Source: Bolinopsis microptera (lineage: Eukaryota; Ctenophora; Tentaculata; Lobata; Bolinopsidae). Taken from it: a stretch of 64,000 nt of DNA. The notes below the pieces were generated by a model, which saw only the letters and a list, made by a program, of their open reading frames with translations, was not told the DNA's origin and searched no databases. Shown here one piece after another: positions 1-64,000 of this stretch (its first letter is position 1; every line of letters starts with the position of its first letter). The translations under genes and the position numbers were made by a program. Where the stretch lies: positions 3,274,501 through 3,338,500 of the forward strand of contig NC_087073.1 of the NCBI RefSeq assembly GCF_026151205.1. Direction: 5' to 3'.

Positions 1-1360
1 AAGAAATCTCAAGCAGTGTTTTCTAACGAGTTCGGTGGAGATAAGCTTTGACTTGGGGATAATTTGCTACCTTTTCTGGAATAAAATCCAGGATAAGGGT
101 GCACTAATGTTCGGTTCCTTACTTAATGGAGCGACTTCTGATTGCGAAATTAGCGCTACCTTAATCTTGGGAGGTATTTATAAACTTCCGACCAGTGCAC
201 TGAAGATTCTCTCCATACAGATGTTTCTGCAAACCATTGTTAGAGTTGCACTGCCAATTCAAAATCGATACACGCGTAGAAAGGTTAGGTTACAGAGATG
301 ACAATAATACCAGGATACTGAACAACAGATGCTAAACTTTCCTGACTCTGATGCCCAACTTCGACCCCGGTCACCGACCCCGAACTTAAGCGCCCCGAAC
401 TTAAGCGCCCCGAACTATGTTCCATAGTCATAATTTTTTCCATCGATTTCTTTTTCTCAAAAAAGTATAAGATGGTTAGAAGTGGTAGGATTTGAGGATG
501 GGTAGAGGTAGGTAGGTAGGTTTTTCGTACGGTGTCACGTGTCACAAAGGAAAACATGCACTACCCTCCGCATAGCCATTTTAATGCATCTTCTCCGCGC
601 GCGCAGCAGTAATGGTGTCGTCGCCACGGTTACCCCCCGCATATGTTTGCACGATTCGACGATTGAATTACACTTTCAAATGCGCGGCGCCAAGCTGACT
701 GGAAGTTTTCATAACAGTTACGGTGAATTGTGAATGAAGACAGAAGAAGAATTATTTGATATTTTGACCTGTAACATGAAACGATTTTTATTTAAAATTT
801 TAAAAGAAAATGCCTACGGTTGATGGAAATCTAGCGTCCGCTAACCGGCGCAATTCTTGTTTGTTTTGTTGTTCACTGCTGAGCTTTTTATTGCAATTGT
901 TTAATAATAATAATTTTTCATTTCAAGATGTAATATTGCTTTTTCGCTTCAATAAATTTCAAGTAGAATCTGTTATTCTTTGTATAATTCACAAGAATTA
1001 CTTATAGCACGTTACATAACGTGTTCATCCATAAATTAAAACGAATTATGGGCAGTTTCTAAGAAGAAGAAATAAGTAGTTAATATGTTGAAATATATTA
1101 AAAAATAACTATGATATTTACTCGAAACAACCTTATAAACTAAAAATGACTTAAAATTGTACATATTTAATTCATTCTACAAAATCGACTTCAGAATTCA
1201 CATAACATAAAGACCTAGACACAGGAACATAAATAGTAAAAGCTTAAACTTCAGAGATACGTAAAATATAAAAATTTCTAAGGTTTCTGATATAATATAA
1301 CCTCGGATTAAAAACTAAAGCAGTTTATCTAAATTAACTTGACGAATGAGCAGACACCAC
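1..1360. other. 3' flank of the TRPM gene, no gene seen
   Basis: No convincing coding region in either strand. A short 15-bp unit containing CCCCGAACTTAAG is repeated about 2.5 times at 376-413. On the minus strand, downstream of the TRPM stop codon, a possible AATAAA polyadenylation signal (TTTATT on the plus strand) lies at 887-892, which would give a 3' UTR of about 470 bases. Its use is inferred only from position. Confidence 0.4.
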
Positions 1361-4300
1361 TCAAGCGTAAAGAGAACTAGTCTTGTTGCCCACTCGTCTG
1401 ATAATAGAGAGATGGTGCTCAACAGTCTGTAGTTTCCTGAGGATATCACTGCTGGAGTCCCCTACCTTGCTGTCTGTCATACTCAGATACTCGTCACGTG
1501 CATCCTGGAAACAGTCACGTGATCAGGTTTTAACAGTCACGTGATCAGGTATCAACGGTCACGTGATCAGGTATTAACAGTCACGTGATCAGGTATTAAT
1601 AGTCACGTGATCAGGTATTAAATGTCACGTGATCAGGTATTAACAGTCACGTGATCAGGTATAAACAGTCACGTGATCGGGTATTAACAGTCACGTGATC
1701 AGGTATTAACAGTCACGTGATCAGGTATTAACAGTCACGTGATCAGGTATTAACAGTCACGTGATCAGGTATTAACAGTCACGTGATCAGGTATTAACAG
1801 TCACGTGATCAGGTATTAACAGTCACGTGATCAGGTATTAACAGTCACGTGATCAGGTATTAACAGTCACGTGATCAGGTATTAACAGTCACGTGATCAG
1901 GTATTAACAGTCACGTGATCAGGTATTAACAGTCACGTGATCAGGTATTAACAGTCACGTGATCAGGTATTAACAGTCACGTGATCAGGTATTAACAGTC
2001 ACGTGATCAGGTATTAACAGTCACGTGATCAGGTATTAACGGTCACGTGATCAAGTATAAACATGTTTTTGTTAGGGAACAAACCAGTCAGTATCACAGA
2101 TTAGAATTAGAAATCCATCATTTGCATAGGTTAATTTATTGAGGAACTAAACATGTACTCTAAATCGTTGCCATGACAACTGAAGGTGATAACGAAGGCC
2201 AAATTTCAGGTAAAACAATGTTATAATCCTCCAGAGAATTGACAAAACAATACAACAGATACAGATCATGATAACCTTAAAATACCCTTCTATTATACCT
2301 GCATAAAGGTCCTGATCATGCAATCCTTCCAGTAGTTGGGAGCAGGATCGCGGTGTGGTCTGACACTAGGTCTGGATATCCGGCGACAACACTTCACCAG
2401 GTAGTGGAGAAGGTAGTGGAGGAGGTTGAAGGGGGGTGGGATCATACTCGCTCGGTATTGAGATAACATCTTGTAGCGCTGGTACTTCCAGATAACCAGC
2501 TGAAAAGGGGGTATTGGGTTCAAATAATGCTTATCAGGAGTAGTACACAAAGTGATGGGCTATATATTATGGACTAAGAGACGGGATGAGGCTGTTTTAG
2601 GACACTTATCAGAATCAATCAATCAAATTTCCTGCTGTCCAATCAGATGTCTGTAAATTGGCCTTCCAAATGTCATGTGCATGGCCACCCCCTACATAGA
2701 AAAGGTGATTTGACGAGTATAAATTATAAATGTATTAGAAATTGCAAACCTGATTATCCTTAATAGTCCTGTAAGTATCACTGAACATGGCTATAAGCAG
2801 GTTAACAAGTACAACAGTTGATATCATGATCCAGCAGATCACGAGAGAAACGGAAACTATGCCCTGGGCTTTTGTTATCATTGCATTTGGGTCGTCCGGG
2901 TCAAATTCTCTGTCAATGTAAGTGCTGGCCTGAAGGTCGTTATTGTTAAGGCTTGAAAATCTTGTCTTTTTGGACAAGAACATGAGGAACAGACATAGTT
3001 GTCATGAATTTCGTAAACAATTAAAATTTCATGTCTTAATTTCTAATATGTCATATACATGTGAATAGGTACGTATAGTAAAGCCAAAAAAAGTGGCGTA
3101 CCTCAGCAAGTTCGAAAGTTTCCAGATAAAAGTCGCCGAACATTTGAAAGAAAGGATACATAAAAAGAGCGGACATGCTCTGCCAACTGAAGCGAGCCGG
3201 TGGGATGAGTATAGCCATGTAAGACACTCCGAAGCCAAGGAGAAAGATGAGGAGGAGAAGGAGGAAAACTCCCAGATCTTTACACATTTCACGCAACATT
3301 AGTAGTATAGGTCCTAGTGTGGGTTTGTACTCAAACAGCATGAGCAGCTTGATAAACATGGGGATTGTGGCGACAGCTAGGATAGTTCTACCCGTCTGGA
3401 AGTACGCTAATTGGGGTCTGAAAACATTGGTTTTAATGGGTTAAAATATGTGGTTAACTTACTTCATTGATTTCTTGTTCCTAAAGTCTTAAGTCATAAG
3501 TTAAGCTCATTTTCATCTCGACTACATTTCCATACCCTTAAAACTTACATCATTCTGAAGATTAGCCCAACAACATAGAAAACAACGATGATAATATCCA
3601 GCCGATTCCAACTGTCCGTTAGGTACTTTAGTTTGGTGCTAGGACTGAAACAAGACTGCAACCAGTCTTGAAACTCCGATACTATAGCCATAGCTAACCT
3701 GAAAAGGAGAAATATAAGAGTAGAAATTAGAGCTGCACTTCCACAAGAGTTGTCTTGCAATATAACGTTTGATACGTGACCAAGATTTGAATAATAAATG
3801 AGAAAACAATGAACCAACCATATCCAGATGACAATCTCAGTCCAAGCCAGCTGACTGATCTCAAAAGGCGAAATGTAGACCATTTTGGCCAACAGATTGT
3901 AAGAGTGGAAGATGAGAAAGATGGTGTAAAACAAAAGATTCATCCAGAACTTGGTAACCGGGGCCGAGTAAAAAGCCACAACTCTATTATACAAAGCGGC
4001 AAGGCCAGTCAGCTTATCAATGTAGATCATCTGAAAATAGTTTTTTGATTTTGGATATATAATTTCCACAATAGTGAAGTGTAAAGTTTACACTTCACAT
4101 TGCACCATTATGAGTTATCAGCAAAGGATTATAAAGGAATTATAGAAGACAAACCTTGTAACGTCCCTGCACAGCCTTTCTGTAACTGACTCTTCTATCA
4201 AATGGAACAAGTGGAGTAATACAGAGGAATGGGAGGAGAATAATAAGCACCACCCTGCCAACACTTGTATCTCTTTTAAACTGTCCCCTCCATCCCATAG

Positions 4301-7136
4301 ATATTATCTCCTGACATGCGGGGTGCGCCATGAAAGCGCGCGCGTGCGCGTGGAACGCTAAATCCAAGTAGTTGTAGGACCTGACTCTCTGCCACTTGCT
4401 GAGCATTGCCCGTCTACAGATATCAGGGTCGCTCAGCCAGGCCTGGTTCATGACTGAGAGGGAGAGATCCTCAAATACATCGTACATCATCTTCACTCTC
4501 CGTCTGTCGTCATCCTTCTCAAGGTAGACGTGGTGTTTGAAACTGAGGAATGGGAATGTTATTACGAAATTCTCATCGATCCCTGGATAAATTTATTGTT
4601 AATACAGGGCACATGCATTCATTTGGCGGTGATAAGAGTGTACAACACTCCAAACGAAAATCTGCAGAAAAAAAAACAAACGAATATAAAATAAACGTGA
4701 TAAAGAAACCTGTAGAGCATAAGAAGAGAAACCAGACAGCATCTGACGGGGTCCTGAGTGTACCTCCACAACAAAACTGCCAGATCATCCCTCAACATTA
4801 GAATAGCCCATAAAGTCAGTTCGAAGAAGGGGTCTACCTCGTAACCTGTACAGGCCACAAAATCCTTATCCATCAGCTTCTCAAGTAGTTGGTTAACTTG
4901 ACTTCTTTGTATCTTTCTGTTGCCGTCAAATGTGGTGTACTTCTCTAGTAGTTGTATCACGTGGTTACAGCGAGGGGAGAAGTACGCTGACTCGTATAGA
5001 CTCACAATATTTGCCTGCAAAAAAGGATTTTGTTTAAAATTGTAGGCAGGAATTTAATCACAAAGAACTTCAATTTTGTCGGAGAGACGAGATATTCCTA
5101 TTTTGAATTAAATGTTTGATTGGCCTCTGTTGCAAACCAATTGGTGAATTGTTTTCGTATTCGCTTCCCCAGAAATAAGCATGTATTTTATAATTTGACA
5201 GAATTTTCATATCATGAAAAAAAAGCATCTTTTGAAAATAATCAACTGAAGCTACCTGTATGTCGTAAATGTCAGCTCCGTTTTCAATGAGAACCCCACA
5301 GAAGTCGGAGTATCCCCACACAAGAGCATGGAACAGTGTCTTAGTAAGACCTGTGCTGTATTTAGCCCCTGTGGTAGCGTCAAGTTGCTCAGACAGAATG
5401 TGCTCGGCCACGTCCACTCTCGACCACTTACAGGCCATGTCGAGCTGATCGTCTATACCATGTTCTTTGATTGTCGTAACAAGAAGTTTCAGGATAAAGG
5501 CATCGAAATCGGAGACTTGGGTGTAATCGTATATTGCAACATTTTCTCTGTTGTCCCATACATTAAGCAGGATGTGGATGTCAAAGTCGTGGTCCATCTT
5601 TTCTATGATGACTTTACAGGGTCTTTTCTGAAGATCCTAATAGGTTAGATTTAATACTATGTTGATATATTGTTTGATATATATGATGTTGCTAAATTAT
5701 TTATATAGATGTGGTGGAGATGAAACATATCTTTCTTAACATGTGACAGAAATTAACCAATCAGCATTCAGCATTGACCAATCATCTCCAAGAATCACTG
5801 TCACGTGTCAAAACAATTATGCTTCACCTCCCCACCAGAATCCATATCTACTGTAAGTACAATATTTAGAAAGTTCTCAAAACAAAGGCTGTGCCTAAGA
5901 TTATACCTGAAAGCAAGAGCATTGAACTGGAAGATCCTGCTGGTCTTCATAGTGCTTGTGAAAATCACAGTAATCATCTGCAAATCCTCCACTACCTTTC
6001 ACCATAACAACTATGGAACCACCAAGAAGAATGCTGTGCAAGTTCACTCCATCCTCCTCGGTCCCTCCAATCATATTGTAGAGCAATGGAACATTGAACT
6101 GTGTCAGCAGATACTTCTCAAAATCTCTCCTGACAGAATCATTAGACTTAGTGTTTTTAACTGTGCCATCATCAATCAGCAGAAGATGAGTATGATTTGG
6201 ATCAAGGTTGTTCTCAGGATTGCTTGTATCCGGATTATAATACACCAATGTTGTTGGATCTTCTTCAGGGTTTCTTAAACTATCAGTGTTATCAATAGTA
6301 CCCCAGCTACCAAAGGCAATGGCAGGTACAGGGTAACCATGTGTGGACAGCATGTGCCCGATAACACTGGATGATCCTCCGGAGAGACCGTTAGTGAAAA
6401 CCCAGGCTCTTGTTAGCTTCCCAACTTTAGCTATGTCACGTTGGATAGTCTGGTAGAGTTTGTGCGGAATAACTGTGTTCCCTGATCCTATGATGCTCAA
6501 AACGATGCCAGGCATGCTCAAATGCCAGAAATCCCTCAATAGTTGGAGTATGTCATCACTTTCTGAGTCATCAGATAATCGTAGATACCGTGCAGTGTTG
6601 AAACTCCCGCTGACCAGTTTGACAATACCAAATGCATCAGTTGGGAGCATATTACAATGCTGGACAGCGCTCCACTGTGTATCCTTGCCATCTTGTTTCT
6701 GATGCACTTCCTTGCTTCTTCCACAATGACATTTACCATTTTCCCCAACAAATGTGGTACAGTCCTTCCTGATAAATGTATCTCTGATCCACATGATATC
6801 ATTATCTTGCAGTTCTTTCCTGAGTGTCCTGATAACTTTCAATCTCTTTTTCAACACTTGTGTTGTTGCATTCAAGTTTGGCCTTTCTTTTGAGGCAAGT
6901 GCTGTCCCAGGTCTAGACTGATGACTAAGATAGCTACTTTTCAAAGGAGTAAAGCCAAGTTCATCATCAGAATCGTCATCTTCACCTGAACTTATGGATC
7001 CAGAGTCGGAGAACAATTTTGAAATTCTAGATAGGGGCCTCTCAGTTTCTTTTTCTCCAGTTTCAAGATTGAAGGTGGGATGGTCATTACCTTTATCCTG
7101 TGCAGAAAGATTAAACTGGACGTTTACCTTTGCCAT
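1361..7136 (-). CDS. TRPM-family cation channel, complete ten-exon gene
   Basis: Melastatin-type TRP channel, a plasma-membrane tetrameric cation channel. Ten exons join with matching phases: 7136-5907, 5636-5256, 5014-4710, 4542-4155, 4030-3819, 3698-3549, 3417-3102, 2929 (or 2965)-2750, 2499-2299 and 1504-1361, giving about 1168-1180 residues. Exon 1 holds the TRPM N-terminal SLOG-like homology domain (AWVFTNGLSGG, LLLIDDGT). The next exons carry the ankyrin-like region (WSRVDVAEH, LIENGADIYD). S1-S4 lie in 4155-3549. S5, the pore loop (FSWQSMSALFMYP, then FGD) and S6 (STVVLVNLLIAMFSDTY) follow. The TRP helix reads VIWKYQRYKML, followed by PPP. The last exon encodes a short coiled coil (LQTVEHHLSII) resembling the TRPM C-terminal coiled coil. 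There is no kinase or NUDIX domain. An in-frame TGA just upstream supports the ATG at 7136. The start of the 2.9-kb exon is ambiguous, and the 4710 donor (AG|gtttct) is weak. Subtype cannot be assigned. Confidence 0.93.
1512..2052. repeat. 22-bp minisatellite, about 24 copies, with a palindromic E-box
   Basis: The unit GTCACGTGATCAGGTATTAA plus CA repeats head to tail with very few substitutions, mostly at the edges. Each unit contains the 8-base palindrome TCACGTGA (E-box core CACGTG) overlapping TGATCA. The array fills much of the last intron of the TRPM gene. High identity between copies suggests recent expansion or ongoing homogenisation. Confidence 0.97.
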
Positions 7137-7282
7137 GCAATCTTCTCAAATCAGTTATGAGGTATCCACAGTTTCCTGCAACGACAAGGTCATTTCATGC
7201 CCTGAAATCGGATGATAAGTAAACTGGTAGTCATCTTGAACTGATAGAAGATATATCTTATTGTTATGAATTAAATGAATTA

Positions 7283-8653
7283 GGGGTCGTTCACATATTA
7301 CGTAATTAGCCGAGGGGGGAAGGGGGGTTTCCAAATGCTTACGGTTGATTACAGGGGGGGGGGGTTTCGGTCGTTGATTATACGTAATCAAAATTTTCTT
7401 TTTTACCCTCTAGAATAATAACAATGTGTTATTTTAATTCAAATTCCACTCAATTTCACTCTGATAGTGATAAAATTTAGAAATTGATCGAATATCCGGC
7501 TATATGAGCGCTTCTCAAACACAAGGATATATCTTGTGAACTTGGCTAGTATATATGAAACATTTGACACGGAGTTGTAGAGTGAGCTATGTGCCTCGCC
7601 GGGCTAAAGTAGTGGATGTCCTTGCTGTACGGCAAGTTAAACAAGGAACTGAAACTACTAGGTTCCGTACAGACAAGAAAACAACAATTTCAAGAAAACA
7701 ACAATTTTATTTAGTATCAATTAAAGCAGACAAAAATATATTTTCTATATATATAACTAGCACGAACTTTAGATCAGATATCTTAGGGGACTTGGAGTAG
7801 CAAGAGATTGACTAGAAGGTATATACCTTTTACAAAGATACGTCGAGAAGAATCCAGGGTGATACAGGATCGGAGAGTGCAGACCAAAAGTTTACGCACC
7901 CACCTTTGCCTCCTGAGTTCTTGGTTGGATAGAAATTTATGCAAACTTGGTCGTTTATACTCCAAGTCCCTTTCTTAAAAGAAGTAGTATTAACTATGTC
8001 TAGAGTTAGCTTCGTTCAATAATAACAATATCAATATAATCAATATCAATACCAGATAAACCTACCGAATAAATTATTAAATATCAATCAATTAATTCAT
8101 TCCGATAAAAAATTTTATAAATTTAGATATTAAGTATCTAAAAAACATTACAACCGATGGTTAAAAAGCGCCCAAAATCGATTTGAAAGATTTTCTGTCT
8201 ATAGTACAATCATGATAGTAATAGTAAGTGTGCGCCGCTGCAATTAGACTTGATTACTGCAATTTAAAATTGTTTGGAGTCCAAGTATCTTTTAAGTCAG
8301 CTGCCTGTGCTTGTATTAATAGTGCTTTTGTTCTCAAAAGACTCAACTCTGCACCCATGTCAATATGTTCATTATATGCAAGCCTCTTGATTTATAATAG
8401 TAAGTAGTTTAGAAGGTGCTTGGCCGGATATCATAACAATGATTTCGGCTCATCATCATAGCATGATCAGGGTAGCATGAAACGTAGAGAAAAGTGTTTT
8501 ACAGGAAAAAGTCAAGGGGGGGGGGGGTCAGGCCATGATTGTGTAATATTGCTGTCAGGAGGGGGGGTTGGGTCTTGATTACGGTTGATTACGGAAGGGG
8601 GGACGGGGGTAAAAATTGCTAAAATATTGATTACGTAATATGTGAACGACCCC
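7283..8653. mobile_element. Non-autonomous Harbinger-like DNA transposon
   Basis: Both ends carry a perfect 24-bp terminal inverted repeat starting GGGGTCGTTCACATATTACG. It is flanked on each side by the trinucleotide TTA (7280-7282 and 8654-8656). A 3-bp TWA duplication with G-rich termini is the pattern of PIF/Harbinger elements. Poly-G stretches and short GATTACGGTTGATTACGG-like direct repeats lie just inside the ends. No transposase is present in the 1.37 kb interior; the two small open frames there match nothing I recognise. It sits about 150 bp upstream of the TRPM start codon, so it may occupy that promoter region. A lone end of the same family lies at 28776-28821. Confidence 0.85.
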
Positions 8654-9985
8654 TTAAACGAAATTATAATAACAGTTAGTGGTAATTTTCTGGTGTAATT
8701 TAACACATCTCAAGAGAACTAGTTGAAGATGTGATAAAAAATACAGACAAATTGAGTGTAGATGCAGTGATGAAAATGTATCACATCAAGCTCATCTGTT
8801 GTGTGAAGAGCAGTGAACACACTTATGTATATATATATGTATGGAGGGTAGATACAAATAAAAGATGATTCCAATTGTGGAAAAATAAACAATGCAGAAA
8901 AGTAGGAACTATTGAAAATGGTCAGATGCATCTTCTGCAGTTACTAGATCGAGTAACAAAGATACGGATAAAGGATTTTTGTCTCGGTTGCTAACACACC
9001 AGCTGTAGTTACTGTGGTGGTCGACACCTTCCAAAAGTCAGAATTCGCCATACCTTAAGTAAAACAAAAGTAAAACAAAATTTAAATTTGATTGCCATTA
9101 CAATGAATAATAATATCATAATAAATATAAGTAGACATCCGATAATAAACTTGTTACATCCAGTACAACCCAAGATGTCAGCCGACGCGACTTACAAAAA
9201 TAAAGAAAGCTAGCAGAAAGCTTATCATGGTAAAATATCAAATTAAAATATTCCAAATAACATTTGACCTAAACATGCCTCGCAAGGACTTTACATTATT
9301 ATGGTTGATCTTTACCTAAATTACACTTTCACATAAATAAGAAAAGTTTCAGTGTGTAGTAGTATTGATACATGTTACGTATCACAAATATCAGAGATAT
9401 TATTTTTCTGCCTTTTTCCGCGAAAAGTGGCATGCAACGTATGTCAATAGTAGTAATATAAATAAATGTTCATGACGTATGGTATGGGAACCTATTTAAT
9501 TTGATCTTGACCTTGTATTATGAATCAGTTGAGATACTACAAAAAATATTTCACCAGTTCTAATCGATCATTCAGCTTTATTCAAAACTTGTGCAATGTG
9601 AATAATTGGATTGATTCACGATGTCAATCCTTCGCAGCTCGGTGAGGCACAATGGTGCATTTTGCCGATCTACCGGTTGTGAGAAGTATTATTGAATTGG
9701 ATGCGCGCGCGACCCAGTAGTCGCATCGCGCTACAAATAATTTGACTGATTGCCATTTATAAATTGTGCGGAACTCAAGCTAAGTCAATATTATTATTAT
9801 GCTAAATTTTGAATTATGTTTAAATATCAATAATATAATTGTCATACCACATACGTTGTATGACCCGCCGCGCACGAGTGCGCGGCTCCCCCTAGTGAAA
9901 CGACCGTGGGTGTCACAACGTGATACAAAAATCATCCGTATACGTAAAACGTAGCATTTAGCGTTAAAATGCCTCCCTAGTTGGA
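8654..9985. other. Intergenic, nothing recognised
   Basis: AT-rich sequence without a coding region I can support. A palindrome with CGCGCACGAGTGCGCG lies near 9870-9886. No tRNA or other RNA gene was recognised. Confidence 0.4.
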
Positions 9986-9989
9986 GAGT

Positions 9990-10175
9990 TCCACTTAGCC
10001 TTCGGCGGTGGAACGCGCTACTGCATGCGTTGCTCTAACCAGAGCCCTCTCGCTTGCAGTAGCGCGCGACCGCCGTAGGCGGCAAAAGATCCTACTTGTG
10101 AAACAAGCGCGTCACGCAGTACGCGTAGGCACATGGCTATGTGAACTGCATGCGAGAGGGCTTTGGATATATTAA
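9990..10175 (-). mobile_element. Diverged older copy of the hairpin-ended element, host of a nested copy
   Basis: Sequence on both sides of the 10030-10145 insertion resembles the reverse complement of the same element. GGCGGTGGAACGCGCTACTG lies to the left, and CTGCATGCGAGAGGGCTTTG to the right, matching GCTACTGCAAGCGAGAGGGC in the 10222-10314 copy. Removing the insertion and one 9-bp duplication makes the two halves contiguous. The limits are approximate because the ends have decayed. Confidence 0.4.
10030..10145 (+). mobile_element. Hairpin-ended mini-element, copy A (116 bp)
   Basis: Starts TTGCTCTAACCAGAGC and ends CACATGGCTATGTGAA, bounded by a perfect 9-bp direct repeat CTGCATGCG (10021-10029 and 10146-10154). 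The first 16 bases form a hairpin GCTCT-AACC-AGAGC. The last 16 form a hairpin CACAT-GGCT-ATGTG. The ends share TT plus a 5-bp stem and a 4-base loop (AACC; AGCC when read inward from the other end), but the stem sequences differ. The interior is GC-rich with further small inverted repeats. It encodes nothing, so it must be mobilised in trans. Confidence 0.8.
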
Positions 10176-10221
10176 AGCAATTTAAAAGTTATGGCCGGCA
10201 AAAACTGTTTTGGTCACGTGA

Positions 10222-10314
10222 TTCACATAGCCATGTGCCTACGCGTACTGCGTGACGCGCTTGTTTCACGGCGGTCGCGCGCTACTGCAAGCGAGAGGGC
10301 TCTGGTTAGAGCAA
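10222..10314 (-). mobile_element. Hairpin-ended mini-element, copy B (93 bp, inverted)
   Basis: Reverse-orientation copy of the 10030-10145 element. It begins TTCACATAGCCATGTG and ends CTCTGGTTAGAGCAA, with perfect 9-bp flanking repeats GTCACGTGA (10213-10221 and 10315-10323). It lacks about 23 bases that copy A carries after GACCGCC. Copies A and B together form a long fold-back with a 76-base spacer, but their separate target duplications show they are two independent insertions and not one inverted repeat. Confidence 0.8.
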
Positions 10315-10516
10315 GTCACGTGACATACCGCTAGTTAAACACGAATTTTATTGTGTTGGGCTCAGGTTAGGGTTAAGGTTGCGGTCAGGATTATAAATAG
10401 CTAGTATAGTTTTGGAGTTATAGTTACGGTTGGGGCCGGGTTAGAATTAAATAAAAGTTTGTAGTGCAATACTACTACTGGGCTGCGCCGTGCATGAAAT
10501 AATGTTTCTCGCAACC

Positions 10517-10593
10517 TTACTGGGCGGTGCTCACCCTGTCATTCCGCCAAATTTCTGTTTGATTTATGTTAATGTTTATGAACATTATGGTCT
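10517..10593 (+). repeat. Dispersed structured repeat, copy 1
   Basis: About 80 bases shared with 35568-35651 and, more weakly, 36009-36093. Conserved parts are GGCGGTGCTCACCCTGTCAT, CCGCC, TGAACATTAT and TCTGGGGTCCCCA. GGCGG pairs with CCGCC, AATGTT can pair with AACATT, and GGGGTCCCC is a palindrome. It could be a SINE-like repeat or an RNA-derived family; no tRNA-type A and B boxes were seen. Confidence 0.55.
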
Positions 10594-11367
10594 GGGGTCC
10601 CCACTTGCGATAAATAGTTGTTATGTCATTTAATTTATTATTGATAGTGTGGTAATGAGATCGAGCGCTACAGTCAACGTAAAGATGAGTAAATATGTTA
10701 AAATGCAATAGACGACAAAGCTGAGTCGAACAGCACACTTTTAAATACAATTATTGAACATGCAATTTATCCGATAAATGTTGTTACCAATACGAAGGGA
10801 GTTACCAATACGAAGGGCCGGGAACAGTCCTAGGGAACCAAGATAGGATGGACATTTCTGCAAGATCTATTTGGAATGCTTCAGAGGGCATATTTTGACG
10901 GCATTCAAGGGATATCGAACTACGGACTTTTCCCAACTGAACATAATGGCTGGCTGTTATTAATTAATTAAATTCAGTATAAAGCCACGACTTTCGCTTT
11001 TGGGAAGCCATGGCTATAGCTAATTTATGAATTAAGCCAGGTTCCTTTAAGTTAAGGTCACAGTGCTCCATTTAACGGGTGATACTCGTAAAATATTTGT
11101 TCCATATATTATCCAGGACCGTCGACGAGTCCAACTCGGCGCGCGTCCTGGTAGGTTACAAACCTACAATGCTCCATAGAAGGTGAATATATTCGAAGGC
11201 CAGCCCCTGGTACAGGTAAAAACTTCATTTGCAGTTAAGTATATATACAATAAAGTAATTCAAGTGTTGCAATTGGCAGAGCACAATACAGAGGTAACGG
11301 AAACTGTCCACTGCTACCAATATTATATAATATGAAATATCAACAATCAGATATAATATATACACAT
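10594..11367. other. Intergenic, nothing recognised
   Basis: No gene or repeat that I can support. The AT-rich stretch immediately left of 11368 may be the 3' tail of the minus-strand R2-like element, but no clear poly-A tail or target duplication was found. Confidence 0.3.
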
Positions 11368-12675
11368 CTACTCCATCATAGGGGCAGGGATGAGGTTATA
11401 AGAGACTTCTGATAGTGGTGTCTCATATTTGCTGTCAATTTTTTTTCCTCTGTACCCTCGTAGAGCTATGAGTGTGGTTCTTAACATAGCGAATCTTATT
11501 CTTGTCCTTACATGTCTTACCACATCGCAATATCTCTCTTTTCTTTTCCTGGCGATGAGGTCTGCCACTCTATTTAGAAAACGCTTACATTCTTTGGACA
11601 TGCCTCCAGTTGTGAGAAATACGGCTGGGGTGAAAGTGGCCTTCTCTACGTTCAACACTCTCTCCAAGTACTCATCCTTCTTCTCCTTTTCGTTCTCTTC
11701 GTATACTTCTTGAAGAGTTTTGGTCCTGTTTGATAAGCAATTGGGGTGTGAAACCCTTATGTCAAGAAAGGTCTTATCAAATGGAGTCCAAACTCCTCTA
11801 GCAGATACGTCAAGCCGAGCTTGGTCACCTGTTATAGTCTTGGGGTTGAGGCAGTCACCCTCATTTACCTTCTGTAGCTGGGGTTCGACTTTCACATCAT
11901 GACATACCTCACGAAGGAGATTTGCTAATGTGTCTCTGATGTTGTTGTGGGTCATTATCACATAACCCCCTAGCTTACAGGTGAGAAGGTGGTCAAGATC
12001 ACTTGTTTTCCCACATCCACAGGTGATGGGAGTGTTTGGTATCCACCAGCTGTAGCGTAAGCAGACACTGTCACGAAACTCCTCTTTGTTCAGAGTGTAG
12101 CCATACTGCTGAAGTGGCAATGTGTTAAGCCAACTGGACGCTCCCTTTTCTCTTGCTGCTAGTAGTGCTCTCTTAGAGGAGGTGCCACATCTTTCAGCTA
12201 TAGCGTTAAACTTGGCTTGGAGCTCGGAGTTCTTCAAATTTTTTATCATCACTTTCCCTGATTTGGTGAGGTTACTGGATGCAGTGTAAACTTCCTGTTG
12301 GTCCACTATTGCCTTTGTAAGCTCGGTGGTGAGTAGCTTGGAAGCTGTGTACTCAGACTGGCATTCCTCGTGGGGTTTACCAATGCCCAATCCTCCCAAT
12401 CTTATTGGTAGACTTAACACGTCCCTCTCTAAGTCTGAAATCTCCCTGCCCAGCATCTTTGGCAGAAGCGTTTGTCTTATTTCATGTTCTAGCGGCTCCA
12501 TGGCTTCAGAGATATGAGGAACAGTCCTTTGAACAAACTTCCATCGGTGTTGTATGCCAGAGATGTAGGCTGAATAGGCTGCTTGAGGCTCAGATTCTAC
12601 AATATCAGCTAGCATCTTGATGTCTTTGCACCACCCTTGGACCTTATTGCAGTTAAGTACAGCTTCGAAAATCAA
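11368..12675 (-). mobile_element. 5'-truncated R2/NeSL-like non-LTR retrotransposon, C-terminal part
   Basis: An open frame of 435 codons covers the region after the reverse-transcriptase palm of a retroelement with a restriction-like endonuclease. It contains LPIRLGGLGI, typical of the RT-thumb region. A zinc motif CGCGKTSDLDHLLTC (C-x-C-x7-H-x4-C) follows, then the endonuclease core with LDVSARGVW and FLDIRVSHPN, the PD-(D/E)XK-like signature. The catalytic RT motifs, N-terminal zinc fingers and 5' end are absent; an in-frame stop lies about 18 codons upstream of the interval. It is therefore a dead 5'-truncated insertion, the usual fate of such elements. The frame shows no internal stop, so the insertion is not very old. 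Clade is inferred from domain type only. Confidence 0.8.
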
Positions 12676-14228
12676 TCGAAGCCATAGAATCAGGAATACA
12701 GTACATCTTTTGAGTCACTCTGCTATTAAAGCTACTTAAGCTGGGAAGAAGTTTATGGATATCAAGTACATTATTTTAGCTAGTCAAGTATGAAATCCAT
12801 TTTGCTTAAATAGTTTGGTTTTCTGCCATGTCGGGAACGAATTCCCTAATGCAATATAAGTGGCACATATCTCCTTTCTCATCAAATCTTAAGAAGCAGA
12901 ATGATTTGATGTCAAAACAGTATGTCTGCTACTGGTCAGTCCCAACGACTTTGGCTTAAAAGGTGCAGAAGGCGCAAGAATTGACATATCTGCTCTACAG
13001 TGAACTTTTAGTGCATATGTTTTATTCATATCAAGGGTGTCCCACTATACATGTTTTTAGGCATTTTACGAAAAAATCGTAAGGAAAAGAATGACATACA
13101 TTTAGGGTATAATGAATTGTTCACACAAGCTTCTTCAAGTACATGGTTTGAAAAAAAAACAGTGTTACTTCTTCAAAGTGTTATACTATACAGACTACAG
13201 AGGGCCAGGGAAGGAGGGGGGGGGGGGGGGTGGGTCTAAATTGGCCAACGTCTAGCTTCTGTTATAATATGTAAGTGATCCTAAGAATTAGAAAATGGTC
13301 ATTCCATTCCTCAGCTCCAGATATTATAAAGAAATCATTAGGCAGACCTAGACCTCTTGGTTACTTGGCATTTGCTGTTGAATAATAATGTGTAGTACAC
13401 TGTTTAGTGTTTATTCATTACAGAATTAATTTTCAAAGAGTAAAGTATGTTAATGTGTATTGTGTAGGGACTATGGATAACAGATTATTCTATATTTTAA
13501 AATTATTAATTTTTAAATTTAAAACCTCTGACAGTTCAACTGCAAGCTAATTTTAAAGAGTGTATACTGTGAAGTTTGTGCGCCACACCTACTAAGCACC
13601 CATATTGCAGATTAAGTGCCATATAACCCTCAAATCCAACATAGTCACATACCCACAGCCTCACCTTATCGAAACAAAGCCTTATAAGGAATAATGTTGA
13701 TCAGGGTATAACTTAGCAATATTCCATTGTCAGTGCCATAATGCGTTACAATCATTATCAAAGGGTAACCTGGATAGTGGATTATGTCATTAGCTCATTG
13801 GTTGAATCACTGAAAGATTGAAACTGCATTCAGTCAGGATGATCCTTGAACCATGAACCTTGAAAACTAAAATGGGTTTAAACTTGAATTCTGAGTTTCA
13901 ATCTCCACTAATAATCAATCATAAATATCTTTAACACAAAACACACCAAATAATGATGTCAGTGAGCACATCCAGATGAATTTGGGTTGGAGATCAGTGA
14001 CTTGATTCCTTAATTGACAAATACAGTAAAACCACGATTTACCTCACAGTTTGGGGGAAGAAAATATTTTGGTAAATCAGGGTTCTAGTACTGTAATATT
14101 AATTTTTATCTCAAACTCCAAAAACACAGCCACATTATATCTAAAATCAGTGCAATGTTTACTATAGTATAGTACACAGTAGTAACTATAATACATCTCA
14201 TGTTATTTAATCCAATAATTTGTAGGCA
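12676..14228. other. Spacer between retroelement and RING gene
   Basis: AT-rich, with no coding region seen. A G-rich run (13210-13232) is the only notable simple sequence. A promoter and 5' UTR of the RING gene should lie near its right end, but no core element is distinct. TTTGTAG just before 14226 could be a splice acceptor, so a non-coding first exon upstream is possible. Confidence 0.3.
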
Positions 14229-14243
14229 ATGGTCTCAACATGA
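14229..14243 (+). promoter_or_regulatory. Possible four-codon uORF overlapping the RING start codon
   Basis: ATG GTC TCA ACA TGA lies directly before the RING gene; its stop overlaps the main start as ATGA. If this ATG is in the mature 5' UTR it could reduce or couple translation of the main frame. It is only a reading of the sequence, with no evidence of use. Confidence 0.25.
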
Positions 14244-17200
14244 CTAACAAACGAGGGACAACACAAAGTAGTCCTAATTTTAGAAACTCCACCAATAACA
14301 GTAAGTCTGACAGTTTACTTTGTTCATAGATATTGAACAAGTAAATTCTACCTTCTTATATCCTGAATTTACTTTGTTTATTAAAATGTCCTTCATGGTA
14401 CTTTCATGTAACTTCTAAAGTTTCTACTTTTACCGAAATGAAATCAGGGACTGCAGACTCAGAAACTGTTCCAAATTCGGTGGCAAGACGGAGATCTCAG
14501 ATGGGCTCTTCATTTTCATCTTCAAGGTATTTTCTGAAGTATTGTGTACAGTGTTACAGTTTGTAGTGTAAATTATATAGATAGTAACCTGTCCTAGATA
14601 GAAATGTCGATACATTCTATTTTGGTTACACATAAATAATTCTGTAACTGTCATGCCACATGTATGCTGTATAGAAAACAAATTAGATGGCCTGAGAAAT
14701 GACATTTAGTCCAGTCATTCTTGACTGCTTTAGCATCTCAGCAACTTCACCCGTAGCTAAACCTTACTTGTACCAGTCAGAGGCACCTAGGTTCTTCCTT
14801 TGTGATTTGAACTTGCTTTGTCAATAGTGAAATTCATTATGCCTAAGAGCTGCCACTAGCCTCTTGGCGTCATGCCTGTGACGAGTTTATCATAGTTTTT
14901 TATCAAAAGAGAGAGCGAGTCTTTACCTGGCTTTATCTATAAATACATTCTTTATCGATGATTTTTTGCACTTTTACCACATCATATTGCAATTTATGTT
15001 CTCCAGTATCCATGATAATAGTTCATTCAACTGTAGCTTGACACGCCGAAACGGTTAAGATATAACGATTTAACGTTGAGAACCTCTCCTATTGGAACAC
15101 ACTCATGACTTCTGTGACTATTTTAGGCATAATTTCACCCTACTTTTATCTTAGTACAGTTCAAGAGCAGACGATGATTTTTCTTATGAAACTATAAAGT
15201 GAATCATCCAGACTACTTTAAATGGCTAAGATGTGTAAAACAGAATGGTATATCAGTAGGATATCAGTAGGAGTAGTATATCAGTAGGAATATTCATGAA
15301 TAGTCATCTAAACCTGAAGCTAAAAATGAACCAGGAATATAAACCGTACCTGCTGGTTAATAAAATTAGCTTTAAATATTATTTTATTGGTTTATATAAT
15401 ACATCTGGTAATCTACATCTGTATAACTTATAATTTCCTGAAATATTAAACTAAAATCCGTAACCTTGCAGACGGAACACCCTGAGCAATGCGGCCACGT
15501 CCCGTGAGCAAGAGCCGGGGAGCAGTGCAGGAGGAGTTTCTAACGTGTACAGTACTCGTTACTCACGTCGCTCCCTCAACCAGCCACAGAGAGTTGCCTC
15601 GGTTACCCGGTACAATCGCCTGGGCAGGCGGCATACTACCACTGCTTCAAGTTAGTCTGCTTATCAATTTGCAGGTTTCATTTTATCGATTGTGTTCAGA
15701 AATTGGTATAATTAGTCCAGTGTTTGTACGTATGTTTGCTATCCGTACCGGTTTGCTTCTATCTTTAAAACATTTCTTAACGACGGGTAAACTCACAAAA
15801 TGTTAACTTAAAATTAACTGTTGTACAGGGTAAACTCACAAAATGTTAACTTAAAATTAACTGTTGTACAGGGTAAACTCACAAAATGTTAACTTAAAAT
15901 TAACTGTTGTACAGGTTCTACAAGTGCTGTCAGAGAGTCTCCTGATCAAACACCAGGTCCCCGGAGATCAGCTAGAATAAGTTCCCGGCTCATAGAACGG
16001 AGATTGTCCACAACTATACCCTCTCCTCTTCTATCTAACACTATATCTAACCCTTCCGGTGAGTCAGCCATTCAAATATTGGAGCCAGAAATCGTTCAAT
16101 TTATATATATATATAATCGAAGAGTTTAAAACTACATAATTTGAGTATTGTACCCTGTTCTATATATTATACATCTGACTTAGGAGTTGTTCTCCGATTA
16201 TCAGTATTGTTTTATCATTATTGTGAAACAAATTCTTTGCCGCCCGCGCCCATTTCGATTGTTTCATTTGTTATAATACGTCGTTTGGTGGTGCTGTCTA
16301 CACAGCATCTCCATGTTAGTTTAACTTGTGTTAAACCCTCTCCATCAGGAATAACACTAAAAGAACTAATACCTCATAGAACCTGTATCCCCAGCCTCAG
16401 AGGAGCTCACACCCACCGGGATGCCGAGTGTAACATCGTCCCCCTTTTCCCTGCCCAGTCGGCCAGTCTCCGGCCGGGTATCCAGCGCTAGTCGCCCTTC
16501 TTCCGCCGCTTACAACTCCGACTCTATGGAGGTAGGAATACTTAGAGATTATTCGAGAAGAGCACGTTTTATGTAGCACTTTAAAATGCAAGTCTGTGCG
16601 AAGTGTGGTTACTATATAATACCATGTGTTCTGTACATTAGAATGTGCTGGAGCTTGCGCAGTCCTGTGACCTGGTACAGCATCGCATGCTCTTTACAAC
16701 ATTGTGCGCTATTTTCAATTAATTTTAATACATATTTGATTTGCTTGCTAACATTATTTATGTATTTCTAGCATGTTATATATGCATTATTCAACATATG
16801 TTATATATAATACAATCCAGAGAGCACTGATACATTCATAGCATATCATTTGAGAGAGAGTGAGAGAGAGTGGCATACACAGTCTCTTACATAGCCCACC
16901 ACTCGGAATATATAACACACATTGTCATTCTGGAACACTGAAAATTGCCGTGTTTGCGAACATTTAATACCAATATCGTATTTCAGTAAATTTATGAATA
17001 TCCAAAGCATAGACTCCGGTGAACCAAGGCAATTACCTAATTTGTATGTACAATTACAGTGGCCTCTTAACGATCTTATTTGCATAATTACATGAGCCGA
17101 TCTAAGCACTAGGACTCAGCATGAACGGAACAGTCAACAGTGTGTATCTGATGGCAGTTTGCTAGTGGTACACTGGCTGTTAAGTGTTGAAGCAGATAAT

Positions 17201-20200
17201 TATTTAAATATTTTTGATCAAGAAAAGCACTAAGCTGTAAGCAGCAAGCTGTACTAAGCAAATAAGCATTGTGCACTAAGCTGTAAGCAAATAAGCATAA
17301 TGCACTAAGCTGTAAGCATGTGAAGCACAGCTGTTAGCGCCTGATATGAAAGAATCCCCCCAGGAGGGGTGGCAGTGGCGCGAGTTCACAAACTCGCCCG
17401 TGGTCGACTGGAGATCAGAGCACGGCACCCCGCTACCCCCAATACCACACTCCACGACACCTCCCACTGCAACAACCACACCGCCTCCCGCCACTCATCC
17501 TACCTCCGTACAGCCAGAACCTAACACTGACCACCAGGCAGCGACAAACGACACCCCTGACACTGATATACAGTCCGTGGAGATCGTCCGTGTTGTCCCT
17601 CATCGTCTTATCGAGATTCCAGAGAGTGAACCATTCGAGCCAAGACCCCCTCCTCGGTACCGACCCTCCAGTGGTCGGTCTTCCCTCGGATCTGGTGTTC
17701 TCAGACGAGCTCGCAGACTCCTTCGTTAGTGAAACGTTCACTTTATTTTCCCTCTTACTAGCATTAGAATTTAGAGCTAAAACACATTACTCATCACGGC
17801 CGTCATAGATATTTTCACTGACATTAAATATTGACTAAAATTTAACCGTACAACAAAACATACAGGTGAATCAACAAGTTCGTCAACACCAGAACCAGAA
17901 CCATCAACCAGCATCGCCAATCCTCCTCCAGGTACAGTAAACTTCTACATAGTTATATTTCTATCGTTACAACCTGACCTACTGTTCTGGTTGAAGAGCA
18001 CGTCAGTTTACTGGCTACACTTTACAACCTGACCTACTGTTCTGGTTGAAGAGCACGTCAGTTTACTGGCTACACTTTACAACCTGACCTACTGTTCTGG
18101 TTGAAGAGCACGTCAGTTTACTGGCTACACTTTGCAACCTGTAACCAGAATCTTGCAATCTTCAACCAGAACAGTAGGTCTGGTTGAAGAGCACGTCAGT
18201 TTACTGGCTACACTTTACAACCTGACCTACTGTTCTGGTTGAAGAGCACGTCAGTTTACTGGCTACACTTTGCAACCTGACCTACTGTTCTGGTTGAAGA
18301 GCACGTCAGTTTACTGGCTCCACTTTACAACCTGACCTACTGTTCTGGTTGAAGAGCACGTCAGTTAACTGGCTACACTTTACAACCTGACCTACTGTTC
18401 TGGTTGAAGAGCACGTCAGTTTACTGGCTACACTTTACAACCTGACCTACTGTTCTGGTTGAAGAGCACGTCAGTTTACTGGCTACACTTTACAACCTGA
18501 CCTACTGTTCTGGTTGAAGAGCACGTCAGTTTACTGGCTACACTTTACAACCTGACCTACTGTTCTGGTTGAAGAGCACGTCAGTTTACTGGCTCCACTT
18601 TACAACCTGACCTACTGTTCTGGTTGAAGAGCACGTCAGTTTACTGGCTGCACTTTACAACCTGACCTACTGTTCTGGTTGAAGAGCACGTCAGTTTACT
18701 GGCTACACTTTACAACCTGACCTACTGTTCTGGTTGAAGAGCACGTCAGTTTACTGGCTACACTTTGCAACCTGTAACCAGAATCTTGCAATCTTCAACC
18801 AGAACAGTAGGTCTGGTTGAAGAGCACGTCAGTTTACTGGCTACACTTTACAACCTGACCTACTGTTCTGGTTGAAGAGCACGTCAGTTTACTGGCTACA
18901 CTTTGCAACCTGACCTACTGTTCTGGTTGAAGAGCACGTCAGTTTACTGGCTCCACTTTACAACCTGACCTACTGTTCTGGTTGAAGAGCACGTCAGTTA
19001 ACTGGCTACACTTTACAACCTGACCTACTGTTCTGGTTGAAGAGCACGTCAGTTTACTGGCTACACTTTACAACCTGACCTACTGTTCTGGTTGAAGAGC
19101 ACGTCAGTTTACTGGCTACACTTTACAACCTGACCTACTGTTCTGGTTGAAGAGCACGTCAGTTTACTGGCTACACTTTACAACCTGACCTACTGTTCTG
19201 GTTGAAGAGCACGTCAGTTTACTGGCTCCACTTTACAACCTGACCTACTGTTCTGGTTGAAGAGCACGTCAGTTTACTGGCTACACTTTACAACCTGACC
19301 TACTGTTCTGGTTGAAGAGCACGTCAGTTTACTGGCTACACTTTACAACCTGACCTACTGTTCTGGTTGAAGAGCACGTCAGTTTACTGGCTACACTTTG
19401 CAATCAGCTTACCATTATTAGCCCATGTCCGCCTTTATTAAACTTCTTTCTCTCTCTTTATTGCACTGTTGCACTTGGTCCTTCAACTCTGACAGGTCTA
19501 TATTGTTTTTACTAGGGACTTGAGCACTTCTGAACTAGTTATATATGCGTACCACTCTTTACTTAAACATTGTGTTTTCTTCAGAGTCTGATTCTAGTGG
19601 TGAAGTAACGCCTACTCAGCCTCGGTATGTTCGGTTATATTTCTTCTCCGTTTCTTTTTAAAAGTGTTCTTGCTCAAAAAAGTAAAACATTTTCAGATAA
19701 ACAATAGCTCTCTGTTATCAGCGATATTATAATTAATTAAACAGAATAATAACCTGATAGTAGCCTAGCCTTTTTTACACCATTCGCTATTTTATTAACT
19801 ACAATTCGGATTTTCGCCAAATCAAAATAAGGAGAAAAAAGCGAAGACCCCTAACCGCTGTTAATCTGCAGTCGCCAATTCCGAGAAATCAGATTCAGCC
19901 ACAGTAGCTCGAGCGCAAGCGCTAGCGCTGCAGCGCTACGGAGCACTGAAGAAGAACACCCTACAGCTTCTACTTCTTCCCCCGACGATGCGTTACGTGG
20001 GAGACTGTTCGAGCGAGCTGAACACGAGGCCCTGAACAACATGATCATGTCAACTTCAGTTACTGGTTTGTTTGAATATTTTCTCAAATAATTTACTAAT
20101 TCTCCCAACGCAATTTTTCCGGTTGTGCCTATTTCCGGTTGTGCCTATTTCCGGTTGCATTTTGTATTCAAATTATTTGTAAACCGACTGCTGCACCACA

Positions 20201-23200
20201 AAATGCAGCTGAATATTGTTAAGAAGATCTAGCGCTTTCTCCCCTACATGTACAGAAATTAGCTAGCCCATAGAGCACTATATACCAGCCCGTACATTAA
20301 CATGCACTTTACAAATGCAATCTAACACAGCATAATGAAATATCCAGACTTGAGACCCGCTCTCATCCACAAATATTATTTTACCGAATATTTCACATCT
20401 TATTTGGTGGTCTACTAACAAATATATAGATTGAAGAGAGAGAAGAAATAAAATAATTTGGAGTTATACAAATTACCGTATTAAAAAAATTGTCCCTGAA
20501 TGGTGCCTTGACTCTTGTCATTAAAAGAACCTGAAATAAATTCCTAAAATAGCTTCCCCCATGATGCTAGGTCTGCGTCAAGATCCAATTCTCGATAATT
20601 TGAATTTCTTTTTTGGCAGGTGACGTGGTGTTCAATAGTAAAACTCTCTCCAAATTTAGTATGATTAACTACCACAGTCCGATAGCTTTTATATCAAGTC
20701 TATATAATATCTTATATCAAGGATAATGGATGTCTGACTGAACCCAATGTTTCCACGCTAATAACGGAGATCCTATCCAGGGTTATTAACCTAATATTTT
20801 TCCTTGTCAACTGATACAGCCTTGTCAAATAAAGAGCGTTTATTTCTTGGCATTAGATCGGCTAAATCTAATCCAATCTTCACCGGTATGCCAAAGTAAG
20901 CAGTTTCTGTTTCTAGCTAAATACTTCTTGGCAATATCTAATATCAGCATTCACGTTTAAAAGCGAGGATGTATCCTTTCGCCAGGAAAAAAAAACCTCC
21001 ACCATTCCCCTTGCGATTAAATATTACATTTCTCATTAAGAGGCAATAAGAGTCAATAAATTTCACTTTAATGAATCTGCCACCATTCAAATGACTATTT
21101 GCATTGTCATTACAGTATCATTGTTCCTCTGGTCTCATGCTGTATTGTTAAATTCCTTTTCAGCAAATGAGCGACTCCAGCGACTGCGTTTGTTACGACT
21201 CAGTCGGACAGAGCAATCCACAGACGTAACAGCCAGGGAGAGGATTATCACGGGCTTGTTACGGAGAAGAGAGACTGCTGAAAGTAGTGGAGAAAGTAGC
21301 GGAGAAAACTCCGGGGTTGGCGGAGTAAGTTATTTAAACTGACAGGGTTGCTTAAACTGACATTTCACGTCGTGTTATTGCCAGCCTGATTACATGGGAA
21401 AAGGCAGCTCGTGTCATTTAAATAATTGTATCTGCTATCTTTTATTCTGATAATTGTAATATCCTGTTTTCTATTATTTGTGTCTGACTGTATTTAATTC
21501 TCATCTCTAAATAGAATAGACAGTTTTTGGGAGTTCCAAATAGTTTTTGGTTATTCTGATCTGCGACAAATGATACTGCACTGTTAGGATAAACGACGTT
21601 TCAAAGTAACAACTTCTTATTCATGCTGACAAAATTGGTAAATATGTGAGAAAACTGTCTCATAAAATTTATTAATCAAAAATGGCTAAACGACAACAAA
21701 TTGTTCAAATACTCGACTAAAATTAGAATCAAAATCTATATATATACACCACTACTCGATCTGCTATTCAATAAACTTAAAACATCCACTAAACAGCAAG
21801 TACGTGATTGTGATCGTGTGATGGAATGACATGTACAGTGATAACAGATGATAAGGTAAAAGATACAATACATGTGAGATGGTGTATACACAATGTGAAT
21901 GAAATTATAGTGAGTGGTTACTGATTGTGAGCGAGATGTGACAAAACATTAAAACTTACTACTACTAGAAAACTGAAACTGTATGCAATAAAAAGGGAAT
22001 GAAACTAAAATATCTAAAATTCTTCAGTACTAGCTATGATAAAACGTTTAATAGTATCCAGTTCTTCTCTCTTGTTAATTGTAGGGTTCAGATTAATAAT
22101 AAACATCGCTTCGAAAATCTTTCTTCTGACAGTATTGGGCTCAATTCTTAAAATATCTACTTCTAAACTGGGATTTAACCCCTCGTGACAGCTCGAATAA
22201 TGTATGGCAAAGGCTTGACTAACATTAGAAGGGGTAGCAGGGTAGGTAGCGTAACGTAAGTGTTCTCCTACACGAGCATGTACTTTCCTACTGGTTTCTC
22301 CAATGTACAGCTGGTCACATAATTTACACTTAATCTTATATACAACATTCTTCACTTCACAATCTTTATTACAAACTATCAAAGGGCAAATTTTACATGA
22401 ATTAATACTGCACACACGTTTATCATACGGTCTGTTACTACATAAAATATTTCTCAATTTCGAAGTAGGTTTAAAGTTTACTTTAATAGGTAAATTGTTC
22501 TGCTTTACATAATTTCTAATCTTATTGCTAGTACTGTCCGAAATAAAATCTAAATTAAGAACTGTCCTGGAATCATCCTCAACACTCTGACGCCTGTTAG
22601 AATTACTACTGTTACAATAACGTCTTGGGTTCTGGTAACCGTTTTTCTGTAATAGATCATCAAGGAGTCTGAGAGAGTGCTCCTTTTCCGCTGGGCCAGA
22701 ATATTCTAAATAGAATATATCACACAATTCTTATGTAAACTTTCCTCTCAGGAGAGTTCCTCGACCAGTGGCCCCACACGGCTACGGATGTTCGAAGTAC
22801 CGGGCCAGGGGGCCATCCTCATGGAAGATATTAGGCCAGAGACTTCGTTAAGGATGTCGCTTGTACAGGTCAGTCGAAGAAAAAGTTTGATAAGAGCTAT
22901 ATTTAGATGGAGATGACGGCGCGCGCGACCGCCCAACGTAAGTGACGCTGAGTAAAATATTGCTGTCAATGCTGAGAGAACGCGCGCGTAGAACGCCGCG
23001 CAATGTTGTTCACATGATACTTTAAACATCGTACGACCTACACGGCAGAAATGTACACAGCGAAGTGATCTGTCGTGTCTTTACACGAAAGATTTACCGG
23101 ACACTCTCCGTCCGTTCTGTGGCAGTTCAATGGGAACAGCGACGTAAGGATAAAGAGCGCCACAGCCTTATCTCTTTGTCGATAATCCTATGAGACAACG

Positions 23201-26200
23201 CTGTCCTAATTTCCGTTCGTGATCTAATAAAGTGGAGTGTGATGTTCGCGTGTAACGCCTGACTCAGTTACTGTTAGGTCATACCCAAGCTCTCTGGATC
23301 ATCTTTCTTGTAATCAGTGACTTGAGGTCCTGTTTGGATGCGTCCACTCCCTTTGTTTATCAATATATACCCATCCTCCCATACATTGACCGGAAAATGA
23401 TCAAACCGGCAGGCCAAAACCATCAAAACTGCTGTAAATGTCGATAGGCCTATGATAACTTAAGTCACATAACTTAAGTCACATAACTTAAGTCACATAA
23501 CTTAAGTCACATAACTTAAGTCACATAACTTAAGTCACATAAATTCGCCAATCAATGTATCTGCCTTTCTCCTTATATTATTGGGCGTTATGTCTGGATC
23601 AATTTTGTAAAGTTACATGGCATGTGTTAATTATCTAGACATTGTTACCTGTTAGGTGAATAGAATAAAGCGTGTGTGAACCAGTATAATTGTGTTTAAA
23701 CTATTCTGAGCTGACATAGAAAGTGTCGTGTACAATATCGCCGTATTGAATGTAAATTAACACACCTTTCAGTGCTGAAACCAAACCGTTAATTAGCAAT
23801 TAGAGGGACCTTGTCAAGTTTTCTACTTTTCGGTATTTGAGTGTAAAAGCACATGATCTCAAGCGTCAAGTTGCTCGTTTCGCATATTTTACACCTTCCT
23901 TAAAAGAAATTGTTATTCCAGGCCCAGTATCTCCAAGAAGTCCTCCTGAGAATCTCAAGTTTACTCGATAATCTTCACATTCTGTCACAAATGAACGAAC
24001 GGATAGAAGGTAAGGATATGCTTCTTGAAAAGATAGAAGCAGTCAGTTTTATAAATTGTATTGAGATTGGTATCTAACCATTAATGAAGCCCCATCCACA
24101 GATGACCCACGCCTAAGAACGATACTCGCCTTCGCAACTCTAGATCCAGACAACATGACCTACGAGGTGAGACCCTGATTTTATATAATTTTTGCTCCCT
24201 GGAAATATATTTTGTGATATTTCTGGAATGTTTTAAATTACGTGGGGAAGTGTTTACAAAATGCCGACAGCATGTCAGAGGTGATCTTGTAGGGACTCCC
24301 TTTTCTGCTATTGTCACATTGTTGGAGGAATAATAGCATTGCATCTTTTGTTTCCTATCTTTCAGAGCATTGGGCCTCGTAGTCGTTTCAAATAGCTATT
24401 TCAGGCCTTTTTGATATCCTTAAAAAGGGCAGAATTAACGCACTGTTTTATTTTGAGTGAATTACTCTGTGCATATTACATTATTACTGGTAGATTTGTC
24501 TGCATCAGAATATATCGATATGGATATTACTGATATTCTACATTTAATCATGAAATTTTGCGACTCAGATATTTTCGAAATATGTGTCAGAAATGTCTCG
24601 ACATATTTGACATATTTGTCACCCTGGCTGTAACTTGAAAGTGTTGGGTTATCAACATGCCCAGAATATAATATAATCAAATAAACAATATCAAATAAAC
24701 AATAATTTCAAACATGTCGGAGATCAACATTTCACCTCCATCTTACCCTCTAGTTCCATGGGCAAATAATTCAGTGAAAAAATTTACCCAAATTTTATTT
24801 GCGAAATAAAATTATACGGGTGACCTGTTCCATAGGCAAATAATTTGCACACAGTAATCGATACGCGGGTCCGGGACTCGACGGCGTAAGACTCTACGGC
24901 GTAAGATTCTAACCCTAACCCTTACACTAACCCTTCCCCTAACCCGCCGTAGAGTCTCACGCCGTAGAGTCCGGACCCCTGTTAATACGTGAGCACGTTC
25001 ACAAATTTTTATTAGCTCAAATATTTGAGTGAATCGAAAAGAGAGAGGTAAAAAGTCGGGAAAATTATATTTGAGTGAAAATTTGCCCATGGAACTGTAG
25101 GATAAAGCGGGTATCTCCAGGAAATACTAATAGTATATCCGTTATAGTGTTATACCCAGAATATAAACTTTGTTTTGGATTATATTTGGTTTATAGCGTA
25201 GGACTATTAAAGTATCAGTGTTAACTAAACGGTGTTGCATAACCAGGAAGTGCTGTCTTGTACAGAGAATAAGGCGAGATTTTAAGCTTTGTTGTTCGTT
25301 GGCTTCAGCATAATACTAATAGTAGAAATATACTAATAAACGTGGAAATATGCAAAGACTCACAATTGGATATTGAATGTCGTAATAGAGAAATAAAATC
25401 ACGCCTGACTCCTACAAAACATCGACCATCAGTTCTAAAGCTGTCACTTATAATCACGAACCAGTCTCTCGTTTACTCTGGATCAATTATACAAGTCTAA
25501 TTACAGTAAGTTTAAAACGTTCCCTATCAAAATACATAGCGGTGTGAATCCGCTGTTCTACTAATGTCACTTATAACACTTTACTAATACACTTTACTAT
25601 TACCAGTACATACCTCCTCCTTGTTACATACAGGGTCTTGACAACAACACGCTGACCGATATACAATGTACAAAACACATTACCACACATTATGATTGTG
25701 TCACACATTATGATTGTGTCACACATTTGAGACAGTGTCACACATTATGAAACAGTGTCACACATTATGAAACAGTGTCACACATTATGATTGTGTCACA
25801 CATTTGAGACAGTGTCACACATTATGACAGTGTCACACATTTGAAACAGTGTCACACATTATGACAGTGTCACACATTTGAAACAGTTAGTAAACAGGAT
25901 TTTAATTATCGCAGACTACAAATGTACAAGTTAGCTGCTTTACACACATTATCCGACTTCGAACATGGTACCACTTTGTAATTTGTATGTTACGGCTTCG
26001 ACCTCCAATCCTTATATTTCTGATTTTGTTCCAGCTTCTTAAGTTACTATTTCTCAAGGGTTTCATCCATCATGCAGTTTCCAGATCCACTGGGACTTCT
26101 CGGCACTGCAACGGTAGGTACTGGGTAGTGACATCTTGACACCTTGACACCTTGACACCTTTAATAACGAGTCGGCATGCTAGCTGACATTAGGGGGAGG

Positions 26201-27889
26201 CGGTACAAATCTGCTAATTAAACTGGAGGTCGCTATACCTCAGAGTATACTCTTAGCTCTATTCCTATTCTTGTGTTTCATTGGCATTTATCCGCGGGAA
26301 GTGATAGTTCGGCTGCTGACGTTAGCGGCATGATTTATCCAACTAATACATCAATATCCCGTACTCTCCAGCTTACAGAAGTCGTTTCCTTATATCAGAT
26401 CCTTATTTTTGCACCTGGTTCGTATTGTTTAGAACGCTTGGTTATTATATTCTGCAATGATTGGTATACGTCACCTTCAGCAACTGTTGATGCTGGACGA
26501 GCTCCTGCCCAAGAACCAAGGCGCTACAAAAGAGATGATCAGCAACAAAACGAGTCTTCAGCAGTACCACAAGTCCGATAATCATGAGAACGATAGTTGT
26601 ATTATTTGTATCACCGACTTTGAAGAGAGCGAGGGAATCAGGTCAGTGCCACTTTAGTGGAATATCATGGGTTTAAATTTACTTCTGTAAATTTGTTTAA
26701 AAAGATAATTCTGTTAAGGTATGTAAGGGTTGTAATTATGTTTTGTCAGTGCATTTTCGCTCTCCTGTTGTAGATTACTGAACACTTAGTAATATTGATC
26801 CAATATTTCACAAGCTAGTTGCATGTTAGAGCCTTTGTCAGCAGGTTTGGTTATTTAACTCGTGATAATAATATGATTAATAACCTAAAATAATAAATTA
26901 TTAATTAATAACCTAATTATCATAAGTAATTATCATAGGTTATTAATAACTAATTATTATAGGTTATTACCGTGCTGTCATATTTATCACTTTGGGTGTG
27001 TGGACAACTGGTTAAAACGAAAGAAAACCTGCCCTATGTGCAGATCACCTATCGATGACAGTAAGTTTTTATTTTCCATAAATTTGTATGCTTTTTGAGG
27101 ATCATTTAATTCTTAACTGTTTTTTCACTTTCTTCACTAATGGAGAATTTGTCACGCTACTGATCCTGCTAGCTAATGTTTAAGGCAAAATACCATGTAG
27201 CAAGATGAATGATGACAAACTGATAAACGAACTCGGCTTGTTTTAGAAATGCTAAGTCGAAAATGAGGGAACATTGATATTCCTACTCCTATGATACCCT
27301 GATCACTAGTGTTTTATCTTCGCGCCCTCCATAAAATATGTTTTTAGTACTCTGTCCTATGTCTTGGTTGGGACCGCATGGGTTGGAAATGTTACCAATT
27401 AAGTTGGAGATTATTAAGTTAGGGTTGTTATCCTGGAAGGGTGCAGATAAAAAGTTATTAGTGTTGGACTCCGCCCAATGCTCATTGCTCTGTTCCGCTT
27501 ATAATTATTGTTCATATTATTATCTGTTATGATAATACACCTTATCTTACCCTGCATCGACTTAAGGATAATAAGCATATTTCAAATTGTGTGACAGTAT
27601 CATGTGTGAAAGTGTGATCGTTGTAAATAACTAAGAGACTGCATTTTCTTTGGCAATATACAATATAATAACGTTTCTCTGCCCCATACTACGAGTATGA
27701 CCCATAACCAGTTTGTCAGTACACACTGGCATTATTCTAGGATTACCTCTCACTTCCTAACCCACTAAAGTTTCTGTTTCACTAAAGTTTCTGTTTCACT
27801 AAAGTTTCTGTTTCACTAAAGTTTCTGTTTCAGAGCCGACCAAGATGTATCTTGAGCGTATGGATCGATATCGGGATTTTAAGAAATGA
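14240..27889 (+). CDS. RING-H2 protein, probable E3 ubiquitin ligase (18 exons)
   Basis: Eighteen exons join in phase into 697 codons: 14240-14300, 14457-14526, 15472-15650, 15915-16058, 16401-16531, 17364-17724, 17866-17931, 19585-19624, 19872-20065, 20820-20885, 21164-21324, 22752-22868, 23922-24009, 24102-24166, 26078-26113, 26481-26641, 26963-27060 and 27834-27889. The N-terminal two thirds are low-complexity, rich in Ser, Arg, Pro and Thr, with a Thr/Pro run in the 361-nt exon. The C-terminus is a canonical RING-H2: CIIC, then [24 protein letters not shown], split over two exons, with a 23-residue tail ending RYRDFKK. Such fingers bind an E2 enzyme; substrates are unknown. The layout resembles RLIM/RNF111-type ligases with a disordered N-terminus, but I do not recognise an ortholog. 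The first two acceptors and the 36-nt exon are the least certain. At 16395/16401 two acceptors six bases apart both keep frame. No transmembrane segment is seen. Confidence 0.85.
15786..15914. repeat. 43-bp tandem triplication ending in a splice acceptor
   Basis: Three near-identical units, each ending TGTTGTACAG, the acceptor used for the exon at 15915. Using either upstream acceptor would add 43 or 86 bases and place an in-frame TAA right after the junction, so only the last copy keeps the protein open. Confidence 0.9.
17969..19403. repeat. 55-bp minisatellite with higher-order structure
   Basis: About 26 head-to-tail copies of a 55-bp unit (core CCTACTGTTCTGGTTGAAGA, then GCACGTCAGTTTACTGGCT) inside an intron of the RING gene. 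Variant units (CTCCACTT for CTACACTT, GTTAACT for GTTTACT) recur in the same order. A special block with an inverted core (CTTCAACCAGAACAGTAGG) appears at about 18131 and again 633 bp later. The array thus grew partly by duplication of a multi-unit block. Confidence 0.95.
20113..20157. repeat. Short tandem repeat TTTCCGGTTGTGCCTA
   Basis: About two and a half copies of a 16-bp unit in an intron of the RING gene. No function suggested. Confidence 0.7.
22014..22727 (-). mobile_element. Penelope-like element fragment with GIY-YIG endonuclease
   Basis: An open frame of 237 codons encodes the C-terminal endonuclease of a Penelope-like retroelement. It has a cysteine-rich linker ([19 protein letters not shown]), the GIY-YIG core as VVYKI followed by [18 protein letters not shown], and the distal Glu in [20 protein letters not shown]. 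The reverse transcriptase that normally precedes it is missing, so this is a 5'-truncated copy. It lies antisense in the intron before the RING-gene exon at 22752, only about 25 bases from that exon, so its right edge abuts the splice acceptor. No stop interrupts the endonuclease frame. The upstream Leu-rich stretch ([14 protein letters not shown]) fits the end of the RT/linker region. Confidence 0.88.
23455..23543. repeat. 14-bp tandem repeat ACTTAAGTCACATA
   Basis: About six perfect copies in an intron of the RING gene. Confidence 0.9.
24751..25099. mobile_element. Small fold-back element with a telomere-like centre
   Basis: Both ends carry AGTTCCATGGGCAAAT in inverted orientation, and a third related segment (TGTTCCATAGGCAAATAATT) lies inside near 24819. 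The middle is a second inverted repeat. No coding capacity and no clear target duplication. It is read as a MITE-like insertion in a RING-gene intron. Confidence 0.6.
24868..24977. repeat. Inverted repeat with CCCTAA-type loop
   Basis: Two arms of about 33 bases (GGTCCGGGACTC... and ...AGAGTCCGGACC, with CTCTACGGCG inside) enclose a loop of degenerate CCCTAA repeats (CTAACCCTAACCC, CCCTTCCCCTAACCC). It resembles interstitial telomeric sequence inside a hairpin. Confidence 0.75.
25680..25887. repeat. Irregular tandem array of GTGTCACACATT units
   Basis: About eleven units of 19-24 bp alternating between ATGATT, TTGAGACA, ATGAAACA and TTGAAACA spacers, in the intron before the 36-nt exon of the RING gene. 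Degenerate copies indicate an older array than the 22-bp or 55-bp ones. Confidence 0.85.
27763..27830. repeat. 17-bp polypyrimidine tract repeated four times at a splice acceptor
   Basis: Four perfect copies of CACTAAAGTTTCTGTTT stand directly before the CAG acceptor of the last RING-gene exon. Only the final copy is followed by AG; the others run into CACT. CACTAAAG could supply a branch-point A in each unit. Confidence 0.92.
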
Positions 27890-28775
27890 AGCCAGCTCAA
27901 AGAACTACATCAAACCAAAAGATGATATCAAGCTGCAAACCACATCGAATAAGAGATTTTTACAGGTAGCAACTCAGGTTGAAAGTACATACAAAACGAA
28001 ATCCTGGGTCAAGACAGTGGACTAAATCCTAATTTTGTATGTTATTAAAAGAATTTTGATTTTTGGAAAAGACTTTTATTGAAAGGGAGAGTGCGGGTAT
28101 GTTGTTGCGGTTGTCAGATTATATACAATGTAAAATCCAGATTCAGCTTCTCTCTTTGAGTTTTTAAATTCAGATTCGATGATGAGCACATTTTTTGATG
28201 ATTCATGTTGTTGCTAATCATTTTATCTGGTAGGGTAAATTCTAAATTAATACCGAATATATTAAAAAACTAAATATATGATACCAGTGTATTAATACTT
28301 TGAGAGTACCTAAAACTAAGTTCATTATAATTATAATGTTGTTTAAACGATAGTTTTGAAATTATTGTTTGATCAGTAGAATTATTGTTATCATTTGGGC
28401 CAATTTGCGACCTAATGCCAGATGAATACTAATAATGATGTGTACATATGATATACTTTTATTCTCAAAATGTTACATTTTAATTGAACGGAAATAACAA
28501 GCCTGTATTGCATTTGTCGATCTTTCAACTATTCAAGCCTGAAAATAAAAACGTATCAAGAGCCGTGTGCAACCTTACAGAACTATAATGTTTGAATGAA
28601 AGTACCACTTACTACTGTACTACGTCACTATTTATCAACTATGGAGTCGTTTATAAGCAATTACTTAATCAATTTTTGGTCAATTTTCGGTCAATTTTCG
28701 CTCCCCCTCCGTAATACTAATCAGTTTTACCAATAGTAATTGTGTTAAAAATTAAGCAAGCGTAATTATTTAGAA
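27890..28775. other. 3' flank of the RING gene
   Basis: No coding sequence seen. An AATAAA at 28544-28549 could be a polyadenylation signal for the RING gene, giving a 3' UTR of about 650 bases. Confidence 0.35.
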
Positions 28776-28821
28776 ACCCCCTCTCTCCCCCTTAGTGATT
28801 ACGTAATATGTGAACCACCCC
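28776..28821. mobile_element. Solitary end of the Harbinger-like family
   Basis: GATTACGTAATATGTGAACC followed by ACCCC, preceded by C-rich sequence, matches the terminus and subterminal poly-G/C of the 7283-8653 element with few differences. No partner end was found nearby, so it is a fragment or a deleted copy. Confidence 0.65.
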
Positions 28822-28879
28822 GATACTTCTACTACTTGCTGATAAAAGGAAAATCATGAAAATTCATATTTTTAAAATT

Positions 28880-29740
28880 TCTGAACGGAAATTTGATAGC
28901 TAATTGAGGATGGTATGAGACCAAATTGACGTACTGGAACTCTGGAAGTCAAAATCCCCGAAAAAATAGAAAAAATAGAAAAAATCATATTGTCCCATTT
29001 TCAGTTTTTGAAGACGAAACTTCCAGGACTGAAAATTCAACAATTACTCACCAATAACCAATTACTCAGTCAACTATATATGGCATATATGGCACAATTG
29101 AGGTGCTGGAAGTTTGATTCCGGTCGGAGGAAGCTTACTACAGAAACTTACAAAACAAAAATTCATATTTTCCAAATCCTGTCCCATTTTCAAATATGAA
29201 ACTTTCTAAACGGAAATTTGACCGATTTGATGGACTTTTTGCCCAACGACCAATTAGTTAGCTAATTAAGGATGGTATGAGACCAAATTGGGGTACTGGA
29301 ACTCAAAATCCCTGAAAAAATTTCTGGACAATAATTCGGTCAAAACTTATATGCTTTTGCCTTTGGCGGAGATATAAACTGCGCCAACGTTAGTTAGCTA
29401 ATTAGGGATGGTATGAGACCAAATTGGGGTACTGGAAGTCAAAATTCCCGAAAAAATGGAAAAAACATATTCTCCCATTTATTTTCCCATTTTCAGTTTT
29501 TGAAGACGAAACTTCCAGCACCGAAAATTCACAGTTTTTACCGAATTATTGTCCAGAAACCAATTAGTCAGTCAACAATAGATGGCATATGACACAATTG
29601 AGGTGCTGGAAGTTCGATTCCGGTCGGAGGAAGCTAACTACAGAGAGCTTTACAAAACAAAAATTCATATTTTCCAAATCCTGTCCCATTTTCAAATACG
29701 AAAATTTCTGAACAGAAATTTGAAACCAATTATTCACACA
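28880..29740. repeat. Partly duplicated repeat, about 490-bp offset
   Basis: Segments such as CAGTTTTTGAAGACGAAACT (28999 and 29487) and GATTCCGGTCGGAGGAAGCT recur about 490 bases apart, and GGATGGTATGAGACCAAATTG occurs three times (about 28908, 29269, 29405). It looks like a decayed repeat or transposon that was duplicated and deleted in part. No coding frame is conserved between the copies. Confidence 0.7.
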
Positions 29741-30160
29741 AACCTGGTTATCATTTTGATTTATATGGAGCATAGTACCATTAGGACATTGAATCAAGTA
29801 ACGCGTGACTCAGTAATGGGGTTTTATTGAATAGATATTATGAATAATTCAAGTGCACGATCATATTCATAATATTAATATTAATATGGGCAACCTCCCC
29901 CAGTTACAATTTATGTTAAAAAGTCCTACCAATTTAAATATCCCTGACCTCTCATACAAATTGCTCATCTCAATTTGACCTGACGGATTTTACTTTTAAT
30001 GAAGGATTTTGCTCTTAATGTTTTATTAATTAACTTAATTAAAAGTTAAAACATTAAAAGTAAAATCGTTCATATATTCATATTGTGCGTCACTATAACA
30101 TGTACATTGTATAAGCTTCATTGAACCCCGCTATCTATTAATTAAGTGGAACTGTTGCTA

Positions 30161-30246
30161 TTGCTCTAACCAGAGCCCTCTCGCTTGCAGTAGCGCGCGA
30201 CCGCCGAAGGCGTCACGCAGTACGCGTATACACATGGCTATGTGAA
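30161..30246 (+). mobile_element. Hairpin-ended mini-element, copy C (86 bp)
   Basis: Third clean copy of the 10.0-10.3 kb family. It has the same TTGCTCTAACCAGAGC start and CACATGGCTATGTGAA end, with perfect 9-bp direct repeats CTGTTGCTA at 30152-30160 and 30247-30255. It lacks about 30 internal bases relative to copy A. Both terminal hairpins are intact although the interior is shortened, which suggests the ends are what matters for movement. Confidence 0.85.
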
Positions 30247-30524
30247 CTGTTGCTATATAAACATAGGTGATAGATTTTGTAGGGTCGTTAATTGTTTAGT
30301 TTGATATTTACAATCCTGCAGCCGGTAACTCGACATTTGTCCGAACACTATGAACTGACTACCTTTCAACAGTGGAGGTAATCAGTAATGCTAACTTAGT
30401 CACTGACTGTGGTAATGTTCGCGTTTGTACTTTCAGTTTGGGAACTTGGATTGTAGGTTATTTAGCCTTGTTTTCATCTCGGAAAGATGTTTTGAAATGA
30501 GCTTCGTTAGATTTATATGTAAAT

Positions 30525-30588
30525 CTTTTTCTATATTTCATCTAATTTCTATTTAAATATATAGAAATTAGATGAAATATAGAAAAAG
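30525..30588. repeat. Perfect 28-bp-arm palindrome
   Basis: CTTTTTCTATATTTCATCTA... folds back on ...TAGATGAAATATAGAAAAAG with an 8-base AT loop. All 28 pairs match. Confidence 0.9.
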
Positions 30589-30599
30589 AAAAAAACACC

Positions 30600-33480
30600 A
30601 TTGTCTACTAGTAGTAGTAGTAAATAAACCCACATTCACAGATGTTGTCCATGTCAGTCAAGTCCTATCATTGTTACTTCATGCTTTGATATTGATCATG
30701 ATCACCCATGTTTATCGTAAGAAGTTTCAAGTTAGGAATTTTTTCGTTTATATCAAGTTGAACAATCTAAATCCCTGTTGCCAAAGCAACCGATCTGCTT
30801 ACCGCTATAGTTATACGCAAACTTTTATCAAATACTCCAATATATATAAATAGGCTAATCACAAAAACATATAAATCCTTCCTTTCACCTATATTTCAAT
30901 TCTACTCAAATATTTTATACCATTTGCATATTGTCATTGACTATGCAGCCAAATGGCGGGGAATCCATGAGATAATGTGGGAATTTTACAATATTATATT
31001 ATAGCTCCGCGACTAAAATAGGCGTTTTATTTTAGCAGCGTCGTAGGCACACATTTTTTAACAGCTTCAAATCACTATCAGGGGGCCGAATTTTGGAGCC
31101 TAGTAAATTCTACAGCATACAGAAACTAGTCATACGATGAAATCAATCAAGTGCATATTACTTTTTGATAGATTTTGATATTTATCATTATGTTGAATAT
31201 GAAGATCGGCTTATGAATTTGTGGTTCTGAGAAAGTGCAGATCTTTATGAATCGTATTTGATTGAACTGGCGTCCTGCAGTGATTGAATCCTTAATTGTG
31301 ATTAAATTTGACCTTTCTGCCCGTTTATTTAGATAGCAACCATGATGAGTTATCAAGTTTTCTGTGTCTTCCTAGAACTAGAAGTATCTTTGTACCATAT
31401 ATCATTGTAACCATTATAATATTGGAAACCAGGGTTTCTTGACTTTGTGCTCCTATATTATACTTCTAATAACCATAGCAACTCTTGAAGGTTATAGAAT
31501 CTTTAAGTTAAAGTTATGAGGTTGCGTCTGAAATTTCGTAAATAACCGTGACCTTGAGAACATGTGGCGACCCTGCACTTCATGGCAGATGAGCCAATGT
31601 TACGTAACGTTGTAGAAACCACTCGTCTGGTCAATATCACTACTCCTCAGTGCCCATACAGCGACCCATTCTGATTACATCTGTGCAGCATCCTACCAGC
31701 TGCTTCGTCCTTCGTTATCATTAAATTATTATTAATTTCTCAAGTTAAGGATGCTTCAAATTTGTATACTTTATTAAATAATGAACATCGTTGACTGTAC
31801 GACGTGATGTGCTGATCGAGGTGGGTATCAGGGAGAGAGGGGGATTGGGGAGACCAGATAAGCAGATAGCTATATATAAGTAACTTCGTATTAGTTTATG
31901 TTGCACTCGGCAATGATAGCTATTTGATCGAGTTATTTAATATTTTCATAGTTTTCTTATTGGCTGATAGTGATCGAGATTAGATAAAAACTTCACAGAG
32001 ATGCCATTGGTGCAAACTGCAGACCACCCTTAAACCTTAATAGCTGTTGGTACGCGTGATTCCATCTTTGGTTAACTGTTGAGGAGGTGGTTAAATTCAT
32101 AGTGTAGTCGTTGGTTGCTCAGTCGGGTGCTGTCCTTGACCTTTGGAGTACGGGTTCTACTTAGATCTCTTAACTCTACAGTTGGCTTGCTTCTTAGATA
32201 TGTTTTATATTTGGTATAGATAACCACATCATCTCATAACAATTTTTAAACAGTTAGACACGAAGCCCTTTTTGATTAAATCGACTGGAAAATGGTTATA
32301 AGAAATTTTACCATTGCCCATTTATACCATTTGAAATGGGAATTTTTCTGGTTTTTTGTGGTTCCTTAAGCTTATAGTTATGTTCCACGGTTTCAATTTA
32401 ATAGCGGTTGTATTGCATCCGTATGAACCAACTGAGATTGTGAACCAGGCTGGGACCCTTCACGGTAAGAGGGTTATTGCCGGGGTTATTGCCGGTAATA
32501 ACAGTGCGTTGACAATGTCACTCGTACGTCAAGTCAGCTTTGATTTGAATTAGTGGAAGCACTAGACCTGAAATTAAAGCTGAAGTGCATTATTGCAGAT
32601 AGTTATACCTTCATATAATCACAGATTTACTGGTAGAGCAGCTCTCATTTCACAAACCTTGTCTGATCTTTTGGATATAATGACGGACAGTTGGGTCTTT
32701 CAAATACTCGTGTTACATTCTCATTTCTGAAGAACTTTAATGATACGGAGCTTCCTTGAAATTATCAGCTAATTCAATAGCCCAGGTTTAATCTCGTGAT
32801 CTCGTAAGATAGAGTACTGAATAGTATAACTGGAATTCCAATCTAGAAGTTAAATTGTCAATCTTGTCAAGGACTAGTCTGTCATGCTGAATTCTTATTT
32901 CGGCTCAGGAATTCTGGATTATGCTGCATTTCAGGTACGGCTAACGTTGGTTCACTTAACCACGAAATTATCCCAGGCTTTAAATCAAGAAGTACTTGCT
33001 ACACGTTACAGCGTTACCTCTTATCCGGCGACCTTAACTTTTATTAAACTTTATCTTTTTAATTCATGACCTAGCTCGGTCTGCAGTGCCTCAAAACATA
33101 ATTTTAGACTTAGTCAGGATAACAGGATTTTTGCTATAATTCTGTATTTTTGTATTTTAGGAGTTAGAACTTGTTGTACTTGTCTATTGCCTAGATACTT
33201 TTGTCTTCATCCGTAACAAGAATATATATATATATGTATACAACGGTGTTTCTCTCTCCTTTTAGCAAAGTGCTCAACTAATTGAATAGGAGGTTTATAA
33301 GCGTGACAAAGTAATAAACGATGTTTTCGTCAAACTAAAAGTTTCATGGATGTGTGAACAACAATCTTCAGTGACATGATTACAAATAAAATTGCAAAAA
33401 TTATACAACACAGTGCTCCTTTATCAATTCTTAATGCCTATAACTAATAAATTCTAACTAAAAATTTCTAACTAAAATTT
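30600..33480. other. Gene-poor stretch, nothing recognised
   Basis: AT-rich, with only short chance open frames and a TA microsatellite near 33224. No homology, RNA gene or repeat structure could be supported. Confidence 0.35.
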
Positions 33481-33483
33481 CTA

Positions 33484-33572
33484 ACTAAGAATTTCCTAGA
33501 ATGTCTACCCAGACTCAATAAATAAAAGATCTGAGATTATCTCTAAATGTAGACATTCTAAGAAATTCTTAG
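33484..33572. repeat. Inverted repeat of about 25-bp arms
   Basis: CTAAGAATTTCCTAGAATGT plus CTAC pairs with GTAGACATTCTAAGAAATTC plus TTAG across a loop of about 40 bases, with one mismatch. Possible tiny MITE; no target duplication was established. Confidence 0.75.
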
Positions 33573-34177
33573 TTATATATATATATATATATCACTTACT
33601 CGTACTCCCTGATAGTGATGCAATTGCATAATATGTAGTATGCACAAATGAACAGAACAATTTTGAAACAAAGTGGCACTTAATCATGTTAATAATAATG
33701 ATTAAAAAGTAATTTCTGGGCGACTCAGTGCTTCATAAAACGGCTACTTAACCTGCTTCTGGTTTAATTTGATACTAATCACAGGTGATCTGAGAATGAA
33801 TTTTCATTAACTTCTGTTAACACCTATGTTTAGTCCAACGAATGGATTTATTTTTATTTAATTTTCAGTAGAACACCCATGGATTATAATTATGGATTAT
33901 AATTATGGATTTAATGTATTATGAATTGTTAGTTATAGTCGTTGATAAAGGATTAAATGAAACTTAATAGCGTCAATCATTAATATGCTATCATGATTTG
34001 ATTCAAACCTTTTAATATTCATGAATCACGTTTACAATCCCGATCCTACTTGTGTGTAATTGTACTGCTTAATATATCTGTCATGGAGTTAGAATACCTC
34101 TTAAACAGGCTACAGCTTATTAGGTGATGTCTCAATTTACATCTGTAGGCCTGATTTTAGTCATTCTAATTAACATA

Positions 34178-34371
34178 GCGGTACTTAGGAACCAGGTACT
34201 TAGGAACCAGGTACTTATGAACCAGGTACTTAGGAACCAGGCATTTAAGAACCAGGTACTTATGAACCAGGTACCTAGGAACCAGGTACTTAGGAACCAG
34301 GTACTTATGAACCAGGTACTTAGGAACTAGGTACTTATGAACCATGAGGTACTACTACTTATGAACCAGGT
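34178..34371. repeat. 15-bp tandem repeat GGAACCAGGTACTTA
   Basis: About twelve copies with R/M substitutions. A 15-bp period keeps one frame open (repeating N-Q-V-L-R/M over about 30 codons), but nothing supports translation. Each unit carries CAGGTA, a partial splice-donor match. Confidence 0.9.
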
Positions 34372-35560
34372 AAATGAGGACGATGTGACCTGACCGGTGC
34401 TAGCATTCAACATGAATCAGGGATTGCTTAGGCTGAGTACTCATCCTATCAGATCTATTAATGCAGACGAACCAGTATTCTGTAAGGATTAGGTATTAGA
34501 TAGACAAAGGATCAGGCAGGATAACAAGAGGGAAATATTAAAATATGGTCGGTAAACTGAACAGTATTGCAACTACCTGTCGCAGGTTTCAGCTCACTCA
34601 GTTATTGAGATCTGTCGCTGCTCAATCTGGTCATCATGTGTAACCCTTCGTATGTGGTTACAGCTCATTGAGTCATGGAAATGAACTTTGTTGCTCGTCC
34701 GATGATGCATCTCTCATTTAATCTGTATCCTGTATTCTGATCTTTAACTGTTAACATTTTGTTAAGCTTCCAGTGGTGGTTGCTTATGGCTATACTTATT
34801 GACGTGTGACGAGACTCAAATATCAACACGAGACAACACGTGCCAAATTATAATTTAACCGGGTATTTATTTGCGAACAAGAAACTTTAAATAAGCAGTG
34901 GCCACTGGAGATTGCATGTATAGTAACTGCTTACTGCTTACGTGGATGTTTCGAATTATGAAATCTGTTATAACTTTGATCATTTCCAAGTGTCTATTTA
35001 ATATGTTATATCATATTAAGCTTAGCTATAACTATAAGGTAGTTTCTCGGTTACATCAACTTTCCTGGTTTAGAGTTCGGTGTTTCATTAAATTTGTAAA
35101 TCTTCTAGCTCTTGAATTGTTTCTGCTAAATTCGAAATCAGCGTCCACAAATACATCAGACTCAGGGTCCTTTTCACCAGATTGTAAAATAAAATTGGGT
35201 GAATTATTTAGTGGGAGAGTTTTCGAAGTCTGGCGTGCACGATGAAAGGAACATGCAACGTGTGGCAACAGTAAATGGCAATGTGTCATGGCAACGTGTC
35301 ATGGCAACAGTAAATGCATGAAATGGCAATGAGGCCCTAGCCTGTCAGACATATTTCAAAGAGCTGAACGCATAATATTAATATCGATAATGCTAATGGA
35401 ATAGCACGATTTATGCTTCCATGTCATTATAAAGTTATAACGATACAGCTACAGAAGTCTGTGCAGCTTTGAACACAGCTAGCCTATAACTATAATAGTG
35501 AACATCAATCTATCGGCCCTTGTACCCCTGTACTGCGTTTATATACCTTGAACGAGTGCA
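34372..35560. other. Gene-poor stretch with one unassigned open frame
   Basis: An open frame of 115 codons at 34898-35245 (plus strand) starts MATGDCMYSNC and matches no family I know. Its codon use and lack of neighbouring exons do not favour a gene. CATGGCAACGTGTCATGGCAA, a short direct repeat, follows near 35287. Confidence 0.2.
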
Positions 35561-35567
35561 GTTTAGT

Positions 35568-35651
35568 TTACTGGGCGGCGCTCAGCCTGTCATTCCGCCG
35601 AATCTCTATTCTGTTCATATTTTTATGAACATTATAGCCTGGGGTCCCCAG
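35568..35651 (+). repeat. Dispersed structured repeat, copy 2
   Basis: Best match to 10517-10593, with the same GGCGG/CCGCC pairing, a TTCAT/ATGAA pairing and a terminal CTGGGGTCCCCAG palindrome. Differences fall mostly outside the paired blocks. Confidence 0.55.
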
Positions 35652-36008
35652 GTAAAGTTTAACCCGCTGCATTTCACGCCGTCACATATATATCTCAGAT
35701 TTATATTATCCACTCCAATACATATTACGTATTACGTATTACGTAATACGTATTGCGTCGCTAACTGGGTCAGTAACCAGCTTCTAATCAGTCTGAACGT
35801 CTCCAACTATTACAAATCTATCATTTATGAGCCATTTCTCATCATTTAAAAAACTATTTCTCCCGTAATATTCCATCAGATATAGGGAATTATATATATA
35901 TATATATAGAGCCGTCACAGTTCCACTCTTTTAAAAGCTCATTACCAAAGATGATTACTGATCTCGGTACAATAGCTAGAAATATTAGTACAGAGCGACC
36001 GTTTTAAT

Positions 36009-36093
36009 TCGCTCTGCCTGTCACTCCGCCATATCTTCATATTCGCCATATCTTCATTGTTAATGAACACTAAAGGTCCCCAGGTAATTTCGT
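36009..36093 (+). repeat. Dispersed structured repeat, copy 3 (diverged)
   Basis: Shares GCCTGTCACTCCGCCATATC, TAATGAACA and GGTCCCCAGGTAA with the copies at 10517 and 35568. The GGCGG arm is lost and CATATCTTCATATTCGC is locally duplicated. Confidence 0.45.
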
Positions 36094-38655
36094 TATCCGA
36101 ATGCTTTGCTTTGTCACGGTCCTTTTCATTAGTTCAATTAGAAACAAGTCTCTTTCATTTAATTAGAGTAGTGTTCTTAGCTCCAACAATAACTGCAATT
36201 TTACAGCTGGTCCCCCTATAATATTAATCAAAATTAGCATTGAAAATAGCGCACAATTAAATATAGGTAGTTAACTCAAACTGTCAATGAAGCTTTGAAG
36301 GTGTCCTGCTGGTTCATGTGTAGGTGTGACTCTCGTCTTCAATTCATCTGCTTCACCCGCTAGATACCATTTTATTAATCTTGGTAGCCTTTGAGCGAAC
36401 TTTCTAATTATATCTGCGTCGTTTAGCTGCATTGGTATATGTTAAGATAGCTCCAAACATAAGGCGGTCCAATTAATGTTCACCGCAAAGGAGGTTGAAA
36501 CATTTTTAATAAAAAGGTCAAGGTAACGGTGCAGATCTATACTCCTACACTTTAGTCCTATAATACTGTATACACCTGTGGTGCAGAGCTTATTAATATT
36601 ATACGGTTACTGGTCCAGTCTGCCCTCTATAAGTACCTGTTAATATTTCCATTTCCAACTACGGTATAACCTATTGGTCAGAGGTAGTCCAGAAGCTTAA
36701 ATGAGTTTTACGTGCCCTCCATGGCTCCATTCGCTGGTCGATTAACCTTTGTTCTCAACTATTACCGAGTCTGCAGTCTCTCCATTCGCTGGTCGATTAA
36801 CCTCTGTTCTCAACTATTACCGAGTCTGCAGTCTCTGGATCTATATAGTTGAGTAGTTGGTACAACTAAAATAATTATAGTTCAGCCTCGCTGCTTTGTC
36901 CAGCAGTGTAGTGTCCAGCAGTCCATGACTAACTTCGCGGTCTATTTGGCCTCCTAGGTGCTTCAAAAATAACATTTCAGACCAAACACTACCCGGGTTT
37001 AAGAATTAAATGTTAATAATAAGATAACCAGCCTCAATCATAGTTTTATTCCAGCACCCCGTACTCACGTACTGCAACGTTATACTTCTTTCTGTGCATG
37101 GACAAAGGAGTTTTATATAATTATCTCCTTCTAACAGTAACCATCTGAATATAGAACATTCGGATAATAGAATAGCACCGAGACCCTAACGTCAACTAGA
37201 GAATATCCCGTTTAATTAGGGCTTGACTCTTGTTAGACTGAAGGTATGACAACAGGTCAATATTTACTTACAATTAATGTTACTGAATTTAACCCCCTGT
37301 CTGCCACGTGTAACATGTTCAATAGTTCAATGGATGGACCAGTACCTGCTTATACCTTGACTCACGTGGTATTAGTGGAGTGTATAATATGGTCAACATT
37401 ATTACAATCTTACTGCCTAGTGCACGGTGCACCCATATCAAAGTTGCATAATTTAAATGCAAGTTTATAATTATGCATGTCCACGTGTTTATGGGTGTTT
37501 ATGAATCGAATTATAAACATAATTGTGTATTTATGAATGTTTATAAAAGCACGTATTATAAATGTCTGTGTCTTTATTTGGGTCTAGTGTCTACGTAAAC
37601 GTCACGAAAGCTTTTCAAATCTGCATGACAGAGGTAAAGGTACCGACTACCGAGATGGTGTATGTAAATCAGGGCCGGCAATCATCCTAGTTACCCTCGA
37701 TTATAACTGTTCTATGTTAATTCTCTTTCCTTTCTTAGGTATAGCTGAGTAGGAGCTCTGCTATTTTAATTGCTACCTCTGTCAATACTTATACAGCTGC
37801 TGCATGGCGTGAATACAGTTTTAATATAACCTGCGGTGTTGGTTTAATGTCTTTCTGTCTTGTTCAGCTATGATAACAGTTATGTGAATTAACCCGAACT
37901 TTTGTACGGCTTTTTGGCCGGGCTGTTTGTCAGGTGTGTGTCATTTCAACGACGGTAGACGTTTGTTGAGAACAAGTTCAAATCCACAACTAGAGTTAGG
38001 GTTATTATTTACCAGACGGTTTAACTCCAGATACACTATGTTCTTTGTAGGACAAAATGTTCCTTATAAGCTTATAGTCATAGGCCTATCTGTTGCCAGT
38101 TATCGATTCCGACTGTACGATTGTAGGTTAAGAGAAATTATCGATCATTCAGCGGATTTCTGCGGTTGATGTTGATGTTGATGTTGATGCTGTCTTCAAG
38201 GTCTACATAAATATCGTGGAATGTTCCAAGATATTCCAGACAGAACATTTGAGAGAACCTATTTTCTTGTCTACACTTTAACCTCTTATTTTATTGACTT
38301 TTAGTTACTTGTGTTTGTAATACTAATTACAAATACCTTTATACTTCTCTGTATAATACCGGATACGGTATATAGATATATATATCGGATATCGGGCATC
38401 TTCTTTTCCCCCAAACTTTAAGTCAATTAGCCTGTTATTGGCCAATTTGTGCAAGAAATCAGAAATGTGATTTGCTATATCACAGTGCTGGCAAGCACGA
38501 CCGTCGCCCTTAATCACACTCTGTAAAAATCTCTTTGGGTTGCTTTAGGGTCGATACCTAATACTGTGGGATAAGGTCGATAGTTAGTGTCCAATTAGCT
38601 GATGTTTATCGAATCGTTACAGAATACAGCTGCCTCCGGTAGTGCTCTTTTATAT
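36094..38655. other. Gene-poor stretch
   Basis: No gene recognised. It contains a perfect-looking 55-bp tandem duplication at 36725-36834 and a short GTTGAT repeat near 38167-38188. The 74-codon frame at 37246 and the 80-codon frame at 37927 show no recognisable domain. Confidence 0.35.
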
Positions 38656-38656
38656 A

Positions 38657-39480
38657 CCTTATCGGACCTTATTTGAACGGACATTAATTGAACGCTGGAG
38701 GCTCTAGCGTTCATTTTAACGTCCGTCCGTTTAAGGTCCGTCCAAATTAAAGTCCGTTGAATTTTTTTCAAAAATTATTCCACTGCGAATTTACTGTCCA
38801 GGATATGACAATTTTTAAATTTAAATTTATTTCAATTTCTATCATCGGACTAAACTATATCATTGAATCAATGAAAAACAAGTTATTATAAAATTTAAAT
38901 ATTCTAAATATCTTATTATGGCACTTCTGCACTTTCTTAATTTACAGTTCCTCGTTCATTTCTTCGGAGTTACTATTAATCTACCTCTACATCTTCTAGA
39001 TCTCTTACAACTGGTTGTTTATCCAAATCGTATAGCTGTACCGGGTAATGAGCGATATCAACTGCTCTACCATAGGTACTAAAATGCCTGAAGTACAACT
39101 TGAGCTTTATCTCTAGCCCCCCACTTGGCATAGGCTACTTTTCGGTGGTTCATGTCAACGACGATACCTTTTATACCATACCAACCATCTCGATGATATA
39201 GAATTCGAAAACCGGGATATCTTCCGAGGCCAGGGATATGGCCGACGTACCTTCATACCTCATCTGCACAGCATTTAACATTTTTAATGCCTAACGACTG
39301 CTTTTATTACTTGCTGAATGAAAAATTGATTTAAAAATTATCTGTTAAAATTGAAAAAAAGATGGATAAATTCGGATTTTTAATGGTTTTGAACTACATC
39401 GAGCGTTCATCTTAATGTCCGTACAACATTATAAATTATGTCCGTTCACATAATGTCCGTTCAAATAAGGTCCGATGAGG
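38657..39480. mobile_element. TA-flanked non-autonomous DNA transposon
   Basis: Ends are inverted copies of CCTTATCGGACCTTATTTGA followed by ACGGACATTA, with one mismatch over 30 bases. TA lies on each side (38655-38656 and 39481-39482), the Tc1/mariner pattern. AGCGTTCAT and GTCCGTTCA motifs recur inside both ends. No transposase is encoded in the 824 bp. Confidence 0.8.
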
Positions 39481-40968
39481 TATTATAATTGAAATCAATT
39501 GTAAATGAATGTGAAAAGCGAGCGACCGATTTCATTCTCGGTATCATATTGCATTTGAGAACAGTTATTCAAATTGATATCATTTCCTTTTGTTTGGGAA
39601 AGAGAAACACTGGCAACGGTCCACTCTAGAATCCTGACACACTGTCGAGGATAATTTTGTCACTTTCAAGTTTCAACCGAGATTCACTGAGCCTGCACCC
39701 TCTTTCTGTGTTCAGGGAATACCGTTTGACTTTTTGGCATCTGTCCAGATGGACCATTTAATCGAATTTCATGCTCAAGGTGGAGCCAATTTATTTATCA
39801 TACTAACAAACCAAATACTAAATTATCCAAATTTCAATTAAAACTCCTCCCATGACTCCCCTAGTCGCCCTTCTTATGTATTTTACCATGACAATAAGTT
39901 GCACACCTCTCGTGCACGCGAAGCGTGCACGCCGGCCAAAGGGGGATCGCGCGAGATCAAAAGGGGTTGCAGCGTGTGTCAAGAGAATGAATAGCGATCC
40001 CAATGAATTATTCAGGTAAACTAGCTAGATTTATAGCAGGATCTTGACAAGATTTATCACGTGACCCAGAAATTTTGAGTCCCGGGAAACGATTGGCTGG
40101 CCAGCTAACACTTTTCTTTAAGGGGCTGAGTTGGGTCACGTGATCTCTTTGAGGACTAGTACAACTACAACAGACGCAGCGAGCAGGATGGTGCCATGAG
40201 GCTTACTCGTCGCTAGCTGTTTTGTTATAGGAAGTTCTAGAACTTTACCAATCATTGAGTTATATGGTTTTTATAAGCTCTCAGCTCTTAACTCTTCAGT
40301 CGAAAATCTGATATTGCATTTGGTGGTGATTGGAGTACACGTCGAGCGCGAGCTGAATTCCATGACAATACGACGCAATAAATGCATACAAGGCCGTAAT
40401 GGGGTCCGCAGCTTATAAAAGCTTGCCAAGTTATTTAAGAGGCTACAAATACGGTGGATTGGGATCATGTGAACAGCTCTTTATACCGGGTCTTTTTCTA
40501 TACCAAGCACTTTTCGTTTCCGAAAAGTGCTTCGGAAACGAAAGGCCCGGTTTTACAGTAAGACGTTTGATGTTTATATCACAGTTGGGTATGAGGATCA
40601 TAGTTCGGGCTTCTCTTTTGCTAATAGTAAAATAATAATCGTGTTATCAGCAGTGACTTATACTTATGAGACAGGACTCCGCATGAAAACCGTTCTGGGC
40701 AATCTCTTGGATATACTCAACTTGATTGCCGTTTCGTTACCAGGCTGAGCTATCTTGAACCGCCAGACAGGACCTAGAACGTTCCCTGCTTTATGTTATC
40801 TGTGCTGATAATGATACACTGCTGTTTTGTTTTCATGTCCATAAAGCATATGCTTATAACCTGATTCTTTAAATCTTTCACGTTTCCATGATACTGTATC
40901 ATAAATTGTAGCGAATATTTTCTACCGCGAAAACGTTTTGTGACGAGTTCTGATTTTGACGAAAATTT
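39481..40968. other. Gene-poor stretch with small palindromes
   Basis: Contains the palindrome CGTGCACGCGAAGCGTGCACG near 39912. An inverted pair ATCACGTGACCCA/TGGGTCACGTGAT bounds 40056-40144 and may mark a tiny insertion. Two overlapping hairpins lie at 40505-40542. No gene seen. Confidence 0.4.
40505..40542. repeat. Two overlapping, mutually exclusive hairpins
   Basis: AAGCACTTTTCG-TTTC-CGAAAAGTGCTT is a perfect 12-bp stem. TTCGTTTCCGAA-AAGTGC-TTCGGAAACGAA, starting eight bases later, is another. The shared segment TTTCCGAA cannot pair in both at once. Confidence 0.85.
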
Positions 40969-41405
40969 TTTTGCGATAGTCAAAACGCGACAACTTGAAC
41001 TAGCGCTGGATGGCGACAGCTAACGCTGGATAGCGCTAGTTGTCGCCATCCAGCGCATAGTTGTCGCTATCCAGCGCTAGTTGTCGCTATCCAGCGCTGG
41101 TTATCGAACTGTTTTCTGCGATGGCCAGTTGCGCTGGCCATCGCAAACTGTCGGATGCGACAATGTCGCATAGCCAGCGTTATCCAGCGGTGGATAGCGA
41201 CAACTAGTGCTGGATAGCGACAACTAGCGCTGGATGGCGACAACTAGCGCTGGGATGCGCTAGTTATCGAAAATTTATATTTTGCGCTGGATAGCGTTAA
41301 TCAGCGCTGGATGGCGACAACTAGCGCTGGGTGGCGACAACTAACGCTTTCCAGCGCTAGTTGTCGCCATCCAGCGCTAGTTTCCGCGTTTTGACTATCG
41401 CAAAA
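40969..41405. mobile_element. Fold-back element made of AGCGCTGGATAGCGACAACT repeats
   Basis: Perfect 21-bp inverted ends (TTTTGCGATAGTCAAAACGC plus G). The interior is about fifteen copies of a roughly 20-bp unit, direct in one half and inverted in the other, so the whole 437 bp can fold back. No coding capacity. No clear target duplication because the left flank is a T run. Confidence 0.85.
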
Positions 41406-42749
41406 GAACCAGTATTAGAAACCATCCAATTAATTTGAAGATAATGAAGTTTAATTTAAATTGTATCTAGATAAAGACCTTGCGAAGTTTTCTTAATCTT
41501 ATCAAACAATCGAATACTTGTGGGATTAAAAGCATAACAAATGTTGCCCTTGTACCTAACTAATTTACGGCAAACTAAACATATTTTGCTCACAACATGC
41601 GGCCATGTTAACATATTCTATGCAGTAAGCTTTATCTATTCCTACCTTATTGTAGATTAGATTGGTTCTTGGCCTGTACCAGCTAGCAATTACTTGACCG
41701 TACTGACCAATATTCATTATTTATAAAGTCTTCTTGCTCGAGTGATCAGCTTTGAAAGGTCTCCTACGGACCTTTACAGTTTACATGAATCGCTACCACA
41801 TCATTTCAAGCTTGTCCACGGTGCGTAATATCACGACCAGGCCTACGCCGTCACACATTATATCAGGACGATTCGACTGCACCCTAATCCTGCTCAATGT
41901 TCAAGCTGTTCAGCACCGGATGAGTCTGATCACTAAGACGTTTCAGATCTCACTTTATTTGTTATAACGCAACGATTGGTTCTTACTATATAATAAATAC
42001 ATAAATCAAAAAGCGCTCGCTGGATGTGTTATCATGAAGTGTTTTTTTAAATAAATATTTGATAAACCCACCTACGAAGTGGCATGCATTTCAGAAGATT
42101 CACGTGTACTAGCAAAATCATTTAAGGAGGTCGCCGTAACGACCGGTGATATTTCATAGTTGCTCCAGTTCTATCATCTATTTGATGAGCCGAGTCAAAG
42201 AGGTCCCGAAATGACCACAACCAGTTTGAAGAGCATTGTTTCATCGATCAATTACAACGACGGCTTTAGAGTTCAGTTTAATTTTAATTTAAAACGGTCA
42301 TAATCATAGAAATTGAATTCTTCATCATTCTGTTGGGTTACGACAAATCATGACCTGATGGGCATCAAGATTAGTGAGGTGAAAATGATTTAAAGGTATG
42401 TTTAAGGTATATTTAAGGTATGTTCTATACTGATTAAGCTATTAAGGTATGTTGTATACTACGCGCTAAATTCATGACCATCTAATTAGTGATTATCATC
42501 TTCGTCAATAACTACAAACCAATAGACAACAGTTCTCATGCGTTTCTTTGTGTAGTACTAGTATGCAATTCATTTGTATTTTTCTACCGACAACATAATA
42601 ATAATATAGCCTCACAGGCTTATATGCACTTTCCACATCTAGTAGTAATAGTAATAGCAGACAAAGCCTCAAGGAGTAATATAAGGGCATCTGATTTTCA
42701 TCATGTGCAACGCCTCCTTCATAATCATAACCAGTGCAATATGCAAACT
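41406..42749. other. Gene-poor stretch, nothing recognised
   Basis: Only short open frames without recognisable domains. GGTATGTTTAAGGTATATTTAAGGTATGTT near 42396 is a minor direct repeat. Confidence 0.35.
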
Positions 42750-42757
42750 CATAACAG

Positions 42758-43045
42758 CAGTGGCGTAACGAAGGGCCCTGCTGACCCCGCTGTGCAGGGG
42801 GGCGCCGTCTTAGGGGGGCGCCAAATCGTCGTTTGAATGTGGGACAATTTCGAAAACTTAACTAAAGTACTAGCAAAACTGCGCGTTTTGTTCTAAATAC
42901 ACACTTTTTTAGAGATTTTACCGGCGTATCCTCTGAAATCACCTAATTTGTTCTATTTTAGGGAGGGGCACCAAAAGGGGAGGGGGCGCCAACAGGGGGG
43001 CGCCTTTTCGGCAGGGGGGCGCCAACAGGCAACGTTACGCCACTG
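42758..43045. mobile_element. hAT-like MITE with 8-bp target duplication
   Basis: Begins CAGTGGCGTAACG and ends CGTTACGCCACTG, a 13-bp perfect inverted repeat. It is flanked by perfect 8-bp direct repeats CATAACAG (42750-42757 and 43046-43053). The 8-bp duplication and CA...TG ends fit the hAT superfamily. The interior has several GGGGGGCGCC blocks near both ends and an AT-rich centre. Non-coding. Confidence 0.92.
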
Positions 43046-43588
43046 CATAACAGTATATCAATCTCTTGATGATCTTCATCTAGGAAATTTCAGCATATTA
43101 CATTCTTGTATATACTAGCTTAGTGCTTACTTGCATGTCTTGGTTGGTTGATTTAATCAGTAGCCGAAGAATTTGTGTTTTTGTTTTAAATTTTAAGTTT
43201 CTCAGAACAGTTCTGCAAATAACAAATGCGATTATATTGGGATCACTCCGCAAGCGTTAATATACAATGAGGTTACCCTGATTATAGTAGTCTGGTTCGT
43301 AAAAACAAAATATTATCAAATTATAGGTATCTCAGGCTTATCTGCATTTCCTAAGGTCAATAGTTATTATAGTTGTTTGTTTGTTTATAGAACCCATCCC
43401 CAATCTCGTATTGGAAAATGACTAAACTCAATTCTGAGTGTGAATACGGGACACGGGTGGACCTGCAAGTGTGTTCATTAAGCATTTAGAGTTCTGTAAA
43501 ACTGCAGTTACAATTCAATTGTGCTAGAGTATTTTTAGTATTTACGATCGATATCAGATTTCTATCCCTACGGCTAACATGCTTCCAA

Positions 43589-43662
43589 AATTTAAATCTC
43601 CAACTTTCTGCACGATGTACTGGAATTCCAGTACATTGTGCAGAAAGTTGGAGATTTAAATT
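43589..43662. repeat. Near-perfect 37-bp-arm palindrome
   Basis: AATTTAAATCTCCAACTTTC... pairs with ...GAAAGTTGGAGATTTAAATT around GGAATTCC. The only difference (GCACGATGTAC against GTACATTGTGC) would be a G-U pair in RNA of one strand. Confidence 0.9.
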
Positions 43663-46600
43663 GGAGATTTAAATTTTCATTAATGTTTGAAAAAATTGAT
43701 ATAGAAATAAAATCAGCGATTTAATTTTAGGAAAGTAAAATTAATTCCCTGGTTTCTTAAGTCGACTTTAAAGTCGGAAAATCAACGTATGTAACGTCGA
43801 TACCAAACCGATTATTGAGCGATGATAGCTAAGTAGTTGATTCCTGGGTTGCAGAGTCCTCCTGATTCCTTAGTCTTTGAATATTGTGGTTTTTTTCCTT
43901 GTTTAGTTCTGTCCATATTTCCTCGTGCTTGTTCAAAGTTTTGAAGTGTCCTCTTGTCCTCAAATTATAGTTTCACCAGCCTCTGTTGCTTTTTCCAGAG
44001 AACGTATGCGGAGGTTCAATGCAAACTTACTGAGTTCCATAGAACAAGGTCACAAATGGTCACAAATGGTCACAAAGAGCTCAATACCAGTGGATCCAAG
44101 CGTTAACTGCAACACCACAAAGAATTATATTATATTTCCCGGTTAATATCTTGACAGTTTTGTTAAACTGTTATAAGCACATTTTGAAGAGGCTTAATGT
44201 ATTGGAACTAGTTAAAAGGGAACTGTTAATATTTGTGTGCTTCTTAAATAAGCTGCAGGGGTCTGATGCATCATGCAACACAAAAAGTCGTTGGACGTGG
44301 GAAATGACAATTTACCGCATTTCCAAGAATTTTCAAAAATGTCTTCTTCAAAAACGGGTGTTCTCCTCAGGAATCTCAGATAGTGAGACAGGCATCGCTT
44401 CCAACGACCAAGTCTTTATAATAATAATATGTCTATGACAAACAGATTTGTCGCCTAATCATATGCAGTAAAAAGTAAAAAGTATATAATTGAATGGTTC
44501 CTGTATAAGACAGTATAAGACATTTTTTGATTATCTCTCCGCAATGATAGTTACATTAGCAAGTGTCGACAGATAGATTCTATTTCTTTGAGTGGCCGGT
44601 TTGATCTGATTCTGAACAATCTCATTTTATTACATGTATTTACGATTTCAATTTGTTCTTAGTTTCATATAAATTCTGGAGAACCTAGCTGAGTCAATCA
44701 AAAAATCAGCACTCCTTTTTTATGAAAAATTCTGTATTTCTGTATTTCTTATTTGAAAAGATTTTAATTTTTAATTAAGGTCAAAACAAAAATCACGCAC
44801 ATGGGAAGGATCCAGTTTCCATATACTGATAAAGTGCCACTCTCAACTCTTTTCAATCTAAGTTAAATTGTCATTAAATGACTTCAAATTGTATAAAGCT
44901 TGACGTCAGAATCGTAGTTACAGCTAGGAATTTGATTCCATTTTAATCATAGTTTTACAATTAAATGGTTATTTTATTCACGTAAATAATTATGGTTGTA
45001 TGGTTCCGTTGGTTGATTCTTGCTTCCAGATTACTTAGAATGATGGAAATCAATTCAAAGAGACAAAGATCATTCCAGAAAGACAAAAATTACCGGGTTT
45101 TTTAAATAAGCTAGCGTGATGGAACATGTTGATTCCTCAAGTATATGCGTATGCATAATAATTGCAACACACTACAATTGAAGCCAAATAACAATTTGAA
45201 CCAATGCAGGGGGGATAAGTCCACGATATAATTACATCCGAACCTACTTGTATATTGATAACGCTGCAGATAATAGTCAAATTTACATTTTGGGTCCAAA
45301 TGACGGCCTCGTTTGTGGTTGATTATTTACCCACTCCTTACGTTTGCCATTTCTAGGACAGTTACCAGATTACAAAGGAACCGTAACGAGATTCGTAACG
45401 AGATTTGAGAACGTTTATATAACATTTACTGTCATGGTTTGTACCATGGTACTTTATTATAAGAATACCTGCAGACCTGCATCTCCGCAAGCAATCCTGC
45501 AGGTCACATCTCAGTTTTCCACATTGCGCTACTCTTCATTTCTTCGCTTACAACTAGGTACACATTTTCGGTCTTTTCTCCGGATTCCCGTCTGTCGATG
45601 AGCTAAATCAGACATGCACAAAGAGCTGGAGATGGCAGGAGCCGTGGGAAAGTATATCTAATTTTATAATCGGAAACTCCCGACTGTGTGTCCTGGCACC
45701 TCCACTACCGTACACCGTACCTGCCAGGTTCTCCATAGCTTCATCATGGGTAGCTTTTGGACTTTGGAGTGATTTCACCCTGTCACCATGGTGATGGTAC
45801 CATGTTACGTTTAGTTGGCAAGAGTTAAAAGTGTAGTTAACTTCGCGTCGAACCCAAAGAAATTCTCTTTATAGTTTCTAGTCGCGGACTAACTTATGTT
45901 TTTGGCATGTTTAATCTGAAAATTGCCTGCTTCAAATTCTCAGAATTTACAGTAGTAGTACCGATTAGTTAATTTTCCCTTCTACGTTGAAGTTTCTTGT
46001 TCTTAAAGCACGTACATCCCTCGGAAGTCGGAAATGAATTATCGACAAGTTTTCAGATTTTGATTATAATCATTATCAATAGTACTAGCAGTACCTTTCT
46101 TAATTATATTGCAATGCATGGTACGTTTCGTGAGTACATAAAGTCTGGCAGTTTGTTTTTGGCGCTGAGGTGATATCCTACAAACGCTTCATCTAGTAGT
46201 AACTTATTTTATTCCAAACTGCAGCAACTACTTAACTAGCCATATAAACCTAAATATTCTCTATCATCTCCCTTCTCGAACAGACAAAACTAACAGTCGC
46301 TTTCCTCAGAGAACTATAAGAATATTTAACGGTTATTCTTCAAACAACTGCATGTGTCCGGCCCGTAGTCATAACCACCGGATCAAATCATAATATTCCA
46401 AATCAAGTTGTGAGGACCCTTTTCAACCCTTACTTTACGTTTTCTGGGTAATAACCTGTTCATTAATTAGTGGCCTAAATCATATTGGTTACCGTTAAAA
46501 TAGTCGATGGTTGAGCTGACCATTAAAAGAGGCTAATTAGTCAAAGTGGGCCTCAGTGACTAGTGACCAAAATGCTACCCTGTAAGTGCTCTGGGTGCAA

Positions 46601-49571
46601 TTTTTGGGTGCAATTTTGTAACCATGGAGACTACACGATCTGCAGTTGCGCTGTCAATCCAATTTTGCCAAGCCGCAGCTTCTCAGAAGCTCATTTTAAT
46701 TTTCTCTACCTGGTGAGAGCGCACTTTGTGGATGTAAACGATTGTTCTTTAAAGTAAACTGTAACAAAGTTCAACGTTTATAAAAATATAATCAGATCGC
46801 GCTTCGTATAATATTAATTGGATAATTATGACGTCCATTTCATTGTTCGTCTGTCATTATCTTTACTCTCCCAAATTAAATCACCTACATTTTTGGACGA
46901 GGTTAAAGCAGACTTTGACTTTCCATGTCGGATACACACTCAAAGGATCCATCGAAAGGCTGGTGGACTCAAAATCATGTCATTATGATTAATTCATTAT
47001 ACTCTGTCTGTAAGATTGCTTATAATTACTTTTATAATTTGTCGGCCATAACTTAGATAATTAAAGTTACTGTCATTAAATTTAAATTTGTTCGTGAGTA
47101 TTCCTCAGCTCAGTATTAAGTTATATTGGTAATTTGTTTCATCTTTGGGATCCAAATTTTAGAACATACAAGAGAATGTTGTGCAAAATATGCTAGATAC
47201 TTTCGACATTTGATGACTTTCTACTGTATTGGTAGATTAAGGTCAACATTTTCAAACTTTGTATTATAGGTCTCCGAAATCTACTTTTGTGCTAGCAGTG
47301 TCTCTTCGTATCAAGTCCAGAATACCAAACATTTAGGGTTCGATCACCTATTGGGACCATTTTATATTTCTATCTATTTTTCTTTAAAGGGTGCTACCTG
47401 TACATTATTTATTCGCTAACGGTTATAAAGCATGTGATCGTTTGAAAGGCAGATTTGCAATGTGGCTGATCAGTTAAATCTAATCCCGACTATTACTATA
47501 CAGTTGGCACTATTTGTATACAGTTGGCACTATTTGCGTTGTTTTTTTAACGGGTAATATCGGTACAATATTTATTTGAAACATTAAAACATCTTCGATG
47601 AGTTGGTTAGCTACTTGGCGCGTTATACTTATAGTTATACTTATAGTAGGTTATAAACCTACATATTTGTCTGAAATAAAAGTGCAATAGTAATACAATT
47701 GCGACACCATGATGTCGTAATCTATTTGAGGGGACATTAATCCAAATAAAACCTTGTCAAATTTCCGCTTAAAGAAGCATGTCACAACTTGATGCAGACT
47801 CCGTAATTAAATGAGATCTTATTTTGATGTGCTCAAGTTATAAAGTTATTATACTAATAGTAATAATATAAGACGATACAATTACCTGCACCCACACCCA
47901 CTAGCAAACCACCTTGATTAAATTGGGCAATATTTATTGTTCATAGGTCCGCTACAGAGTTACTGTGGTCACAACCTGCTCTACACTGTGCGTCTAGGAA
48001 AGATTCCGCGGATAAGCTTTGGCCTTTTCGATAATGCTTTCCCCCAGGGAACGTTTGATAAGCATGATTTTTTGAAAGGTAGATTTGCAATGTGGCTGAT
48101 CAGTTCGATTTATTCTCTACTATTGCCTGGTAGTTGGCACTATTGACGTCGTTTTTTCCCCATAATTTTATAATTTTGAAACGATTAAAACATATTGACG
48201 ACGGAAAGTGTCATCAATGCATCCGTAGTGTGCTGTAAGTGTCAAAAATCACCATTAGTCGGTAGTGTCCATTATACTCATTGAATTAAAAGGGTTTCAA
48301 TAAAGACCATCACTCATTAAATGAAGCTAGCTTCTGAAAGTGACAAATGTTCTCGGCTCTCTGTTATGAATTATGACGTTTTGCCGACGTTCAACGTGGA
48401 CAAGGGTAGTTAACTATTATTTAAACGACCCTACTCAAGTAATTTCTATAACCTCGATCCTTTGCGTAAAGTTTAAGTTCTATGAGCCGTTAAAACCGTT
48501 AAAGTCTAATCACCAGGCTTTGTTTGCTACCATTACGCTATTCGTGACCAGTCTTATAACGATTAGGTTTCGTGGTGAAGCTATAAGTTAGACATATTCA
48601 TTGTTTAAACATAACATTAGTATATTAATTTAACGCTATTCGTTAATATTAATAAACAGAAAAACTCGTGTTGCTGAACTTTTAGCTGCTTTTTCTCCAT
48701 TTCTGAAGTTTAAACGTTTCCTCAAAACCCTACAATCTACATTAAACCTTATATACCTACATTATAATTATATATATTACCGATTTTTTGTTAATTTCTT
48801 ATCATAATTTCAGACTTACAAAAAAAACTTGTATTTAGGGATTCCCAAAAAAAACTTCCTACAGAATTAAAAGAGTGCAATTGTTTTACATATCTGTACG
48901 GGTTAGAATGTTTCCAGATCCTTTGGCCAAAATTATGAGAGATCTTATGGGAAGCAACCACCTCAGCGGATCATCATTCATATTCACCATCCTCACTGTG
49001 ACGACAATGTCTAAGATTGTAATAACTTTGCACACATTGGGCACGTTCATGGCTCATGCAATTCTAAGATATCGTTTAAAATAAATGTGGTCTGCAATAA
49101 CTCTCAGGCCACCAATTATACACTGAACATTGCATTGGCAACTTGAAATATTCGCATATTTGTGCAATACGACCGTATTTTGGTAGATTGGTCCAATCAT
49201 CATTGAACCGATTCCCTGGCCAATTTCCTGGGCACGTGACCGTCACCTTGAAGAAGGAGCTTGGAAGACTTCTGCAGAACCATCATCTTTTCAATGAAAT
49301 CGCCACAGGCTCAGTTGGCCACGTAATTACATGAAAGGCAAAAGAGCAATCGGCTAAATTGGATGTTTTTACCGCTTTAACTGTTCGTAATGGAACAAAC
49401 ATTTCTTTTAATCATAAAAAGACGTTGCAACAAACTCAACGGGGCATCGGTAGTCGGTACGCGGCTTCAATAGTTCTACCAATACCTAACATTTCCAAGC
49501 ATTTACTTGTGTTTGGAGCGAAATATAACGTCACATCTTTAAATAAACTCTAATCATAAACATGTTTTTAA
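43663..49571. other. Gene-poor stretch with a diverged duplication
   Basis: No gene recognised. About 150 bases at 47450-47600 and 48075-48200 are related (AGATTTGCAATGTGGCTGAT, AGTTGGCACTATT), with ATACAGTTGGCACTATTTG duplicated again in the first. Open frames at 43925, 44151, 45344, 46563 and 48373 are short and match nothing known to me. Confidence 0.35.
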
Positions 49572-49583
49572 ATTTCCTGTCTT

Positions 49584-52500
49584 TTTTTTTTTCTTTTTTT
49601 TTTAAGAGAGGCTGGGCCTGGTTGGCCCACGAGAGGATAGCATATGAATGCTTTGCCTACCTCTGGGGTATGGCAGTCCTGTGGGAGGTTGCCAGTGGAA
49701 TCAAGATGTGTAATCAAGGATGATGGTAAGTGTTGTGGGGTGTGTCATAGATAAACGCTTAAGTAGTGGTTGAGTGTGGAAGAGAGAGGCGAAATAAGAC
49801 GGCGTTAAAGTAGTCGCTATGTTACACCTGTCTGGTCCAACTCCTCTGGCACCACTAAGCGTTTAGTGTGGTTTGTAAAGTTGACAATGGTGGAGATGTG
49901 TTGGTTGTCGAATATGTCATTGACAGAGAGGTAGTAGTCCCGGAAATATTGACCTCTTATTTGGGCAATAGCCGGGCACTGTCCGAGAAAGTGTGAGACA
50001 GTCTCCTCTTTGTCGCCGCATTTAGGACAAGCACTTGTGTCTGATTTGCGAATGGTGTGTAGGTGTTTGTTGAGGCCACAATGTCCCGTGATGAGGTGCA
50101 CTGCAGTTCTATAATTTTGTCTGTTGTTACTGAGTGTAGTGTTGAGATTTTTGATGATGTTGATGTTTTTATGTCCAAGTGTCAGTTTAGTGTGTCTGGG
50201 ACCATCAGTAATCCATGATTCTTGATTAAGTTTTGTGACTTTGTCGTTGATCAGGCGTTTGATGTAAGATTGTGGAATTGGGCAATTCAAAGTGGATTCA
50301 CTGGTTGTACCATTTTTGGCCAGCTCGTCTGCTTTTTCATTACCCCACAATCCAATGTGTGCAGCTATCCATCTGATCTCTAAGGTGTTAGTGGATCCGA
50401 GTGTATTAAGGGTGTCGTAACAGTCTCTAGTAGTCCTACTCCTCGTTGAAGGTGAGGATATGGCTTGAATAGAGGAGAGACTGTCTGACCATATGATGAT
50501 GTGTGTGTTTGTATAAGTTGATAGATATTTACAAGCTTCGATGATGGCAGTGAGTTCTGTTTGATAAACGGTGCAATAATCGGGAAGCTTGAATGATCTT
50601 TCATCTAGTGTAGTGTTGTTGTTGTCTGTGGTGATAATATAACCAGCCCCGCTACCTGAGTCTGTGCGTGACCCGTCTGTGTAGCAGATGATGGTTTCAC
50701 TGGGGATGTTGTCGATGGTGTTTTGGAGTGAGCCTCTATATCCAATGTTGTCAGCTCCAGGAGTGGTGACCGTGAAGCGTCGTTCAAGCATCATGGTTGG
50801 TATAGATAGGTCTCTCTCTGCTTTGGGTGGTATGTTGAGATCTACCATGAATTGTTTGTTGATAGTGGTGTGAGTTGTGATTGTACCTTTTCTGGGGGCG
50901 ATAGTTTCGAGGGTTAGGCTTCCATAAGCTTGAAGCCTGGCTGTGCCCTTTGCTGCTTCACCTCTCAGGAAAAGTATGATATCTGGAGTGTTAGTGAGGT
51001 GGTTCAGTGCGATGAAGGGAGTACTAGGCATGGCACCAGACATCATTCTCAATGCCAATGCCTGAACTCGTTTGAACTTCCTCGCGTTGGTGTCTGTTTG
51101 GGTTGCTCTAATCCATATACTACAGCAGTATGATAGAATAGGTCTGATGACAGCGGTGTACATCCATTTGCATGTTTTAGGGCTCATACCCCAAGTGGGG
51201 CCGACAGCTCTTCTACATTGCATAAGGGATGCCGTAGCTTTTTTGGTGGTATTGGTGATATGTTCATTGAAATTGAGCTTGCTGTCGAGGGTCACTCCTA
51301 GGAATTTGGCAGATTTGGATAGACCTATAGTGGTGTTACCCACCACCACAGGTCTTAGTGTCCATTTCTTATTCCAGGTAAACATGACTATTTGTGTTTT
51401 GAGTGCGCTTATGGATAGATCTTTGGTTTGGCACCATTTTTCTATTGTGTTGATGGTTTTGCGTGTTCTGTTCCAGATGATGTCTAAATCATTCCCCTCC
51501 GCTAGAGAGAGCAGATCGTCTGCAAAAGCTTGCAGATAACCTGGTATGTCTCTTGCGGTGTAGGCCAGGAGATCATCGACTACCAGGTTCCAGAGGAAAG
51601 GGGAAAGGATGCCACCTTGAGGGCACCCTCTCCGGATCCGAACCCTTGTCGACTTATCCTTATGATTTAATGTGATGAATCTGTTAGTTACCATGTTGAT
51701 AATCCATTGTGCTGTGGCCAGATCCACTTTCGTGGTCTTGATAGCGTCAGAAATAGCCTTGAAAGAGACATTATCAAAAGCTCCCTCTATATCTAGAAAG
51801 ACGCCTAGGACATATCCCTTCTTAGCTATCCTGCGCTCGATGGTGTGAGTAACTTTATGAAGGGCTGCTTCAGTTGAACATCCTTTCTTAAAGCCAAATT
51901 GTCGTTTGTTGATGTCTTTAGCGATATTAAGGTCGTGTTGCATATGCCACAGTATCACCTTCTCCTGTAGTTTTAACATCACTGGAGAAAGGGTGATAGT
52001 GCGAAATGACTTTGGTTGGTTGTAGTCAGTTTTTCCAGGCTTTGGGAGAAAGATTCCAAGGGATTCTTTCCACAAAGTTGGAATGTGTTGGGTTTCATGA
52101 TTTTTTGTCATAATGGTTCTGGTGATGTCTTTGATGTGTGTCCAAGCTTTCTGTATGATGATAGGTTTGAGGGTGTCGGGTCCAGCAGCTTTCAACGGAT
52201 CGAAGGATTTAAGAGCCTCCTCGATTCTGTCTGGGCTGTAGATGGTATTGAGTAAGGTGGTGGTGATTGGTAGAGGACCAGGTGGAGGCACTGGCGGATC
52301 AGTGACACTATCCTTGAAGTGGGTTCGTGTCATGACCTCCAATGTCTCCTCTGCATTTTTGGTGATGTCTCCGTTTGGTTTGTAAACGGCTTCTAGTGTA
52401 TGTTTGTTGTCGTTACAGGATTTCAGAATCTTATTCATCCTTCCGGATTCCTTAACAGACTCTGTTTCCTGACAAAAAGTTCTCCAGGCATTACGCTGGG

Positions 52501-53613
52501 AGTTGGTTATAAGTCTGTTGTATTGTTTGTTGCTCTCTCTAAGAGCGAGCCACAGGGCATCAGTCTTCTTTTTGCGGGCAGTAATCAGTTTTTGTCTTAT
52601 TCCCCTCTGTGCTTCCTCTACTTCTTGAGTTAGCCAGGGGGGTTTGCGGACGGAACTTGAGATGTAAGTAATGGGGCATGCCTCCTCGAAGGCTTCCTTT
52701 AGTGCAGTATTGATTATGTCTATTTTGTGATCAATTTCAGTCGTACTGTTGATTTGTGTGTTGTTAAGGTTGGGGTTATTCGATAGGATCTCATCAAATC
52801 TGTCCCAGTCAGTGTTTTTGACTAGTCGGATCTGTTTGGGTTCCTTCTTTGGCCCTGTAGTTATATCGAACATAATATAGCGATGGTCAGAGTTGGAGTA
52901 AAGGTCACTAACATGCCAGTTACTAATGAGATCTCCTCCCAACTGGTTTGTTATTGTGAGATCGATAATTGAGTTGTGGCCTCGAGAGTTGAGGAAGGTT
53001 GGGGATGATCCTTTGTTGGCACATGACAGCCCTAGGGAGGAGAGAAAGTCAAGAAGCTCCTCTCCCCTTTTATTGCATGCCTTGTTCCCCCAAAGGGTGT
53101 GGTGGGAATTGGTGTCCGACCCTATAATGAGCGGGATGTTGTTATCATTTGCGTATTTTGCTAGAGGTGATGTTTCTTGTGGCGGTACCGGTCCGTTTAT
53201 ATCCATGTACGAAGCTGCCAGAATGAGTTCTGTCGAGCTGAGTTGGATTTTAATGGCCACTTGATCGGGTGTTGTGAATTGTGTAAGTTCCCAACATTTT
53301 ACTGTCAGGTTTTTGTGCAGTACAATAGCGGCACGGGGTCTTTTATCCCCGACCTTGTAGTAATATTGGGTGAGATCCTTATTGATGGGTGGTATTAGGT
53401 TTTTGTTATTAGAGTACGGTTCTGTTGCAAGAATGATTGGATTTCTCCGGCCGTGAGTGTTGATAAGGAGGGTTTTCCATGCATTGAACTTGCGTTTGAG
53501 ATTAATTTGGGTGACAGAGTAAGTTTCAGACTGCTTATTGCGTGCTGCAATAGCAGTTTTTAACTTTTTTTGGAGTCTCTTCTTTTTTGTGCTAGTTTGA
53601 GCGTCATTGAGCG
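49584..53613 (-). mobile_element. 5'-truncated but otherwise intact APE-type LINE insertion
   Basis: Bounded by a perfect 12-bp direct repeat ATTTCCTGTCTT (49572-49583 and 53614-53625). The minus-strand 3' end is an A-rich tail of about 22 bases (T-rich run at 49584-49604). The 5' junction falls inside the reading frame before the endonuclease, so an ORF1 and true 5' end are missing. Target duplication plus poly-A is the signature of target-primed reverse transcription. The intact 3.8-kb frame suggests a recent insertion. Confidence 0.9.
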
Positions 53614-53638
53614 ATTTCCTGTCTTGTAACCACAACAA
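49817..53638 (-). CDS. LINE polyprotein: APE endonuclease, reverse transcriptase, RNase H
   Basis: One uninterrupted frame of 1273 codons. Residues about 40-250 are an APE-like endonuclease (TQINL, ILATEPY, GSDTNSHHTLWG, and SIIDLTI near the end). The reverse transcriptase follows at about 480-760, with GFKKGCSTEAALHKV, VFLDIEGAFDNV, GCPQGGILSPFLWNL and the catalytic FADD. An RNase H domain at about 980-1110 shows CYTDGSRTDSGSGAGY, YQTELTAIIEAC, WSDSLSSIQAI and AAHIGLWGNEKADELAK. A terminal zinc motif CPKCGDKEETVSHFLGQC closes the protein. An RNase H with APE endonuclease points to the I/R1/LOA side of the non-LTR tree; finer placement is not possible here. The first roughly eight residues come from flanking DNA beyond the 5' junction. 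No ATG starts the frame, so this copy probably makes no protein unless fused to flanking transcription. Confidence 0.93.
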   Translation of the reverse strand: MLWLQDRKSLNDAQTSTKKKRLQKKLKTAIAARNKQSETYSVTQINLKRKFNAWKTLLINTHGRRNPIILATEPYSNNKNLIPPINKDLTQYYYKVGDKRPRAAIVLHKNLTVKCWELTQFTTPDQVAIKIQLSSTELILAASYMDINGPVPPQETSPLAKYANDNNIPLIIGSDTNSHHTLWGNKACNKRGEELLDFLSSLGLSCANKGSSPTFLNSRGHNSIIDLTITNQLGGDLISNWHVSDLYSNSDHRYIMFDITTGPKKEPKQIRLVKNTDWDRFDEILSNNPNLNNTQINSTTEIDHKIDIINTALKEAFEEACPITYISSSVRKPPWLTQEVEEAQRGIRQKLITARKKKTDALWLALRESNKQYNRLITNSQRNAWRTFCQETESVKESGRMNKILKSCNDNKHTLEAVYKPNGDITKNAEETLEVMTRTHFKDSVTDPPVPPPGPLPITTTLLNTIYSPDRIEEALKSFDPLKAAGPDTLKPIIIQKAWTHIKDITRTIMTKNHETQHIPTLWKESLGIFLPKPGKTDYNQPKSFRTITLSPVMLKLQEKVILWHMQHDLNIAKDINKRQFGFKKGCSTEAALHKVTHTIERRIAKKGYVLGVFLDIEGAFDNVSFKAISDAIKTTKVDLATAQWIINMVTNRFITLNHKDKSTRVRIRRGCPQGGILSPFLWNLVVDDLLAYTARDIPGYLQAFADDLLSLAEGNDLDIIWNRTRKTINTIEKWCQTKDLSISALKTQIVMFTWNKKWTLRPVVVGNTTIGLSKSAKFLGVTLDSKLNFNEHITNTTKKATASLMQCRRAVGPTWGMSPKTCKWMYTAVIRPILSYCCSIWIRATQTDTNARKFKRVQALALRMMSGAMPSTPFIALNHLTNTPDIILFLRGEAAKGTARLQAYGSLTLETIAPRKGTITTHTTINKQFMVDLNIPPKAERDLSIPTMMLERRFTVTTPGADNIGYRGSLQNTIDNIPSETIICYTDGSRTDSGSGAGYIITTDNNNTTLDERSFKLPDYCTVYQTELTAIIEACKYLSTYTNTHIIIWSDSLSSIQAISSPSTRSRTTRDCYDTLNTLGSTNTLEIRWIAAHIGLWGNEKADELAKNGTTSESTLNCPIPQSYIKRLINDKVTKLNQESWITDGPRHTKLTLGHKNINIIKNLNTTLSNNRQNYRTAVHLITGHCGLNKHLHTIRKSDTSACPKCGDKEETVSHFLGQCPAIAQIRGQYFRDYYLSVNDIFDNQHISTIVNFTNHTKRLVVPEELDQTGVT

Positions 53639-54628
53639 CTGGTTTTCTTCGACAATAACTTAGCTTGTAACTGTGTATCCCCGAAAGCTATATGCTTTAT
53701 ATTGAAGCCTCTAAAATGTAAAATGTCCCGAAAAATATTATTCAGACGTGTTAATATCGGTAGGATTTCGATTTTGGGCCCTTTTATGCGACTTCATTTT
53801 CATCGAGGTACTAGATGCTATTACGGATAATATTTAATTAGTACCTAGGTATGTCAGCTTTTGAGACAGATTTTTAATATATATCATCGATATTAATTTT
53901 TTCCGAGACAGTCACTGTTCACGAGAATTCGTATTCTTACTTTGTTTAAAGTTTATGCGTAACGTTTATTGACGAGTCTTTTCTTTTGCAAAAAGATTAA
54001 ATAATGTAATATCCGGATGTTTATGAGTCGCATGTATTGCGATACAAGGGGGGATCACTTAGTACCGTACGTGACCTGGAATAGAGCATTCTCTCTTTGT
54101 ATTCCAATAGATGTGGATTCTCGTGGGGAGGTGATACATGTTTGTTTACTTTAATAGTAAGTACCTGTTAATAGTAAGTAACTGTTCGAATCCACATCTA
54201 TACACGGAATCATCAGAAATTTTCATCAGAATCATCAAGAATAGATAATTTAGGCCAAATTTTCGCCAATATAACTTGGGAAAACACGGTGTTGTCATAA
54301 TCATATCATCTCTCTAGTTTTCGATGTGCATCTAAAAAGATCATTTTTATTCGAATCGGACTCAGTTTTCATGATTGACTGTTTTTAGCCTACAAATCTT
54401 AGGCAACACCCGTAGAGATACATGACACATGTTCGGTGCTCGAAATTTTGTATACTGTTGTCTGTTTAGTGTTTGTTAATAAGAATACATTATATACTTT
54501 ATATTATCGGACTATACTTTATATTATCGGACTATACTATACACAATACTGAATATTAAATTGATTTCTTGTAGGATTTAGGAAGGATTAAAGCGAAGAT
54601 TGACACAGACAGCCCACGTATTTCCACG
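53626..54628. other. Flank between LINE and GPCR
   Basis: No coding sequence. An inverted pair TAGATGTGGATTC/GAATCCACATCTA bounds 54108-54200, possibly a tiny insertion, with AATAGTAAGTA repeated inside. A 20-bp direct duplication (ATACTTTATATTATCGGACT) lies at about 54493-54535, upstream of the GPCR start. No core promoter could be singled out. Confidence 0.4.
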
Positions 54629-57600
54629 ATGAACTCGACACAATTTCCCCCATCTAACGCCACCATCAGCATATACGACGCAGAGCAGGGTCCAGCAGTC
54701 TGGGCTATAGATATAGGACTCGGTGCACTTTTCTCACTTTGTCTGCTGCAAGCGCTGCTAGGTAACGCTGTCATTCTGTTCCTCCTGACACGATACAGAC
54801 CCTATATCAGGTGATTATTAGTACACGACCTTTTATACAATTAGGTCCCTTTTTGCTGCGTCTTAGATGGTTAAACCCAAATCTGGTCCCAACCCTAGCT
54901 AAACTGGGATGTAATCTTTTTGTGACACTGCACCCAAACAGTCACGGTGAAGCAGGCTAAGTTAAATCGTAGAGGCCGTATAATAAACTAACAATAAGCT
55001 ACCTTCTGTTTAACCTGGACAATACATTAGAATACATAGACTGAGAAGGATGCATGTGCAAGCCTCGTTTGTGCTCTATCTCTATACCTATCCCTTGACC
55101 CGTAGTTGTTATCACGTACAAATACAATGTACATTCTACATTCTACAGTCTACAATGTACATCTACATTTTACAGTGCCGTAAACGATTAAACGGATTAA
55201 ACGATTAAACCTATAAAACGATTCAAAAGTCAAATTACAATGGAAATGTCTGACCCAATATAAAAAGTAAATTTACCCAAAAGTCAAAAAGTATGTATAT
55301 ACACGAGAGAATGAAAATAAAATTGGAAACACAATAGTAAACAAAGAAATAATCCCGGCAAATCTTCAGAATGAGATTTTTTTCATTTTTCTATTAAATG
55401 AACTCTTCTAAAAGTGTTCCGAGTCTTACATTAGGCAATATTGTTATTATTAGGAATTCGTTTAGAGGATGCTTTAGGGAATCTTCGTTCCTTTGGTAAG
55501 GTACCTTTCTAGGTTTCCGATGGTTGTATGGTGTGTGAAGATCTGTCCAATATCAGAGAAGAGTAATGTTTTACTTTGTGGGGACATAAGTGACGGAAAT
55601 CTTCATAGAGAGGGCAAGTGAGCAATACATGAAGCTCATCAATACATGAAGCTTATCAATACATGAAGCTCATCTTCGATGATTAAATCAGGGAAAGGAA
55701 GCTCTAGAAGGAGGTCGAGTGACTCCTCATTTGTAGTAGAACAGTGTTTACATATCCTATTCGAAAGTTTATGGCGATTCATGCCGTGTCTTCCTGTTTC
55801 GATGTTGTATTGATGCGAGCTTGTTCAATACAACATCGAAACAGGAAGACACGGCATGAATCGCCATAAACTTTCGAACAGGGCATGCAAAAACTGTACA
55901 TCTACATGGATACCGTACCTATCAAATCTAGTGTCGCTGGAACTAGGAACCTAGCTGGGACATTATTAAAACGTGTTCTATATCATCAGTAAACTAACAA
56001 CATCTCTGTTTCAGTGCGAACGCGTTCACTGTACTGGCAGTGACACTGAGCATTAGTGATATCCTGATGGTACTGCTTTCTGGGATACCTAATGTTATCA
56101 CTTTGTTACAAATGAGGAATGGCATGGACCAGCGCTTCTGTGACGTGTCCGGGTTTGCTCTGAACTTCAATAACAGGCTCAACTCTTTTATCACCACATG
56201 TATCTGTTTAGTCAGGTGAGTCCTTACTGTCACTCCATATAGCAGGCTTTGTTAGCGATTCTCATTAGTTCTATAATGATGAGAACAAACTATTACCCAA
56301 AATAACAGCCGGCACGGCCAGTGAGACGTCCATTAGACATCCTACACTAGGTTTTCTACACCAGACATCCTACACTAGGTGTTCTACACCAGACATCCTA
56401 CACTAGACAGTGGCGTTATATTTAATGAGTTAAACAGCTGAGACCCTTAACTCACCCCGTGTCCCCCAACAAGGTGTTTAGTGGTAGTTATGCCGATTAA
56501 AGCTCGGATACTCCTCAACAAGCGAGCCCTCTCCACCATGGTGTGCGGCTGTGTCTTAATGGCAGCCTTCTACTCCTCCCTCCCTTTCCTCTTCAGTCAA
56601 CTAACTAATGGATCAATTACCCGATACGGATACCACAAGTAAGGTTTTTAAAGTTTGGCGGCGAAAGTGCGAGTGATCTGGGGTTCGGGGACAAGATCTC
56701 GGGTTTCCAAGATCACTAGCACCAATTTAATCTACAACTAACAGCTGTTGTTCATGATCAGTGCTGCTCATTTGGTTATTGGAACGACCTCCCAATAATA
56801 TGGTTTAGATCGAATCACACTCACTCACTCACTCACGCCGCGCGCCACAAGAATAGTTACAAGTTAGTATTCGTACCATGCATATTGGTTATTAATTGTT
56901 AATGATTTTACTTGCACTGTGCAAGATGTCTACAATAAACGACGCCAGTAATTTAAACCAAACCCTTGGTAATTGCTCTAAGTCTGAGAGATGTGTGAGA
57001 TATGTGAGCCTAGACAATAGAAATACAGTCGACTAGACTTAAACTGACTTCTTGAACGAGTACCCATACACTGCATACTGCATGGTGTTTTGAAAAGTTA
57101 GCTCAACATTATTAAAAACTCGATACAAGATACTATTCCTAAAATAACAATACATTTTCAGGTGGATTGGGTTCTGCATGTTCTTCGTGTACTTTCAAGA
57201 TAACTACTCGCTAAAACTAGTCTCCACCCTACTGATCGAGGCAGTCTTCTTCGCTCCCTTCCTAGTGGCAATATTCACTGCCTCCATTCTACTGTACACC
57301 CTCAAACGTAGGAATAAGTATATCGGTCTTGAAGCTAAGAATGAGACTAAGAGATCAGCCGTGGTGGTGATAATACGGGTCACCATTCTCACGCTCATTT
57401 GTGTGACACCTCAGCTCGCTTTTTCTATCTACACCAAATGTAACTGGGCGTATAACTTAAACTGGTAAGTGAGAGTTTAAACCACATATTTTATTGAGAA
57501 TGATAAAAAATATGACACAGAAATTATTATTTAGGTTACAAAATGAGTGAAGGTATAAGTGTCACTATTGATCGTTTAGTTGTCCAACTGCTCATGTAAG

Positions 57601-59103
57601 TAACGTAAGCTACTCTCGCCTGACCAGCATTCTCCCAGGTTCAGCTTGAGATCGGAAATGTACCTCAACTACATGTTTGGACAGCAACTTATCATATACC
57701 TCCGTGCCTCAATTAACCCCTTTATCATCGATATGCCAGCTTACTTGAAACGAGGCAAAGAAATGAGGAAGAACGTTATAGCACAAGTAAGTATTTTGCA
57801 TATTACTTTGAAATTCTTATCACTGATCAAAACTGAAAAGATAGATATAATTTGGAAACATTACAAAAAGAGAACAGTACCACCGACAGTCGAGGGTGAG
57901 ATCCTCGAACTTGTGGGAACTTTAACACTTAGTGACTAACAAATATCTTTAGAAGACTGCAAGTCTCCGCGGAATGAAAGCTTTCAAAACTAAGTGATAA
58001 ACTAATATCTTTAGAAGTCGGCTGTAAGTGCCCGCTGGATAAAGGAGAGGCAATCAACCAGCCCTAGATCCATGAGAGGAGGACCAAATAATTAAATAAT
58101 TAGCTGTTAAATGTGCAGTGAGTTTAAGGCGCACTGATTGAAGTCACAGGCCATGCTAGACATGATTGGTTTCACACTTAACGTGATTTCTCACTAATTT
58201 GATTGATTCGATGATGATCATGCTTAAGAGTGGAGCAGGTGACAACCTTGATTATGAAAATGAACATGATATTTAAGTATCACATTTGATTCTAATATGA
58301 TTGAGATACATAGCATTAGCTCGAATTGAACATGATGTTTAAGTATCACATTTGATTCCAATATGATTGAGATACCTCGACTTGATACGGTTCGCGCGGT
58401 AACTTCTTAATTTAAATCATCTGGGTGTTAGTTGAAACGACCAATATAAATTCCTGATACTGATGATTTATGAAATGCATGATCAATGGTCGGATCGAGT
58501 TTGAATATTATTTGCATGCATTCTGAGTGCTTGATTCTGATAAGAAATAATATTCCTTACCCTAAAATTATCAAAATAAAACCCTTTTACGAATAGCATC
58601 TTTTTCAGAAGGAGCACCGAAAACTGTCAACCACAACCAATCTGAACTGCCACAGTAAGATAATTTACAGAGCAAGACCGAGCACTGGGGGACCAGGGAC
58701 GTCATACGGCCACTCCGGAACCAACACCCCTCTCAACACGCCGCGCAGTACTGTAGCTTCTGCAGGTGCATTGGCCGGCTCTCCTCGACTCAATGATAAT
58801 TATGACGAAAGTGTTCATATGATGATTACTATTCAAACACGCGGACTCTCACCAACAGTGAGGACTCCGGACAGTTTAGACGCTCGGGTACAAAAGTCTG
58901 ATCGCGGTTCCGCAACACGGGTGACCTTATCTGCTGATATACCGGACAATTTTTATGTGGACGCCTCTCCTAGGAGGAAACACAGAAATAACGGCAACGC
59001 GAAGAATAAGGAAAATGTGCCAGATGATAGGGCGATGGAGTGTGATGGAGTGAAAAACGGGGAGCAAAGAGAGCAGACCGGGGAAACTCGGGAAAAAAGA
59101 TAA
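54629..59103 (+). CDS. Rhodopsin-like (class A) GPCR, six exons
   Basis: Exons 54629-54810, 56015-56215, 56474-56638, 57162-57464, 57639-57786 and 58609-59103 join in phase into 497 codons. The receptor has an N-glycosylatable N-terminus (NSTQ, NATI). TM1 has the conserved LLGNAVILF. TM2 has SISD. The TM3 cysteine is in RFCDVSGF. The TM3 end reads LVRCLVVVMP, so DRY is VRC (Arg kept). TM4 lacks the usual Trp. TM5 has APFLVAIF, and TM6 has CVTPQLAF in place of CWxP. TM7 has SINPFII, so the NPxxY Tyr is missing. The last exon encodes a 164-residue Ser/Thr/Pro-rich cytosolic tail. The introns inside the 7TM core are typical of several invertebrate receptors. Ligand unknown. Reading through the 57786 donor would give a shorter tail ending near 57939. 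It is convergent with the TBCE-like gene. Confidence 0.88.
55480..55813 (-). mobile_element. Decayed retroelement C-terminus in a GPCR intron
   Basis: The minus strand encodes YNIETGRHGMNRHKLSNRIC followed by KHC, and then EDELHVL and LTCPLYEDFRHLC. This is the C-terminal zinc-knuckle region seen at the end of many non-LTR RT proteins (IETGR, C..C, E-DE-H-L--CP-Y). A 17-18 bp segment (GATGAGCTTCATGTATTG) is present three times and breaks the frame, and a second frameshift follows near 55555. It is non-functional. Confidence 0.65.
55760..55878. repeat. Large perfect palindrome at the retroelement edge
   Basis: Arms of about 54 bases (TTCGAAAGTTTATGGCGATT... and ...AATCGCCATAAACTTTCGAA) with a loop of roughly 11 bases. 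The right arm, read on the plus strand, encodes the same IETGRHGMNRHKLSNR peptide as the minus-strand copy, so the element is present head to head. Sequence identity extends a few bases past the arms (CAGGGCATGCAAA against TAGGATATGTAAA). Confidence 0.9.
58256..58376. repeat. Tandem duplication, about 64 bp
   Basis: GAACATGATATTTAAGTATC ... ATGATTGAGATAC is repeated once with few changes in the last GPCR intron. Confidence 0.85.
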
Positions 59104-59388
59104 GGAGATCAGCAACAGATTGTTGCTTACGACGTGGAAAGGTGCTCAACAGGACTAAGAGTGCTAATTGGAGCCAGAAGTTTTTAATAGGACATAATGA
59201 TAATGACATTTAAGAACAAATAAGTAGAATATTTTAGAAAACTTTTCTACAAACCAACAAAAATATACATATAATGATTAAACTTTTGTACATTTAACGA
59301 TTGTCTCAAATATGCGAGTATTCTAGGTCAATATTATTCTATGTTTCGAATTAGGATGTTTGAACCATATTTGTTGTAGCTGATTTAA

Positions 59389-60271
59389 TTATGTTTCAAC
59401 GTGAACTGTGCAGTCGTGATCTATGTTAAAATATGCCAAATCTCTTGTTGGATCATCCAAATGGATCTTATCATTCGATGGATCGATCAAATATAATTTC
59501 TGATTCTTTGGAAGAATCTTGCACTGCCTTTGAACGATAAGGTGGAGATGTTTCACGAGAGTCGTCTTTAAGAGCTTCTTTTCAAATTCTTTGCCGTCTG
59601 GTTTTAAAATTTTCACGATGATGGAATTGTCCTTGATTGACTTGATCTTAGGCATTCCCGTATCGGGCTCTCCATACTCCACAACTAACTCTTTGTATCG
59701 AGTGTGCATAATGTGGAAATCAGACTCCCCCTTGTAATAATCCGTTGCGAAATGTTTCAAATAGAAAATGTCAGCTTGAAGTCGTTCGTTGTCAGAAATA
59801 GGAGTCCCGTTTAATTTCTTGACGGCAGGTAACATGGCAACAACCAGAAGCCTCATGTCAAGACCTGGCCCAGTTATAAGCGGGTTAAGGCGGATTCTCA
59901 GTGTTTTTAACAGCGGCAACTTGCGGAGTTCAGCCACACTCGACCAATCGTTCAGCTTGTTGTTGTCCAATGACAGCGCCTCGAGTTTACTGAACTGGCC
60001 CGGTGATATCTGGATGCTGGATATTGAGTTGTTCGATAATATCAGCGTATGGAGGTTCGGTAACGCGGACACATCGTTTAGCGTGCTCCAGTTGACTATG
60101 TCAGAGTGCTGGACGTCAAGCACTGTCATTTGCTGTAGAATGTGTGCGGGAGTGTCGCAGATGTTCAGTGTTGAGCCGGATATGTAGACTTCGTGAATGT
60201 TTGGAAAGTGTTCCGCTAGTTTACAGAACTCTCCCCACGATAATCCTGAAAATTTTATTTGCGTTAACTTC
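59389..60271 (-). CDS. Tubulin cofactor E-like protein, 3'-terminal exon only
   Basis: The frame encodes about 290 residues alike in order to the C-terminal half of tubulin-specific chaperone E. Leucine-rich repeats come first (FSGLSWGEFCKLAEHFPNIH, LHTLILSNNSISSIQI, LEALSLDNNKLNDWSSVAEL). The LRR-cap follows (LKTLRIRLNPLITGP, then LLVVAMLPAVKKLNGTPI, NERLQADIFYLKHFA). A ubiquitin-like domain ends the protein (LVKHLHLIVQRQCKIL, LDDPTRDLAYFNIDHDC). TBCE binds alpha-tubulin during dimer assembly. The usual N-terminal CAP-Gly domain and first LRRs are absent. A GATTTCAG acceptor at 60272-60274 fits an exon start; retroelement sequence begins within about 15 bases of it. Upstream exons were not found before 63.5 kb, so they lie outside the window or the gene is broken. 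Confidence 0.78.
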
Positions 60272-60483
60272 CTGAAATCCTCGAGCAACCAGACACTCTA
60301 TGACAGCTCATTTGCTGTAAGAGGACCAAAACTGTGGAACAAAGTGCCTGATAATATTAAAGCTGAAGCTACGTTTGAGTCGTTTAAAGTTAGTTTGTCC
60401 AAGTTTATTGCTTTGATACCGGACAACCCTCCGACTTCCGGTTATAGCTGCAGCTGGTCTAATTCCCTGGTAGACTACTCGCC

Positions 60484-62949
60484 TAGGAACCGACCGGAAA
60501 TCCGGCTGAATCCGGTTCCGGCCGGATATCCGGCTTCAAAATCCGGTTCCGGTTCCGGCTCCGGCTGGAAAAAAATTTGCCGGATTTTTGCCGGATTTCA
60601 GTTTTTTTTACCGAAAAAAAATCAAAAAAATATTTTCGGCTAATAATGAACAGGGTAGCCTGAATCGTGGAAAATAAGTGGTTTTAAGAAAAAAAAAAAT
60701 TTTGACTTAGAAGTTTTCCGGTCCGAGTCGTTCTCGAGACGTACCTCCTGTATCAAGAGCTCCCGCTTCCGAGCTCGTGTTGCAAAGGGGAGGCCTGCCT
60801 TTCAAGATCACATTACCGGGGGAAACCTCGAGTCCAGAATTGTGTATCGATGGGTAGGTGCGGACTTCGAAAAACCAAAAAAATATTTTCGGCTAATAAT
60901 GAACAGGGTAGCCTGAATCGTGGAAAAAAGTGGTTTTCAGAAAACTTTGAAAAATTTTGACTTAGAAGTTTTTCGGTCCGAGTTGTTCTCGAGACGTACC
61001 TCCTGTATCGAGAGCTCCCGCTTCCGAGCTCGTGTTGCAAAGGGGAGGCCTGCCTTTCGAGATCACATTACCAGGGGAAACCTCGAGTCCAGAATTGTGT
61101 ATCGATGGGTAGGTGCGGACTTCGAAAAACCGAAAAAATATTTACGGCTAATAATGAACAGGGTAGCCTGAATCGTGGAAAAAATTGGTTTTCAGAAAAA
61201 CTTTGAAAATTTTTGACTTAGAAGTTTTTCGGTCCGAGTCGTTCTCGAGACGTACCTCCTGTATCGAGAGCTCCCGCTTCCGAGCTCGTATTGCAAAGGG
61301 GAGGCCTGCCTTTCGAGATCACATTACCAGGGGAAACCTCGAGTCCAGAATTGTGTATCGATGGGTAGGTGCGGACTTCGAAAAACCAAAAAAATATTTT
61401 CGGCTAATAATGAACAGGGTAGCCTGAATCGTGGAAAAAAGTGGTTTTCAGAAAAACTTTGAAAAATTTTGACTTAGAAGTTTTTCGGTCCGAGTCGTTC
61501 TCGAGACGTACCTCCTGTATCGAGAGCTCCCGCTTCCGAGCTCGTGTTGCAAAGGGGAGGCCTGCCTTTCGAGATCACATTACCAGGGGAAACCTCGAGT
61601 CCAGAATTGTGTATCGATGGGTAGGTGCGGACTTCGAAAAACCGAAAAAATATTTACGGCTAATAATGAACAGGGTAGCCTGAATCGTGGAAAAAATTGG
61701 TTTTCAGAAAAACTTTGAAAATTTTTGACTTAGAAGTTTTTCGGTCCGAGTCGTTCTCGAGACGTACCTCCTGTATCGAGAGCTCCCGCTTCCGAGCTCG
61801 TATTGCAAAGGGGAGGCCTGCCTTTCGAGATCACATTACCAGGGGAAACCTCGAGTCCAGAATTGTGTATCGAGGGGTAGGTGGGGACTTCGAAAAACCG
61901 AAAAAATATTTTCAGCTAATAATGAACAGGGTAGCCTGAATCGTGGAAAAAAGTGGTTTTCAGAAAAACTTCGAAAAATATTAACTTAACAGTTTTCGGT
62001 CCGAGTCGTTCTCGAGACGTACCTCCTGTATCGAGAGCTCCCGCTTCCGAGCTCGTTTTGCAAAGGGGAGGCCTGCCTTCCGAGATCACATTACCAGGGG
62101 AAACCTTGAGTCCAGAATACAGAATAGTGTATCGAGGGGTAGGTGCGGACTTAGAAAAAACCGAAAAATATTTTGGGCCACCTCCCTGGGCTAGCCCCCG
62201 GCTATAATCGCAAAATTGGCAGTATTTAATCTTCTGATTATGAAATACGAAATATGAAGGTCACGTGTTCAGGGTCTGGGTAGCTACTTAATTAGCTCAT
62301 TACTGCAATCATGTGACTCCGCTCTAGACGCCAGACGGTGATTAGTACTGTACTAGACAGTGCCTGCTTACGAACAACCTTATTAAACACCTCTGGTTGT
62401 AAGTCACGTGACCCAATGATACTCAGACTTGCATGAAAAAAAGGGAATTCGCACAAACGCGCTCAATCAGGGGTCTGGCAGCATATGCCAATTAGATATC
62501 ATTTCTGATTATTACTCGTCTAGTGTCGTGACTCGTGTTACATTATGTCTGCTACATACTGCTTGTTTAAGCAATGTCTAGTAGTAGATAGGAAGATTTG
62601 TAAAAAAACTATATCTGTTCGGACGTTGAAGCCGCCCTAAGTCGAGTCGAGTAGTAGTAAATCTAAAACATCGTCCGTCTGGTTGTTCTACTCAGAAGAA
62701 AATGGGATCCCTTATGCAAGCTGCAAGAAGTGCTCGATGAAGATTAGGCGTGGAAAGGAAGGAAATTTTCCGGCAACATCCGGCAAAAACCGGCAAAATC
62801 CGGCAAAATCCGGCAAAATCCGGCTGCCTTTTATTTCACTCTGAAACCACCGGTTCCGGTCCGGCAAAATCCGGCTTGCCGGATTTGAGATCCAAATCCG
62901 GCTGAATCCGGTCCGGCAGCCAAAACCCCAATCCGGTCGGTTCCTATTA
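60484..62949. mobile_element. Non-autonomous DNA transposon rich in CCGGAT, with tandem array
   Basis: Inverted ends TAGGAACCGACCGG and CCGGTCGGTTCCTA (the right end has three extra bases, TTA, before the flank). Flanks are the 7-bp direct repeat ACTCGCC (60477-60483 and 62950-62956). Subterminal regions on both sides are dense in ATCCGG motifs. Size 2.47 kb; no transposase. The 7-8 bp duplication suggests hAT, but the extra bases leave the class open. Confidence 0.7.
60632..62180 (+). repeat. 256-bp tandem array, about six units, alternating subtypes
   Basis: Units recur at 253-256 bp (GGCTAATAATGAACAGGGTA near 60638, 60891, 61146, 61402, 61658; variant at 61914). Two forms alternate: one with ATTTTCGGC and AAAGTGG, the other with ATTTACGGC and AAATTGG, giving a 512-bp dimer. 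Each unit has an open frame of about 80 codons (FSRRTSCIESSRFRAR, then GRPAFRDHITRGNLES). Because 256 is not a multiple of 3, the frames are separate, and no start context or homology supports translation. Confidence 0.92.
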
Positions 62950-62978
62950 ACTCGCCATCGAGGTGGTCAGAAATCTGA

Positions 62979-63567
62979 TGACCCTTCCTGCTACGAGGAT
63001 AAACACAACCAAAGTAACCAAAGTAAGTAAATTTTAAAGCTAGGTGCCGAAGCTAGGTGCCGAAGGTTTCGTCGCATATTATTGATTAGTCATTTTCAAT
63101 TTTCATTAGCAAAAACAAAACGCTCTAAAAAATGATCGTTTATTATTATTTATGATTACAAATAGTTGAATTGCTAGATAATGTGCAAATATTATGCAAA
63201 GTTACCACAATTCCATTCGTGCATCAAAATATATTTCACACGCTACGTAATAAAAAAGATCCGAGATTTCAATAAAAATGTCAAAACACTGATTCGACTG
63301 ATTTGACATTTTTGGATGAATTCTATTTATTTACATTTTCACTAGAGTCGAACAAGGCTCGCAACAAAGGCTCGCAACAAACTACACATGCGGAATACAG
63401 ATCCGACGAAGTTTAGCAAAAATTGAAAACCTGCACGTGGGCTGCTTTAAATATCCTAGCGACAGATGATCGTCCCAGATTCGTTAGTAACTTTTACATT
63501 ACGCTTGAATCTGCTAGATCGTTTGATCCAGCAAACCCACATTTCAAAGAAAATCACATTTTCAAGA
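62979..63567. other. Flank of the small membrane-protein gene
   Basis: AT-rich. A short direct repeat (AAGCTAGGTGCCG) lies near 63040, and AAGGCTCGCAACAA is duplicated near 63354. In-frame ATG at 63466 would add 34 residues to the next gene. On the minus strand I see no further LRR-coding exon for the TBCE-like gene. Confidence 0.4.
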
Positions 63568-63966
63568 ATGGAAGAATCGAGCCTCCTGATCATTGCGATT
63601 TTCATTCTCATGATAGGAAGTGCTCTTCTAGGACTCTTCATATACTTAGTAAAGACTATGAGAGCGGACAGCCGTCAGGCTTGTACTCGACTCCAATCTA
63701 CGATCATCAAGATACGAGAATTGGACATTGTGAACGATCGAACGTTCAAAGAGTTCGAGATGATGATCAATAGGAAACTAAAGACAGTTTTCGCCCAAAG
63801 AATCGCGCACAGGATATCAGAACAAGGAGTACAGACGGACGTCGTTCTAGAAATGGAAAAGCAGGATGTAGCTCTCCAGGCAGATATGAGCCGAGTAAGC
63901 AGCCTCCCACCCCTGCTGGTCCGACCAGCACTCTCCTCTGATGTAGTCATCCCCATCGATGAGTGA
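63568..63966 (+). CDS. Small single-pass membrane protein, unknown function
   Basis: 132 codons from an ATG with a purine at -3 (AAGAATGG). Residues about 5-27 form a strong hydrophobic segment (LLIIAIFILMIGSALLGLFI) near the N-terminus without an obvious cleavage site, so a signal anchor is likely. Basic residues (KTMRADSR) follow, suggesting a cytosolic C-terminal part. The next 60 residues are charged and probably helical (IIKIRELDIVNDRTFKEFEM). A pair of similar motifs, GVQTDVVLEME and DVALQADM, ends before a Pro/Leu-rich tail (LPPLLVRPAL). An upstream in-frame ATG at 63466 is an alternative start. No family recognised. It lies in the direction where upstream TBCE exons would be expected, so it may sit in an intron of that gene. 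Confidence 0.5.
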   Translation: MEESSLLIIAIFILMIGSALLGLFIYLVKTMRADSRQACTRLQSTIIKIRELDIVNDRTFKEFEMMINRKLKTVFAQRIAHRISEQGVQTDVVLEMEKQDVALQADMSRVSSLPPLLVRPALSSDVVIPIDE

Positions 63967-64000
63967 GACTCACATCATGGTGATTACAATGGACTTGACA

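Follow-up and report, generated by a model that had tools for sequence, protein, structure and literature searches.

Within the window, a 64,000-nucleotide stretch of the genome of the comb jelly Bolinopsis microptera, three very small elements have identical 16-bp ends, as the sequence-only reading had reported, and each is flanked by a different perfect 9-bp target-site duplication (TSD), also as claimed. The first of these family-1 elements (116 bp, positions 10030–10145, forward strand) has exact ends that form hairpins at 10030–10045 and 10130–10145, and is bordered by CTGCATGCG (10021–10029 and 10146–10154). The second (93 bp, 10222–10314, reverse strand) also has exact ends and lies between copies of GTCACGTGA (10213–10221 and 10315–10323), and the third (86 bp, 30161–30246, forward strand, exact ends) lies between copies of CTGTTGCTA (30152–30160 and 30247–30255). 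The 116-bp element splits an older, inverted family-1 copy (9998–10162, reverse strand) into two remnants (9998–10029 and 10146–10162). Because its host is this older copy, the empty site of the insertion is known: without the insert and one TSD, the remnants are identical to a family-1 copy at 36 of 40 positions.

Other families are present in the window. A family-D element (126 bp, 9611–9736, forward strand) has the left end TTGATTCAC-GAT-GTCAATC, a D-type right end with one base extra and a TSD with one mismatch (ATAATTGGA/ATAATTTGA). The family-A element (98 bp, 11072–11169, forward strand) has the ends TTAACGGGT-GAT-ACTCGTA and TTGTAGGTT-TGT-AACCTAC and the 8-bp TSD TGCTCCAT. A family-C element (88 bp, 35568–35655, reverse strand) combines the left end TTACCTGGG-GAC-CCCAGGC with a C-type right end finishing in GCCCAGTAA, and its TSD is degraded; an imperfect family-G copy (9839–9928, forward strand) has a short insertion in its left hairpin and no clean TSD. 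These observations are part of something larger: thousands of very small elements in several unrelated-looking families.

A genome-wide search for both family-1 ends, as the sequence-only reading had proposed, returned 1082 exact matches to the left 16-bp end and 1031 to the right in the 264.65-Mb genome, against 0 for the reversed control pattern. Among 57 left–right pairs in the sequence examined (at most one mismatch in the left end and two in the right), a perfect 9-bp TSD was found in 34 and a 9-bp TSD with one mismatch in 7 further pairs; this set leaves out four overlapping loci (L001, L002, L043 and L045) and duplicates with identical flanks, is biased towards TSD matches because the right end was picked for the best duplication, and includes a few rows that join an outer left end to the right end of a nested copy. 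Nearly all clean copies of families 1 and D have a 9-bp TSD; it is 8 bp long in the clean B' and G copies and in some copies of A, C and E. In nested insertions, leaving out one TSD restores recognizable family-1 sequence. TSDs at many sites and nested insertions with recognizable empty sites thus bear out the claim that these elements really transposed.

Family-1 copies with a TSD span 37–206 bp, the longest being a nested insertion. Elements of 45–56 bp carry perfect TSDs, and 55–56-bp versions that are identical to each other sit at different target sites; mobility extends to elements of only about 55 bp. A structure-only scan of 127,155 bases, requiring TT and a hairpin at both ends and a 9-bp TSD with at most one mismatch, was passed by 30 places, compared with 0–2 places for each of 11 other terminal dinucleotides. 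Four AT-rich places among the 30, each of them within the window, appear to be chance hits.

Families 1, A, C, D, E and G have distinct sequences and one end design: TT, a stem of 5–7 bp, a loop of 3–4 nt and the complementary stem, with a TSD of 8–9 bp outside. The elements start with TT and end with AA, with a hairpin-forming palindrome at each end, and the target sequence that is typically duplicated around them is arbitrary. Stems differ from family to family, and also within an element from one end to the other, with pairing mostly kept. For 12 distinct 19-nt ends, a set that omits family 1, whose ends differ in length, and H, in which 5 of 7 positions pair, and that is partly selected, as family E was found through a hairpin search and other families were spotted as palindromic, 90.5% of 84 stem cells are paired, compared with 50.2% after shuffling (0/500), and the covariation score is 1.043, compared with 0.249 in shuffles (0/500). 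Controls with slid partners for the same 12 ends gave 23–44% paired. In a permutation of 13 ends, in which the B' right end differs from that in the covariation set, 77 of 91 pairs are Watson–Crick, against a mean of 34.6 and a maximum of 63 in 100,000 permutations. The D lineage shows a double change from G-C to A-T (59 G-C and 34 A-T among the 100 copies listed). The fold varies by compensation, and the earlier statement that the fold is shared and the stem bases are not is upheld by the 12-end covariation and by the D-lineage double change.

Pairing is not perfect throughout. One mismatch occurs in 7 of the 13 stems (A-L, C-L, C-R, D-L, D-R, B'-R and E-R), and only five of seven stem positions are paired in G-R and H. 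Of the 100 D-type ends listed, 44 have an identical C-C mismatch at stem pair 5, so perfect pairing is not required. Among family-E copies, the variation resembles ordinary decay rather than compensation.

The two ends of an element were described as sequence-different, which holds for the stems and is too strong for the ends as a whole: left and right ends agree at 7–8 of 16 positions in families 1 and 1b (for family 1, TT and TA.CCA, 7/16) and at 6–14 of 19 in the others, from 6–11 of 19 in A, C, D, B' and G up to 14 of 19 in family E. Across ends, TT is invariant, and many ends have G.T in the centre and C at the terminus; these features, with the agreement in family E, make sequence recognition possible. 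The main rival to shape reading builds on this: a dimeric transposase may bind the palindromes as duplex sites with two-fold symmetry, with half-sites that are specific to a family or an end, and the hairpin may never be extruded. Every perfect palindrome doubles as such a site. Core bases are held in common (TT, G.T and terminal C, with TA.CCA for family 1), the two ends of E are similar, and families 1, B', D and E all contain the word GTAGCGCG, which could provide further recognition as duplex. Nevertheless, we consider this account rather unlikely: half-sites usually differ within an element of A, C, D, B' or G, so one dimer would have to read unrelated half-sites, and bases change at all seven stem positions while pairing holds.

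Predicted single-strand folds vary between families. Each of the four family-1 copies examined in this way shows both hairpins, among them a 45-nt copy, the 86-bp element and the 116-bp element (in its minimum-energy fold), although the z-scores of two of the family-1 folds are modest (−1.7 and −1.9). Both end hairpins are also present in the family-A element at 11072–11169 (z, −5.5). The C and G folds contain one designed hairpin each (G folded one base short), the E fold contains one hairpin and the outer four pairs of the second, and neither designed hairpin appears in the fold of the whole D element (z, 0.1).

Mobility at about 55 bp suggests that the ends are joined without bending a long duplex, for example from single-stranded or cruciform DNA. 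Conceivably, what spreads is single-stranded DNA or a structured RNA copy of the element, inserted by a DDE integrase, rather than a product of cut-and-paste; hairpins at both ends would be natural substrates for such a route, and elements of 45–56 bp with perfect TSDs would be short for a duplex transpososome. A poly-A tail was not seen in the copies, and we judge this route improbable.

The elements are too short to encode a transposase. Transposase profiles match the genome 88 times for PF10551 (MULE), 58 times for PF12762 (Merlin) and 18 times for PF20700. The longer copies with the same ends and a transposase that the sequence-only reading had suggested looking for did not emerge from these loci: TT-hairpin ends with a TSD spanning the transposase were found in 0 of 20 distinct MULE loci, 0 of 12 Merlin loci and 0 of 8 PF20700 loci sampled, in a strict scan that took a TSD of 9 bp only for L043–L066 and of 8 and 9 bp for the remaining loci. 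A looser scan of L043–L066 (TSD of 8–10 bp, hairpins at four offsets) gave many matches among those listed, which we judged to be chance overall. Searching for unusual interiors next to family-1 ends gave 25 left and 73 right ends and no left–right pair kilobases apart; the patterns would miss an autonomous copy that keeps the usual subterminal sequence. A 760-bp family-1 copy (L037) was rejected as a long element: its interior is another inverted-repeat element, with TAGGGACTA ends and an 8-bp TSD (by eye), and has no long open frame. Two PF20700 copies (L102 and L103) have ends that adjoin TTAA and look Kolobok-like. The left-end pattern TTGCTCTAACCAGAGCCCTCTCGC had 0 exact matches in viral and prokaryotic contigs, a scope that lies outside animals.

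MULEs have TSDs of 8–11 bp and some are without inverted repeats, among them the platyhelminth Curupira with its 9-bp TSD, according to the part of the source drawn on here (PMC6446971). The elements may accordingly be non-autonomous, non-TIR relatives of MULEs moved by a MULE transposase, a possibility compatible with shape reading and with the many PF10551 matches. Non-TIR MULEs such as Curupira and VANDAL are similar to the elements in TSD length and in having absent or degenerate inverted repeats; by contrast, they encode a MULE transposase and, in that part of the source, are described without palindromic hairpins at their ends (PMC6446971). The elements here likewise lack long terminal inverted repeats, but likely MULE ends in this genome, where seen, are ordinary inverted repeats, mostly GG-ended, and the inverted repeat of one locus (L061) starts with TTGAATATAG, without a hairpin after TT. 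The earlier label 'Mutator-like' stands as far as the 8–9-bp TSD, its sole basis, falls in the MULE range, and found no counterpart in the 20 MULE loci sampled; we regard a MULE origin as doubtful.

Merlin (IS1595-type) miniature elements share the TSD of 8–9 bp, and Merlin matches are present in the genome, but the excerpted source gives Merlin termini as GG with inverted repeats (PMC8101967), whereas the elements start with TT and end with AA. The Merlin copies in this genome whose ends were located (L049, L051, L069 and L072) start with GGCAGT, GGCATT or GGCAAC and have 8-bp TSDs. None of the 12 sampled loci has hairpin ends, and a Merlin identity seems very improbable.

MITEs are short, non-coding elements of high copy number with TSDs, parasitic on a partner. 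The present elements are likewise short, non-coding, numerous and flanked by TSDs; unlike MITEs in general, their ends match by fold and not as terminal inverted repeats (except, in part, in family E), and copies go down to 37–56 bp. The prokaryotic IS200/IS605 elements, whose subterminal hairpins are read by structure, are not known to leave a TSD, nor are Helitrons, which have a hairpin at the 3' end only, whereas the elements here have TSDs and hairpins at both ends. Mitochondrial double-hairpin elements are tiny, dispersed, built of hairpins and divergent in structure and composition, but they are organellar in the part of the source cited (PMC2800124), and the elements here lie on chromosome-size contigs with 8–9-bp TSDs. 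In the open-licence literature we found no described family with such ends, in agreement with the sequence-only reading, which knew of no eukaryotic family of this design.

The elements are non-autonomous DNA transposons of very small size that fall into several families, and a transposase that reads end shape fits them best. Taken as a whole, the explanation that we find somewhat likely is that these families depend on a trans-acting transposase that reads extruded terminal palindromes. Such an enzyme, supplied in trans, would make a staggered cut of 8–9 bp, a length compatible with MULE- or Merlin-type DDE enzymes, and would recognize its substrate mainly through the end palindrome in its extruded form, a hairpin or cruciform. 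End recognition may also draw on the tip TT and possibly on a short common core, and many sequences could serve as ends so long as folding holds. The series of internal deletions (37 to over 120 bp) would be the product expected of interrupted repair after excision. The earlier proposal of an enzyme that reads hairpin shape is compatible with the covariation; it is one that we infer, no enzyme came to light among the loci sampled, and the palindromic duplex site remains its rival. The more specific claim, that one eukaryotic transposase reads hairpin or cruciform shape instead of base sequence and mobilizes many sequence-unrelated double-hairpin families, with a minimum of about 45–56 bp and a TSD of 8–9 bp, we advance tentatively, as plausible but short of probable.

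The usual view is that DNA transposases that leave TSDs locate their ends by sequence, in the form of terminal inverted repeats. If shape reading is true, ends of a nuclear system conserved in fold across families with little common sequence would explain how elements without such repeats are recognized, and an integration enzyme programmed by shape could be derived. It would also account for a large, hard-to-annotate portion of the comb-jelly genome.

The three family-1 copies in the window, at 10030-10145, 10222-10314 (inverted) and 30161-30246, have the same 16-bp ends, and each is flanked by a different perfect 9-bp repeat, as the sequence-only reading described. The genome-wide search that it proposed (264,652,675 bases, 232 contigs) recovered 1082 left ends (TTGCTCTAACCAGAGC) and 1031 right ends (CACATGGCTATGTGAA), with 0 occurrences of the reversed control patterns of both ends. 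We sampled 20 places with both exact ends, 20 with an exact end and no exact partner nearby, and 20 of the 30 family-1 copies of 37–65 bp. With at most one mismatch in the left end and two in the right, the window and fetched loci gave 57 left–right pairs. A perfect 9-bp duplication flanks 34 of these, and 9-bp duplications with one or two mismatches flank seven and three more; the remainder comprise 8-bp duplications (one perfect, two with one mismatch), one pair scored as a perfect 11-bp repeat and nine pairs with no convincing duplication, which in some cases reflects the pairing of an outer end with a nested copy. No strong motif was seen among the 34 target sequences of the perfect 9-bp duplications. 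At one fetched locus (L024, 101-151), the sequence after a 42-bp family-1 left half nearly repeats the 9 bp that flank it on the left, suggestive of the insertion of a one-ended element.

The proposal that these elements really transposed is borne out by nested insertions. Elements lie inside one another, and in ten cases family-1 sequence interrupted by an element becomes recognizable again once the insert and one copy of the duplication are removed (loci L011, L013, L020, L026, L030, L031, L035 and L042, the last with two, and the window copy 10030-10145), a list that is not free of selection because it was gathered by eye and by family-end searches. The restored sequence lies on both sides of the insert except in L026, where it lies on one; L030 and L031 look like a single duplicated event. 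A C-type insert in L039 lacks a clean duplication. Elsewhere, the element that splits a family-1 copy (L037, 100-860) is of the inverted-repeat kind: it has TAGGGACTA ends, an apparent 8-bp duplication and no TT-hairpin ends, and by eye is hAT-like.

Very short forms are also mobile. Perfect 9-bp duplications flank 11 of the 20 fetched copies of 37–65 bp, and interiors of 55 and of 56 bp are found unchanged at more than one target site, so these forms have themselves moved; for example, the 56-bp interior with the CCTCTTGC variant is flanked by a perfect duplication of ACCGTTATG in one place and of ATGATTCAT in another. Many deletion joints in short copies, read by eye, coincide with short direct repeats (GCAGTA, for example), a pattern that interrupted gap repair or slippage would leave.

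Apart from family 1, with its variant 1b, the end design extends to further, sequence-distinct families. A structure-only scan of 127,155 bases (TT and a hairpin at both ends, with a 9-bp duplication of at most one mismatch) found 30 places, compared with 0–2 for each of 11 other terminal dinucleotides. When the scan was loosened but duplications had to be exact, 222,811 bases yielded 37 ‘both-hairpin’ places for TT, 29 for CA, 39 for AT and 0–6 for each of the remaining 13 dinucleotides. The 29 CA places come from a single locus and the 39 AT places from three, at 9-mers present more than twice locally (tandem or clustered repeats), whereas the TT places are spread over 28 loci, the window being one, and 33 of the 37 lack such repetition. 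The ends are TTAACGGGT-GAT-ACTCGTA and TTGTAGGTT-TAC-AACCTAC in family A; TTACCTGGG-GAC-CCCAGGC and TTACTGGGC-CGC-GCTCAGC in C; TTGATTCAC-GAT-GTCAATC and TTGTAGCGC-GAT-GCACTAC in D; TTAATTGAC-GAT-GTCAATT in B', a relative of D; TTGACCATT-GTT-AATGGTC and TTGACGGAT-GTT-ACTCGTC in E; and TTGTCATAC-GTT-GTATGAC and TTGTATCAC-GTG-GTGACCC in G, the second of which pairs at only five of seven positions. Besides family 1, the window contains D, A, C and G copies. Patterns with two stem pairs left open occur genome-wide 3329 times for D-type ends (control, 5), 579 times for E (control, 0) and 2175 times for G (control, 0). Duplication length differs by family: clean copies of families 1 and D nearly always have 9 bp, those of A, C and E have either 8 or 9 bp, and the B' copy (L035) and the G copy (L063) have 8 bp. 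The 8-bp values for A, E, G and some of C were read by eye from the flanks. Families 1, B', D and E, otherwise different, share the 8-base word GTAGCGCG (CGCGCTAC), found at window 10030-10145 and 9611-9736 and in L035 and L031; it is a possible candidate for a duplex recognition motif.

The sequence-only reading held that the fold is shared and the stem bases are not. Across 12 distinct 19-nt ends (TT-7-3-7), 90.5% of 84 stem cells are paired, compared with 50.2% (s.d. 4.2) in shuffles, 0 of 500 of which reach the observed value, and 23.3–44.0% when the partner is slid by 1–3 columns. The shuffles also fall short in covariation score, at 0.249 compared with 1.043 (0 of 500). Two-sided changes affect all seven stem pairs (a count that 75 of 500 shuffles also reach), and there are 17 further pair types (matched by 24 of 500). 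In a permutation test of 13 ends, 77 of 91 pairs are Watson–Crick (mean 34.6, maximum 63 in 100,000); with likely relatives removed, nine ends give 54 of 63 (reached once in 100,000) and seven give 42 of 49 (reached twice in 5040). These figures are somewhat inflated because families were partly picked for a palindromic look (D, A, B' and C, beside family-1 copies) or by hairpin scan (E; G was seen as a repeat and then confirmed by the scan), although one fixed structure was used throughout, with stems free of per-family fitting, which counts against such inflation. Compensation is thus clear between families and ends, but not within young families, because E copies mostly decay and the A-T form of the outermost D pair is essentially one subfamily. 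Among 100 of 3313 D-lineage copies (the first places on contig C1, and copies rather than independent events), that pair is G-C in 59, A-T in 34, G-T in one and unpaired in six; at stem pair 5, 52 copies have G-C and 44 have C-C. By reading, the listed E copies show mostly ordinary decay, with one double change against a larger number of single changes.

The main rival to hairpin recognition is that the terminal palindrome is a symmetric site in duplex DNA. Predicted single-strand DNA folds contain both end hairpins in family-1 copies of 86, 116, 56 and 45 nt (z = −1.9, −2.7, −1.7 and −2.7) and in family A (z = −5.5). Those of C and G contain one designed hairpin each (the G piece being one base short), that of E contains one hairpin and the outer four pairs of the other, and that of D contains neither (z = 0.1).

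The longer copies with the same ends and a transposase gene that the sequence-only reading suggested looking for were not found among the loci scanned. The genome has 88 matches to PF10551 (Mutator-like, MULE), 58 to PF12762 (Merlin) and 18 to PF20700, in searches that weak matches can escape; TT-hairpin ends with a duplication surround the transposase at none of the loci scanned (20 distinct ones for MULE, 12 for Merlin and 8 for PF20700). Where likely ends were seen, MULE and Merlin copies have ordinary inverted repeats, as in L057 (GGCAGTATCGAGATAGCCCG, 8-bp duplication) and in L049 and L051 (ends starting GGCAGTCT, 8-bp duplication). In MULE-domain locus L076 (about 1956-3021), the inverted repeats are imperfect and GG-ended and the duplication, GTATTTGAT, is 9 bp long; 9-bp MULE insertions therefore seem to occur in this genome. 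In MULE locus L061, inverted repeats beginning TTGAATATAG adjoin palindromic words, leaving the element limits uncertain, with no hairpin after TT. Short MULE-domain fragments also form inverted pairs about 9–14 kb apart (C4:1929841-1944297, C10:12968812-12979540 and C1:3879106-3888349), an arrangement that would suit the arms of large inverted repeats. The two transposon copies at loci L102 and L103 share about 99% identity across 4.2 kb and have a PF20700 transposase frame of 723–749 amino acids plus a second frame; this transposon adjoins TTAA and is probably a young Kolobok-like element. In the window, a 1280-amino-acid open frame (49817-53659, minus strand) looks, by eye, like a non-LTR retrotransposon polyprotein with endonuclease, reverse transcriptase and RNase H.

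We found no description of such TT-hairpin ends in the open-licence literature. MULEs are given duplications of 8–11 bp and include non-TIR groups (PMC6446971), and Merlin has terminal GG and duplications of 8–9 bp (PMC8101967). Repetitive hairpin-forming elements of sponge mitochondria offer a structural analogy (PMC2800124); the palindromic miniature repeats of Pithovirus are unlike the present elements because their putative duplication is TA (PMC10664404). In the ctenophore Mnemiopsis, over 75% of loop anchors are reported to contain a GC-rich motif with two CpGs, and over 90% of loop promoters to carry DNA-transposon insertions (PMC12221973). The elements described here have GC-rich cores. 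The Bolinopsis elements are genuine non-autonomous DNA transposons, abundant and belonging to several families that have in common hairpin ends with compensatory variation, and their movement by a shape-reading transposase is the best-supported, if unproven, mechanism.
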